64,000 nt of DNA. Origin: Jaapia argillacea MUCL 33604 (Eukaryota; Basidiomycota; Agaricomycetes; Jaapiales; Jaapiaceae). Shown here in pieces: positions 1 to 64,000 of this stretch (position 1 is the first letter of the stretch; each line of letters begins with the position of its first letter). The stretch lies in NCBI GenBank assembly GCA_000697665.1, contig KL197717.1, positions 187,325 through 251,324 of the forward strand, read 5' to 3'. The notes below the pieces were generated by a model. It saw only the letters and a list, made by a program, of their open reading frames with translations. It had not been told where the DNA came from and did no database searches. Both the position numbers and the translations under genes were made by a program.

Positions 1-1751
1 TGCCTTTCCCCCCCCCATTCCCTCCCTTTTTAAGCAGGCAAGGACCCTGAGCTGGGGAAGACCTGCCTACGCCCCCCCAAGGGGGAGGGAAGTGTAAATC
101 CAATATGTGTAGATTGCCGCTGTCCCAGCCACATGGCGCACCCTAGTCTAGTGGTGCAGAAAAATCAATTGAGACGGCCATTACATACTGGGTGTCCTTC
201 ATCCGCCCTTCTTTTAAAAAGAAAGAACGACCAGAATCCTGTCACTACTACCGCACCACCACACTCGCTCAACCAGCTGAGGACACATGATGATATTCAG
301 CCGCAGCCACTCGCCCACAAACCCTCCCACCCTGGAATGGGCTCACTCCCCAATCACCTTCAGTAATGGGCAGTCTCTCCTCCTCCATGGGGTCGACGCG
401 TCCCAGCTGCACACTGCACTCTCAGCTCTCCTCGATAGGGGGCAGCACAACCAGCTCACTGGCGACCCGCATGAGGACGACGAATACCCACTACTACCAG
501 TATACTCGTCAAAAGATCCACTAGACCCACCACCACCATACGCCGATCAAACACGTACCAGCCGAATCCCCAACCTCAGGATCCTGGGGCTTGGGTGGAT
601 GCTCTTGCACAGCATGTACCAAGCACTCCTGGAGCGCACAGGATGGGGCGCCCTGTAGGAGGCCTATAAACCAGTAAGTACTTGATCAGATAGATCTGGA
701 GAACATCCAGCCTCACAAAGCCCCCTCCAGCGCGACTCAGGTGCTACACAGGCCCTATAAGATAGAATGAGAGGGAATCTATGTGCCAGTTATACTGTAG
801 CAGACGATCTTGGAATCACCAGAGACCCCCCACCCCTATCACGATCATATACATCTGAGCAACAGACCAGAACCACCTCCCTGACACACTGCCAAGCCGA
901 CATCCTGCGAAGATACCAGAACTGCAAGATACCGAGCCGGCCCGACCTGGCCTGGCCACAAGAAAGGCTAAAAGACAATCACCGGAGCCGGACCGTAACT
1001 AAACTTGACACCAATATGACATGCTGTCAGGCAAACTGTGCCCAGCTAGGACCTACTACCGAATAGGAACCAGGAGCCTGCCGCAAAGCAAGAAGAGCGA
1101 GTGGATAAACCTAGTAAGAAGCGTGCTATAACGACAGACCAAGCCAAGCCCTAAATGGCATGACGACCGAACAATACGCAGCAACCCCATGAAGCCGGGG
1201 ATGCGATGGACGCAGAGGAAGAAAGAGAAACCTGGACTGCTGACACGGGGAAAGCTTAAAATGCTCCTGGAGAAGCGATGTCACACAGTGGTGCGAAGGG
1301 CACGAATAACAACCACCAACCGTGCTAGAACCACCCGAACAGAAAACAGTAGCGACACGAACAGAACACGGCGAGGCGAATCGAAGCCAAGAACATACGA
1401 GAATGGAATAGACTGACTATCGCCTACAGTCGATCCGATCCTCGCTCCTAGGCTAGAGTGCATGAAAGATGGGTAACCTTCGGAACCTGAGGCCCATACC
1501 TAGGAATGGGCACCGAGTCGTCGCAGTATCAGACTGCTAGCTAGAAACTGAGACGCCGAGGCGGCAAGCACACAAGGTGAAGGCCCAAAGCAAAAAGAAG
1601 GTGTGACATGTGTTGGAGATGGTCGAAAGTGTGCTCCACCAGAGTCAGCCTGACTATAAACTCCAAAGGAACGAGGGAGAGTGAGACAGACCTGAACCCC
1701 TACCCCCTCGAACAAGAAGAAAAAACAAACAAACAATACCTCACCGCAGCT
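1..1751 (+). other. Probable LINE 5' leader, no gene seen
   Basis: The stretch before LINE ORF1 has only short overlapping reading frames and none resembles a known protein. It starts with a C-rich tract. It may be the 5' untranslated region of the LINE, which in this group carries an internal promoter, or unrelated DNA; I cannot place the boundary. Confidence 0.35.
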
Positions 1752-3735
1752 ATGAGCGACGTTTCGAAAACACTCACTACCACGGCGATCAGCAGAGCCA
1801 GGAGCAGCGCTAACCAGAAAGTCACCGGAACACGCCCGAGTAACAAGTCCCACAAGGACGACGGAGACCAGTCTGCTGGACAATCGGTCTCTGCCGGAGT
1901 CCCCGCAGCTGAGTCCACGAGCCCTGACAAACCTCCCGCTCACACGGAGTCTGACCTGACCGTGTTGGACCCTCTCCCCACTGCTCAGGACACAGCACCC
2001 ACCACCCCACAGGCTGCGCCTGTCGCCTCTGACCCTCACGGGCTGAGCGCTGTCCTGCCTGACCCATACGCACCCAGTATGCCGCCCGCCTTACTCATGT
2101 TACCCAGCATGCCCCCCACTGTCACTACGACAAGCGACACCACCGCTGCGAGTATACCTAATCCGCTCGACCCGACTCCCCCCTACATCCTACCCTCTCC
2201 CTACGGAGTGGCAGATGCGAACATGCAGGACCACGGCCCGCTGCCGTCTGACCTCAAGGGACCACATACCCCACCACCAGCCTCGACCTCATCTGTCAAA
2301 AGAGGGAAGAGGAAGGAAACATTCGATGAGGCCCTGATGGCGTTCTATGCAGAACAGGAGCACACCATAGAGGAGTACAGGAGGGGCTATACGGGTATGT
2401 CCATCCTCACACCTACCAAACACTACCTGGAATCTAACTGCCTACCTACTACGACCCGAAGGTGAGCTAGCGCCATGGGGTATCAACCGCGCACTAGAGA
2501 CTCCGCCGCGAGCCCCACATCTCTCGGCCTCGCCCTTCCCTGGCCTACGCGCACCAACCCCAGCTCTCCCTGTTCCACATGCGCCTACCCCAGCCGAATC
2601 TACTTCGACCATACCCTCTCTATTCACGCCAGCGAGGTATCCCCCCCTAGATGGTGATATGTCACCTGCTGCCCGGGCAACGGCCCACATGAGGGCCCAC
2701 AAATCCGCAAAAGCGATCAACAGCTCCTTCTACCCGAACCCAGCCGCCTCGAACGACCACTCGCTCTTCTGCCCTCGCCCCACCCGGGGCTACCCTGACA
2801 CCCCACAAATCCATGCTGGCGGCCACCTCGAAGCTGTTGCACCCGAACAGCTTGGAGACTGGTTCGGAATGGGCGACCACGCAGTTATAGCCATCCCCTT
2901 CGACACTGACTGCAGCGACCCCGAGGAAGTCGAGGTAATTCGAGCTCGGACCGCACGTCTACTCCTCAATGCGAAGTCGTTAGCCCCTGGAGGTGCCACG
3001 ATGCCAATACTGGCTGTAGCTCCCCCCATCCGTGACCCCGAGGCGGCCGAAGGCGAGCACCCGAAGTGCTTCCTGATCCACAAAATAACCGTACCCTTTG
3101 GGAGGTTCCTGATTGAGAGGGGTGTGTGGTCCCAGCGCGACATCACCATTAAGGTAGTCCCACTCACCGACATGCCCTTCCCCACTATCCTCATTACCAT
3201 TGCACGTCTCAATGACGCATCTAACGACGAAGTAATTGGCCTAGTCAAGAGGGTCTGGTCTACGGAGGAAGTCCAGACCTTCGTCGCTAACGCAGCTGGG
3301 ATAACGGACCCGATGGCCTTTACAGAGGCTTTCGACGGCTTCATCGCCTCTATCTCTGTCGAGAGGGTGGATAACAAGCACAAGCACGGAGTCGCAACGC
3401 CCCGCTTCAACATCCACGGTGTGCTCCCAGTCGACGATGCTGTCGCCTGGCACACCATCCGGGACTACCTGTTCGGCCTCTCATACTACCACTCCTTCCA
3501 CGGCTCGGGCGAAGGTGTGCGGTTCATGACCTGTACGCTCTGCCACGCTGTTAGCCACCCCCGTGGGCTATGCCCCTTCCCTCAGCTGCCCGGCTGGACT
3601 GGTGGTGGTCACACCCCCGCAGTCGTAAACCCCTTCACAGGTAGTGTCCGAGGAAGAGGAGGGTTCGGACGAGGTGGTCCTGGCAGAGGTGCTCGAGGTG
3701 GTGGCACCGGCCGTGGACGAGGGCGCGGGAACTAG
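1752..3735 (+). CDS. LINE ORF1 (gag-like nucleic-acid binding protein), one frameshift
   Basis: The N-terminal part (from the ATG at 1752, starting MSDVSKTL) is a Ser/Pro/Thr-rich low-complexity region. The C-terminal part, best seen after 2659, is a folded domain of about 200 residues. It is followed by a CX2CX4HX4C zinc knuckle (CTLC...H...C, near 3532-3573) and an RGG-rich basic tail ending at 3735. ORF1 proteins of this group bind the element RNA. The first part reads in one frame to a stop at 2465. The second is open in the next frame from at least 2400, so a single frame change lies between about 2372 and 2465. The knuckle plus RGG tail is a good ORF1 mark. A GTGAGC at 2461 could also be a donor, but an intron in a LINE is unlikely. 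Confidence 0.7.
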
Positions 3736-4495
3736 GCCCATGATCGAATCGTCGTCGTGAACACAGTACTGGCCGCCTACTTACCCACTGTCGTTACTCT
3801 GCCACCTGTCTCCTGTTTTTTATCCTGTCCCCTGATACTGTCTAAGGCTGCCTCCCGATGCAAGCCTCTCCCTACCTGTCAATCCCCTTCTCACATGTCA
3901 TCACTGACTGCTGTTCCCCTTCTCATGTGTCACCACTGCTTGGACCTCGCATGACTGTATATTACACTTCTCGTGTGTACTACACTTAGCTAGTAGAACC
4001 AGAAAGAATCTACCCCACTGTCGCTACATCTACGAGACCACCTGTGTGATGAATGCCCACGTGGAGGAAACCATCGAGCATACTCCCTGCTGTCGCTCCT
4101 ACCCCCCGGATGGTAACCATGGTCTAAAGGGTACAATCTGACGTCCCGCAGAACGACAGCGACAAACAGTCAACTGGTACGGGATACGGAAAAGCGACCC
4201 CAACCTCGTAAGAAGGGGTCAAAGCTCGGTCTCTGTCAGGGGATGCAGGACCGATGCAACGGAGCTCAACCCGCCCAAATATACTGACCGTACGCGGGAC
4301 AGGAAAGCGGGAAGAATTATCCTCGGGCCGACTGGCAAAGCGCCAACCGGAAACTTACTTAGGTTTGGACGAGCCGTGCTGAGAAGCTTAAGTTTGCGCA
4401 AAGTCTGGAGCTATTCGAGAACACTCCCTGATGAAGCCCAAACATAGTTCACCCCTGGTTGTTGGGATATACAACCCTCAAGTGCTGGAATAGTC
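3736..4495 (+). other. LINE inter-ORF spacer
   Basis: These 760 bases between ORF1 and ORF2 have no convincing reading frame. They contain two diverged copies of a short unit beginning CCCCTTCTCA at about 3886-3940. The length is unusual, since ORF1 and ORF2 usually lie close together in this group. The spacer may hold an internal ribosome entry or reinitiation signal, or be decayed coding sequence. Confidence 0.4.
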
Positions 4496-6765
4496 GTGTG
4501 GTACTTGAGTAGTTCGACCCCTGCTTTTTTTTTCCAACCCCCCCCCCACTTCAGTAATGCAGCCGGTGTTGGTTCGGAGATACCCAGGGATGGAGGAGGG
4601 ACACCTCCAACTGCCGAGGGCCCTCTAGATGAGAGACCTGGGGAGAATGATGGCAGAAGAGGCCCCTGTAACCAGCCTCAGGTTGGGGACCAGGGGCAGG
4701 ACGTGACAGGACGTCAGACTGGAATTGCTTGGAACACTAGAGCCAATATCCTGATCGCCACACTAAACATGAAAGGGAGATCCTCGGCGACGCTGGGGAG
4801 TGGGCAGATCTCCAAATGGACGGAACTCCATAGCGTAATGAGAGAAAAGAAAATTGGTATCCTGGCAGTACAGGAGACCCATCTGACTGAGGAGAATGTC
4901 AACCAAATACACCAGCTGTTTGGGCGGCGTTTGATGGTCCTGAACTCAAGTGACCCTGAGAGACCAAGCAACTCTGCGGGTGTCGCCTTTGTGATCAATC
5001 GTGAGATAGCAAACACAGCTGATGTTGACTTCAAAGTACTGATACCCGGCAGAGTGACTGCTCTCACGACAAAGTGGCATGGCACTGAAGTGATAACCCT
5101 GCTCAATGTGTATGCCCCGAATGACTACGGTGAACACCCTGCCTTCTGGAGAGGGATTGAAGCTAAAGTCGGAGAAATGCAGGTGCCCAACCCAGACTTT
5201 GTACTGGGAGACTTCAACATTGTCGAAGATGCAATTGACAGGTCTCCTGCCAGGCTTGACAATGAGGCAGCAGGCAGAGCACTACGTGACCTACGAGGGA
5301 ACCTAGGTGTTATAGATGCATGGAGGCAGGATTACCCTGATACAAGACTGTTCACCTTCCGCAGTGTGGTGGGGGAGGTGACACAATCGAGGCTAGATCG
5401 AATATACACAAAGCCCAGCCTAACAGAATTCCTGTACAATTGGGACTGTACCCACACGTCAATCCCAACCGACCACTCGATGGTGCTGGTACGGTATTCC
5501 CCAGCAAATGCACCAGAAATTGGACCTGGTAGATGGACGTGGCCCATAGGCCTGATTAATGACCAGGGCCTACTGGAAACTGTCATAGAACTAGGAAAGG
5601 ACCTCCAGGCCAAAGTGGACCTGCAGGAGGGGGGTGGTGGGGACACACAGCTCATATGGGAGGAATACAAGGAGAAGATATGCGCTACGGCAAAGAAGGT
5701 AGCGAAGAAAACTCTGGCGAAAATAAACAACAAGATCCGGAGTCTAAAGAAGGATATCATGGCCACAGCAAACGACACCCAGCTGGATGTTAACCCGGAT
5801 GTGAGGAGACACGAGGCAGTGCTGAACAGCGAACTAGAGCATCTAGAGAGGAAGAGGAGGAAGAGATCGCAAGATGCAAGCCGAGCAATGTGGGTGCTGA
5901 AGGGTGAAAAGATTGGGAGCTACTGGTCGAAGGTTAACAGCCCTAAGAAACCACGGGACCTGATACGACGACTGGAGGTCCCTGGAGAGACACCTAAACG
6001 GTATGTGTCCTCGACGAAAGAAATGACCAAGATAGCTAGAGACCACCATGACGGGATACAGAGACTTGACATAACTGACCCAGAAGTGGCAGCTAGAGAA
6101 TGTGCAGAAGTCCTGAATGAGATACCTGCTGGGCAGAGGCTGCGAGACCCAGAGGCGAGTGACCTAAATGGACTCCTGAAAGAGGATCAGGTACGGGAAG
6201 CCCTCCGAATGTCAAAAAATGGAACAGCTACCGGAATGGATGGTATCCCATATGAACTGTGGAAGAAGATGGAGGAAAGCCACAGAGGAGATTCCAAGGC
6301 TAACCGCCCGAGCTTCAACATCACCCGAGTACTGGCAATAGTGTTCAGGGATATTCAACAGCATGGAGTCGATGCCAGAACTAAATTCACTCTGGGGTGG
6401 ATGTGCCCGATCTTTAAGAAAAATGACAAGAGTGATATCTCAAACTACAGGCCCATCACTCTACTGAACACAGACTACAAAATGATGACAAAGGCACTGG
6501 CAGTCCAGCTGGCAAAAGAAGTCCCACCAATTATCCATGAGGACCAAGCAGGGTTTGTGCCTGGTAGGTCAATTGTCGACCTTGTGAGGCTGTCCAAATC
6601 CATAATAAGCTATGCAGAAGCAACTGAGTCGAATGGGGTCATAGTAGCCCTCGATCAGGAAAAGGCATATGATAAAATAGACCACAAGTACCTCTGGGAG
6701 GCACTAGAAGCCTTCAACATGCCAGCAATCTTCACTAACACGGTGAGAGCGCTGTACTCCAACAT
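4496..6765 (+). CDS. LINE ORF2, 5' half: endonuclease and start of reverse transcriptase
   Basis: The reading frame opens with about 80 low-complexity residues. An APE-type endonuclease follows: N-M near residue 91, QETH at 126-129, GDFN at 238-241, SRLDRIY near 298-304 and the catalytic DHS at 326-328. Reverse transcriptase motifs follow: YRPITLLN, DQAGFVPGRS and the motif A core ALDQEKAYDKIDH with its first metal-binding Asp. Coding sequence is interrupted at 6765 by the Plavaka insertion, which adds NISNLGHS and a stop. The frame resumes at 13146. Joining the two flanks gives ...YSNMNAETMV... with no stop or frame change, so this ORF2 would be whole without the transposon. The start ATG at 4496 is the first in frame; a later one is possible. 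Confidence 0.85.
6764..6765 (+). repeat. Target-site duplication AT, left copy
   Basis: AT precedes the CAGCAA terminus. The matching AT is at 13144-13145. One copy is needed to rebuild the LINE codons AAC-ATG-AAT-GCG. Two-base duplications occur in the CACTA/EnSpm group to which Plavaka belongs. Confidence 0.7.
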
Positions 6766-6771
6766 CAGCAA

Positions 6772-6890
6772 TTTAGGACATTCCTGAGATCCTGAGCATC
6801 CTGAGATTCAGACTCTCAGGACACTCAGCGCGCTCAGGCCCATCTCAGTGTGGCTCAGGATTGTGGTTTTCTCACAAATCCCTGGATTGT
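6772..6890. repeat. Plavaka left sub-terminal repeats
   Basis: Three CCTGA motifs (6783-6811) are followed by three TCAGG motifs in inverted orientation (about 6818-6856), directly inside the terminal CAGCAA. In CACTA-like elements such arrays are bound by transposon proteins. The array matches that of the right end in motif, not in exact order. Confidence 0.7.
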
Positions 6891-6895
6891 CTACT

Positions 6896-9800
6896 TTAAT
6901 ATATACACTCGTGAGCATGATAATCGGCATATCTACTGAGGTAAAACAACCGAAACGCCTCAAGAGAATGGTGAGGTGCAAACCGGATTGGAATTGGTGT
7001 TCTACCAGAGACTCCGATTAGATGGCATGCACGTACCACCGAGTCGAGATGAACAATGCCAACAGTCCGTTTACCACCAATAACTTCAGGCTTCACCACC
7101 CACATACCAGTGACTGGATCACATTGATCACCATCAATGAGGAACCACTCGATCAACGCACACGGATAGCGAACTTTCTCGTGGACAAAGGACAGGAAGA
7201 GACGGACACGGCCGACCAACATACCACGCATATCATCGAAGTTCGGGTCCATTTTGACTAAGACTGTATCGTATCGCGGGTGCTTCTTATGCCAAGCAGG
7301 GTTGGCCCGGATGATCTCCCGATGCATGCCGTTTGGACCTGATCGTTCACTTGGGGCGTAGAAGGTAGCGTTGGCGCAGTGGTACACGGAGATACGGCCT
7401 CGTATTTGAGGGCACTCGTCCAGAGGCAGGTCAGCCGCAGCTAGGTTATCATCGCGGTAGAGTTGATCATGGAGGAATCGTCGGAGAAGCTCTGGGAGCA
7501 GCGGCTGATGAACCTCCTGTGAGAGGACATGTATTGGGCGTGTATACTCTACGAGACAAAATACAGTGAGTAGGAGAACACAAGAAGTCGCGGAAAATAA
7601 ATGGGAGAGTACATACTGGCTCGTTTCGGCAGTTTAACAAAGGAGTCTCTTCGGGGGCCATCTGCACCCATCCCGTCCCTCTCTGCATTTCCTTCTCCCT
7701 CTCCCTCGCCCTCACTCTCGCTACCCTCATCCTGCCCTCCAGGTACCAGTCGAGCACCCCCACGGAACATCCGTCTTCGTCCAAACTCAACACGCAGTGC
7801 GGCAAGTTTGCTGTTCCGAGTATTCCTCCTGATCATTTGGCCAATCGGCTGGTTCCTGTTGGAAGCGCGCCAGGGGCGCTTGACGACTGGAATGTGCTTC
7901 GATTCGGTGATAGACGAACAAAGTCCATTCGGAGATCCAAATAATTGAATATTCTTGATGTAGTGGACCATGGCATGTTGGCGAGGGAGTGAAAATCCAT
8001 TCGGTCGAATACCCTCTTCCTCGAAGATCACGCGGTAGTGGTGAAAGCGACCGAGAGCTTCGGCCATGGATGCGAGGCATGGCGAGTCATGGGAGGGTCG
8101 ACGTGCAAGGTAGCAGAAGTCGAGGAAGGCGGCGATACACCGCACCATGTCATCGGGTACATAGCCAACGATCGCCGGCAGAAACACCTAGCAACCATTT
8201 AACAGTCAGACTAAGGATGGATGATAGAGTAACATGGCAGTACCTTCATTAGCGCCTTGGAATCATTCCCGGTCCATTGCTTGAAGCGTCTACCCTCAGG
8301 GAAACGACGAAGGCCTGGGAAAGGGGGAACCGCAGCTATGCTAGAATGGGGTTAGCGTCGATTAAGATGGACTTTCATAGTAGTGCAAAAACGTACCGGC
8401 GATCAATATCCGCAAGAATTATATTTGCCTCCCGTTCACTCGCAGCATTCAAAATCACATACTGCTCAACCCAAGACACCAAGTGGTCCTTAAATGTCCC
8501 TTTGATGAGTTGGTGGAGGATATCCGGGGTGATCAGTTCGTGGATGTCCGCGCGAGGGAAATGATTCGTGAATGGCTAAACAAACAAGGTTTACGGAGTT
8601 AGCCTTTAATTCAATCAGAGATCCGAAGGGTGGAGCATTCGATCGCAATCGAACGTCGTGGATCCAATCATAGTTTGGAAGGGTGGAGCATTTGAACGCG
8701 CTCGAATGGCGTTCGAACCGCCAATTGATTGATAGCAGACACTTACAATGACATCAGCAACGAGGCCGAAAGCATCCCACAAATCTATTGGTTCGAAGGT
8801 GTCCATCAAAGCTTCTGTGTGAGCGCGGAATCGGGGCCTCCCCTCTCTCTCCAGTTCTTCAGGAGGTGCACGACATCTACACGAAAGACCATTAGATAGA
8901 AATATACACCCGGAGCAACGATACGGCACTTACTTCGGACACCAGCCTTGGACAATTCCCGCTAGATAAACCTGCTCTGGATAGTCTGCTATAAATGGCC
9001 CAAGTTCGAAGATTGCTCTTCGATAATGACCATCAGGGCAAGCTAAAACCTCTGGGTCTGTCATCCCATGTCGGAGGGGGGACAGTATTTGGGCAAGGGA
9101 TGAATGGTAAACTTGCTTCTTGAATATCCGGTATTCTTCGTCATCGTCGAACTCTCGGCTTGCTGTGGAAGCGGACGATCAGATTATATAGCAACAGTGG
9201 AACGAATATGAACTAGCCTTTTGGAATCGACAGAAAAGCAAGCGGGACGACAGCATCTCGATGTGATCGCCGCATCTCATTATGGATGTTTCCAGCACAG
9301 ATGTAGACCGGGTGGAATTCTTGATTACCGGTACCGACAGATACCGTCGTTTTGTCAGCGCCGAGGATGATCGGGACAAGCATGGCGCCGTGCATGCCAG
9401 GATCTGTAGCGATCTCAGTCTGGCATGATTTCAGAGAGAAGTGAAGGACTGAAAAGAAAAGACACTGACCGCTTTCTTGAACGCCCACCTTCCGGACATG
9501 AAATTCGACCAACGTTGGCAATCCGGGGCGGTGAATTCTTCAAACGGAATATAATCAAAACTACCGTCGAAATCTACACTCCCAACCATGCTTCGAATGA
9601 CCGAAAGTGAGTCTCTTGTGTGGACAACAAACTCTTCCTGTTTCCACGAAGGAGACTGAGGTGTAATCTCCCCAGTGTACCTGACCTTGAAGCTCGTCCA
9701 GCTGGCTTCTCCGTACTCGATCGCATCGATTGTCGCCTCAAGGTCTGCGCAACTGTGATAAATCGGATCCTCCAAACCATCTTGAGTGTTCTTCTTTGCC

Positions 9801-10177
9801 AGGATCCTCAACAACTCGTCGATATCCCCACGGGATGACTGGACTTTCTCAAACATAAGTTCAGCAAATTCAAATGATGGTTCGTCACTGAACGGCGCCC
9901 AGTCGTGTGTCGCATCGCGAGGTGGAGGTGGGGAGTGATCAGGAAGAAAGTCGCCGTGTTCGTTGCATTTCCGGGCTGTGAGGATGACAGTGGTGAGCAA
10001 ACTCAACAGACCGACTTTAGATGGTCCACGATGAGACTTACCATTCAAGTGGGGGTGGAAATTGAAAGTAGATTGATGTTTAGGAGGTTTGGGGCGCTTG
10101 TGACGAAGGTTGTTGTGCTGGACAAAGCCAGAGAGAGTGGGGATTGTCCGTTTACAGGTGCGACACCAACGAGCCAT
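6896..10177 (-). CDS. Plavaka transposase
   Basis: A multi-exon gene begins at 10177. Residues 5-26 form a C2H2 finger (CX2CX12HX4H). An acidic linker and the family core follow: [57 protein letters not shown] (9213-9520). Next come a [16 protein letters not shown] segment (about 8945-9070), a [11 protein letters not shown] segment, [49 protein letters not shown] (7549-8250) and a C-terminal domain ending at 6896 ([51 protein letters not shown]). This is the usual order from end to end. Introns of 50-60 bp separate the blocks. Plavaka transposases cut and rejoin DNA through a conserved acidic active site within the core. All blocks are open and in order, so the gene looks intact. Confidence 0.92.
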
Positions 10178-10307
10178 TGGGGGTGGTCAGAGTGGAGATG
10201 GAACCGTGAGACACAAAAAAAAGTTGGTGGACTTGTCGAAATCGCGGCGACACGTCTGGATAACACTGACGATAATCTCTTCCGCATTTTTTTATCCACT
10301 AACAACA
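10178..10307. promoter_or_regulatory. Divergent promoter of the Plavaka genes
   Basis: Only 130 bp separate the start codons of the transposase (10177, minus) and the second gene (10308, plus), so the two are probably controlled from one shared region. No TATA box stands out. Confidence 0.5.
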
Positions 10308-12764
10308 ATGGCTGGACGCAAACGACGTGCAAAATCCCCGGCTCCTATCAACCTCCCTCTCAGTGACGATGTCCTCAGCGAGCCAGCACCTAGCAGCAAA
10401 AAGCGAAAGATATCAGCACCAAAAACAAAAAAGGCAACGAAAACAAAACAAAAGCCAATGAAGGTAATCCTTGCTACTCACTTCTCGTGAACATCAACTT
10501 GAAAGCTAACCACATGCTCTTGTGAAGGAAACTCCAACTACTCCTTCATCCCCCGACAACGAAGAGGCAACTCAAGATATCCTCGATGAAATTCTCGATG
10601 GGCCAGCTACTAGCACCCGTCGTTCTTCCACACGTGCAGGAGATCGCCACCCAGCCGAGCGACTTGGCCTTAAGAAGAAGACTATGGTTGACATCAGCGC
10701 AGAGGCGGAACGCAAGAGAAGGGAAAAGATGATCCAGCAGGAGGAAAAGGCAGCGAAGAAAGTTGCCAAGGAGCTTCGAGAGGGTGAGGGAGCCAAGAAG
10801 TTGGCAGTTCTTGAGGCTGCGAGAGTACAGGAAGATATGGACGAGGAGGAACACATACGTGGCAGCGCTTCACGTCACTATCGCGCTCCCACGAAGGCCA
10901 AAGTGCGGCCTCAGGAGGACCCAGTTGTCGAAGTCGTGGAATCCGGTTCTGAGTACACCAGAGGAGAGTCTGATCTGGATGACCAGGGGAGTGATAGTGA
11001 TATCGAGTTCGAGTCGGATGATGAAGAAACTCGAGGGAGGAAGGTTAGCCGCCTCATCCATCGATCAGACCTGCACTGATATTCGAGCGCTGAACAGAAA
11101 CGATTGACCGCCACCAAGAAGAAGAACATCCGTAAGAAGCAACTTCGTGCCAGCATCACGAATGATCCGCTAGCTGTGGCGCCCAAATCTAATCTTGAGA
11201 AGTACGTCACTATTGCTTGCGACTTGACATTGTTCACCTCATCTGATACTTATATTCTCTCAGGACTGCACCTGCTAAGTCAAACAAGGCAAGACTTGGC
11301 GGTGCTTTTGACCCCACCTGGCGAGACAACTTTCTTGCTGGCGACACTCTCGAGGAACCTGAATCTGACGACAAACACTCTACGCTCTCCGGTCTTCTTG
11401 CTCAACCTTCGTCATCCCGTCACGCCAACATGGCGTCTTCTCAGCCAGGCTCAGACCCGAAACTGGACCTCCTCTTCGCACCCGTGCCGCCAAAGTCGAA
11501 CGCGGTGCAACGGAAGCCAAAGCAAGTCTCGCTCAAACGTTCACCATCATCAGACTCAATCGAAGAGATCGGTGGCTTCAAAGATGAGGATGTCTCGATC
11601 AAGAGGGAGGCTGCTACGACGTCGATAAAGGGCATCAAAAAACAGGTGAGCACTCTCTCTCTTTCTATCTCGCTCACAAGAAACTCATCTGGTACCTTAT
11701 TGCTAGATGGTTGAAGTTATCATCCCTGATGAGCGTGACGAGGCGAAACCCAAACCCCCTCGCAAGCCCAAGACACCTGCAAAACCAACGAAAACACTTG
11801 CGTTCTCTGCTCTACCCCTCGACATCCAACCGGTATATCATTCGCCGCTCCTTTCTACTCTGATCGAATTCTATGGCGGCGAAAAGGACCCCTTCGATCT
11901 GGACCAAGGCAAGGACCTCTTCAAGAGGGTTACACAACGTACCGTCACGTCGATATTCCCTCACAAGCACATTCCAATTGTCAAGTCGGGTGAACCCGAC
12001 AATGGACGGACCTATGCCATCGTAAGTCCAACCTTTTTCGTTACTGCACACTGACATGGATTTGGGTTTAGTCTCGCCAGGGTATGAGCGAATGGCGTCG
12101 AAGCTTCCATACGACAGCGAACAAAGTTGTCAAGCGAAAGATCAACGAGTGTCCGAGGACTGTCCTCGAGATCAAGGACCTGGTCCGTAAGGCCCTTGAA
12201 GATGATGGCGAGGCTTACTGGGCAGAAGTGGATCCAAATGTATGTGATGTTCCCGTTCATCGAGATGCCATTGTTGAACTCACACTTCACAAGGACCCGG
12301 GTGCTTCTCGCGCATGGTGCTCATCGTACATCCTTGAAACTCTTGCCTCCCACATCCAAGCAACCAGGGGTTCAGTGCTCCCTGAGGGCTCGGTCTTGCC
12401 TCTCGGAGCGCTCGCTCTATCGATCGTAGCTGTAAGCTCCCTCCGTCTTCCTATTGTTCTACTCATCAGAATTTTACTTCAGGTTCAACGCGCATTCTTA
12501 ATGTATGAGTCCGGAACATTTGTTCCCACTGACGAGTTCTCCGATGAAAATATCGGCGACCTCACACGCGAGTACACTGGTGTCATCCTGCGGCGATTGA
12601 TGGACAAGCCCTCTCGCTTCCAATCCTTGATAGCTAAGGCCAAACGGTACATCACCCAGGTGAACGGTCATGCTCGAGGCAAGCGAAAGGCTGGGGAGGG
12701 GGTGAAAATCCGTGCTGTGATGATTCAGGACCCAAGTAGTCCTATCCCATTCGAAGACAACTGA
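10308..12764 (+). CDS. Plavaka second gene: charged nuclear-type protein
   Basis: Six exons join cleanly: 10308-10463, 10528-11043, from 11098 to about 11202, about 11265-11645, about 11707-12019, then to 12764 with a further intron near 12431-12482. The start MAGRKRRAK is followed by several Lys/Arg clusters (KKRK, KKATKTK), a highly charged stretch (AEAERKRREKMIQQEEKAAKK) likely to be coiled, an acidic patch, then a conserved-looking folded region with HSPLLSTLIEFYGG, IFPHKHIPIV and WRRSFHTTANKVVKR. The last third is helical. No transposase motif is present. Position suggests a role like the accessory TnpA of CACTA elements (binding sub-terminal repeats), but that is inference. A captured host gene is the alternative. 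I do not recognise the family with certainty. Confidence 0.7.
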
Positions 12765-12959
12765 AACCAAGGCGACTTTCTTTCACCGGTGTGTATGTTT
12801 CTGAATATTGTTGTGGTTCTCTGAAAAGCTTACGGCGAATTGGTGGATATTCAGAATCGACTCGTATGGCCTGCTCTTCACTCTCGGTCATCAGTGTTCA
12901 GTTATAGTTCCGAAACATTCGTTTCTCTACCAGAATGATTTGAATAAATATGTGTTTGC

Positions 12960-13137
12960 ACCACCACCCTGAGAGTCCTGAGAGTCCTGAGATGCCCTGG
13001 AATTGCGTCCTGAACAAGTTGAAATCTACGAAATAGACCGTCTGAGGACTGAAGGCCTGGAATGACCTGAAGCACCCTGGACCAACCTGAAAGCCGATTC
13101 TCAGGGTGTTTCAGGGCAGCTCAGGACATTACCACTT
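12960..13137. repeat. Plavaka right sub-terminal repeats
   Basis: Six CCTGA and three TCAGG motifs lie between the end of the second gene and the right terminus, including a direct triplet CCTGAGAGT-CCTGAGAGT-CCTGAGAT at about 12969-12992. Together with the left array they mark both ends of the transposon. Confidence 0.7.
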
Positions 13138-13143
13138 TTGCTG

Positions 13144-13145
13144 AT
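13144..13145 (+). repeat. Target-site duplication AT, right copy
   Basis: AT follows the TTGCTG terminus and pairs with 6764-6765. The LINE reading frame continues from here with GAATGCGGAAACC. Confidence 0.7.
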
Positions 13146-15972
13146 GAATGCGGAAACCATGGTGATGGTCAATGGGACCCTCAGCGAGCCATTCCGAGTG
13201 ACGAGAGGTGTGCGCCAGGGTGACCCCCTGTCGTGCCTACTATTTGACCTGGCAATTGAACCGCTAGCCTGTATGCTGAGAAACTCTGACAAGGTCCTGG
13301 GATACAGAATCCCAGGACTGGCCAAGCAACTCCTGATAAGCCTGTTTGCAGACGATGCAACTGTATTTCTCACGGTGGAAGACCGCTATCATGACCTGCG
13401 TGACATACTCGACAAGTGGTGTCGAGCAGCTGGAGCGAAATGCAATATAAGCAAGACCGAAATAATCCCCATAGGTACCCGGGAGCATAGACTCCGGGTA
13501 GTGTCAACAAGGAAAATACACCCAGATGACCCACCCCTGGATGTGGGGGTTCGCATTGCCAAGGATGGTGACCCAGTCAGGTCTCTGGGTGCATGGATAG
13601 GGAACGATGTGGATAACACGACCCCATGGGAGCCCATAGTCGACAAAATACAGACCAACCTGAGGAGATGGGCGATGGGCCACCCCACCCTAGATGGGAA
13701 AAAGCTGATTATCCAAATGATAGTTGGGGGGATGACACAATACCTTACAAAAGTACAGGGGATGCCAAAAGGGATAGAAACAGCACTGATAGGTATAGTC
13801 AGGAAGTTCCTGTGGGGGGATGCGCGGACACCACCAATTGCCCTGGAATACCTGTACGGAATGAAGGAGGATGGGGGGATTGACCTACTGGATATACTGG
13901 CGAGGAATGAGGCGATTGAAATCACATGGCTGAGGGCATACCTCGACATTGGTCCTGGGAGGCCCACATGGGCATTTGTAACCGATGTAATTATAAACAG
14001 GCTGGAGCCCGGGGGGTTAGACAGTGCTGGGAAACTTAATGCATTCTTGCAATCATGGGACACGCCTACCAGAGGAGGAAGAGCCGGCAGGCTCCCTGAT
14101 GACATACTTAGGATGCTTCGGATCGCAAAGAAGTATGGCGCCGCCTTCCGTCCCCTGAAAATGTCTACGGGTGTGAAGGAAATGCTCCCTGCATGGTTTC
14201 ACATGGGCGCCCCGAAACGTACCTACAACAGACTGCTCGATGGTTGTCTCAAGTCAAACCACAATGTGGTGTCAGTGAGCGACCTGATGAGAATTGCCAG
14301 AAGGACAGAAGAGGCGGCACCACGGCGGCACCACAACCGGAGGAACTGCGCATGTGCGCCGTGCAAACTTGATAGGACCACAAAGGGTTGTATGGAACCA
14401 CACACGTGTGTGGCACGAGCGAGGAAGATCCTCGATAGGCTAGCAGAAAGATACAACCCAGAAGCTGTGGTGCGAGACGACGGGCTTACCCTAACCCACC
14501 GGCGGCTGGAGAAGAACCGACAGGCAGTGAGCGACAACGGAGATATACTGTTTGACCCATCCGTCACGCTGAAGTCCACCCTAGCGGAAGGTTTCCGTGT
14601 CTTCACGGAGCCCATGGGAGACAATGTGCCGCCAGCTTACAGGCTCGTCAACCCGGTGGGGGGTCATAACCTCATGGATGAACATGTTGTGGTGTACACT
14701 GATGGATCATGCACGAAGAACGGCACAGCTAGTGCACGGTGTGGTAGCGGGGTATGGATAGCCGATGGGCACCCTAAAAACATGGCGCTACGAGTCCCTG
14801 GGGAGAAGCAGTCTAATCAGGTAGGCGAGATAGTAGCAGTGATTGCGTGCCTACAGAACATGGACAATTGTGTCCCAGTCACCTTTGTAACGGACTCCCT
14901 CTACGTTATTGAGGGCCTGACAAAGAACCTCGGTGACTGGGAAGATAGGGGTTGGGTAGGTGTAGCAAACCGCGAGTACTTCCAGGCTGCCGCCTACCAA
15001 CTGCGCAGGAGGTCCGCGACATCAGCATTCCGATGGGTTAAAGGACACAGCGGGGACGAAGGAAACGAAAATGCCGACGCTCTGGCGAAGGAAGGGGCAG
15101 GGAAGGCGGTAGCGGACCAGCTGGACCTGTCAGTCCAACCGAGCTTTCGACTCTCAGGAGCAAAGCTAGCCGCTGTTACCCAGGCAATAGCATACAGAGG
15201 CATACGAGAACGCGCCCGACGGAAGGAGAGACGGAAATCAGTCCAGTCGCTGGACCTGGTGAGGTCTAACCTGGAAGAGGTACACGGGCACCTAGAATCC
15301 GACAAAGCAATCTGGGCCGGGACACGGAGCAAGGACATTCAGAGGAAAATAGGCCAGTTCCTGTTTATGGCAATCCACCAAACGCACAAGATCGGGACCT
15401 TCTGGACGAACATACCTAACTATGAAGAACGTGGTAGATGCGGCGAGTGCGATGGCGAGATCGAATCAATGGAACACATACTCCTGGAATGCCAAGCCAA
15501 GGAGAGGCAGCAGATATGGAAGATGGCCGAGGACCTGTGGCCGCCCGGTAGGGGGGACTGGCCTCGTATGAGACTAGGGCTCATCATGGGGTGTGGCTCC
15601 GTCAAAGTGCACGCACCCCAAGAGGAAGGACGTGACCCTAAAGTGGACAGAGGCGCAACACGGCTGATGAGGATCCTGATATCCGAGTCAGCCCACCTAA
15701 TATGGGTAATGAGGTGCCAACGGGTGATCCAGGGTGTGGCCCTCACACAGGACTCGATCGCGCGTAGGTGGCAGAATGCTGTGAACCAGAGGTTGATGAC
15801 CGACCGAGTGCTTGAGACACGGACCAAGAAGAAGCCGAGAGGCGGTTCTGGACAGACAGAACAAACATGGGAAGGAACCCTACAAGACGAACTCCAGCTA
15901 CCGGATAACTGGGCCACAACCCTTGAGGTTTTAGTGGGTATCAAGCCGCCAAGGACCCCCTCAACGGGGTAA
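13146..15972 (+). CDS. LINE ORF2, 3' half: reverse transcriptase, RNase H, zinc motif
   Basis: This is the continuation of ORF2 after the Plavaka insertion. It starts with RT motifs RGVRQGDPLSCLLFDL and FADDAT (catalytic Asp pair at about 13348-13356), then the thumb/connection region. A CACAPC-rich segment lies near 14350. RNase H spans about 14690-15110 with TDGSC, GE (14826), TDS (14891) and KGHSGDEGNENAD. A CX2CX8HX4C motif (CGEC...H...C) lies at about 15440-15490. The reading frame runs to 15972 without stops. Motif C has FADD where many elements have YADD, normal in this group. As it stands this half lacks its own start and the endonuclease. Confidence 0.88.
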
Positions 15973-16151
15973 CCTAGCGGTACGGAGTCCCACACACCCC
16001 AGAACACTCTGGGAGTGCTTAAGCATGCATTTTTCCTCGGACCGGGGTGGTCCTCGACCCCCCCGTTTAGGTGTAGTAGTTAGGTAGAGCTGTTCCTATA
16101 GATAGCGATGCCCAATGAAGCGAACACTTGTCTAAAAAAAAAAAAAAAAAA
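15973..16151 (+). other. LINE 3' UTR and poly-A end
   Basis: A short 3' UTR follows the ORF2 stop. It ends in about 18 consecutive A residues (16134-16151), immediately followed by BTB pseudogene sequence. The A run marks target-primed integration and gives the LINE 3' border. Confidence 0.8.
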
Positions 16152-16762
16152 GTTGGTGTGGAAGAAGGAACCTCCGCAAGCCATGTAATAGATGGACAGC
16201 AAGATGGCTCGAATATTGCATTCCAACGCGAGAGCGAGACATGCAATGATCCTAGGTTCGGTGGAAGGAAGTTCGGTGAAAGAAATGAGGTCGTGATTGT
16301 GACGGTCGTCCAGCTCAAAGAGCGTAGTCGGGTAGGCAGATACAAGATGATCGATCACTCGCTGGCGAAAGTATGGAGAATCATATTTTGTGCTGAGTCG
16401 TGCGACGGAGGTGATGACTTAGAACGGTGCTTTGTGCCCAGGGCGAAAATATGTCCTAGATTACAAGTCAGACGTGAATAAACGGCTGAGGGCCATTGTT
16501 ATATCGCTTTCGAATAACGTACCCAGTACTAGTCATCTACAGTGTCTTGAACTTGAACAGGGGGACGTCCTTCGTGTAGTTTTGATCCAGCGACAGTGGT
16601 TTGCTGTGGTAGTGGGAACATATCCTTGAAGACTCTCGAGTGATCCGACAAGATACTCATATGAACCCGAAAGAGTGTTCTTTCCGCTTGAAGAACAACC
16701 GACCCGTCGGTGTACCTGAAGTCCTCGATCCTGACCAGTGGCGAATCGAGTGGCGTAGCCAT
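16152..16762 (-). pseudogene. BTB/POZ-domain gene remnant, cut by the LINE
   Basis: The minus strand encodes the start of a BTB protein (MATPLDSPLVRIEDFRYTDG, 16762 downward) closely like the intact neighbour at 17371-18419. The BTB core reads GSVVLQAERTLFRVHMSILS. The tryptophan codon after DTVDD is a stop, a second stop precedes VITSVARLSTKYDSPYFRQR in the next exon, and the frame then runs ISFTELPSTEPRIIACLALA up to the LINE poly-A junction at 16151. Its C-terminal third is missing from the window, presumably on the far side of the LINE. This is a tandem copy that decayed before or after the insertion. Confidence 0.8.
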
Positions 16763-17370
16763 ATGATATCGCTCAGGATGGGCTCAAGCTGGGTGGATGG
16801 ATAAGATTGTGATGGGATCGTACTACCAAGTAGTAGCAACGACAGCGAATGTCCAAGGTTGAGGACGTCGGACGAAGGAAGGCGACGGGATCACTGCCAT
16901 CGATATGATCAAGCCAGCACTGAAGTCGACCACAACGTGAGTGAAGTGGGCGATACTATGAAGGAGAAGGAGAGAAGGTCACCTTCAATCACTTGGGTGA
17001 TACTACTCAAAGTCGTTCACAAGCGTTCAACGTCGACAAACTTCAAGTTGAAAGGGCGACTCTGTAGACGCCCACCGGACGCCGCGACGGTGAACCGAGG
17101 GCATTTGTACTGTTAATAGTCTGCTATGTACAAGAAAGGTTGCAGAGAACTTGCCCAAACGGAGTTCACCGCGAAGCGAGGAGTCCGCAACCGTGACCAA
17201 GGATTTATTGACATGAGGATGAGATGGGACAAAGGGGAAATAAGAATGCTACAAACGATGCTACTCCGAGCTCGATTCAAGATAGAACCCAATAAGTTAA
17301 TCTGATCTGCTCCCTTGTGCGTCCTTCTCCGTCACCCAACGACGGAGGAGCCTGAGAAAATGGAACATCA
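16763..17370. other. Intergenic region between BTB copies
   Basis: There is no credible gene here. It holds the upstream region of the BTB pseudogene and the downstream region of the intact BTB gene. Confidence 0.5.
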
Positions 17371-18419
17371 TCACTCTTCCAGAGAGGACTCGTCAAAGAC
17401 ACTAGCTTCCGCCTTCAAAGTCTCCCAACCCGGAAACCCAAAGTACTCTGGCAATTTCTCCCAAACTTTGGCATATCCCTCCTGAATCGCTTCCTCGATG
17501 GACTTGGAACACTCCCTGCAGAACCCGAGAGAGCTGCCTGCCTCTGATGCATGACCAAGGCACCATCGCGCAAACGTCTCCGGTCCTGCAACATCCTCGA
17601 TGGCCCGGGATCTGGCCTTATGCATTTGTTCCTTGTTCCCGCAACGAGGATAACAAGAATTCGTAAAAGAGAAATCCCACTTCAGGAATGCGAGGATGTG
17701 AGTGGCTTCTGCCTCCCGAAGTTTCTCACGACCGACGAGAAACGTGGTACAGATATCCCATTTCTCTGATTCGTTTAGGGCAAGTGATTGGAGGTTGGGA
17801 ATCATTTCTGCGAGAGGGTATTGGGAGCAGACCCAGTAGAGAGGTGGTATGAGGATTCGGATGTTGCAGGATGTAGCTAAAGGGAGATATGCGTTGAGGG
17901 TAGGACCGAAGCCGCCTTCGAGGGGAGGAATGAGACGTAATTTATCCCTTCGGGCCCAACCAGCGAGATCGGCAGGGAAAGTGGACATGAGGTGATCGAT
18001 CACTCGTTGGCGGAGGTATGGAGAGTCGTATTTCGTGCTCAGGCGTGCAATGGCTGCAACAACTTCGAATTTAGCCGAACGGCCAGGTCGGAAATATCTA
18101 CGAATAGGAAGAAAGCTATGAGTGAGTCCCTGTTGCAGACAAGAGCAGACATGACTTACGACCATCTATAAATCGCCTTCAGATAATGTCTCCAGTCATC
18201 CGGGTTGTCGTGAACAGCAATGAGGGGGCAGCCCTCGTATAGCTCGGGGTCGGGGGTGGTTGGCTGTGGTAACGAGAACAAATCCTTGAAGAACCCAGAG
18301 TGCTCCGAGAGTATACCCATGTGAACTCGAAAGAGTGTTGTCCCCGCCTGTAGCACAACCGATCCATCGGTGTACCAGAAATCTGGACTCCGAAAAAGCA
18401 CATCTTTCGGGGAGGCCAT
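17371..18419 (-). CDS. BTB/POZ-domain protein
   Basis: Two exons: 18419 to about 18163 and about 18104 to 17371, joined ...KAIYRWS/YFRPGRSAKFE. The start MASPKDVLFRS is chosen because it matches the start of the adjacent pseudogene; in-frame codons upstream to 18515 read as non-conserved sequence. The BTB fold covers the first exon (DFWYTDGSVVLQAG, LFRVHMGILSEHSGFFKDLF, DDWRHYLKAIY) and continues into exon 2 (VVAAIARLSTKYDSPYLRQR). The C-terminal half is the variable region of the large agaricomycete BTB family, with Cys pairs (CGNKEQ, CRECSK). BTB domains dimerise or recruit cullin-3, but for this family the targets are unknown. It is a neighbour and paralogue of the copy broken by the LINE. 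Confidence 0.8.
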
Positions 18420-18959
18420 CTTATGATCCTCGAGCGTCGGAGATCGCGATATGATACTGGGACGAACGACGAAATGATAATGGTTTGGGAAGCGAGGGAC
18501 TGCTATTGCCGCCATCGTCAGAGGTCGTTAGAAAGGGCAGTCTCGCTAGGGCATACCTGGTCGATTTCCGGGTTAACAGACTCAAGGTCGACTAGCACTG
18601 CTCTGGTTGCAGAGGTTGTATTGTGGGATGGAAAGCGATAGGGTGCTTGAATCCATGAGGCAGGAACGATGCCAAACAACGATCCTCCACGTGACGTACA
18701 TGAAGCGCCAGCTGAACCGAGATGGCCTCAGATGGAATGCATGCTTGATAACGCCAACCAGCCAAAGTACTATACCTCACTGGCCCAAGGGCAAGTGGCT
18801 GACTGTTAGATGAAGGTTAGAACGACCGATAAACCTACGACTCGCAGATCTGATGTTGTTCAACGTCACATGACTCTAGTGATGGGTTTCCAGAAAATAA
18901 GATAAAATAGATGGTACAGTACTGATACAGCCGAACGAATAAAGAGAAAATGCGACAGT
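18420..18959. other. Intergenic region, BTB promoter and H2A 3' end
   Basis: No gene was found. The region must contain the BTB gene promoter and the 3' UTR of the H2A gene. Confidence 0.5.
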
Positions 18960-19540
<581 letters not shown>

Positions 19541-19863
19541 TGTGATTTGGTGAGGAGAGAGGTAAGTGGGTTGTTGTGTAAGTGAGGGCGGCGACGAAGG
19601 GCGTTGATGAATCGGTGGACCCAATACCCGTGGTATTTATACAAAAAAGCGTCGACGCGGTTTGTTGATTGAAACCTTATCACGCGCCGACGCGACTTGA
19701 AATAAGGTTTGAATCAACGAGACGCGTTTATCCATCACGTGACAGCTGTGTATATAAGCTGTCCTCAATCTGCCAACACTTCACCCATCTTTCGCCCTCA
19801 TCTTCACCGCGAACTCCAACCTCGCTCTTCTCTTTCACCCTTTCCACTCTCAAATCTATCTCA
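19541..19863. promoter_or_regulatory. Bidirectional H2A-H2B promoter with dyad element
   Basis: The 323 bp between the two start codons contain a TATA box for each gene. One reads GTATAAATAC on the minus strand at 19633-19642, about 95 bp from the H2A ATG. The other, TATATAA, is at 19751-19757, about 110 bp from the H2B ATG. Between them lie two inverted arms, 19655-19680 and 19702-19727, matching at 22 of 26 positions with core ATAAGGTTT-n-AATCAAC and an outer CGCGT. The right arm ends in ACGCGT, the MluI cell-cycle box (MCB) bound by MBF in yeasts. CGCG steps also fill the 21-bp centre. The symmetry suggests S-phase co-regulation of both histones. Confidence 0.75.
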
Positions 19864-20489
<626 letters not shown>

Positions 20490-20924
20490 TGGCTTGGTGG
20501 ATCCGTTTTAGCTCCTTGTATTTTATCATACGTGTATCGTTTCTGGTTATTTATAATCTACTCTTTCTTGCACGGGTCCTATGATCTGGGTGGTCACCTT
20601 GCCTTTGAACTGGCTGCTGCATCCATCGTGAATACTAAGCGTTCCGGGGTCTATTCCTCCTCTGAGCGCCTTAGCTTCCTTGTTGAGGGAGCATTTTGTC
20701 TTATGATAGCTTGTGCAGTATTCATCACGACGATGATGGGGTAGTCCATTGCTTCATAAATTATCAGAACGAGGGTATGTCTATCCGACCAACAGCGCCT
20801 CAGACCCTGCCCGAGGGACGATAGCCGAAAGAAATATTTAAAGTAGTACAGTCCAACCACATGCTACTTTTGAGGGGCAACACATCCTCTGATCCTCAAC
20901 CTCAACCTCAGCTCTATCCAACAA
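20490..20924. other. Convergent 3' region of H2B and the MFS gene
   Basis: No gene is visible. The two flanking genes converge here, so it should hold both 3' UTRs and polyadenylation sites. Confidence 0.5.
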
Positions 20925-22610
20925 TCAAGCGGTCCTGGGGGGGACCTCGTTATGGTCAACTCGGTTCAGGATCACTGCTCCCGTCATGAGGGACGAGAAC
21001 GCCAACATGCAAGAGCTTGCGGTGAGGACCATCTGACGAGCCGAAGACACTCCAGTTAGGAGCGAAACCACCACGAAGATGTTCAACGGGACTCTGAAGA
21101 GCGATGACAGCTATCAAACGACACGCAATCAGAACCCTTTACAATAGCCGAGAGAAGATAGGAATTACAAAAAACTCACCGTAGCCCGATGTTCATTCGA
21201 AATCAACGTCCCCCTCAACATCCCCTGCACAGGATAATACATCCCCACACAAGCCTCAAACGCACAAAACGCAAAGAACCTAACATGTTCATCTCTCGAA
21301 CTAACACTAACCGCCAACGCCAACGCACTGACCGCGCACACTAGGGAGCTAAGTTTGGCGTGGAGGGTGAGGGAGGGATCGGCATTTGGTGTAGAAGGAG
21401 CGTGGGTGTGTGAGACGATGGCGGTGTAAAGGAGGGAACCGAGCATCATTGAGACCATGAAGGAGGAGAAGATATAGCCGAGGGGGAGAGGGATAGAGGG
21501 TGGGGCTGCTTCTTGGAGGGTGGGCACCCAAACGAAGACGAAGAGGTACATGGATCCCTCGAAACATGTTTGGGTGAGGCCGAGGACGAGGAGCGTCGGA
21601 TCTACGATATATGGTGAGCTATCTGCGTGGACGGATGAATGCGTAAGGGAGGTATAATCTCACCTTCTCTAACGATCTTCCATGCCTGCCTCAGCCTTCT
21701 AATCTGCAACATATCAGGTTCCGAATCGGCTTTCGACCCTGCCCCCTCACTTCCTCCAAAGTTCTCCCTCCAAAGCCTTCTAATCACGAAATACCCCAAA
21801 CAAAGTAAACCAGCGCTGGCAACGAACGGAGACGCGAACGAGCTCGTCATTCCCACCAACTGGTTACTCGCCACTCCAGCAGCAGTAGCGACGAAACCGT
21901 TGACCAAGGTTGCACGACCCATGATACTGGACAAGTCGGCTTGCGGGATAGCGAGAGTGTTGGCGGAGGAGATGAGCCACGATTCGAATGCTGAGAATAG
22001 GATTGATGTGGAGATACCGCCGAGGAGTCTGCCGATGAGGAGGAGGGGGAGGTAGGGGAAGAGAATACAGAAACAGGCTAGGGCGTAGGTGACGCAGAAG
22101 ACGAGGCAAAGACGTTTGCGACCACTGTGATGGGATAGCGCGTTTTAGCGTTCGCAGACGAGGTGATGAGGTGGATGAGACGTACTGTTTGTCTGCCCAA
22201 GCACCCACTAGCGGGGCAGCAAACCCGGCAGACATGAATCCTGTGACGAACAGGATGGCCACCATCCTCTCCGGAAACTCATACTGCTCTCTATAAAGCG
22301 AGTATACGTATGGTCCCTGCAGCCAATCGGCCCCTGCAGACACCAAGGTCAACCTCCGTCCACTCCTTTCTACCTAAACATTCGTGAGGCACTCACCCAT
22401 TACGATGGCATATACGATAAGGTATTGACGCGTCAATGTTGCGATAGCACTAGCAGCACCAGACGCGCCCCCAACATGACCATTCCCATTCTCGATATGA
22501 TGCTCCTTCGCCCTGGCTTGCTTCTTGTTTGATACGTGGCGTTCAAGAAGGAGCGAAACGACACAGAAGGAGGTCAGGAGAATGAGCTGTAGCTCATAGA
22601 ATGGAGGCAT
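20925..22610 (-). CDS. MFS transporter of the MFSD5 / molybdate-anion carrier family
   Basis: The gene begins MPPFYELQLILLTSFCVVSL (22610; an in-frame ATG at 22628 is possible) and ends at 20925 after a last exon reading SLFRVPLNIFVVVSLL. It encodes many hydrophobic helices. Family marks: ADWLQGPYVYSLYREQY after helix 2, GAWADK then GRKRLCLVFC (the MFS A-motif region), LLIGRLLGGISTSILFSAFE, SWLISSANTLAIPQADLSSI, TQTCFEGSMYLFVFVWVPTL, GMYYPVQGMLRGTLI. These match the major facilitator group that includes human MFSD5 and algal MOT2, carriers linked to molybdate uptake. Substrate in this fungus is inferred. It lies head to head with the aldehyde dehydrogenase gene. Confidence 0.85.
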
Positions 22611-22628
22611 GCGGGCGGATGGGAACAA

Positions 22629-23030
22629 GAATCAATTGCGGTCAGCCACCGCTGGACGTGGCAATGGGAATTGTTACAAAGTTAGTTAGGTGCATATGGA
22701 AACATTGCCAAGCGGAGAAGATATTACCCCCGGAGGTTCGCTGGGAGGCGCTGACTTTCTGCAATCACGCTCAACTATATTGACTTGTAAAGAGTTATGC
22801 AGCCAATGGCACTTTGCAGGCGAAGGAAGGCGAAGGATTGTCCGCTGAGGATATAGTTACTTAGTGTTGCCCGAGGCCCAATGAATTCGAAGGGACTGCG
22901 GGGTAGTACTTGATTGGGTCACCTTCAGGATTCGGTTACTCCGTTCGACCTAAATCCACCCCGAAGCGTTCGGTATTTATTCCAAGGATCCTGCAAAGCT
23001 CGAAACCCATTCCCTGCACACTCACTGAAC
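22629..23030. promoter_or_regulatory. Shared upstream region of MFS and ALDH genes
   Basis: A 400-bp stretch lies between two divergently transcribed genes. No coding frame and no clear TATA box was seen. Confidence 0.4.
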
Positions 23031-25561
23031 ATGTCTGAACTCAAGTACACACCCATCGACGAGATTGAACAGGTTAGCAAGTCCTCGCTGGACGATTCCA
23101 CGAAGTTGGTTGAACTGACGTCACCGAATGTGGCTTGCAGATTCATAGCGACTTGCGCAAAGGCTTCCTCTCTGGAAAGCTAAAGTCCATACCCTATCGC
23201 AAACAACAAATCCTCAACCTCGCCTATCTGCTCAAAGACAACATCGAGCGTTTCCAAAAGGCCTTCGAAGCCGACTTGGGAAGATGCACCCTGGAGGCGG
23301 ACTTGTGCGTCGCTCATTTACTCCCTTGATTTTGTCTTAAATTCATCACAATGATACCATTTCCGAAGCTTGGAGATAAATGCCACCATCACAGAGGTTA
23401 AAGGCGCCTACTATGGTGTCGAGAAGTGGGCGAAACCCGAGAAGTCCCCCTTGTCGATGAATTGGACTGCTATGCGCCCTGTTACTCGTAAGGAGCCAAA
23501 GGGCGTAGTTCTTATCATCAGCCCCTTCAATTATCCTATCTGGCTATCCCTAGGGCCCCTCGTGAGCTCATTCTCTATTTTCGCTCGCATATTTCACTGA
23601 TCGACCACGACGTGTAGGCCGGAGCCATCGCTGCTGGTAACGCCGCTGTGATAAAGCCCTCAGAACTTACTCCCACAATCAGTGCCTTGGTTGCTGAACT
23701 ATTCCCCAAGTATCTTGACCCCGAGCTGTTCCGTGTCGTCAACGGTGCAGTTCCAGAAACTACCAAGGTCAGTCCTTCCCTCGCATCAAGAGGACAACTA
23801 TTGACTTCACTTTCCCAGATTCTCGAACTCCAATGGGATCACAGTGAGTTATAAGGAAAATCGCTTTGCTAGCAGTTTCTGAATTCAACAACTCAATTCT
23901 AGTCTTGTACACCGGTATGCACATCGTTCTACGAGGGTGTTTGCTCTGACGTCCTCACTGCACGCCAGGTGGCGGACGCGTTGCCAAGGTTGTCGCAACA
24001 GCAGCAGCTAAACATCTCACGCCCATCAGTCTCGAGGTGGGTTCCTCTTTTTCTATTCGATTGGTTGATCACTCACCCAACTTTTCATAGCTCGGAGGTT
24101 AGGATCGATCCCGCCATATTTTTTGCGCTCAAAGCCTCACATATTCCCTTTGCCTTGTTTAGGAAAGAGTCCCGTAATCGTTGACCCCAAGTGTGACCTC
24201 AAAACTGCTGCCAAGAGGATTTTGTGGGGCAAAATGGCTAATGCAGGTCAAGTACGTTTACATTGATCCTCCCTTTTCGGATGTGCATCTTATGGCATTG
24301 CACCCTTTAGACTTGCGTAGCGCCAGATTATATTCTGGTCCCACAAGAGTTCCAAGACCCTCTAGTGGACGCTCTCACTGAAGTGTATGTCTCCCTCCCC
24401 ATTTCATCAATTCTAGTCCTTCCCTACTGATGCCATGTTGACACTTCTCTAGGTACCACTCTTTCTATCCCTCCGGCCCGGCAGAATCAAACTCTTTTGG
24501 TCGTATCATCACTATCAACCACGCAGAACGTATCAAACGTCTTCTCGATAATTCGAAGGGTACAATTGTAGTTGGTGGACCGGGGGAATGCGATACGAGT
24601 AAGAAGTATATCGCGCCCACTATCGTGAAGGATGTTGGTGCCGATGATTCTTTGATGTCCGAGTAAGTTCTAGACTTGGGTGGTAAAATGGGATGTGCGA
24701 TGGCTGATGGGTTATATTTTGGTCGTGGTCAGGGAGATATTTGGGCCCGTCTTGCCTATCGTACCTGTGAAAGATTTGGACGAAGCTATCAAGTTCGTTA
24801 ATGCAAGGTGAGCCTCCATGTTTTCGATTTCTTTTGACACCATCGCATTAACGTTCAACTATTCACTTAGGGATCACCCACTTGCTCTCTACGTATTCTC
24901 AAGTGAAAACTCTACGAAGAATAAAGGTACGCCGTTCACCGTTATCGTCTCGCTTACATCGGCATGTCTAATGCTGTACTTTCAATAGTATTTGATAACA
25001 CCCAGAGCGGCGCCTGCGTCGCCAACGAAGTGCTTATCCATACAGCAGGTAGATATTCCGCCACATCTCTTTTCTACTATCGCTTTGGAGTCTTAAGCAT
25101 AATCTAATGTATTTCTTTGCAGCTGAAGGTCTTCCGTTTGGAGGCACCGGACCTAGTGGAAGCGGTTACCACACTGGAAAATATTCTTTTGATATGTTCA
25201 CTCATTTAAGAGCATCGATGGATTCGCCCTCCTGGTATGTACACTCTGTCAGGCTCTCGCCGGTGAGATCTCTGGATTGACGCATTGCATTTTAGGCTCG
25301 AAATCCTTCTCGGCGCCAGGTATCCTCCTTACGACGTACGTCTCATCCAGCCCCTTCATCACCCCTTCACACCTCTTACAATGATCGATGTCTTCTTCAC
25401 AGGACAAGAAAGCCAAAGCTCTATCCAAACTATCCAATATTTCGCTCCCGGCTCGGTCAGGTTCTGGCTCGAGCCCTACGAGGTGGTTCTTGTTTGCGTT
25501 AGTTCTCGCGGGACTGGCTGTGCTGACGAAGAGAGGTCGTTTGGGGGGTTTTATTAGGTGA
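23031..25561 (+). CDS. HFD1: Tail-anchored fatty aldehyde dehydrogenase (ALDH3 class)
   Basis: A gene with many small exons (more than ten introns of about 50-60 bp) starts [14 protein letters not shown]. It shows the class 3 ALDH order: [65 protein letters not shown], the catalytic Glu motif [12 protein letters not shown], the catalytic Cys in [36 protein letters not shown] and [20 protein letters not shown]. After a Ser-rich linker the C-terminus carries a hydrophobic segment ([18 protein letters not shown]), a tail anchor as in ER or mitochondrial fatty aldehyde dehydrogenases. It oxidises long-chain aldehydes from sphingolipid and fatty alcohol turnover with NAD. The final splice that brings in the tail ([12 protein letters not shown]) is clear. 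Confidence 0.9.
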
Positions 25562-26160
25562 ATGGATTTCTTTTTCGAGAAGTGTGAGGGTGTCGGGGTT
25601 ACGGGGTGTATATGCGGGGGTTCAATTTGGGTGGAAGTGAGGCGCGGGGAGGGAGGGAACGACGAGGACGTTGTTGCTGACGGTTTGGTCGTGATGTATG
25701 TATGAATAATAATTGGTCGAATCTCGAACATTTTGCTGGGCTTCTTGAATATTTTGCTGGGTATAATCGACTTCGGTTGGTTGAGTGTTGAGTACCTCCA
25801 ATTCTTGGGGTTCGCTGTGCATGACCGGGTAGAACGGTCTAACTTTTTCGACAAAGTAGGTCTATGCTTTGGTGTCTGAAATCATTCCAATCATGATGGA
25901 AAGAGTGACACAGATCGGATACATGATACATGAAGCTGGAATTGTCGATATCGCAGCTCGAGGGAGTATAATAAATACAAACCAAAGGCATATACACGAT
26001 ACACGATACACGATACGTGAACGAGACTACCGGGAAGTAGAATGAACATCTTTCAACACCAGTTTGCGGGTAACGTCCCACATAGACCTATTTGTTCGAA
26101 AACAATCAGTTTCCTGCATCGAGCAACGGAGTACCGGAGAAAGTGATGATTCTCTGAAGC
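25562..26160. other. Intergenic region with a short tandem repeat
   Basis: Two genes converge here. A run of the 8-mer ATACACG/ACACGATA type (about four units) lies near 25990-26020. No gene was found; the longer minus-strand frame overlapping the ALDH end looks like an artefact. Confidence 0.5.
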
Positions 26161-28890
26161 TCACCGAAGCCAGGCCCACGTCGGGCGATCACCAACGACC
26201 TGTCTTGCTGATAGAATATAGAGGGATCCTTGGGTTATCGAGTCTACTGGGTCTGGGTTCGTCGGACTATTCAGCAAGGAAAACATCAACTCCCCTCCTT
26301 TTTCGCGGCTGGACTGTGAAACTTCAACAGAGAATACATGAGTCGCACTGCTATTCAGTTTGTCTCGCCTGCGGCCAATCCAGTACCAGTTCTTCTCCGT
26401 CCCAGGGCCCACGTAGACGGGGTTGTAACGTGACTTCACTTCCCCAGGATCATCCATAGAGACCCAGCGAAGATGAGAATGCTCAGCATACAGCTCAGAA
26501 ACTTCGGTATACTCGTGTTCTCGTTCGGCGAAGATGTCTCCCTGGTTTGGATCAACGTAAAATACCTGGACCTTGCTTTTAGCGTTGAAGATACAAGAAT
26601 CATGCGAAAAAATCAGACCATAATACGATGCCCAGCGTGGGAGGAAAACGTTGAACAGACTCCTTGGTGTATTTCCGTCGGCCTGAATGCAATCGGACTC
26701 TTTGCGCGGGAGCTAGCCCAAGAGAGCAGCCCTTTAGCCAAGGTGCGTGCAAGCTGGCCATTATGCGTCCTCGCATGACAGAAATGCGCAAGGGCATCAA
26801 GAACGCCCCACAAACAGTCGTAGTCTTGCTCCACAACCTTCATCACATCATTCAAAGAACATTCCGACCTCGATGTCAGAACTTCAGCGTGATAAAAGGC
26901 TAGACAAGGTAGTGATAAACAAGTACCTCATAGCAAGATCGACGAGCTTCTGGCAGAGAGACCGCCGTTTCTTTGACGAGAGGGCACGAATGATGGGCAG
27001 GGGTGATCCAATGGCCCGAGGTGAGAATGTCCATTCGTGGACAAACCTTCGCCATAGTGGGATGAAAGGGTGTAGGAATTCCGCGACGAGGGATGCAACT
27101 CCGGTAGGGCCCGGAGTCGGAGTGGTATGAACTAGCATCTGTCCCAGTTGTTCCCGCATGTCTCCTGTCAGAGTGGCGGCGAGGTAATCCTTCCCACGAG
27201 GAAAGAAGTTATTGTTAAGTCCTTGGGAGAGCTCGATGCCTGAATGCTCTGGGTCAAGGAGGGTAAATGCAGAGAAATTTCACATAGAGATGACGAACGA
27301 ACTATCGAGGCCTCGGAGATATACTCGAAACATCGGAAGAAAATAGCATCGCCAGACCCATGAATTGTTCTTCGGCATGTTCTCGCAGACTCGCTGGAAC
27401 GAGAGCAGCAACTTGAAGTACGTACTAGCAACAAGCTGATCGGAGCTTAAGGACAGCTCTGCCCAACATTGTATCAAATCCGGTCCAACAACTAGTTCCA
27501 TTGCCGGGTGACAGAAGCCAAGCATGAGTTCGGGTATGTGGGTCAATTGCCGGGCTGCAGGGAGTCGGCACTCTGATTTTCTGTCCGACGGCCTTGCTAT
27601 CAGCAAGCAGCCATTTCAATAAATTTATCCCACTTACGCAGAGTAGCGAATGAGGCTTGCAAGAATATCCCACTTGCGAGGTATTGGGGTGCGCTTCGAA
27701 GGGTCTAAGGAGAATTCTTCCATGCTTAACGCATCATATTCGCGGATGGCCGAGAGGACTTCTGTGTCGGAAAGGAACACCAGTGCTCGGCGAGATGGCG
27801 CTAGTAACAAGTCTCGATCTCGGTGCTGCCTTGGTAACATGGTCAAGAAGCTGTACGATTTCCGGACAATCTCTAGGGCACCCAATCGTAGAAAGAGCAA
27901 CTGAGATTCCGGAAGGACACAGATAATGGTTGTGATGTAATATACAGCGAGAGCCCTCGTCGTTGAATGCCCATCGCTGGGCAAATCCGGTTAGGACCTG
28001 GCAGCACTAGTCGAGGAAGCATGCTCACTTAAGGAACTTCACAAGTTTGCCACAATTTTGAGTAATCTCCGGATCTGCAATGAAGACGTCTGCTCTGATG
28101 ATAATGTCATTCATTGCAGACTCAAGGATCTGACCAAAGGTTCGGGGAGGGCGAAGCAATGAGCGAAGACGAATGATTCTCGGCTGGACTTCCCAGGAGC
28201 AAAGCTCGTTCACTCTGCTAACAATCCTTTCCATGACGGCACTCGGCCCTCTACCAAGGCGTTCCGACACCTTGCCTACAAACTGTTCCACTTTTCGACC
28301 CGACTTGGAAATCCAGTTGCCAATTGTACGTCCAGGACCAACTTGGTCTGACAATGATGCATCCATGACACTGTCAATTTCCGGGTCGAGCCCAACGTTG
28401 TGTAGGCGACGCGTGACTGCGTCCACCTCCCCAATCTCGAGGTTGAATGATGTTATTGAGTCCACGTCGGACATGGATGCTAGTGAGGATGGCGAAGCGA
28501 GGTACGTCCACCGGTGTGGAAGCAGGGTAGCATATTCAATCGATGCCCAAATCTTGAGCACCTTGCGCAGTCCAGCGTTTATCAAGATCGATAGCAAACC
28601 TGTGCTTTCAGCGTCAATCTAAATGAAAGAAAACAACACGTTTTGAACTTACAATCTAGGTTCGACCACGGTCGAAAAGTTGCAAAGCGAGTTAGACACT
28701 CACTGGCAACACACTAGATCTCCTTGGGTTGCCGTCCAGCCTTGTACTAGTTGTAGAGTAAAGGCCAGCAGCCTATGAAGTTGTCGCGCTTGGAAATCCA
28801 GATACATACTTACGGACAGAGCATAGGGGTGGCCCGGGAGGGGAATTGGAGGTTCGAAGAGTTGCTCAGAGTCTGACGGCCGATGAGAAG
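26161..28890 (-). CDS. Conserved fungal-type protein of unknown function
   Basis: A long multi-exon gene with convincing splice joints. The 5' part reads EPPIPLPGHPYALS/AAGLYSTTSTRLDGNP/IDAESTGLLSILINAG, then KVLKIWASIEYATLLPHRWT, a block of helices, LRPPRTFGQILESAMND, the second helical block (LVFLSDTEVLSAIREYDALS), and on to a C-terminal beta-rich segment (VQVFYVDPNQGDIFAEREHE, YNPVYVGPGTEKNWYWIG) ending at 26161. The 5' end is not resolved: no ATG precedes the first exon in frame. The layout resembles large helical orphan proteins, some with MYND fingers, seen in Agaricomycetes, but I found no zinc finger. One internal intron near 26710-26850 is uncertain. Function not assigned. Confidence 0.65.
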
Positions 28891-29188
28891 GTAACGTGCA
28901 GGTCCGAGATTATTTGCGTCAAATTACAGGGCCGCGAACTTGAACGTCGGTCGGGCTGAGATGGACTTCACTCGCTACATAGCGACTCGCAGATGGTAGA
29001 CCGTAGATAATACCATGGATTCGATGACCGCGAATAATGATACAGTACACTATCTTTTTATACAACCGAACCATGCAGAACTTAACCGCCAAAAATCCGA
29101 CAGCCTCCGTTCGTAAAATCCAAGACACATGGCTCAAACAATCAGTATTCATACACACCCACAGCCCTATATTCACAACTTGGAACCC
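28891..29188. other. Intergenic region
   Basis: No feature recognised between two minus-strand genes. Confidence 0.4.
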
Positions 29189-29886
29189 CTACGTTCTTCG
29201 TATTTCCGATTTAATAGGGTAGCCAAAGATATCGCAAGTCGGTATGTTTTTCCCCGTCGCATTTTCAACATCTTCAGCAAAATGGTATCCATTCTGCCAT
29301 ATAGTATCGGGATTGAGCCGAAGGGGTACGATGACTTCTCGATCGACCAGAAGCTGCACAACGAATTGAATCAAAGTTACAACAACCAACTGAGATCGAA
29401 TGTCAAAGACGATACCCGCGTAGCCCTCCAAACCCATTGTCTCGCACCCCTATCCTCCGCCTGTTCCCACACCGGTACTTCACGAAGAAGCATCGACAAC
29501 CCAATCGGCGTCGTAGTAGGATTCAATTTACACAGCAACACAGCTGCGACCATCGTACAATCCGAGTTCGCCACCTGCGTACTCTCATACTCCCAACTCG
29601 GCATCCCTGCTCGCATAGAGTCTCTAACGTGATAACACCATGTATCCCTACAAGACGGGTCGGGTTTCTTGGGTGCGACTGTGATGGCTGTATGGAATTT
29701 GATTCCCTCTTCCCATTGACAGCGTTGGCGGTAGAAGACGAGATAGAGTCTTTTCTTTCTTGGTTTGTTACTTGTCGCCTTGAGGAGAAACGAGAGATGT
29801 CAGGGCTCGCTGCGAGTTAGGAAAGAAAGCAGACATACGGGGAGTGGTACGGCCGCAGGCACCATCTCATACCCGCCTTGAAACAT
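29189..29886 (-). CDS. Small orphan protein, 191 aa
   Basis: Three exons read from the minus strand: 29886-29839, 29778-29416 and 29353-29189. Introns are 60 and 62 bp with good GT-AG ends and a CTAAC branch site in the first. Total coding length is 576 bases, an exact number of codons. The product begins MFQGGYEMVPAAVPLP. It has RLYLVFYRQR, a HTAITVAPKKPDPSCRDTW block, WCYHVRD, a strand-rich core, LLREVPVWEQ, QWVWRATRLLVDREVIVPLR and ends CDIFGYPIKSEIRRT. It resembles a small orphan family of Agaricomycetes with a YHV-N/D...PVxxxxxxWxCRxWV pattern, remembered but not verified. No signal peptide or membrane segment. Plus-strand reading frames here are shadows. Confidence 0.7.
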
Positions 29887-30596
29887 TGAGGTTACCCTCC
29901 GACGGACTCAAATTCTAGCCGTGTGTGATCCCTTTGAAGAAAATGGGCGGCGAGAAGCGGCGATCAGTCCAAGCTGGTAGTGAACCTCGAGGGTGGAGAG
30001 CGCCTGTCAAGTCGACGAGGATAGAGGCGTTCAACTTCAGACGATCTCTCCGATGTCAAAAAGCTCGCGATCTCAAGCAGTGTGACGATGGAGGATAAGG
30101 ATAAGGCCGGATAACGTCGACTAGCAAAATGAGGCAGAGCATTTGGATGTCGGACTTGAGGATCGAATGGATGGCGCCCGAACAGCGTCACCAGACTTCG
30201 ATCACTGACCACTATACCAATTATCCCCTAGTGAGGCAGTTCCGAGCTAATTAAGAGTTTAATGGTGTGATGACCTCGTATTTCACTAAACCATAGGCAA
30301 GCTTGCTGAAAGTTTAAACCGGGCACTAGTGGGAAAGGGATAGGCGTCGGTCACCCCGGTCACGAGCCCTGTGGGCGCTCAGGTGAAACATACGATGTCG
30401 AACATGTGGTCGGCCGCAAGTTTCAGCAATATACCATGAGGCATCTACAGCACGGCCAAGTTGCGAAGATGTAAGAAACAAGAAGCCTTGATGGTCCTTC
30501 GATGATCTCATTGAGCTTTTGCACTACCCTACAAACTTCCCCTACACTTTGGTCACTTCTTCCGATATTCGTCTCCCTTGTCCGCACATGAGGGTA
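29887..30596. other. Intergenic region with a tRNA-like relic
   Basis: No protein gene is visible. It contains the tRNA-like segment listed separately (30155-30235) and the 3' UTR of HOM6. Confidence 0.45.
30155..30235 (-). repeat. tRNA-like relic (A-box and B-box spacing)
   Basis: On the minus strand TTGGTATAGTGGTCAGT (30204-30220) matches the A-box region of eukaryotic tRNA-Asp, which has TAGTATAGTGGTCAGT. About 45 bases on, CATTCGATCCTC (30159-30170) resembles a B-box (GGTTCGANTCC). The anticodon arm and acceptor stem do not pair cleanly, so it is not a working tRNA. It may be a tRNA pseudogene or the head of an old SINE. Confidence 0.35.
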
Positions 30597-31893
30597 TCAT
30601 ACGAGTTTCAACAAATCACTCATAACACCCATAGCCGTAACACCCGCACCAGCACCAGCGCCTTGTACGATCAACGGACGAGCACCGTATCGTTCCGTAT
30701 GGAACATAATGATATTGTCCGAACCTCCTAGGGATGTTGCAAACGGATGCGTGAAGGGATATCTACGACCCCAAATCTCATCAGGAACGCAACGCGAAGC
30801 AAAACATAAGGTAAAAAAACCCACTTTTGCAACTCAGCTTTGATCTCACCACTCGCAACGTCCACAACACCAACAAACCTCAGTACGGAACCTTCTTTGA
30901 AAGCCTCCTCCCTCATCTTATCGAACTCCGCATCAAATTCTTCCAATCTCCTGACAAACTCGTCGCCACTGTCGACGTCCTCGAGTTCCTTGGGGACCAA
31001 TGAACGAGTGGAGACGGAGAGATAACCAGATGGGAGGGAGGAGAGGAGGGAAGGTATGAATCGGGACAGGATCGTTAACTTGCGAGCTACGTCTGCACCG
31101 TTGAGGTCGTCCGCGGGGTGTGGTTCCTGGAGATGCAAAGGAGGAATGTTAGATATAGGGGGGACGTCAAGGATGGAGGTGTGACTTACGGTGTAACCCT
31201 TCTCTCGGGCTATACGGACCACAGACGAAAACGAAGGGCCACCGCCTTGGACAGTTGAGAACTCGTTGAAAATATAACTCATAGTCCCTGAGAAGACACC
31301 CTCGATCTTCAAAACCTTCGCAAGAATCCTCGTCAGAACCTCCGATCACACCGAAGGTAATCGAAACTTACTTTGTCCCCCGTGGCGGCCAAATCCTTCA
31401 AAGTTGAGATGATAGGCAAGCCCGCACCAACAGTGGCCTCATTCAAGAACCTAGCCCCACTATCCATACTCTCCTTCAGGATCTTCTCATACAAGCTCAA
31501 CTCTCCCGAAAACGCCTTCTTATTAGGCGTGATAATATTGATCCCCGCCTTCAAAATCTCTGGATACTCACTCGCCACCTCCTGCGAGCTCGTGTTATCC
31601 ACCAAGATCACTTTCTGACCAGGTGTGACCAAAGCCGATAGCTCGCTGACGAGATCAGAGACCTTTTGTTTAGAAGTGGTAGCAGATGAGTTGGTGAGAT
31701 CCGATTTCCAGCCTGATTTGGATAGGGAGAGACCATGGAGGGAGGAGAGGGTTGCTTTGGATGATGAGATGGAGACGATGCGGAAGGGATTGGGCGTGGG
31801 GAATGCGAGGAGTTGGTGGATGAATTCGGATCCTACGAGGCCGACGCCAACGACGGCGACACAAATGGCGCGGGTCGATGAGACTGCGTTCAT
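30597..31893 (-). CDS. HOM6: Homoserine dehydrogenase
   Basis: This NADPH enzyme makes homoserine from aspartate semialdehyde in threonine and methionine synthesis. Start MNAVSSTRAICVAVVG with the dinucleotide motif GVGLVG. Then FRIVSISSSKATLSSLHGL, LVDNTSSQEVASEYPEIL, ITPNKKAFSG, FLNEATVGAGLPIISTLKDL, KIEGVFSGTMSYIFNEFS (substrate-binding core), EPHPADDLNGADVARKLTIL with the active-site Asp/Lys, and the end YPFTHPFATSLGGSDNIIMF ... GAGAGAGVTAMGVMSDLL. There are about four short introns. Length and layout are as in yeast Hom6, a monofunctional enzyme without an aspartate kinase part. A second copy of its 5' end lies at 35820-36035. Confidence 0.93.
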
Positions 31894-32080
31894 GACTGCG
31901 ATGTTTATCTGTGAATGGAGAGATGCAAGATCTTCAATCAAAAATCGTATTTGAAACTGTCATAAAATATCTGGTTAGGGTCCATTGTCGAATCTTCGAC
32001 GACGTTCCAGCCTTTTCGAATTTCTATGCACTGACAATGCGAGTCGTTTGCGACGCACTCGCCTCCCTCCACACTCTCAC
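31797..32080. repeat. Direct repeat, copy 1 (HOM6 first exon and upstream)
   Basis: The segment starts at the codons for LLAFP, includes the first codons of HOM6 and its 5' flank. It recurs at 35820-36035 in the same orientation. The 63 bases from GAATGCGAGG onward differ at one position. Confidence 0.8.
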
Positions 32081-32478
32081 TACATGCTGGGGATGTTTAT
32101 TCATCTTCAGCTCCAGCACCGAGAGCACGTTGGATACACGTACAATTGTTACCGTTACTTGACCGTGTTCAAGCCCCCGACATTTGTCTCGGAATCAGCA
32201 TCCCGGTGATCATGGTTTGAGAGTCGATGCGAGTGATCCCGAGTCTTGTCCCGCTAGGTCGCAAGGACGTCGGTGTGGTCATCACCCTCATCTGTACCCC
32301 GCTGAATGGTTCAGGGGTTGTCAGACAATCACTACCATCACTGGCACCCGCGACTGGATTCGGACTGTAAGATAACATGGACACACCCCAGCCACCAACA
32401 TGGTGGCGCATCCTCATTGCATTGCGCCTCCCCACCCTTGTTGGACTCTCCTCTCGCCAGTAATCACACCTCGGAAGC
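31894..32478. promoter_or_regulatory. Upstream region between HOM6 and the NTPase gene
   Basis: A divergent intergenic stretch of 585 bp. Part of it (to about 32080) is present again near 35920-36035. Confidence 0.45.
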
Positions 32479-35400
32479 ATGGATACGCCTTCAAGTTCTT
32501 CATCCACATCCTCAGCCCCTAAACGACCTCACCCACCATCCTTCAGTTCCCAGGTCGCAACCAAGAGACCGAAACTTACTTGGAAGGCAGATGATTTGAA
32601 AGCTCTGAATGAAGCTGTGCAGGCCCTCATCCGCAGTGACTGTATGGAGAACATGAACAAGGATGATTTTTCAAAATCTCAAATCACCGACCTACTTCAA
32701 ACGGTCGCTCGCTGCCTGGCCAAGTTCCAGCCCTCTAATCTCCTTGACGAGCGTTGGAGAGACAGAATGGAGTCGGGCGTGGCAAGTACTCTGACAGGGG
32801 CGGATGTTGAAGCTCTTCGGGATATTGTTTTTAGGTGCTTTACACAGAAAAGCTGGGAGGAACTCGCCAATCATTGTGAGTGCCACTCTCACGCATCATT
32901 CTTTCTTCATAGCCATTGAGTATGTTTTCCTAGCTTGTCTGCGAAAAGATCCTCCCACTGAGTCCACTCGTAAGATTCATGCTACTGACGTACTGTATGC
33001 CGGGATTGATCTCACTTTGTCGAATGTCTTCGTTTCCACAGCACGAAGCCTCGCTCACCCTGGCACTAGCTGGCAAGAGAAAGGTCAGCAGGCCAGATTC
33101 GACCCTTTCTTTTCCCAGAAACTAACATATCTATAGCGACGATCGATTCCTGGACTGGTGCATTTATCGGACATGCAGCTGATGAGCTATGGGGCCATAT
33201 CGTCAAATACTCCAAATGGGACAATCTCTATTCTCGCTTTTGTGAGATTGTCCAATCTTCCGCTATGGGCAAGTCGAAGCTAGTTGATGAACTCTCCAAA
33301 ACACATTTCGTCATTCCCATAAATTTGAGGGGCAAGGGGACAGCCGGTTCGTCATCTCTGCACGAATTCTTGCATTGGTACACTCATCGCTTTCCAAAGG
33401 TTATCCACCACCGGATGAAGAAGTTCGGGAATATCTGACAGCCAACTCGTCAGCCGACGAGCTTTATGCACGGCACTCTGCTTTTTTGACAGCGCTATTT
33501 ATCCACACTACCGCCACATTGGAGCAGGAGGAGTATAAGGACGCAATAGAGGCTCAGGATACAACTCGGATTGCTTCATTATTCCGCGCTCACATGGCTG
33601 AGGGTATGTCTACGAAGAGCCATGGGGACTTTCGGAAGGCCATCTACCATACCGTCATCACTGAGGCAGAGAAGAAATTCGACCAGATAATGGTTAGTTT
33701 TGCTTCAACGCCCGGTGATCAGTCTAGTGCTTACTATTTCCTCAGAAATCTCTTCAGGAAGCCAAGCAGCGAGGTGAAAGGAATTACGGCACCGCATCCG
33801 CGACAGCTGCGTATGAGCAAGCCCAAGCTTTTCAAAGGCTCGTCGCCGTTCTGAGGAAGAGCGGTCATCGGGAAAGTCCCAGGCTTCCCCTCGTTATTCT
33901 TGCCTTCGACGAAGCCCATACTTTGTCAGTCCCGCAAACCGACAGGTTTTCGCAGTGGACCAGCTTTGCCGAACTGCAGTCAGCACTACGTTCTATAGAA
34001 CGGAAGCCCGTCTTCTCGCTGTTCCTGTCGAGGACCGCCAGTGGGAAGACGTCAAAATTAACGCCCTCACAAGATGTAGACAACGCAAATCGCATTATCA
34101 CCGGGGAGCTCAGGTCGATCCCGATTTATACTCTGACTGGCTATGACCAGCTCGCTCCAACACTTGACCTATCAAACCCAAAGACGCTGGACGAAGTTGT
34201 TGCCGACAGCTGGATTTGTCACTATGGACGACCACTGTGAGTTCGAACATCATACGCAGAATTGTTTTTCACTCACCCGATATAGGTTTGGTTCTCGGTA
34301 TGATCATGGCGCGGATCCCATCAAGGCAGGCATAGTCGAGTTTGCGGCCTGCAAGCTTCTCAACGCGAAGAATCATATACCATCTGAATTCGACGGTCCG
34401 CAGCAATTAGCATGCCTCTCGCAGCGTCTCCCCCTCGAGTTCGAATCTACGACACAAAGATCACGGGAGCAGGAAAAGAAGCAAGTGGAGGTTCATCTGC
34501 GTGTGTGCCTCCGCATCGATGCAGGTGTTGAGTCGATGGTCACCACGAGCCCTTCTGAGCCACTTCTCGCCGAGGCTGCGAGCCTTGCCATGCGGCGACC
34601 AAAGTTCGACGCCCCCAACGCCCTCAAGTCTGTTCTCGACGGATTCCCCATCAATAAGGGCGTACGAGGGGAAACCCTTATACTCCTTCTCTTAACATTG
34701 GCACGCGACGCTGTGGTTCAATACCAGCCTGCCTACCGAGCGTTTACTGTGATCGAGTTGATCACCGCACTATTTCACCAAAACATGACTGCACGCGAAT
34801 TGGATAGTACGGAGAGTCTCCCACTAGACGACATCTTGTTTTCAAAGCCATCCGTCGCCTGCGCCGGCCCCGAGAACATTTTCTCGGCTGAATTTGCCAC
34901 CAGCTTCGTTCATTTCAACCATTTTATCAAGGCTCATCAGCCTTCCATAATCAATCGCAGGTTCCTTGCTGCCCTTCTCCATAGAGGCGCCGCAGTGTTG
35001 TGTGCAAATGGTCAGGAAGGGGTTGATATCGTTATTCCGTTCGTCCATGGTCCAACAAGTACCCCAATCCGAAAAGAGCGACTTGGCGCGATATTATGCC
35101 AGGTGAAGAACGACCAGAAGTATGATGCTAATCCACAAATGCATCTATTCCAGGCTATGGATCCATATAACATCGGCTTTTTTGACGAAGCCGACGAACC
35201 CATCCCCATCATTCGCATCGTGTTTGCCCTGGCAGCCAAAACGCCCTCACTCACAATCATTCCCTCGAAGGGAGAGGAAGGCAAATTCATCGCCTACGAC
35301 ATCTGGTGTGCAGGCATATCACCACTGATTTTTCGTCCCATCGACCCTTCACAGGGGCACGTCTGGGAAGCGTTGCTTCAGGCGTCGTATGGTTGGCAAT

Positions 35401-35507
35401 CGGTGTATAGAGATGAGGATGGACGCTTGGTAGAGAGGAGGATGTCTCTGAATCCTGGCATAGCCGAAGATGATGGACACTGGTCTAACTGGGTGCAAGG
35501 CACATGA
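32479..35507 (+). CDS. P-loop NTPase with C-terminal nuclease-like domain (CR/Crinkler-type layout)
   Basis: A multi-exon gene starting MDTPSSSSSTSSAPKRPHPP with a Ser/Pro-rich, basic N-terminus (KRPHPPSF, TKRPKLTW). Middle: SAMGKSKLVDELSK, a Walker A-like loop (near 33265), then LPLVILAFDEAHTL, a Walker B with DEAH (near 33885). C-terminal part from 34290 to 35507: GVDIVIPFVHG followed by LGAILCQVKNDQ, matching the D...(E/Q)xK core of PD-(D/E)XK nucleases, then YDIWCAGISPLIF. This NTPase plus restriction-nuclease layout is described for the CR (Crinkler-RHS-type) proteins, which are expanded in Agaricomycetes and thought to derive from transposon proteins. Substrate unknown. All exons read through. 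It lies between two copies of the HOM6 5' end. Confidence 0.7.
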
Positions 35508-35819
35508 GCCGCTTCGAATCCCTGTGCTATTCTGTAAATTGTTACATGCATCCTCCGCCGCAGTGTACAAATATCTATCCATGCCTTTTCCGAAAATTCC
35601 ACCTATCAGTCTCAGAAACGCCAGGATCTCCTATGCGATGTGAAGGATGGCCAGTCTGACAATGCCGTTAGGAGCGCTTAGACTATCGCCATGGACAGGC
35701 TCCCTGGGTATTCCCTCGCGCCTACCTTCGAAAGTATTGGATAGTCACCAACTCATTAATACGCATTGTCTCTTAATCTTGAACGTGCACGCACATCACT
35801 AAGTATATCATGTCAACCA
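35508..35819. other. Downstream region of the NTPase gene
   Basis: No feature seen; presumably 3' UTR. Confidence 0.4.
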
Positions 35820-36035
35820 TGGGGAATGCGAGGAGTTGGTGGATGAATTCGGACCCTACGAGGCCGACGCCAACGACGGCGACACAAGAAGCACGGGTCG
35901 ATGAGGCTGCCTTCATGGCTGCGAATATCTGGCGGCCCCTTAGGTCCATTATCGAATCTTCGACAACATTCCAGCCTTTATTGTGCGCACCACACTGAGA
36001 TAGTGATGAAGTCAATGCCAAGTCGACTGCCCTCC
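35820..36035 (-). pseudogene. Duplicated 5' fragment of HOM6
   Basis: The minus strand reads MKAASSTRASCVAVVGVGLV then GSEFIHQLLAFP, matching the HOM6 start at nearly every residue, then diverges (MVDMIYLV). The 5' flank (GGTCCATT-TCGAATCTTCGAC region) is also duplicated, with a deletion of about 50 bases relative to copy 1. There is no more of the enzyme after LLAFP. It cannot encode an enzyme, but the dinucleotide-binding start is still open. Confidence 0.85.
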
Positions 36036-38622
36036 CTTCGAACTAGTCGATTTTGTGATCTCAGACTCGCACATGTGGCAAACGACTTGAATCGAATTAT
36101 TCACGAGCAAATACATCTTTCAGTTCTATCAAACACATCATCAACAAACCCCTCTCCACAACCTCACCAACCACACACACAAATAAACAGACACCAGGCT
36201 CCCCTCCATCTAATCCGCCATCAAGTTTCTAATTTTTCAAATCCCAACAACAACGAAAATTCTTCCCAAAAAAATAACACCAGGATCCCCGAATAATGAT
36301 ATTGCGACGACGAAGACGATGGTGTGATGATGGTGGTGATACAGTGATGCGATGCGACCATTAGAAATTGATTAAGAAGACAAGTGTTGTTGCTGATGAC
36401 GACGACGATGATGCGAAGGGGGCGAGGCGAGGCGAGTGGGTAGGACGGTATGGCAGTGCGGTGGTGACGAAGTTGGAGGATACGAGGTACGAGGAGTAGG
36501 AAAAAAATCTAAGTTGAGGGGAAAGAGTGTCGATGGGTGGGAACGATAATTCCGGATACAGGTACAAGATTGATTTTTTGTGGGGGGACGGAAACCCGAA
36601 GCGAGGAAACCGCAAGGTAGAGCTCGGAGCCAAGAGACACGCGGAAGAGGGTCGTCCCCCCAACCTTGTCGCGACGGACATGCAGACCAGGCGTGGAGAT
36701 AGGCAAGGTGTCCAAGGGTTTCCAAAACTCCGCGGTTCTCATGCGTTGTACGCGAGGGTATCAGGTGGATAGTCGGTGGGGTATGCGTGTACGGCGTGTG
36801 AAACGATACGTATGACACAATGAATCTGAAGATCCAAATCCAGAACAAAACCCAATTAGTTCAAATCTAAACCGATGAAGAGGAAAGCTCACAGGAAGAC
36901 CAACAATATACCATCCCGATCAAAAAGCCATACGTGCAACGCAATGGGGCAAAGGGGAAAGAAATAAAATAAGGAGTGGGACTATAGTGTAAAACGTAGT
37001 ATGAGGGAGGTAGCCATCGAGACTCTCGCAGAAGGAAGCACTACTGTACAGTGAATAAATCAACCATTGAAACAGTGAAGATCGTAAAGAGAGCCGCATA
37101 GAAAGACCCAGAGAAAACCGAGTTAAATATACGACATAGAAGGGCAAGATGTAGAGTGGTGGTGGTGAGGTGTGGACAAGGGGTAGGGGGGGTTGTGATG
37201 ATGATGATGATGATGTGCGAGCGATACTTGATACACATTGTCACTGGGGAAATAATAGAACAAAGGAAAAAAAGAATATGGTGGCACAAATGTCATGAAA
37301 AAATTGCTCGAGGGTGCAAGAAATAAAAGGATAGAAAAACAGGGGGCGGCCGATAAATATCTCCAAGGGCTCACCGCAGCCCTCGAGGACCACTCTATAG
37401 TAGGCGATTAATGTCCCAAAAACCAAGATCGTACACTCCAAAACAAGAAGCACCCAACGGTGGATACGGAGACAAAATGTGGCTTGGCGGATGGGGGGGG
37501 AGCTGAAGACAATATACCCCAGAGACTCGATGCGGATGTGTGTCGAGGACGAGCCGGGGTAGGATATATAAATAAGCAGACCGATAATATAAATATCATG
37601 AAGCGTCATGTGAGTGGCTTGAGAGTTTGGTTTGTGAGGTAGGCGTCCAAAGATGGAGGAAGGTAGTGGGGATGCGGGGGACTAGCGTGGTTGTGGTCAT
37701 ACTGGTCGTCGTGATAATGATCGGGGTTCGGGGATGGGGTAACCAAATTTTTGCGCCTCCTGCACACTCTCCGTCACCAAACAATAACGTCCCTTTTGAT
37801 AATACAACCTCATCGTCCCACCAAAGGGAGACAACCGAGGCAACGGATTGATCGATTCTTGTTAAAAAAAAGTAGAAAATGGCGATGCGATGCTTGAAAT
37901 GTCTTGGTAGTGTTGACTTGGTGTTGTTGACAATATTGAAACAGTGGGGTGCGAGGTCGATAAAAAAGATAGAGATGGGAAGCGAGCGAGCGAGACAGAA
38001 AGGGGTCCGCAAGGCGGAAAACCAAACCGATCGACGATTCCGTTCTATGAATGGCGGAGTCGATCGGGCGACGAGTCGTCCACAAACAATTTCGGGAAAC
38101 GATCGTCGCAAGGTGAGGGAGGGTGTCCGGAGAACGTTGGTAACCAAAAACCGATCTAAAAAAACCATAATTTGCGAATGCAGAGGTGCGTGTGTGCGAG
38201 AGCGTGTCGTCGCGAAAGTCAAAGAGGTCGACTGGGACCGGGATCCAGCTGCGGTTTGATGGGCGCAGAAGAGGAAAGGTAAATCGTCCATGTCCACGAA
38301 AAAAAGGCCGCGAGTTGAGCGAATAATGATAATGCGAAACCAACTTCCGTCGATAATGGCGGTGGGTGAGAAAAGTCTAAGTGTTGCATTAAGGTGGCTC
38401 AAGCCGCGGCCTGGATGTATAGCGTTATTTTGATGGCAGGGAGGACAAAGGAGATCGTCCGCAAAGGCGGCAGACCCCAGCCGAGTGGACCTTTATGAAA
38501 AGACCACAAAGAACAAACAAACACGTGTAACGGTCAGCCATGTGTGGACAATGGGTGGATAGCGGGGACGGTAAATACTCACCTCTAGACTCCGCGATAA
38601 CGGGGCTCGTTCACACGCTCAC
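36036..38622. other. Gene-poor, pyrimidine-biased stretch with microsatellites
   Basis: This 2.6-kb stretch lies between the HOM6 fragment and the EDC1-like gene. The minus strand is rich in C and T. A (GAT)n run lies at about 37196-37216. A minus-strand frame of 268 codons (37596-38402) is low in complexity and not convincing. It may be a long 3' UTR of the EDC1-like gene, or a non-coding transcript or promoter region. Confidence 0.4.
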
Positions 38623-40028
38623 TCAGACACGGGCCACAAAGATTGGAGCAGGCAAGTCTTCCGGACTAGGAGAATTCTGGAACATTGAACTCGCAAAATA
38701 CGGTGCCTTCTCTTCTTCTCCTTCACTGTAACTAGTCTTAGCTCCTGGCGACATCCTACGTGGCGGGCCCGACATAATATGACGCTTCGCCATCTTCGAA
38801 GTAGAGGGTCTAAACTCTCCCATCATCTCTGATCCAGACGACGCAGACATGTCCTCGTCAAACGACAAATTGAAGACACCTTCACTGGGACTTCGGAAGT
38901 GGTTCTTAGGCTGACGACGTTCCGGGGTGACAGGGGCCGTATTAAATGGCCAGCCTGAAGTCGACGATAGGGGTGCAGTGTGTGGACCGCTTTCGAAGGG
39001 GGTGACCTGTTGCCATGTGACCTCCTCGCTACGAGCGCGGACTGGGGTTGACGGTGGGGTATCATCGTCGACGTCGGTGGTGTCGTCACACACGGGGAAT
39101 GCATCCCATTCTGGGAGACTACTGGTCGAAGGACCGGTGGTGGCTGGGCGCCTGACGCTGGGTCGAACAGCCCGGGTGGGTGCGACGTCTGAGCGTGAAA
39201 GGTTGGGAGTGGAGCGGCCCTTCGCGGATGTCGGCAAGGGTACAGAACGTGCCCGCGCTTTCGATGGGGTGGGCGAGTCGGGGACCTGCATTGGCTGGCG
39301 GCGCTTGGCCAACTTGCCGGAAGGGCGTGTAAGCTTAGGAATAGTAACAACGGGGATGCCATTGGGGAGAGAGTCAGATTGGCTATCCGAGTCATCCGAA
39401 ACGACGAAAGGGTCGAAAAGGTTTGAGTTGACCTTGCGGTCGCGGTGGGAAAAAGGAAGAGTGGGATTGAAGGTAGTTGAAACCTCTGCCTGCGAGGGTA
39501 TTTCGGGAGCTGGAGGGGACAACTGGTGATGGGGGTGACGCCTCAAGGGTGTACGGTGGTTGGAGGGTGAAGTGCCCCTATGTGCGATAAGACAACCGAT
39601 ATCTTCAATTAAACGGCTCTCTCGACGACATGTATGGTAGAGATATACCTTGGTACAGCCTTGTCTTTTGAGGGTTTCTGTCGCATAGTCTTCTCGGGGG
39701 TGGGTGTCGCTGACGACGCCCGTTCAACGACTGTGCCTGAAATTTCGGCAACAGCATTTGTTGGCAATGGGACCTTCTTCTCTTCGTCAACGGGTTGCGC
39801 CTGAGCCCTAGCGGGTTGGGGAGACCGCTGGTTATTACCGGACGGGCCCTTGCCTCGAGGCAGTCGTTGTTGGGGTGTTTGTTGGCGCTGTTGTTGGTGT
39901 TGACGGGGAGGATTCGAGCGGGGTGGCTTCGACAAAGTGAGAAGGCCTGGAGTTTTCGTTGGTTGAACGAGGACGGCAGGGGGTGCTGACGGGTTCCGTC
40001 GGTGCGACAAATTTGCTGACGTCGCCAT
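38623..40028 (-). CDS. EDC1/PNRC-type decapping activator
   Basis: Two exons, 40028 to about 39652 and about 39575 to 38623, joined ...KDKAVPR/GTSPSNHRTP. The protein is about 440 residues of disordered Pro/Ser-rich sequence. Near the start is APPAVLVQPTKTPGLLTLSK. Glutamine- and arginine-rich stretches follow (QHQQQRQQTPQQRL). The C-terminus ends YFASSMFQNSPSPEDLPAPI-F. This is the short PNRC/Edc1 motif (Y-A-x-x-F-x-x-SP-x-P-xx-LP-x-P-F) that binds the EVH1 domain of Dcp1 and stimulates Dcp2 mRNA decapping. Function is inferred from that motif; the rest is not conserved. An in-frame ATG 36 bases upstream (40064) is possible. Confidence 0.75.
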
Positions 40029-41170
40029 GGACAAGAACTGTGGGCGTTGTTGGACGAGAAGCATGGTGAAGGGGGGGCTGATACGGAGAAAGTTGAGGGA
40101 GGATTAGAGGCGGGGGAGGGCGGAGAGTTGGGCGTCGTTGTTGACGATGAGCAAGCAGAGGGAGAATATGGCGGAAAATGATAGAAGTGGGCAGAGAGCC
40201 TCGAGGATCCGTTTTACCGGACGGCACAGTGGCGCATTTGGAACTCCGCTGAAGGGTGGCCGGCATCTGTGCGGTGATTTGCGGGACAATGTGACACATG
40301 GGCCCACTTCATTTCACTGCCAACAGAAAGTCTCGATGCTCCACCATCTCGACTTTGCAGAATTGGGTTAGCACAGGGAACAGCCCTGACGGAATCTTCG
40401 ACCCAGATCATTTTTCCCCCTCTTCTTTTCCCCAGCTGAACTTGGACTGCTATCAGCCTCCAACGCCAAGCTAAGCGCTGGCGATAGGCACAATGTCCGT
40501 CCATACACACCCATAATAGTGCAATTGTCGCCAGTGTCTGTCCCCTTCACAGTTGCTTTTGTGATCTTGTCAACAGTCCATTGTCCGAGTATGTGAGCCA
40601 TCAATGTCACCGATTGACCAGCATGGAAGTCCCAGAGTCGTAGCAACGATTGTTTGTTGTTTTGCTGAACCGAGCGTTGGTCGACACCACAGCCACCAGA
40701 CCAGATAATACAAGTGATCAACAAGAGATCAACGAATATTCGCGAAAGAGCTGCGATCCCAGTTGGTCTTGCTGTCCGCTGCAGTCTTCATTGCTGCGAG
40801 GCTCGACAGAGATCGTCGCTCGGGCTGTCAGTGCCATTGGTACTCCCAGGTCTTGAAGCGTGAAGAGTGATGGCAGTGGCCTCCTCGCTCGGAAGCTCGG
40901 TGGAGCTAAAGACTTCGTCCTTCGCCTCTACTGAGGTCGATCTTGAGGTCTCCATCGTCCAAGGGCATCGGACGAGGCCTTCGAGCCTCCAGATGCTCTC
41001 GTCCAAACAATGCAGGCCAGTCGTCCACACATCTCCCCGTAGTCAGACTCCCGTTGCGTTGACCCCCAGCTTAGATCCTTGGATTCCACAAGATACTCGA
41101 CCCTGAAGGTCTGAAGGCCGAAGCGCAAACCACCATGATATCCAGTTGCACGAGGTAACCAAGCGATCCG

Positions 41171-41240
41171 AGCCGTCGTCCAAGTACTTATCCAAGCCGT
41201 CGCCCAGGTCATATCCAAGCCGTCGCTTAGGTCATCGCCA
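41171..41240 (+). repeat. Minisatellite, three 23-24 bp units
   Basis: Three consecutive units start AGCCGTCG: 41171-41194, 41195-41217 and 41218-41240. Each has the form AGCCGTCGyyyA-GTcaTatCCA. Confidence 0.75.
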
Positions 41241-41935
41241 GTAGGAAGAGCAAGAAACAGTCAGTGACTGGTGCAAGTTCAAGTTCATGTTCAAGAGAAC
41301 CACCAAGACCACCCAACGAGTAGGTGGCTCCTGGTTAATCATCGCCATCTGCCGAAGCAGGCCACATCCTTTCTTTCTTTTGTTGCACTCAAATGGTGGA
41401 GATGGATGCCACAAAGGCCAATGCGTTTTGGTGGCATCCGTCCCCAACGTCTGTTGATCTTTTTGACAATTTACTGAGGGGACGAAGACGTCGTAACCTT
41501 GCAATGTTGGTGCGTAAAAGTTGGCTAACGTCCACTTTCTGACTAGGCGAATCGTCGTCGCTGTGATGAAGATTCCAGACGACCATTGCTTCATCCTCGA
41601 ACGTCGATCGGTCCACCCTCAAAGTGCTTCCCTCTGCCAACGTCTGACGGCTTGCTCTTCATCGAAGCTCAACCTTGACTATGTTTGTCTGAAACAACTT
41701 CACCACAAGTACCCCCCTCCGCGCGCTAGAGCATCAATATCGAACTCTCGAAGTATGTTTACATCCAACTCCGTTTCATCATAGCCTCCTCCTCACGCTA
41801 GAACATCAAGATCGTCTCCCTCGAATCGAACTCTTAAACCGTACATCCAACATCCACATGCTGAACAACCCCGCTTGCATCGCCTTTTTTAATTCAACTC
41901 TATTCGTACCGTGTTAACCCCACCCTTCCCTTCTG

Positions 41936-42440
41936 TCCCAGAATTCAACTCACTTTGGCTAATGCTTCAAACTCTCAAAGGGCGTGTTGCAAGTCTAGTC
42001 CTTCCCAAAACCTGCCATTAAACTACGAAAGGAAGGCATAGAGCTATTCTCCCAATCCAACCGTGTTACTCTTCAACAACACACGAACCCCCAAGAATAT
42101 CAACTGACCCGATTCCTACCGTCGCTGAATGTCGAAGGCCGAACAACTCTGTTTTACCTCTCCTTCCTTGATATTTCAACTTCCCTCGATCCCTATTTCG
42201 CAGCCTCGTCCCCTTCCTCCAATGTCAGAGTTGCACTCTCATTGGCTGATACTTCTTCAAACTCTCCAAACTCTCAAACGCCATAGTCCAGGCCGAGGTC
42301 CACAATCCTCCTCCAACTTCGAATTCCTCATCAAACCGACTCTAGGATTCACACGGCCTCCAATCCTATTCAAGAAACCTATCGAACCTTCAAGAAACTT
42401 GGCCAAATGACCCGATTCCTGCCTATCTTAGTGGTCTTCC
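41936..42440 (+). repeat. Diverged tandem duplication, period about 300 bp
   Basis: Two copies share TTGGCT-AT-CTTCAAACTCTC near the left (41957 and 42243) and TGACCCGATTCCT near the right (42107 and 42407). The middle is only loosely similar. Confidence 0.55.
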
Positions 42441-43170
42441 TGGAGTGAACACACCCTCGTCAAAACTCGGGCATCGAAGCTTCCGAACTTGGAGTTCCCT
42501 ATCCTCAAGGCCAGACCTCACATTAAAAAAACACCTTCCCTCCGAGTCTCCGACGTACACGCTCACCCGAAACAAGCAAGTCTGATCCATCCCACATCAC
42601 TCCGCAGCGAAGGTGTGTGGCGGTTAAAAACAATAAGCATCGTGGCGTTGGCACCAGATCTACCCAAGGATAGACACAGATAGAGTTCCAAGATCCAAAC
42701 GGGAGATGAGGTTAGCCGTTACCACACCAAGACTCGAGGAGCGCGGAGATCGAGCTCGGCGAGGGACCATATTCCCGGAGTGCGGAACGCATGATCTTTC
42801 GAGGGGAAACCTGAATTGTATGACGTATAGCTTGGGATTGACTTCGTGGTGGGGTGTACCACATGCACAGCAACTCAGATTAGGACTGCCTCCACCTAGT
42901 CAGCTGGTCAACATTGTGGCGAAGCAATTCGCTTTGGCTAAATGAGCTGTCTTGCTTCCGCTGTGTACCTACAACGTCGTGGCAGAGCTGAAACTTGACG
43001 GGTTCTTTCGTTACTATTCGCGGTGGATATGTATACGAAGCAGAATTGAAAAGGAATGTATTTGTACTGGACGATACGAAACAAAAAATAAGACAACATT
43101 ATCCTCCGTACCTAACGCACACTCGCCCTCCGCTGCTTCTCTAAACAGAAATTGCAGTTCAACCATCCAC

Positions 43171-45142
43171 TTAGGCGAGGAGCATCTTCCGTGGGTCTTC
43201 CAAGTATTCCTTGAGCTTGACTGTATGCGCCACGAAAATAGGATATGGTCAGAATCTCACAGCGATGAAGGACACAAGCAAAGGACGTACCGAGGAATGT
43301 AACAGCTTCCCTTCCGTCAAGCAACCGATGGTCGTAGGTAAGAGCGACGACCATGATCGGCCGGATGACAATCTGTCCATCTACAACGACGGGGCGATCC
43401 TTGATGGAGTGCATACCCAACACGGCGGCTTGGGGGAGGTTAATGATAGGAGTACCATAAAGTGATCCAAACACGCCGCCGTTGGAGCTGTAGAAAATTC
43501 CAAGCATCAGCTTTGCCAACATGACGGTAGTTGGGCTCGAAACATACATAGTGAAAGTACCACCAGCCATATCCTCAATGGTGAGTTTACCGTCTCGCGC
43601 CTTAAATATCAAAATACTTAGTTCTGCGACGTTGGTGGAGGAGGGGATAAGATATGACATACCTTCTTGCCCAAGGCAGCGATCTCGTTCTCAATCTCAA
43701 CAAAGTTCATACCCTCAGCGTTTCGGACAACGGGAGTGACCAAACCCTTGGGGGTGGCGACTGCAACGCTCAGGTCGACATAATCGCGGTAAACGATTTC
43801 TTCGCCCTACTTTGCGTCAGAACATAATGGGGACACGTGAGGCAAAGTGCTCACCTCTATCGAAGCGTTAGCAGCGGGAATCTCCTTCAACGCCAAACAC
43901 GATGCCTTTGCAAAGGCACTCATGAAACCGAACTTGACGTCATGCACCTTCAACACCTCATCTTTGTACTTTTTCCGCATATCCATCAGCGAAGACATGT
44001 CAATCTCGTTGAAGGTCGTCAATGACGCAGCGGCGTTTTGAGACTCCTTCAGACGCTCAGCAATGCGCAAACGCATGCGATTCATCTTCACCTAATTATC
44101 AATACCGCCGGTCAGCAAAATGGGAGGCATTCAAAGTAGAAGACAAAACATACTCTCGTCTCGCTCCTGGCACCGGCAACCTTGGGCGTTTCAGCAGCAC
44201 TGGGCTTCTTGTCCGCCTGGCCAGTCTTTGCACCAGCACCAGCTTTGTCAACATCCTTTCCACTCGCGACCTCCTTCTTCCTCTCCTTATCAGCCTCCTT
44301 CTGCGGGGTCACTCCCTCGGTCTTCTTATCCTGCTCTGTGGGTGCCGGAGGAACAGGTGACGACTTGTCAACCTGCTGATCCTTGGGTTCCGTCTCGTCC
44401 TTGGGGGCAGGGGGAGCGGCACCACCCTCACCAGGCTCAAATTTGAACAGGTCTTGGCCAACAGTGACTGTGTCCTCTTCGCTTGCAAGAAGCTCGGTGA
44501 TGGTACCAGCTGCCGGCGCGTTTACCGACACGTCAATCTAAAGGAAGGGTATTAGCCACCAGTAGTGTCGGATGGATGGAACAAAGGAAACATGCAGACT
44601 CCGTGATGAAATGGCAAGTGTATAGAAGCTCGGAGCTCAGAACATTCGGTCGCACGTTCGTCGACTCAGATCATTCAACAATTCTCATCTTCATCTCGTC
44701 TGTCGGTGCAGATTCCAATGAAAGTGGGGACACTGTCGATGAATACACACCTTGTCGGTCTCGATAGTTGCAACTTCTTCATCGGCCTCAACTCTGTCAC
44801 CAGGTTTCTTGTGGAAGGTCTTCAAAGTACCCTCGGAGATTGACTCTGCCATCTGAGGAACCTTGACGGTCTCAGCTGTATATGAAGCGATAAATTTCGA
44901 CTTCCCGACAACGCATATTGTGGCTTTCACAGCAACTCACCTTGTAACAGACGTGTTGAATGGAACTGTGCTCGTCGGGCGACCTCCCTAACGTTCAGCC
45001 ACGAACGCCACGTCAGAAAATCTCGATCACCATAGTCTACACGGTACCACACTCACCAACCCCTCGACATCGCGACAGCTCCAGCACCTCTCCCGGCCAG
45101 TGCACGGCCGCGAGCCACAGCAATGATACGTTTTGACAACAT
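43171..45142 (-). CDS. KGD2: Dihydrolipoamide succinyltransferase (E2 of 2-oxoglutarate dehydrogenase)
   Basis: The TCA-cycle E2 enzyme of mitochondria. The start [19 protein letters not shown] is a basic mitochondrial presequence. Then a lipoyl domain, [18 protein letters not shown] ... EVATIETDK, where the Lys of ETDK is lipoylated and an intron follows directly, and [20 protein letters not shown] long Lys/Glu/Pro linker follows (44160-44420). The catalytic domain has [70 protein letters not shown] and [15 protein letters not shown] with catalytic His and Asp. It ends [12 protein letters not shown]. One intron (about 43490-43548) interrupts TFTI-SNGG and happens to read through. As in other eukaryotic E2o proteins there is no separate E1-binding domain. 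Confidence 0.95.
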
Positions 45143-46053
45143 AATTATTAGAAAAGATGGTAGAGTGAGATCCGCTGGATGCCAACGATGGCTCTACAGC
45201 GAGGCTAGTATGGTGAGAGGAGATGACAAGAGGAAAGAGTTTGTGAAAAAGCCCTGTGCGTTTGGCGGGATTGGATGATGTACGTATTCCCAGCTGTCGG
45301 TCAGATTCGGTAATGTCGCGAAGTTTGTTGCCCCCTGTTTGCCTGGTGACGTCTCACTTTCGCTGGACAATCTAGTGAATATTCCTCAGCTTTGTCTCAT
45401 TTTCCTGCTGGAGATGAATGAGTTCTGGTCATCTGTGCAGCTCGCAGAATCTCCGAACCGTTTTGTTCGAGGGCAGACGCAACCGCGACGCAATGGACGT
45501 CCAAACTCGGATGGACGTCGTGGGATCGTGCCGTTGCGGCTCGAGCGGAGAGCCGGAGGAATTGGGATGTGCTTGGGCTGCATCAGTCTGCATCCTCGCA
45601 CAGTGTAAAGGCTGTTACCAACACACACAAAAGTTCGGACGCCGATTGGACATCATGAGAGAGAATTTTACATCCGCTGAGAAGACTGGAGGATGGCTTT
45701 GCGAGCAGTGTGAAGGTTTGGATACTTTATATCCCGGAAGCACCTGATTCCCTTTCATTGCGGTGGCCGAGACCAATGTTCCTGTGTGGCGGAAGACGAG
45801 TCTACCCAGTTATCCATGCGAATACACTCATTCCCTCCTCTATGCCAGTCATACAAGGAAACGAATGTCAGCTGGCTACTTATCATAAACGTGATGTCCA
45901 GACTCATTCATCATCAATCTCGTGAATCCCACCGCTTCGGAGGTTTCGCGCCTCCGGGGTGTGAAGGTGCAGGATTTTCGGGATTGCCTCTCCCCGTCAA
46001 TAGACGAGGCGATTTTACACCCACAATCACTCTGAGGTGAAACCGAGGCAAAG
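45143..46053. other. Intergenic region upstream of KGD2
   Basis: No gene recognised. It holds the KGD2 promoter and the 3' region of family gene A. A frame at 45418-45747 has paired cysteines but no family resemblance. Confidence 0.45.
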
Positions 46054-47240
46054 CTAGGCGGGTTGTTCGTAGATGCGAGTCTCCCACTCAGGAGGCATGA
46101 TATGCTCCCACTTTTCCAGGAGGCCTTTCGCTTTAGCTCGTATTCCCGCTGTCGCAGGGAACTTGGGCCCATCAACAAGATAACTGAGGAACATCATCAC
46201 ATGGGAACGCTGATAGACCTCTCGATGAGAACATCCAACGACGAGCAAGCAAACGTGACCGACCTCGAGCAGATCACCCGTGATTTTTTGTTCGTGGAGA
46301 CAAGAATATCGTGACTCCGCATTCGCCAATTTATCCAACAGTTCCTCACCATCCTTGACATCCTCCTGCCAAAAAAGAGGTGGTATTGTCTGGTTAATAA
46401 CCGAAAAACCAAAACACTCACCTGAGTTATGTCGGTGTCTCCCCGAGCATTTGAGAACTTTTCGTCAAGCATGTCGAGTAAGTTAGATACTCTCAAAAAC
46501 ACCGAAACTATGCAGCCCAGGTATGCCTGAGACCAAGTTCACAACAGGATGGTCTTGGACTCACCAGCCCGCCAAAACCAAAAGGCCTTGTAAGCTCGCG
46601 CCCTGACCCTATCATAAAGACTACACCTTCTCTCTGGGACCGATGTCCCTTTCGCAGTCAGAGAGAGACCCACATCTATCGTACTGCTCCTCTGTTCCTT
46701 GTCCCAGATTTCTGTTGTGCAACGCCAGTGTCCCTCGCTCAAGACTAGTAGCAGATAACGTCCAAGGACGCTGCTAATTCTCGTGCCAACCAATTGATGT
46801 TGGCCTATAGTAGCAAGGGCTACCTTCAAAGCCACAGCCGAGTCCGGAACGAAGGGATCAAAATCGTGAACGTCTCGATACTTCTGACGGAGGAAAGCCA
46901 CGCTTTCAAAGGGGTTGTCGGGGAGACTGTTGAGGTGGATGTAAGTGATTGGTCGTCGTTGAAAACATACGGATTGAGAGAGAGGCGCACCTTCCTCCTG
47001 AGTCCAATTCGACCATAAATACATCACAGATCACTTTGAGGGTGATCTCTCGGAGCTGGCGCGAACAGTGGAGCAGCGACAATACGGGGTTCGTCTGACG
47101 AGGAGACTGGGATCGGCGATGGCGTGATCGATATATTCCGTGGTGATATCTGCCACTACTTCGTAGAGAAGCTCTGGGGGCAAAGGGACGAAGTTCAGGG
47201 GGTGAGATAACGACGCGTCCTGTTCCTGACTCGGGTTCAT
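46054..47240 (-). pseudogene. Orphan LPPE/EYID family, copy A (one-base deletion)
   Basis: The minus strand reads MNPSQEQDASLSHPLNFVPL, LPPELLYEVVADITTEYIDH, then after a frame change NPVLSLLHCSRQLREITLKV. Exon 2 starts SLPDNPFESVAFLRQKYRDV. A later exon ends LLEKWEHIMPPEWETRIYEQ. It is close to copy B over its whole length. B has CTCGGTCAG where A has CTCGTCAG (near 47099), so A has lost one base and the frame shifts in the first exon. Other exons are open. It is either a fresh pseudogene or an assembly error. Family function unknown; see copies B-F. Confidence 0.65.
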
Positions 47241-47886
47241 GTTTGAAAGTGGCTGGTGACACCGAAGCTGGGAATAAGTAGTGGTCAGTGATATCACTCA
47301 ATCACCGTCTTCAGAGCAATGCGTGAAGTTTCAAGACAATCAGTAGGCCAGAACTCGACAGGCTACAGTTCTTCAGAATGGGTTGAGAGTAAGGAAAGTT
47401 GAATGCCACCAATATCGAGACACGACTTGTCACGGTCACGTTGCCTTAGCACGCGATCATCAGACAACTGACCACAAATCAACGCAGGCGAGACGACGCA
47501 GAGGACGGATCGTTCATGAACATACTACGGATACTGCGCCTAGGATCGTAGCAACATGGGCTCGAGTCTGTACTCCCTTCGATTCCGTAGGTAACACCAA
47601 CACTGAAGTGGAGGGTTCGAAGTGCAAAACAATGACAACGAATCCGGCGTGACCAGGTTCACGATTCCCTCATCCAGTATCGGCGCCGTAGGTCCAGGCG
47701 GTGCTCACCACGTTGATGTAAGCCGGCCAGGTCGAAACTTCCCGCCTTGCACGTGTTAAGTTAAAGAATGCAATGTCATCAGGCCATCATGATGCCATAC
47801 TACCAAGTAAGCTGCCCCGGGCGGGGGTACCTCGATTCTCGAATATACAATTCCTTGCAGACATGTGAGGTTGAACTGAGGTAAAG
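47241..47886. other. Intergenic region between family copies A and B
   Basis: No gene or clear repeat seen. Confidence 0.4.
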
Positions 47887-49070
47887 CTATGCGGGTTGTT
47901 CATCATAGATCCGAGTTTCCCACCCAGGAGGCATGAGATGCCCCCACTTTTCCAAAAGGGCTTTCGCTTTGGCTCGTATTATTTCTGACGTAGGGAACTC
48001 GGGCCCGTCAACGAGATATTTGAGGAACGTCATCACATGGTAGCGCCGATAGACCTTTCGATGAGAACGTCCAACAAGGAGTGAGGACAGCGAACCGACC
48101 TCGAGCAGATCACCCGTGATTTTTTGTTCGGAGGGAAAGAGGTACTGTGCCTCTGCATCCGCCAATTTATCCAACAGTTCTTCGCCGCGCTTGACATCCT
48201 CCTACAGAGAAAAGCATTGAGATTGTCTGGTTGATGGCTGCAACCCCACCACACTTACCTGAGCGATGTCGGCGTCGTCCTGAGAGTTTGAGAGCATATC
48301 ATCAAGCGCTTCCAGGAGGCTAGATACTCTGGATAATTCCGAAACTAAGAACCCCAAGTATACTGAGCGAGATCTTTCATCAGGGCGGTATTGAACTCAC
48401 CGGACAGCCAAAACCAAAAGGCCTCATAACCCCGTGCCCTCGCCCTAGCATATAAACCCCGCTTCTTCTTCGGCGCTGATATAGCGTCCACAAGCAGAGA
48501 GAGACCCAGAACCTTCATAACCTTCTTCGTCTCCTTGTCCGAGGTTTCCATTGTGTAACGCCATTGACCTTCGATCAAGACCAGCAACAGGTAACGCGCA
48601 AGGACACTCTCAGGATTTGAGCCAGCCACAGACTGAGGATCTGTAGCATCCAGGGCTAAGTTGAAAGCCGTTCCTGAATCCTCGTCGCGTGGATCAAGAT
48701 CGTGAACCTCTTCGTATTTTTTACGAAGCGAAGCCACGCGTTCGAAGGGGTTGCAAGAGAGGCTATCAAATTAAATATAACCGATAGGTCATTGTGGAAA
48801 AAAACCTGAATGGGGAGAGATATACCTTCCTTGAGGGTCCAAGTCGACCAGAAATACATCAATGATCACCTTGAGGGTGATTTCCCGGAGCTGGCGACAA
48901 CAGTGGAGCAGCGACAACACAGGGTTCGTCTGACCGAGGAGACTGGGCTCAACGATGGCGTGGTCAATATATTCCGTGGTGATATCTGCGACTACTTCGT
49001 AGAGGAGCTCGGGGGGCAAAGGGACGAGGTTCATGGGGCGAGATAAAAACGCGTCGTGTTCTCGATTCAT
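47887..49070 (-). CDS. Orphan LPPE/EYID family, copy B
   Basis: Starts MNREHDAFLSRPMNLVPL with LPPELLYEVVADITTEYIDH, NPVLSLLHCCRQLREITLKV and IIDVFLVDLDPQGR before the first intron. Exon 2 begins at SLSCNPFERVASLRKKYEEV. Then LARYLLLVLIEGQWRYTMET, GYEAFWFWLSGEF, DVKRGEELLDKLADAEAQYL and the C-terminal helix KALLEKWGHLMPPGWETRIY. The protein is all-helical by composition with no signal peptide, no membrane segment and no catalytic motif. The first 70 residues look like a diverged F-box (LPPELLYEV...SLL--CRQLREI), which is inference. It is a near twin of copy A. Confidence 0.75.
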
Positions 49071-49687
49071 GAGAGTGGCTGGTGACAGAAGCTGGGGGAA
49101 AATGGTCAGCAATATCGCCCGATCATCGTTCACAAAAACCAGAAAGTCTGACTCGCTAGGGTTCTTGCTACGGACCGATCGCCACATAGCGATAGCAAAT
49201 GGCATATCTCTACCTGGGCTTTGCGTGGCTCGCTTGTCTCCCCCATGGAGTTTCGCCACCAGTCTCCTGTCGTAGTCGTTTGCTACCCGGACACAACGAA
49301 CCCAGCCCACGGGCATCTTGCTCGCGCCCTTCGAGCTCAGTGAATTTCGTCCTCCTGCACCATGGGCTGCTACGCTGGATATCATTCCACACACCCTTCT
49401 GACTACATCCCCCGTAGTATCACTTAGTTCTATATTATTATTGACGAGTTTTGATTGGGACTTTGTTAGCTATTTGACTGCACTATGTGGCATGGATGGA
49501 TAAAATGTATGCTACGGATTTGGAGACATTGAATCAAATTTCAGCCTACTCGGGGACAGTACATTCACAGAAAAGTAAAAGGTGACATTATGTAAGGATT
49601 CATGGGGGGTGGATACAGCAGTGTTACAAGTGGCAGGTAGGGGGTAGAGTGAAGGGGAAAGGAGGTGGGAGAGATGGAAAGAGATGG
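49071..49687. other. Intergenic region before the assembly gap
   Basis: No gene recognised. It becomes purine-rich (GGGAAAGGAGG type) towards the gap. Confidence 0.4.
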
Positions 49688-50144
49688 NNNNNNNNNNNNN
49701 NNNNNNNNNNNNNNNNNNNNNNNNNNNNNNNNNNNNNNNNNNNNNNNNNNNNNNNNNNNNNNNNNNNNNNNNNNNNNNNNNNNNNNNNNNNNNNNNNNNN
49801 NNNNNNNNNNNNNNNNNNNNNNNNNNNNNNNNNNNNNNNNNNNNNNNNNNNNNNNNNNNNNNNNNNNNNNNNNNNNNNNNNNNNNNNNNNNNNNNNNNNN
49901 NNNNNNNNNNNNNNNNNNNNNNNNNNNNNNNNNNNNNNNNNNNNNNNNNNNNNNNNNNNNNNNNNNNNNNNNNNNNNNNNNNNNNNNNNNNNNNNNNNNN
50001 NNNNNNNNNNNNNNNNNNNNNNNNNNNNNNNNNNNNNNNNNNNNNNNNNNNNNNNNNNNNNNNNNNNNNNNNNNNNNNNNNNNNNNNNNNNNNNNNNNNN
50101 NNNNNNNNNNNNNNNNNNNNNNNNNNNNNNNNNNNNNNNNNNNN
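49688..50144. other. Assembly gap (457 N)
   Basis: A run of N flanked on both sides by G/A-rich low-complexity sequence, which probably explains the failed assembly. Reading frames that cross it mean nothing. Confidence 0.98.
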
Positions 50145-50661
50145 AAGAGGGGGGGGAAGAGGCAGGATAGGGGGTGGGATGGTAGGTGGCCTGGAAGAGA
50201 GATGTGGTCAACATGACTCCAAGTGATTAATGTAAGGGAAAGGGAGAAGATGCCAAGAATTCAAATGAGGGGAGGACGACTCACCTCCACCAGTTGTGAC
50301 ACAACGCTATCCCTGTCGTATCCCGCAGATAGATGGGTACCGGGGTTCATACGCCTCTCTTCTTCTCGCAGGTAGGGAGGGAGGTGGGTCGTCGTAGCCG
50401 AAAGCCGTCATATCCAGAAACCTGCTGGATGGCAGGTGAGAGAATGAGGAGCGGAAACGACGACGGCTGTTGCTTTCCACTCCTGGCAGCACCATGGGTT
50501 GGAGGAAAGGAGGAACTTACAATGCAGGGCGTCATTGTGGGGAGAGGAAGAGTGATAGGTGAAAGGTCACGCGTGTTGATGACTTCGTAGTCACTACATA
50601 TTAGCTGGTAAACTTCGAAGTTTATGTGTAGCTCGAAGCTTTGGCCATTGAGCGTTAAGAG

Positions 50662-50774
50662 GTAGCAAATCGCCACCCCGCATGAGCTGTGGCAGATCGC
50701 CAGCTCAGCGCCATCCGTGGCGATTCGCCCTTTGCTACTTGCTACTTGCTACGTGGCAACTCTCCACGTAGCAA
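50662..50774. repeat. Cluster of nested palindromes
   Basis: Inverted arms GTAGCAAATCGCCAC (50662-50676) and GTGGCGATTCGCCCTTTGCTAC (50717-50738) enclose a smaller palindrome with GAGCTG ends (about 50684-50706). Directly after, TTGCTACGTGG (50746-50756) and CCACGTAGCAA (50764-50774) form a perfect 11-bp stem with a 7-base loop. All share TTGCTAC/GTAGCAA. It may be a miniature inverted element or a fold in an RNA. Confidence 0.6.
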
Positions 50775-50922
50775 GGTTCCCCGCGGGTCGTATGTTCTCA
50801 CAAAAACAGGCTTTAAGCCGCGAGAAAGTATGTCAGTTAGAAATGGGTCCGATGCAGTCAGATGAAGAGGGGAGAGTGCGGTCACATAGCTGGAACACGA
50901 CCCGTCACGATCACGTTACATG

Positions 50923-51520
50923 TAACGTGTTGCACCCCCAAGTCGGACACACCGAGATGTCGGACACTGGGCTCCTGCTCGCGCGGGGGTCGTTGAACAG
51001 ATCTGTAAATTCATGTATGCCATCTTTAGGGTGCCTCAATTCATCCTACAGGAGGAATAAGCACACAGGACATTGCATCCCTCACAATAAATCATGCCCA
51101 TCGGGAGGACATGGTCTGCCATGTGGTTCGGCATTTTCCGAGCCGCGCCCCCCGCCACCGACAGCGACAACGAGTTTCCCTCAGAATGAGGACGTCTCAG
51201 GATGGTCTACCCACCCAGGCACCCGTGGATATGTATTAGAGACATAGTTGTGTGCTGAATTGGTGGGGCCGTCAAATATCATAACTTCATTTTGCTTTGT
51301 CCGACTTCCCGGTGCCCACATGGCCTTGTGGCCGAAAATGCCCCGGACATGCAGCGACCACAGATTTATTTGTACGATGGTTGGAACTAATTCCCGTTGG
51401 TGAGGCACAGAAAGGATACAAGAAAACTAGATTATCAAAAAAGTACTCGAAAATGTGGTCTGTAGCTGGAGGTGTGCATCCATCAGTAAAATGTGTCCGA
51501 CTTGGGGGTGCAACACGTTA
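50923..51520. mobile_element. 598-bp MITE with perfect 29-bp inverted repeats
   Basis: The ends 50923-50951 and 51492-51520 are exact reverse complements over 29 bases (TAACGTGTTGCACCCCCAAG...). The outermost TA on both sides fits a TA target duplication, so the element proper would be 594 bp with 27-bp repeats starting ACGTGTTGCACC. TA duplication points to the Tc1/mariner-pogo superfamily. Inside are partial copies of the GTCGGACA part of the repeat (50957, 51298). No transposase is encoded, so it is non-autonomous. Perfect ends suggest recent movement. Confidence 0.85.
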
Positions 51521-51669
51521 ACACGGCTGACTGCTTAGTACTTGCTGAGTTCATGGGTGGGCAAACTTGCCAGGGCTCAATACAGTCATAGGCGTATCCG
51601 CAATCTATACATTAACATTTATCTAGAGATGCACACTGAGTGGCTCTTACGACTTTTAGCAACTACGAT

Positions 51670-52824
51670 TCACTCGGAATCGTATGATCTCGATGGGTCC
51701 CATAGGCTCAGGAGTTGGTTAGCACGTTCCTGCAAGTTAGCCAAGCCAAACTTTGTCGCCTTGCACACCACATCTTCTAAGATGTCAAGCACACCCGTAG
51801 CGTACTGTTAGATAGTCAGTAGTTAATATAATGCAGTCAGCTCCCGCCACACGAGTAAGCTGACGGCCGTACCTCGAACATCTCGACTGTGACATCAAAT
51901 GATGCATCCGGCGCTATCTCAACTAAAATTGCGCGACAACGTGGGCCAACCGAGGCTAGATGTTCAAGGGATTGCTCGAGCAGCTCAACGCCATCCTATC
52001 CAAAGGGTAAAATGTGTTGTACATTTGAATAGAGGATAGCGACGAACCAATCAATGGGCTTACATTGTCAATATGAGAGGCCTCATGATAATTGTCGAAC
52101 TCTTCCTCCAGGTCTTGCGCCGAAAGGCGCAGGGACGTGACTGGACAGGTACATCAGCCTTAGTTAACGTCAATCCCCATAACGAGCTCACCCATGGCCC
52201 AAAAAACCATCGAACACCTGGATCTTACCGACACCGTCTCAAACAATGCCCATCTGCCTGGTGGAGATTGTATGGCGAGTGCAAACACCGTCCACGATGC
52301 AGGATCGTTGATCAGACTGATGTTGTCCCAGTCAGGCTGAGCGAGCGTGTGCTGGCAAAAGCCCTCGCAGAAGGCCAAGTTCTCATAAGCATTGAGAATC
52401 GACGAACGATCGGAGCCGGTTGGAGAGAAGGGGGTAAAGGTATCCTTGCACCAGGCAATGAATGCCGTCAAGCTCCTCGAGGGCGTGTAGACTCGTAGAT
52501 GAAGGGCTCTCCGGTATGCAACGCGTATCTCATCAAGAAGGCGGAAGGGGTTCGAAGGGAGACTGTATCGGCAAGGGTGTCAGTACATACTGAGCACTGA
52601 GCTGAACCAAAGAAAGATGCTCACCTTCCATCGAGGTTTCGTTTGAATTGAAAGGCATCGCAGATGACTTTCATGGTCACCTCTCGAATCTGGTGAGATA
52701 CCTGAAGCAAAGCCAGTACGTCGTTCTGGTCCTTGGGAGGCGGGTAGGGCTCGGTGATGGTTTCATCGATATATTCAGTGACTACCTTGGCAGTAATTTC
52801 GTATAGAATTTCTGAAGGCAACAT
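51670..52824 (-). CDS. Orphan LPPE/EYID family, copy C
   Basis: Starts at MLPSEILYEITAKVVTEYID (52824; the frame stays open to an ATG at 53004, which adds 60 residues unlike the other copies). Exon 1 ends VICDAFQFKRNLDG at a donor shared by the family. Exon 2 starts SLPSNPFRLLDEIRVAYRRA, and has WTVFALAIQSPPGRWALFET. Later short exons read TSLRLSAQDLEEEFDNYHEA, DGVELLEQSLEHLASVGP and YATGVLDILEDVVCKATKFG, ending ANQLLSLWDPSRSYDSE. Same layout as B but diverged. Function unknown. Confidence 0.65.
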
Positions 52825-53320
52825 GAGTTGGCCAGTCGATGGATACTTTACCAGATATGTAGGCAGGAGGATAGAGAGCTGAGAGCAAGCCGTGGAGAGC
52901 GGCGAGGCAAACCGACCATGATATGTATGGCCACAAAGGACGGGAGTGACAAATTGAAAGAGACCAATGATTGATAACTCGTGCATGTGCACTCTGACCA
53001 GCAAAGAGACAGCTTAGTACCATGGCTGATTGTCGTGCAAAGAAACGATTGTGTGAGGACAAAGAAAATCGCACGTCGCTTTTGCAATACCCGTCCCGAT
53101 TTCCCGTCGCACCGCGGTTAATTGAATGGTGGATGTCGGACTCCTTGGAGAGATAGATAGATGCACGGCGTGGTCCCAGTGACACATGCGAAAGGTCACC
53201 GGTTACCTGGGGCAGGGCCCTGACCCAAAAATAAACGAAGGTCTGAGTAGATGAATACAGCTGAAAGCTACAAATGTGGTAGGGATACAGTGCCAATACA
53301 ATGCCCAGCTATTCCGTCGT
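52825..53320. other. Region between copy C and the secreted-protein gene
   Basis: No independent gene recognised; the upstream in-frame extension of copy C falls here. Confidence 0.4.
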
Positions 53321-54116
53321 TCATGGGAACGTCAAGATGTACGCCTTCGTTGCCTGCTCCCAGCTACAGTCTGGCAACCCATTCGTTGTCCCATCCCCAT
53401 TCCCTCCACACATCTTCTCCAACTGAGGACCAAGCGACTTGAGGATGACTTGTAGCTGACTTTTGACGTCGGCCGAGCGTCTATTCTTCAAAAACTTGGA
53501 GTAGTCGTTGCCGATCAATGAACCACGAGGAATGAACCTCTTGAACATCCTAGGCGGCGGGTTAGTTGTGTGTTCCAAAACGGTTTGCTCGATTTCCTTG
53601 TAGGTCTCGGATCCAGGCTTAACAAGATTTTCGAGCATATGGAGCGTAGTGTTGTAGGCGATGTACCGAAGCTTCCCATAAAAGTGGACAAGTGAACCTG
53701 GAGTCCCGCAGACGACAGGGCAGTTGGGGTTGGGGCAGCCAGGAGGGTTGATGGTGAAGTCCGGGGGCAGTTGACATTTCCCGTGGAAGTACGACGGAAA
53801 GATGGCTGTTTCGAGCGCCGAAGAGATTTCAGAGTTGTAGGTTGCTTGCACGGGTTGCAGGAAGTACGTGACTGTTGGGGGTTGCGCGGTTGGTGGGACC
53901 AGCTGGTTGATTTGATTCCCCTATTGACGGCTCGATTGAAGAAAAAGAAATTTGAGTAGGCAAGTAACTCACGATATTTGTGAGGAGGGTTTGGATGGGC
54001 AAAGCGTAATTGTCAATCCATCGTTGTGTGACGCCATCCATGCAATCCTTTTCGCAAGCAAGCACAGCGACCGGCGCCATGAGAAGGGGTATAAAGGACA
54101 GAGCTTGGAAGAACAT
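53321..54116 (-). CDS. Secreted eight-cysteine protein, 247 aa
   Basis: Two exons, 54116-53973 and 53920-53321, joined LLTNI/GNQINQLVPP. Residues 1-20 are a signal peptide (MFFQALSFIPLLMAPVAVLA), cut before CEKDCMDGVTQRW. The mature chain has eight cysteines: CEKDC, one in GKCQLPP, a GCPNPNCPVVCG cluster, MCGG and PDCSW. An even count suggests four disulfides. It resembles a family of secreted agaricomycete proteins that start C-x3-C near a GVTxxW/F motif (remembered, not checked). No enzyme motif is present. It starts 171 bp from copy D on the other strand, so the two may share a promoter. Confidence 0.8.
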
Positions 54117-54287
54117 GATACAGGTTTTTACAGGAAATTTAGGAAGAATGAGCGAGCTAGATATGCTTGGGGATAGCGGAGATGGTGGTCAAGTTCAAGT
54201 TCAAGTTCAGTTCTGACTTTAAACTCCGCGACGCGTTCGAAAAGGCGACTCTGAGTCTCCGTCGGACCGTTAGGTTCATCTCTCTCC

Positions 54288-55638
54288 ATGGTCTTGTCTC
54301 GTCTGATATCTCGAATTCTAGATAGCCCACCATTCTGGTTATTCAACTATCAAGATAACCCGCGCTCTCCACCCTCCGTCCAGGAGGAGGTAAACTCGCT
54401 GTCGTCCACTACGAGATCTCCAAATATCGCTGCTCTGCCAGGCTGCAACAGTATGGTCTTGCCTCCGGAGCTTCTTCACGATGTTGTAGCCGAAGTCGTC
54501 GCTGAATACATCGATCGGACTATAGCAGAGCCTAACGGAGTCTCGAATGATCTTTTGGCTCTGCTCCAAGTGTCACATCAGATCCGAGAAGCCACTCTGA
54601 AAGTTGTTTGTGATGCCTTCACGTTTGAACGAAATCCTAATGGAAGGTGAAAGTTCTGTTCTCTTTCCAGTATTAACGCCCCTCATCTCTGTCTCTTTTT
54701 AGCCTCCCTTCGAATCCGTTCAATTTGATCGCGGCCATGCGGAAGAATTATCAGGATTCTGATGCACACAATGAAAAGAATGGGAGTATGCTCTGTGAAT
54801 CATGCTCAAGAGCGAAATCTGCATCGGACGATGTAACTCTCCTCGACCAATACCAGCTCCTGGTAATGGGACAATGTTACTGGCAATTTATGATGGGCTT
54901 GCCAGAGTGGGAGGACCAGAGGCTGCTGAAATTAGGTTATGAGATAGTCGCTATGGCCCTATTCGTTCCGCCTGGGAGACTCATTCTGCACAGCAGAGTG
55001 ACGGCCAGAGCTCGGAATATTCTTGCGTTTTGGGTGTTGGGTAAGCGAATCGAACTGCAAGTCTGCACCTCAAGACATTTGGCTTATCGTTGGCAGTCGC
55101 ATACTTGCGGCTCAATTGCCTGGAGCTGAACAGGCTAACGGTGGAGTTCAGTAATTGTGACACCGAAGATGAACTCGATCCGGTACGTCCTGTACTGACC
55201 GCCACGCTCCCCTCAGTTGTGGATTTATCAAATTTTTCGATTGTATAGGGAAATGTTAAGCGTGCCGAAGAGGTCCTTAAGACGTTGGAGAAGAGTGAGG
55301 CCAGATGCTCCCAACAACTGGAAAGAGTAGCGATCAGCTCATGGCAGGTCAAGATCACAAAGAAAATTCTTGAGGTATTTTGTCTTGCTGATCAAACTGG
55401 CTTACGAGCCTCCTCACACCACTCCGAGCTCGCAGATGTTGGTACCGCACTTATATACGTCGAGGCAAGGTGCAGGCTCCCCGCTCTGGAGAGAGTCTGC
55501 GATGGAGCCATGCAACTCACGGACTTATGGGGTCAGATGCTATGGGAGGACGAAGATAGTGCTCCATTTCGCTGGGTGCCGCGGAGAGGGTTGGTCTTAT
55601 CCTCACAAGTCCATGTTCTGGGTGCCGGCGATGTATGA
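54288..55638 (+). CDS. Orphan LPPE/EYID family, copy D (opposite strand)
   Basis: The only plus-strand copy. The first in-frame ATG is 54288; a start at 54453 (MVLPPELLHDV) would fit the other copies better. Exon 1 has LPPELLHDVVAEVVAEYIDR, LALLQVSHQIREATLKVVCD and FERNPNG before the donor. Exon 2 starts SLPSNPFNLIAAMRKNYQDS. Later: LVMGQCYWQFMMGLPEWEDQ, RARNILAFWVLG, then VAYLRLNCLELNRLTVEFSN and LKTLEKSEARCSQQLERVAI. It ends VLSSQVHVLGAGDV. The C-terminal helix is less like A, B, E and F. Function unknown. Confidence 0.68.
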
Positions 55639-55863
55639 TTAGCTATAACCTAGTGTAGAATAAACCATGGATATGTATTAGTATCTAGTTCAGTTTCGAC
55701 TCGCCATTGAACAGTGTAAGGAAGCTTGTAGAGGGACGCTCAGTGAGAAATATCTACCCCGACAATCTGTCGGCTGTAGGGTCTTCATGACCAGAGTAGC
55801 GATGGCATGCGGGGGGTTCCAAAACATAGTAGCATGCTTCAGGACTCCACGAACCTAACGGGC

Positions 55864-57108
55864 TTAGGGAGCAGCGAAATGCAGATATGGTGGCCTGTGA
55901 TATCTCTCCCTCCACCCGTCGCTCATCAGAGGTGTCCACTGCTCTAACAATATCTGAACACGATGCTGAATAGGATCGATCAGCGGATTCGAAGGGACTA
56001 GCAAGATCTGCTCAAGCAGTGGTAGCGCTCGAGATTTCTGAGAAACAAGGAAGTTAAGGCTACGAGTGATGGGTGACGGACATAGGATGTTGGCGCCGTA
56101 CCTCAATCATTTCTCCTGTCAACTCCTGATGATTATCTGGCAGGACTTTCTCGAAGTTCTTCCAGAAGCTGCTCTCGAGCCGCGTAAGAATTGCACTGGC
56201 GGTAGCTATGTCTTCTGACTGAACCAGCAGTCCGGTCAGATCGTATGACAATTGAGTGTTGGGCAAGGAGATACTTCTATGTCAGCACAAAGAGCGACAG
56301 ACTCCACCCACACTGCCCGAAGGATCTCCAATTTCGTCGAATACTTCAACAGCTCGGACACTTTGTAGACAATGATAGGTGGGGATGAATCATAAGTGAC
56401 GGTACAGCACTGGCACGTACCGAGGTTGAAGAAAACCACCCTGTCCTTTCCTCTCTCCCTGACGTTGACATACAACGCTGTTCGTCCGCTGGGAATATCC
56501 ATCGCAGACAAGAAACCATCTGAACTCTTCTTAAAAAATCTCTCAGCTCCTGGAATTCCGTTGTACTCCACGGCGAGCGCCAAACGGTACTCCCCGAGAC
56601 CCAGGAAGAAATAATTGTAAAGGATGTTCCGGGAACCATCTCCGGGGCGGTGAAAAGGAAGTTTCTTGACATTGTCTTCAAAGGGTATAAAATTGGTTCC
56701 CGGGTGATATCTGCCGTCGAATGTCATAGCTGATTGGTAGAGACGGCGACTATACTTCAAAAATTCAAACGGATTTTCCGAGAGGCTAGTAGGTTCACCA
56801 AATAATCAATCATGCTGATCGTGATGGAAGGAACTACGCCAATAACAGAGCAGAGCGAACCTTCCGTCCGGTTCCCGTCTGAGGGAGAAGAAGTCGCAAA
56901 GAAGCAACAGAGTCACTTCGCGGAAGCGATGGTTAACTGCGAGTAGATGCTGAATGATGTTCTCCTCGGGGGTGGGGGATGATGGATCAGTGATGAACAA
57001 GTCGATGTATTGCGCGATAAGGCCGGTCAGGGTTTCGTACAGGAACTCGGGTGGTAGTTTGGAGTCCAAACCACTCCGCAACGCCTCTGGCGAATGAAGT
57101 TCGACCAT
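55864..57108 (-). CDS. Orphan LPPE/EYID family, copy E
   Basis: Starts MVELHSPEALRSGLDS with LPPEFLYETLTGLIAQYIDL, HLLAVNHRFREVTLLLLCDF and SLRREPDG before the family donor. Exon 2 begins SLSENPFEFLKYSRRLYQSA. Then YFFLGLGEYRLALAVEYNGI, MDIPSGRTALYVNVRERGKD, LTGLLVQSEDIATASAILTR, and a last exon ending LLEQWTPLMSDGWRERYHRP-PYLHFAAP. The end matches copy F (LLEKWTPLLAEGWEDRY-PPYL). Function unknown. Confidence 0.7.
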
Positions 57109-57707
57109 GATCTCCCAATGAGTGGTGTCAGACGAATCGATGAGACAACCACTGCTGGAGGGAGTATGACGGACAGTATTGTAGAAATGTCTGATGAATG
57201 CCCGTCAAAGGGACGTCCTTGGGGTGTTTGTTATACCTCTGCCACGTACTTGATCTGCCAGTGACTGTGTCGTGACTTCCCTTTGAGGCCCAGTGTCAGA
57301 GCCGGCGTAGTCAAGATGGATCGACAGATACGCGGCGTGAACGAGAAGAATGGACGGGAATGCACAGTGTGTAACGCCGATCAAGCTTCTTAGAGTATCA
57401 CGATAGCGAGCGTGACATTTTCAAGTGAGATTCCAACCGTTCAGCGCCATCAAATGTGTCGCATTTAAGTTCGCGAAATGCTCAACATGAAAATGGTATC
57501 GATCACGCAAGGCCCGAGTAGATATGCAAACACAATTTCACCTCCAGCCATTAATTATGAGGACAGGACCAGCTGAGAGTCCGACGCCTGATGATACTGG
57601 CACTCGTTTTTCGGAAGGGTCTTGAAGAAATCTGCAACAAGGCATGGATGGGTTGTCACGGTGGGGCGAGCAACAGAAACATGGGAAATAAGTGACCCCA
57701 TCAAGCT
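57109..57707. other. Intergenic region
   Basis: Between copy E and the kinase gene; no feature seen. Confidence 0.4.
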
Positions 57708-59618
57708 TCAGATGCCATTCAAAGGGGGACTGGGTGGCGAAAGGGGCGTTTGATGTATGCCAAAAAAATAATAGGGATGAAGGTCCTTCCGCAGAGGCAG
57801 ATGGGACACGCACCGGGTGGCAACTTGAAGTCGACGAATGATAGAAGACAAGGAAGGTCTAAGCCCGGGATCATGGGACCAACACTCCGTTATCAGCATC
57901 CAGACATCGTCAGTGAGTCCACGAGAAGGCGGTAGAGAGGGCCGTTCAGGTCGACTCCCTTCAATTGCTCTGACGAACACGACGATGCCTGGCTCTAAGT
58001 TGGGAAACGGGGCTTTGCCTGAGAAAATCTGCGGTGTTGCCAGTCGGATGAGGCTCACCAGTCGAGGCTGGTTTAAAGGGTATACACACCTCCCAGGACG
58101 CGATCCCAAATGAGTAGACATCGCTCTGCTCTGGACTGGCGTTTTCGAGACGGGGATCCATATATCTGTACGTTGACTGATGTGGTCCGGTGACCGAATT
58201 GAGACTCTTCTCACCGTGGAGAACGGCACTGTGACCAAAATCGGTCAGACATGCGCGAAGATAGCGATCGACGAGTATGTTATTCTGATCGGGAAATATT
58301 CAGCAACAGATGCATAGGATAAAATACGGACTACTGACGGGTTTCACATCTCCATGAGCTATCCCAACACAGTGAAGAAAAGCTAGACCTTCCGCTGCCT
58401 CCATAAGCTGACGTGGCGGGGATGAGTTGACGGGCGATGGAAGCATGAACGCTCAGGCGCTTACCAGTCGTGGACGATCTGCATCAGGATTGCGTCTTAG
58501 ATATTCGGTGATGGTACCATTCTTCATCCACTTTGAAACCATGCACAAGTCGCCCCGGAAGAAAGTCACACCCAAGAATGGCACCACGTTGGGGTGTCTA
58601 AGTCGGGCCCAAACAATTGTCTCGACGATATAAGGCTGTCCATGAATCGTGACATGCACCAAAACTTCAATCGATCGGGCTCACCTCGATGGTCGTAGAC
58701 CCAGTAGGTCGCTTTGGTCGCTTTACTGCAACGGAGCAACGGCGACAATACCCTTTGAACACATCTGCAGTCCCACCACAATCAACCGGATATTCAGACA
58801 CCCCAGTCAAGGGCCATGGCAGGGCATAGGACGAAGGTAGAATACCCGCGTTTCGGCAGAATTTACGCAGAACTTTCATGCATCGAGTATGTAGCGGACT
58901 TTCCACAGGAAGCTTGCACATTGCCTGAACCGCTGAGTATCACTTCTAATCAGTCTTAGAAGAGGAGGCTCACCTCACTGAGCAAATCCGCGGATGATTG
59001 CGCATCTTCGCGGTTCAGACTCCTCAAGGTGGCCAGGTGTTCCTTCGTAGAGAGGACGTCAAACAAAGTCGTGTCAACGGCATCTGCGAATTCGGGAGGG
59101 GGTGGAAAAGCTTCGGAAAGTTCTACTTTAAGGCCGTACGATTGTGCCAATTGGCCGACACGTTTCAGAAAGTAGTTGGGACCGCGACCGTTCCTGACCA
59201 GGCGATCCTTCAGTTGCCCCAACACCTCAGCAACCTGCTGGTGGCGAGCTAACAAAATGACGGGACCCCAAGATTCCCAGATCCCGAGTTGAGAAGTCAG
59301 AATCTGATACCATTCACGACTAGATCCCAGTGGAGAAGGTTAAAATTGCGCGTTCACACGGGATGGGGCGAAAACAGACCTGTCCGAGTTCGCTACCGTG
59401 GCGCTTTCGGCTCTTGAGACAATCGAGTCCAGAGAAGGACGTCGTAGCGAGCCGACACTGAAGGTCGCCAATGCTTGTTGGATCAAATGACGGACGAAAA
59501 GCTGTGACGAAACCACTCAATCAGACAGCAATCGGAAGGTATTACAATCCTGACCTACCGAGGCAAAGTGCACAGAAGGTAGGTCTTCTAGCAGAGAACG
59601 GAGCTCCGGTTGCGACAT
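57708..59618 (-). CDS. Protein kinase with N-terminal extension (fungal TKL-like)
   Basis: Many-exon gene starting MSQPELRSLLEDLPSVHFAS, joined to LFVRHLIQQALATFSVGSLR and, after an intron, REWYQILTSQLGIWESWGPV. About 200 helical residues precede the kinase domain. Kinase motifs: GGTADVFKGY (glycine loop), VAVKR (ATP lysine), ETIVWARLRHPNVVPFLGVT, LCMVSKWMKNGTITEYLRRN, AEGLAFLHCVGIAHGDVKP (HGD where most kinases have HRD), NILVDRYLRACLTDFGHSAV (DFG), TYRYMDPRLENASPEQSDVY (activation segment end), SFGIASWEV and LITECWSHDPGLRPSLSSII. Such HGDxK kinases are greatly expanded in Agaricomycetes. All key residues save the HRD Arg are present, so activity is likely. Substrate unknown. It sits inside the orphan cluster. 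Confidence 0.82.
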
Positions 59619-60038
59619 TGCTGGTTTTGACCTCTGTCAGAGGGAAAGAAGAAATCAGCTACCCAATCTGAGAACCCATAATATCGGAAAGGTAAGGAGG
59701 CCGTTCGACACGGGCTGAGCCTCACTACATTCACGCGGCATCAATCGTATACGATGGAAAATGCCTGTAATCGATGTCGCAGTGGGTTTCAAACTAAATC
59801 GATCGATCCATGTTAGATACATGCACCGAAAGCGTGGAAGAGGCTCTACTTCTAGAGAGCCGCATGACAAGCCTCGAGAGGAAATCGATAAGCGTTGGTG
59901 GGCGTTACCAGAGCGCCAGTATGCCAACTTTGCGTAGCTCTGCAGTTCACGCATGTATGGCCAGTCTGATGTGTAGGGTTAGTCCACGAATAGAAGGGCC
60001 ACCTTCTGATAGAGTGAAGAGTTGGATACACCATGAAT
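59619..60038. other. Intergenic region between kinase and copy F
   Basis: No gene seen; it should hold the kinase promoter and copy F's 3' UTR. Confidence 0.4.
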
Positions 60039-61324
60039 TCAAAGCGAGGCAAGGTACGGAGGCTCGACATATCGGTCTTCCCAACCTTCGGCCAACAATG
60101 GCGTCCACTTCTCCAACAAGGCATTCGCACGTTCATGAAAATTCCTATCGGGACTGAACGGGGGATCAGAGATGGTACGAAGCAGAGCTGGGATGACTCC
60201 CGAAAGCTAGAGGTGGTTGATGAGAGTGAACGCATGAGTTCCGCGGAATGGTCCGTTGAAATGAATACTGCGTACCTCGATCATTTGTCCAGTAATCTCA
60301 ATATCCTCGTAAAGCCTAAGACCGGACAGCGCATTGACAAGATAGTCTTTGATGGTTTCGATAGACTCCAGGGACATATCAACACACACAACTTTCTCTT
60401 CCTGCTTCACATTCAGTATTGCAATAGGAAAACAAGGTGGATGCTTACCGGGGGTGGTAAACCCTGACTCAGAGCATGCACGCAGATTTGTCGACAGAGC
60501 TCTAGCCTTGTGGTGTGACCGACCAAATGTGCAGCTGCAATTTGGTCAACAATTGTCAGTGACTCGACTCGACAGATCTCAGCATGATGAAGGTGTGACC
60601 CACTGCTTAATGTCAACACCAGCAAGTCCCTGGCTCTCGTCCAAACTCTCTGGTACAAAGGCCACCGTCCTTTCGGTACGGACAGCGCTGCCACAGCCAA
60701 CTGCATACCCGGAGACAGGTGGCCACCCCGTGCTATATGCTTCAAACATAGTTCACCAACGGCGAGACAGTAGTAATTGGAAAGGATACTCGTCCGATGG
60801 TTCTTGTTGTCTTCTGCAACAGACTGGGAGTTCGCGTCAACGGGGACTGGCAAAGGGATAGGTTCGGGAGGTGGGGCCGACTTGGCGTTGCAGATGACCC
60901 TATATGTCTGGCGCATCTGGGCGAGAGCTAGGAAGGGATCCTCGGAAAGACTGAACATGGAGAGGGCAACAGTATACTGTTAGTCGTCACGATATTCACT
61001 GGAAAACACATTGATATGGAGACAAGGGATTCACCTGCCATCTGTCTCTCGTTTGAGAATGAACAAGTCACAGAGAACTTCGAGCGTCACCTCTCGGATT
61101 TGGTGGCATGTTTGAAGCAGTGACAACACTGGGTTGTTTGGGAGAACGTTGGATGACAGGTCTGGTGGGGAAGACGCAGTGACAAAGGTATCAATGTACT
61201 CTGCAACGATTGGTCCAACTATCTTGTATAATATTTCCGGTGGAAGTAGCTGGCGGTTCTGCAGAGGTCGCGAGTTTGTATTATTCTCCGTGGCTTCGTG
61301 AACAACCGTGATAAGGACCAACAC
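60039..61324 (-). CDS. Orphan LPPE/EYID family, copy F
   Basis: Starts MLVLITVVHEATENNTNSRP, then LLPPEILYKIVGPIVAEYID, NPVLSLLQTCHQIREVTLEV and LFILKRETDG before the donor. Exon 2 starts SLSEDPFLALAQMRQTYRVI and has YYCLAVGELCLKHIARGG, LAVAALSVPKGRWPLYQRVW. A later exon reads KVVCVDMSLESIETIKDYLV and LYEDIEITGQMIEV. The final exon reads ISDPPFSPDRNFHERANALL, EKWTPLLAEGWEDRYVEPPY and stops at 60039. It is most like copy E. Function unknown. Confidence 0.68.
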
Positions 61325-62069
61325 CAGCGGGTTACCGATGTTATGAGGACGAACGAACCTGGATCCATCATTGAAACCTACAGCCTTGATGCGAAAATAC
61401 GATAAGTGACAGTAAGTGACGCTGGCTTAGTCGTACGTCGTTGAGGAAGTGTGTTCACCACACCCAGGAGCTGCTTGTCACAGCAAAAGTCTCAACAATA
61501 TCCGAAGCTTGACTTATTGTACGTCTGACAGTCAGTCAACAGTCAAGCACTGTAGGCCGCGATGACAAAAGTCGAGTAACATCTTATTGCCACTCGAGCC
61601 ACTCTACGAACTTTGGGACGTGGCTCGGAGGCCTTTGGACACTCGAGTCCTCATACGACTCTACACGCGCGACTCAAGTATTATGACAGGAATCGCCCCG
61701 GGTTGAGCGGCCATTGGAATCGTCGGCGAAGCCACTATCCCTCAACACCAAATAGGGTGAGCGTTGGCGGGTGGTTGGACACGGATGGGGGGACGGATAC
61801 TCCAAGCCAGCGTATCTCCAACGTATTAGTAAGGGTTTGGACTGGGGGGGTCCTCCTACTTTGTTGACCCGCCACATTGCTTCGCCTGCTTCGTAGGTAC
61901 AAAACAGCAAGTGAACCATGTTGCTGGGTTTCCCGAATATCTCGGAATGACCGTCGGCTCAAGCCTTAACTAGGCGATGGATCTCAGAGAATGCTCGGAG
62001 CATCGCAGCACACACCTTGCAAGAATTCTGGCGGATGTTCATACAACACGTGCAATTACATGAGTGCTT
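61325..62069. other. Intergenic region
   Basis: No gene recognised between copy F's upstream region and the RPC31 3' end. Confidence 0.4.
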
Positions 62070-63132
62070 TAATCGTAATCATACCCTGCAGTAGTAGCAA
62101 ACGCACATCAGCTTACTTGTCAGGACCGTCGCGGGTATAAGACAGAATATGAACATACCTCCACCACCTTCATCTCCTCCACCCCCACCCCCACCTAGGT
62201 CATCCATATCTTCACCTTCGCCGTTATCAAAGTAATTCTCGGCGTAATCGTTGTCATATTCTTCGTCTACGTCGTAGTCTGAGTCAGGTGCACCAGAGTG
62301 GATTGATGAGCGGTCTGAGGCGTTTTCCTGGAGGGTGATAATGGAGGACCATTAAATGAAACATGTGCGCAAGGTTAACAGGCTCGTACTTGGTCGTCAC
62401 CGTCTTCAGCCATCTCATTGAGATTCAATTTCTTTTTTGACGTCGATTTTGTGACTGAATACGTGTCCCGTTAACTGGTCAGTGGGAGAGGAGAAACGGC
62501 GTACTTTTCCGCTTCTTTTTGGGATTGAAGTAACCCTCGAATATTTCTTGCGGGAAAAAGGGTTGATGGAGGTCGCTCCTCTTCAGGGTGGGTTGAGAGG
62601 CGGGGGACGGCCGATACTTGTCCGAATATCTCGGTAATTCTGCCATTCAACCAAGGGGATGAGGGGAGTGATGCCTCCTGGTCATTGGAACTCACCAGTT
62701 GACTTGGTCGTCTCAACGATATAATAGGGTGATTTGCGCATCCGAGTAATAAATCCTGTTTGCAGGTCCGAAATTGTCTTCTCGTCCGGGGTGTACTCTG
62801 TCAAGGATGGCAAAGGGTCCATTGGCTTGAAGTTCCATGATTTCCATATGCGAAAGCGGATCGAAAGCCAGCCCGAGTTGCAACAGTACCAGAAGGCGAG
62901 GGTTGAAAAAGCAGATGACTCAGAAACCAGATAGATTCACCGGCAGATTAACAGCACTTCGACATACAGGATACAAAGCAGTCGCCTCTCTGGACATGGC
63001 CTGAATATCGGCGAAAGAGAGACCCATTGGAGGAGCGTTGCTTGATCCTGCAAACATGCTTTTGCCTCCCCCACCACCTCCACGACCCCCACCAAATCCA
63101 CCCCGACCACCACCTCGGCCACCTCTGGACAT
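62070..63132 (-). CDS. RPC31: RNA polymerase III subunit C31/RPC7
   Basis: The start MSRGGRGGGRGGFGGGRGG is followed by APPMGLSFADIQAMSREATA, the conserved N-terminal signature. Then PSLTEYTPDEKTISDLQTGF, RMRKSPYYIVETTKST, DKYRPSPASQPTLKRSDLHQ, PFFPQEIFEGYFNPKKKRK and a long acidic tail (DYDVDEEYDNDYAENYFDNG) that ends in glycines. The acidic tail is typical of Rpc31, which bridges the Pol III core to initiation factors as part of the C31-C34-C82 trimer. The last exon appears to be 62086-62070 (GYDYD then stop) after an intron. Reading past the donor gives a less likely end near 62114. It is divergent from YRA1. Confidence 0.85.
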
Positions 63133-63362
63133 CGTGAGCGTATGGAGACCAAGATCCCTCGAGAATGGAAGTGAAAATCTGAAAAGTCAAGATGGTAGCT
63201 GAGGTGAAAGCAGTGAATTTGCAACTCCGCGTCAAAAGTGCCAAACGCCAAACTTCCGACGCCGTCTCGTCTCGAACCACATCATTCCTGCGCGTCGACA
63301 ACGACCTCTATCGTCTGCGGAACCCTCAAGACGTGAACGAATCTCCCATTTGTGAACTTGTA
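63133..63362. promoter_or_regulatory. Divergent RPC31-YRA1 promoter
   Basis: Only 230 bp separate the start codons of two housekeeping genes in opposite directions. No TATA box is obvious. Confidence 0.5.
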
Positions 63363-64000
63363 ATGGACAAATCCCTTGACGAGGTCAGTCGAGCATACCT
63401 ACTCTCCTTTGTTCGATAACTGGATTCTCATTGTCTTTGTTCTTTGTTCTTTAGATAATCGCCGCTCGCCCTCGAGGAATTCGTCGTGGAGTTGGACGTC
63501 GCGGTGGAGGGGCGCGAACTCAAGTGCTCGGAACCGGGGGCGTCAGTCCTGCTGCTCGAGCCCGGTATAACGGCGGCGTTGTTCCAGCTGCAAACGTGGC
63601 ACCTCGCGCACCCGCACCTGAACAACCTGCCGATAAAATCATCGTGTCCAACCTTCCACTTGATGTCAACGAACTCCAAGTAAAGGTGCATCCCATTCAC
63701 ACATCTACAAATTCTGGAGCTGACGAACACCATCTTGCTGCACCACAGGAATTATTTCAAACGACAGTCGGCCCCCTCCGAGAAGTTCTTCTTACGTACG
63801 ACAGCGCTGGACGGTCCAAAGGAGTTGCGACCGTGCAATTTACAAGGAGAGGAGATGCGACCAAGGCCTATCAACAATATAACAATCGGCTCATCGACGG
63901 GAGTTAGTATCGACTACTTTTGCTTCTTGCACTTTACTCTTTTTCTCTGTGATACCTGTTATTTCCGCTTCTACTTCTCGAGGCCGTCTGGACGCGATCA
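63363..64000 (+). CDS. YRA1: mRNA export adaptor Yra1/ALYREF, 5' part
   Basis: Partial, cut by the window end. Exons 63363-63383, 63455-63685, 63749-63902 and more beyond. The start MDKSLDEIIAARPRGIRRGV is the N-terminal UAP56/Sub2-binding motif of Yra1/ALY. An RGG-type segment (RRGVGRRGGGARTQ) and an Ala/Pro linker follow. The RRM begins at DKIIVSNLPLDVNELQVK (RNP2 IIVSNL), then ELFQTTVGPLREVLLTYDSA and RNP1 KGVATVQF. Yra1 links spliced mRNA to the Mex67 exporter through the TREX complex in the nucleus. The start at 63363 is chosen for the conserved motif; an open frame upstream to 63192 lies in the promoter. Confidence 0.9.

Follow-up and report, generated by a model that had tools for sequence, protein, structure and literature searches.

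Layout of a six-copy gene cluster

The analyzed window comprises 64,000 nt of the Jaapia argillacea genome (C9:187325-251324; the genome has 43.7 Mb in 95 contigs). Its genes and many short introns have a fungal appearance. It contains six related genes, copies A to F, which were modelled by six-frame reading and hand splicing. The features are listed here in window coordinates.

46054..47240, minus strand: copy A; exons 46991-47240, 46565-46926, 46422-46507, 46264-46365, 46054-46209
47887..49070, minus strand: copy B; exons 48826-49070, 48401-48762, 48259-48344, 48100-48201, 47887-48054
51670..52824, minus strand: copy C; exons 52625-52824, 52192-52562, 52064-52140, 51873-51995, 51670-51804; seems intact
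54453..55638, plus strand: copy D, inverted; exons 54453-54646, 54703-55040, 55097-55182, 55249-55374, 55429-55638; last junction doubtful
55864..57108, minus strand: copy E; exons 56861-57108, 56421-56785, 56275-56360, 56102-56218, 55864-56037; open throughout
60039..61371, minus strand: copy F; exons 61359-61371 (inferred mini-exon with ATG), 61035-61293, 60604-60950, 60449-60534, 60276-60401, 60039-60206
61037..61249, minus strand: F-box-like segment in the first large exon of copy F; the aligned segment is present in 10 of 10 family members
60039..60401, minus strand: TND-like segment in copy F, comprising the last two exons and intron 4; likewise the corresponding region of the other copies

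An earlier note on this DNA had described a six-copy cluster with a common design, and this was borne out. Each of the six copies could be located and modelled, and all have five coding exons and the intron phases 2,1,0,0 (for copy A the phases were counted across a frameshift). The strands were also as described, i.e., the plus strand encodes D and the minus strand the other five copies. The shared motifs could be confirmed, with variants at the start: exon 1 encodes the pattern LPPE-L-YE...EYID...LL...RE-T, with LPSE in copy C, LHD in copy D and QYID in copy E, and in copies A-F the splice after G is followed by S-L-x-x-(N/D)-P-F. The proteins have 301-332 residues in copies A-F, and 285-332 residues in the whole family.

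The condition of the individual copies was inspected as well. In copy A the frame is broken because of a one-base length difference in exon 1 compared with copy B. The acceptor of intron 4 is YAG in copies A, C, E and F, while copy B has no YAG acceptor and the one of copy D puts the frame off the homologous one. Intron 4 is open in frame in copies A, B and D, and thus the intron 4 of copy B, which is open and also without YAG acceptor, may be retained. The models contain non-YAG acceptors at intron 4 of B and D, intron 2 of E, the mini-exon intron of F and intron 3 of G48. An in-frame ATG was not found in the main first exon of copy F, and therefore this copy probably has an upstream ATG exon of 13 nt; if this mini-exon is correct, copy F would reach about position 61371. 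The odd features of A, B, D and F may represent decay, assembly errors or unusual splicing.

Several other features were observed in the window. Pieces of retrotransposons lie on the plus strand at 4448-6787 (endonuclease and reverse transcriptase) and at 13066-15972 (reverse transcriptase and RNase H). An open frame of 456 residues (34137-35507, plus strand) had no Pfam match at E 0.01, and the same was true for an open frame of 199 residues between C and D (53321-53920, minus strand). A run of N adjoining simple purine-rich repeats is located between B and C, at about 49688-50144. Between E and F there is a probable kinase gene (about 57708-59640, minus strand), with a match to PF07714 under the cut-off (E 0.0016) in 57708-58244.

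Relatedness, spread and selection

At the sequence level, the likeness among the copies is far beyond chance. In a whole-genome search the exons 1 of C and of F matched the D protein at E 5.8e-18 and 1.2e-10, respectively. Copies A and B are 65% identical, and the other 14 pairs of A-F are 23-36% identical. A and B are not the near-twins that they had been taken for.

Protein searches of the genome with D, F, a C33 member and the C48 member as queries revealed four further members of the family, one on contig C48 and three on contig C33. All four could be modelled with the same five exons and phases as A-F, and their identity to the cluster copies is 15-28%. The three copies on C33 form a second cluster (L051 777-9452) and are 60-72% identical to each other. 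The presence of members on two other contigs shows that the family is not confined to the A-F locus, and a spread beyond the locus is, therefore, shown within this genome. The total of 10 members is a lower bound because the searches used single proteins. C11 and C54 each had a weak match (E 0.44 and 1.4, respectively), and 64 pattern matches in viral contigs did not include a relative. In a tree of the ten members, A and B form a group (support 100/99), C and D form a group despite the inversion of D (support 84/90), and E is a long branch.

The pairwise dN/dS was 0.47 for A/B and 0.38, 0.44 and 0.30 for the C33 pairs. The pairs E/F and C/D were saturated at synonymous sites, so that four of the six pairs were measurable. 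The A/B value was taken with a 45-nt intron 4 of copy A; the 54-nt version comprises three residues fewer. For exons 1 to 5 of A/B the values were 0.35, 0.54, 0.65, 0.37 and 0.33, and thus constraint in A/B is stronger at both ends than in the middle, and the values do not show positive selection. The exons with the lower values are those with the F-box-like segment (exon 1) and the TND-like segment (exons 4 and 5). A role in self/non-self recognition or defence had been suggested for the cluster. In view of the A/B value and the saturation of E/F, such a role is not shown.

Domain likeness of the two protein ends

The start of the proteins had been described as F-box-like. A profile-profile comparison (hhalign) of the N-terminus with a profile of F-boxes from the same genome, i.e., the 8 best of 53 listed F-box matches, resulted in a score of 29.0 (P 2.5e-4), compared with a mean of 10.6 and a maximum of 17.3 for 200 column shuffles. 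Both the LPxELL and the LLxVSxxxRE helix are covered by the alignment, and the stretch that separates them is about 19 residues longer in the family. The score stayed between 26.7 and 29.6 when any single F-box was left out. Helix 1 alone scored 18.3 against a shuffle maximum of 13.7, and helix 2 alone scored 18.6 against 12.1 (150 shuffles each). Exons 2-5 had no match to the F-box profile (9.3).

The F-box-like start is therefore backed by the profile-profile comparison, also for both helices separately, but not by Pfam, the PDB profile search or the predicted model. None of the full-length proteins A-F reached a Pfam cut-off (F was scanned from its main first exon, and the C33/C48 members were scanned by their end segments only). 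The sole full-length Pfam match in A-F was a phage connector model, which was weak (E 0.19) and unrelated. The N-terminal segments did not reach the cut-offs for F-box or F-box-like domains; the best F-box match was PF12937 at E 0.16 (2/10 members), and this was surpassed by a 2EXR (PF20150) match of one N-terminus at E 0.036. For the genome 53 F-box matches were listed, with 150 of 227 candidates scored, and the window contains none of them. Among 18 weak PDB matches of the exon-1 profile there was no F-box; azurin, the TEF family and the others were weak and unrelated. The genome has one match to Skp1 (PF01466).

At the other end, a likeness to the TFIIS N-terminal-like domain (TND) was detected, which the earlier note had not described. 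Searching 177,635 PDB sequences with the six-copy profile yielded the MED26 N-terminal domain first (E 0.0012 and 0.0018). The best chain without a TND had an E of 0.34, and TFIIS had an E of about 1. With a ten-member C-terminal profile, MED26 was found at E 0.0055 and the next non-TND chain at 0.053. The PF08711 cut-off was not reached: two of the ten C-termini matched, with a best E of 0.086, and the other two listed families were matched by one C-terminus each. Comparison by hhalign with seven TNDs gave a score of 27.4 over columns 257-304; none of 599 column shuffles scored above 15.4, and the reversed controls gave 15.3 and 12.6. This TND profile contained three of the four PF08711 matches of the genome itself (L056, which is split by introns, was omitted for this reason) and four PDB sequences as printed segments; Elongin-A was left out. 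The score was 23.7 without MED26 and 22.9 with the TNDs of the own genome only. As single targets, MED26 scored 28.8 and a C16 protein 23.9, and the other five 9.5-16.1. This C16 protein, which we take to be a PWWP protein, has a TND according to PF08711 (24.6 bits, over the cut-off), and no TND was found when it was used as a phmmer query against the PDB.

The TND alignment spans 45 columns over both last exons. Exon 5 gives most of the score (exon 4 alone 8.1), and the three C33 members alone gave no TND signal (10.5). The profile likeness spans the helical core of the TND including the Leu-Trp helix, except in the C33 members alone. The TND-like C-terminus would also account for the LLE-W helix of the earlier note. 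The genome has its own TFIIS gene (C31), recognized by its match to TFIIS chains, and its phase-0 intron at RITEALLR|ESKAG aligns with intron 4 of the family at ITGQMIE|LSGV or its equivalents. This shared intron site is taken as supporting, not as decisive, because it was noticed after the fact.

Structure predictions with AlphaFold2 were of low confidence and confirmed neither an F-box nor a TND fold. For exon 1, five window rows were used (copy A was left out because of its frameshift), and two long helices were predicted with a pLDDT of 70; Foldseek listed nothing for this model. For the last exons, nine rows were used, led by copy B read through intron 4 and followed by A, D and exon pieces of C, E and F. 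Four main helices were predicted with a pLDDT of 64, and the 11 Foldseek matches listed contained no TND and no E below 0.001.

Proposed function and comparison with known systems

Taken together, the family is real and not assigned by Pfam, and it is partly explained as two domain likenesses, both of which are remote. In the best explanation, the proteins are mostly helical with a variable middle part. Tentatively, and with somewhat less than even confidence, we propose that they are Skp1-type adaptors that start with an F-box-like part and end with a TND-like docking part, and that were multiplied by tandem duplication. The N-terminus would form a two-helix unit resembling an F-box, in which the first helix and the loop are lengthened, and it would dock on the Skp1 of a cullin-1 ligase. 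The C-terminus would be a diverged TND (LW domain), which would recognize short linear motifs in disordered proteins of the nucleus, of transcription or of chromatin, and the bound protein would be brought to ubiquitylation. According to one study, TFIIS, ELOA and LEDGF are bound by TND-interacting motifs that lie in a disordered part of IWS1 (PMC13175633).

Other readings had to be weighed against this proposal. The proteins might be F-box-like adaptors with C-terminal helices that are not a TND, and the MED26 likeness would then be due to chance or to convergence around a RAxxLLxxW helix. This would fit the concentration of the TND score in exon 5, with no signal of exon 4 alone or of the C33 members alone, and the absence of a TND from the Foldseek matches. 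However, the alignment extends over 45 columns and both exons, two different TND targets (MED26 and the C16 protein) score well, and TFIIS has one intron position in common with the family, and we regard this reading as doubtful.

Less probable still, and rather unlikely, is a family of helical scaffolds outside of SCF ligases, with an LPPE start that resembles an F-box only superficially, in a cluster that undergoes birth and death and is in part decaying. Both F-box helices separately exceeded the shuffles, and dN/dS was below 1 in the four measurable pairs, which speaks against it, while the Pfam and PDB searches that found no F-box and the prediction of two long helices for exon 1 are in its favor; the frameshift of A and the doubtful last splice sites of B and D would agree with its decay part. 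That the genes encode self/non-self or defence proteins under diversifying selection is highly improbable. The cluster is indeed tandem, diverged and contains an inversion, and the middle exons are the most variable ones in A/B, but dN/dS was 0.30-0.47 in the four of six pairs that were measurable, with E/F and C/D saturated, and Pfam found no incompatibility or defence domain in A-F.

The proposal of Skp1-type adaptors can be taken one step further, with considerable reservation. An F-box-like module for Skp1 binding might be fused to a TND module for peptide docking, with the order opposite to that of Elongin A. The tandem-multiplied proteins would then be a set of ubiquitin-ligase adaptors by which linear motifs in transcription or chromatin proteins are read. 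If true, evolution would have linked a cullin ligase in a second way, by the pairing of F-box and TND, with a domain of the transcription machinery that docks on motifs, and Skp1 would be a candidate partner of a family that Pfam does not recognize. A narrowly worded literature search found no paper on a combination of F-box and TFIIS-N in fungi. Another source names protein-ubiquitination genes, including F-box proteins, among the orthogroups specific to complex multicellular fungi (PMC8893723).

The family resembles several known systems in part. With F-box and F-box-like domains (PF00646, PF12937) it has in common the LPxELL helix and a helix like LLxVSxxxRE, but it has about 19 more residues between the helices and does not reach the Pfam cut-offs. 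The MED26 N-terminal domain (PF08711) is the best sequence match of the family C-terminus, but the family is below the Pfam cut-off also in this case. To our knowledge, neither MED26 nor IWS1/Spn1 contains an F-box. The C8 protein, which presumably is IWS1, had a low score against the family (12.5). In IWS1/Spn1 the TND adjoins other helices, which is a likeness, but a HEAT repeat lies beside it (PMC13175633).

The last system for comparison is Elongin A. It contains a TND together with a segment for binding of the Skp1-like ELOC and of a cullin ligase by which stalled Pol II is ubiquitylated (PMC10716050). The likeness is that one protein combines a TND with a segment for binding a Skp1-like adaptor and recruiting a cullin ligase (PMC10716050). 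The difference lies in the order, since in ELOA the TND comes first and the BC box later, while in the family the F-box-like part comes first. The combination of an N-terminal TND with an Elongin_A domain or BC box was not found in the family, and the window contains no match to PF06881; two weak Elongin_A (PF06881) matches in the genome, below the cut-off, are located on C5, outside of this family. By loose analogy, the family may work like Elongin A with the parts in another order.
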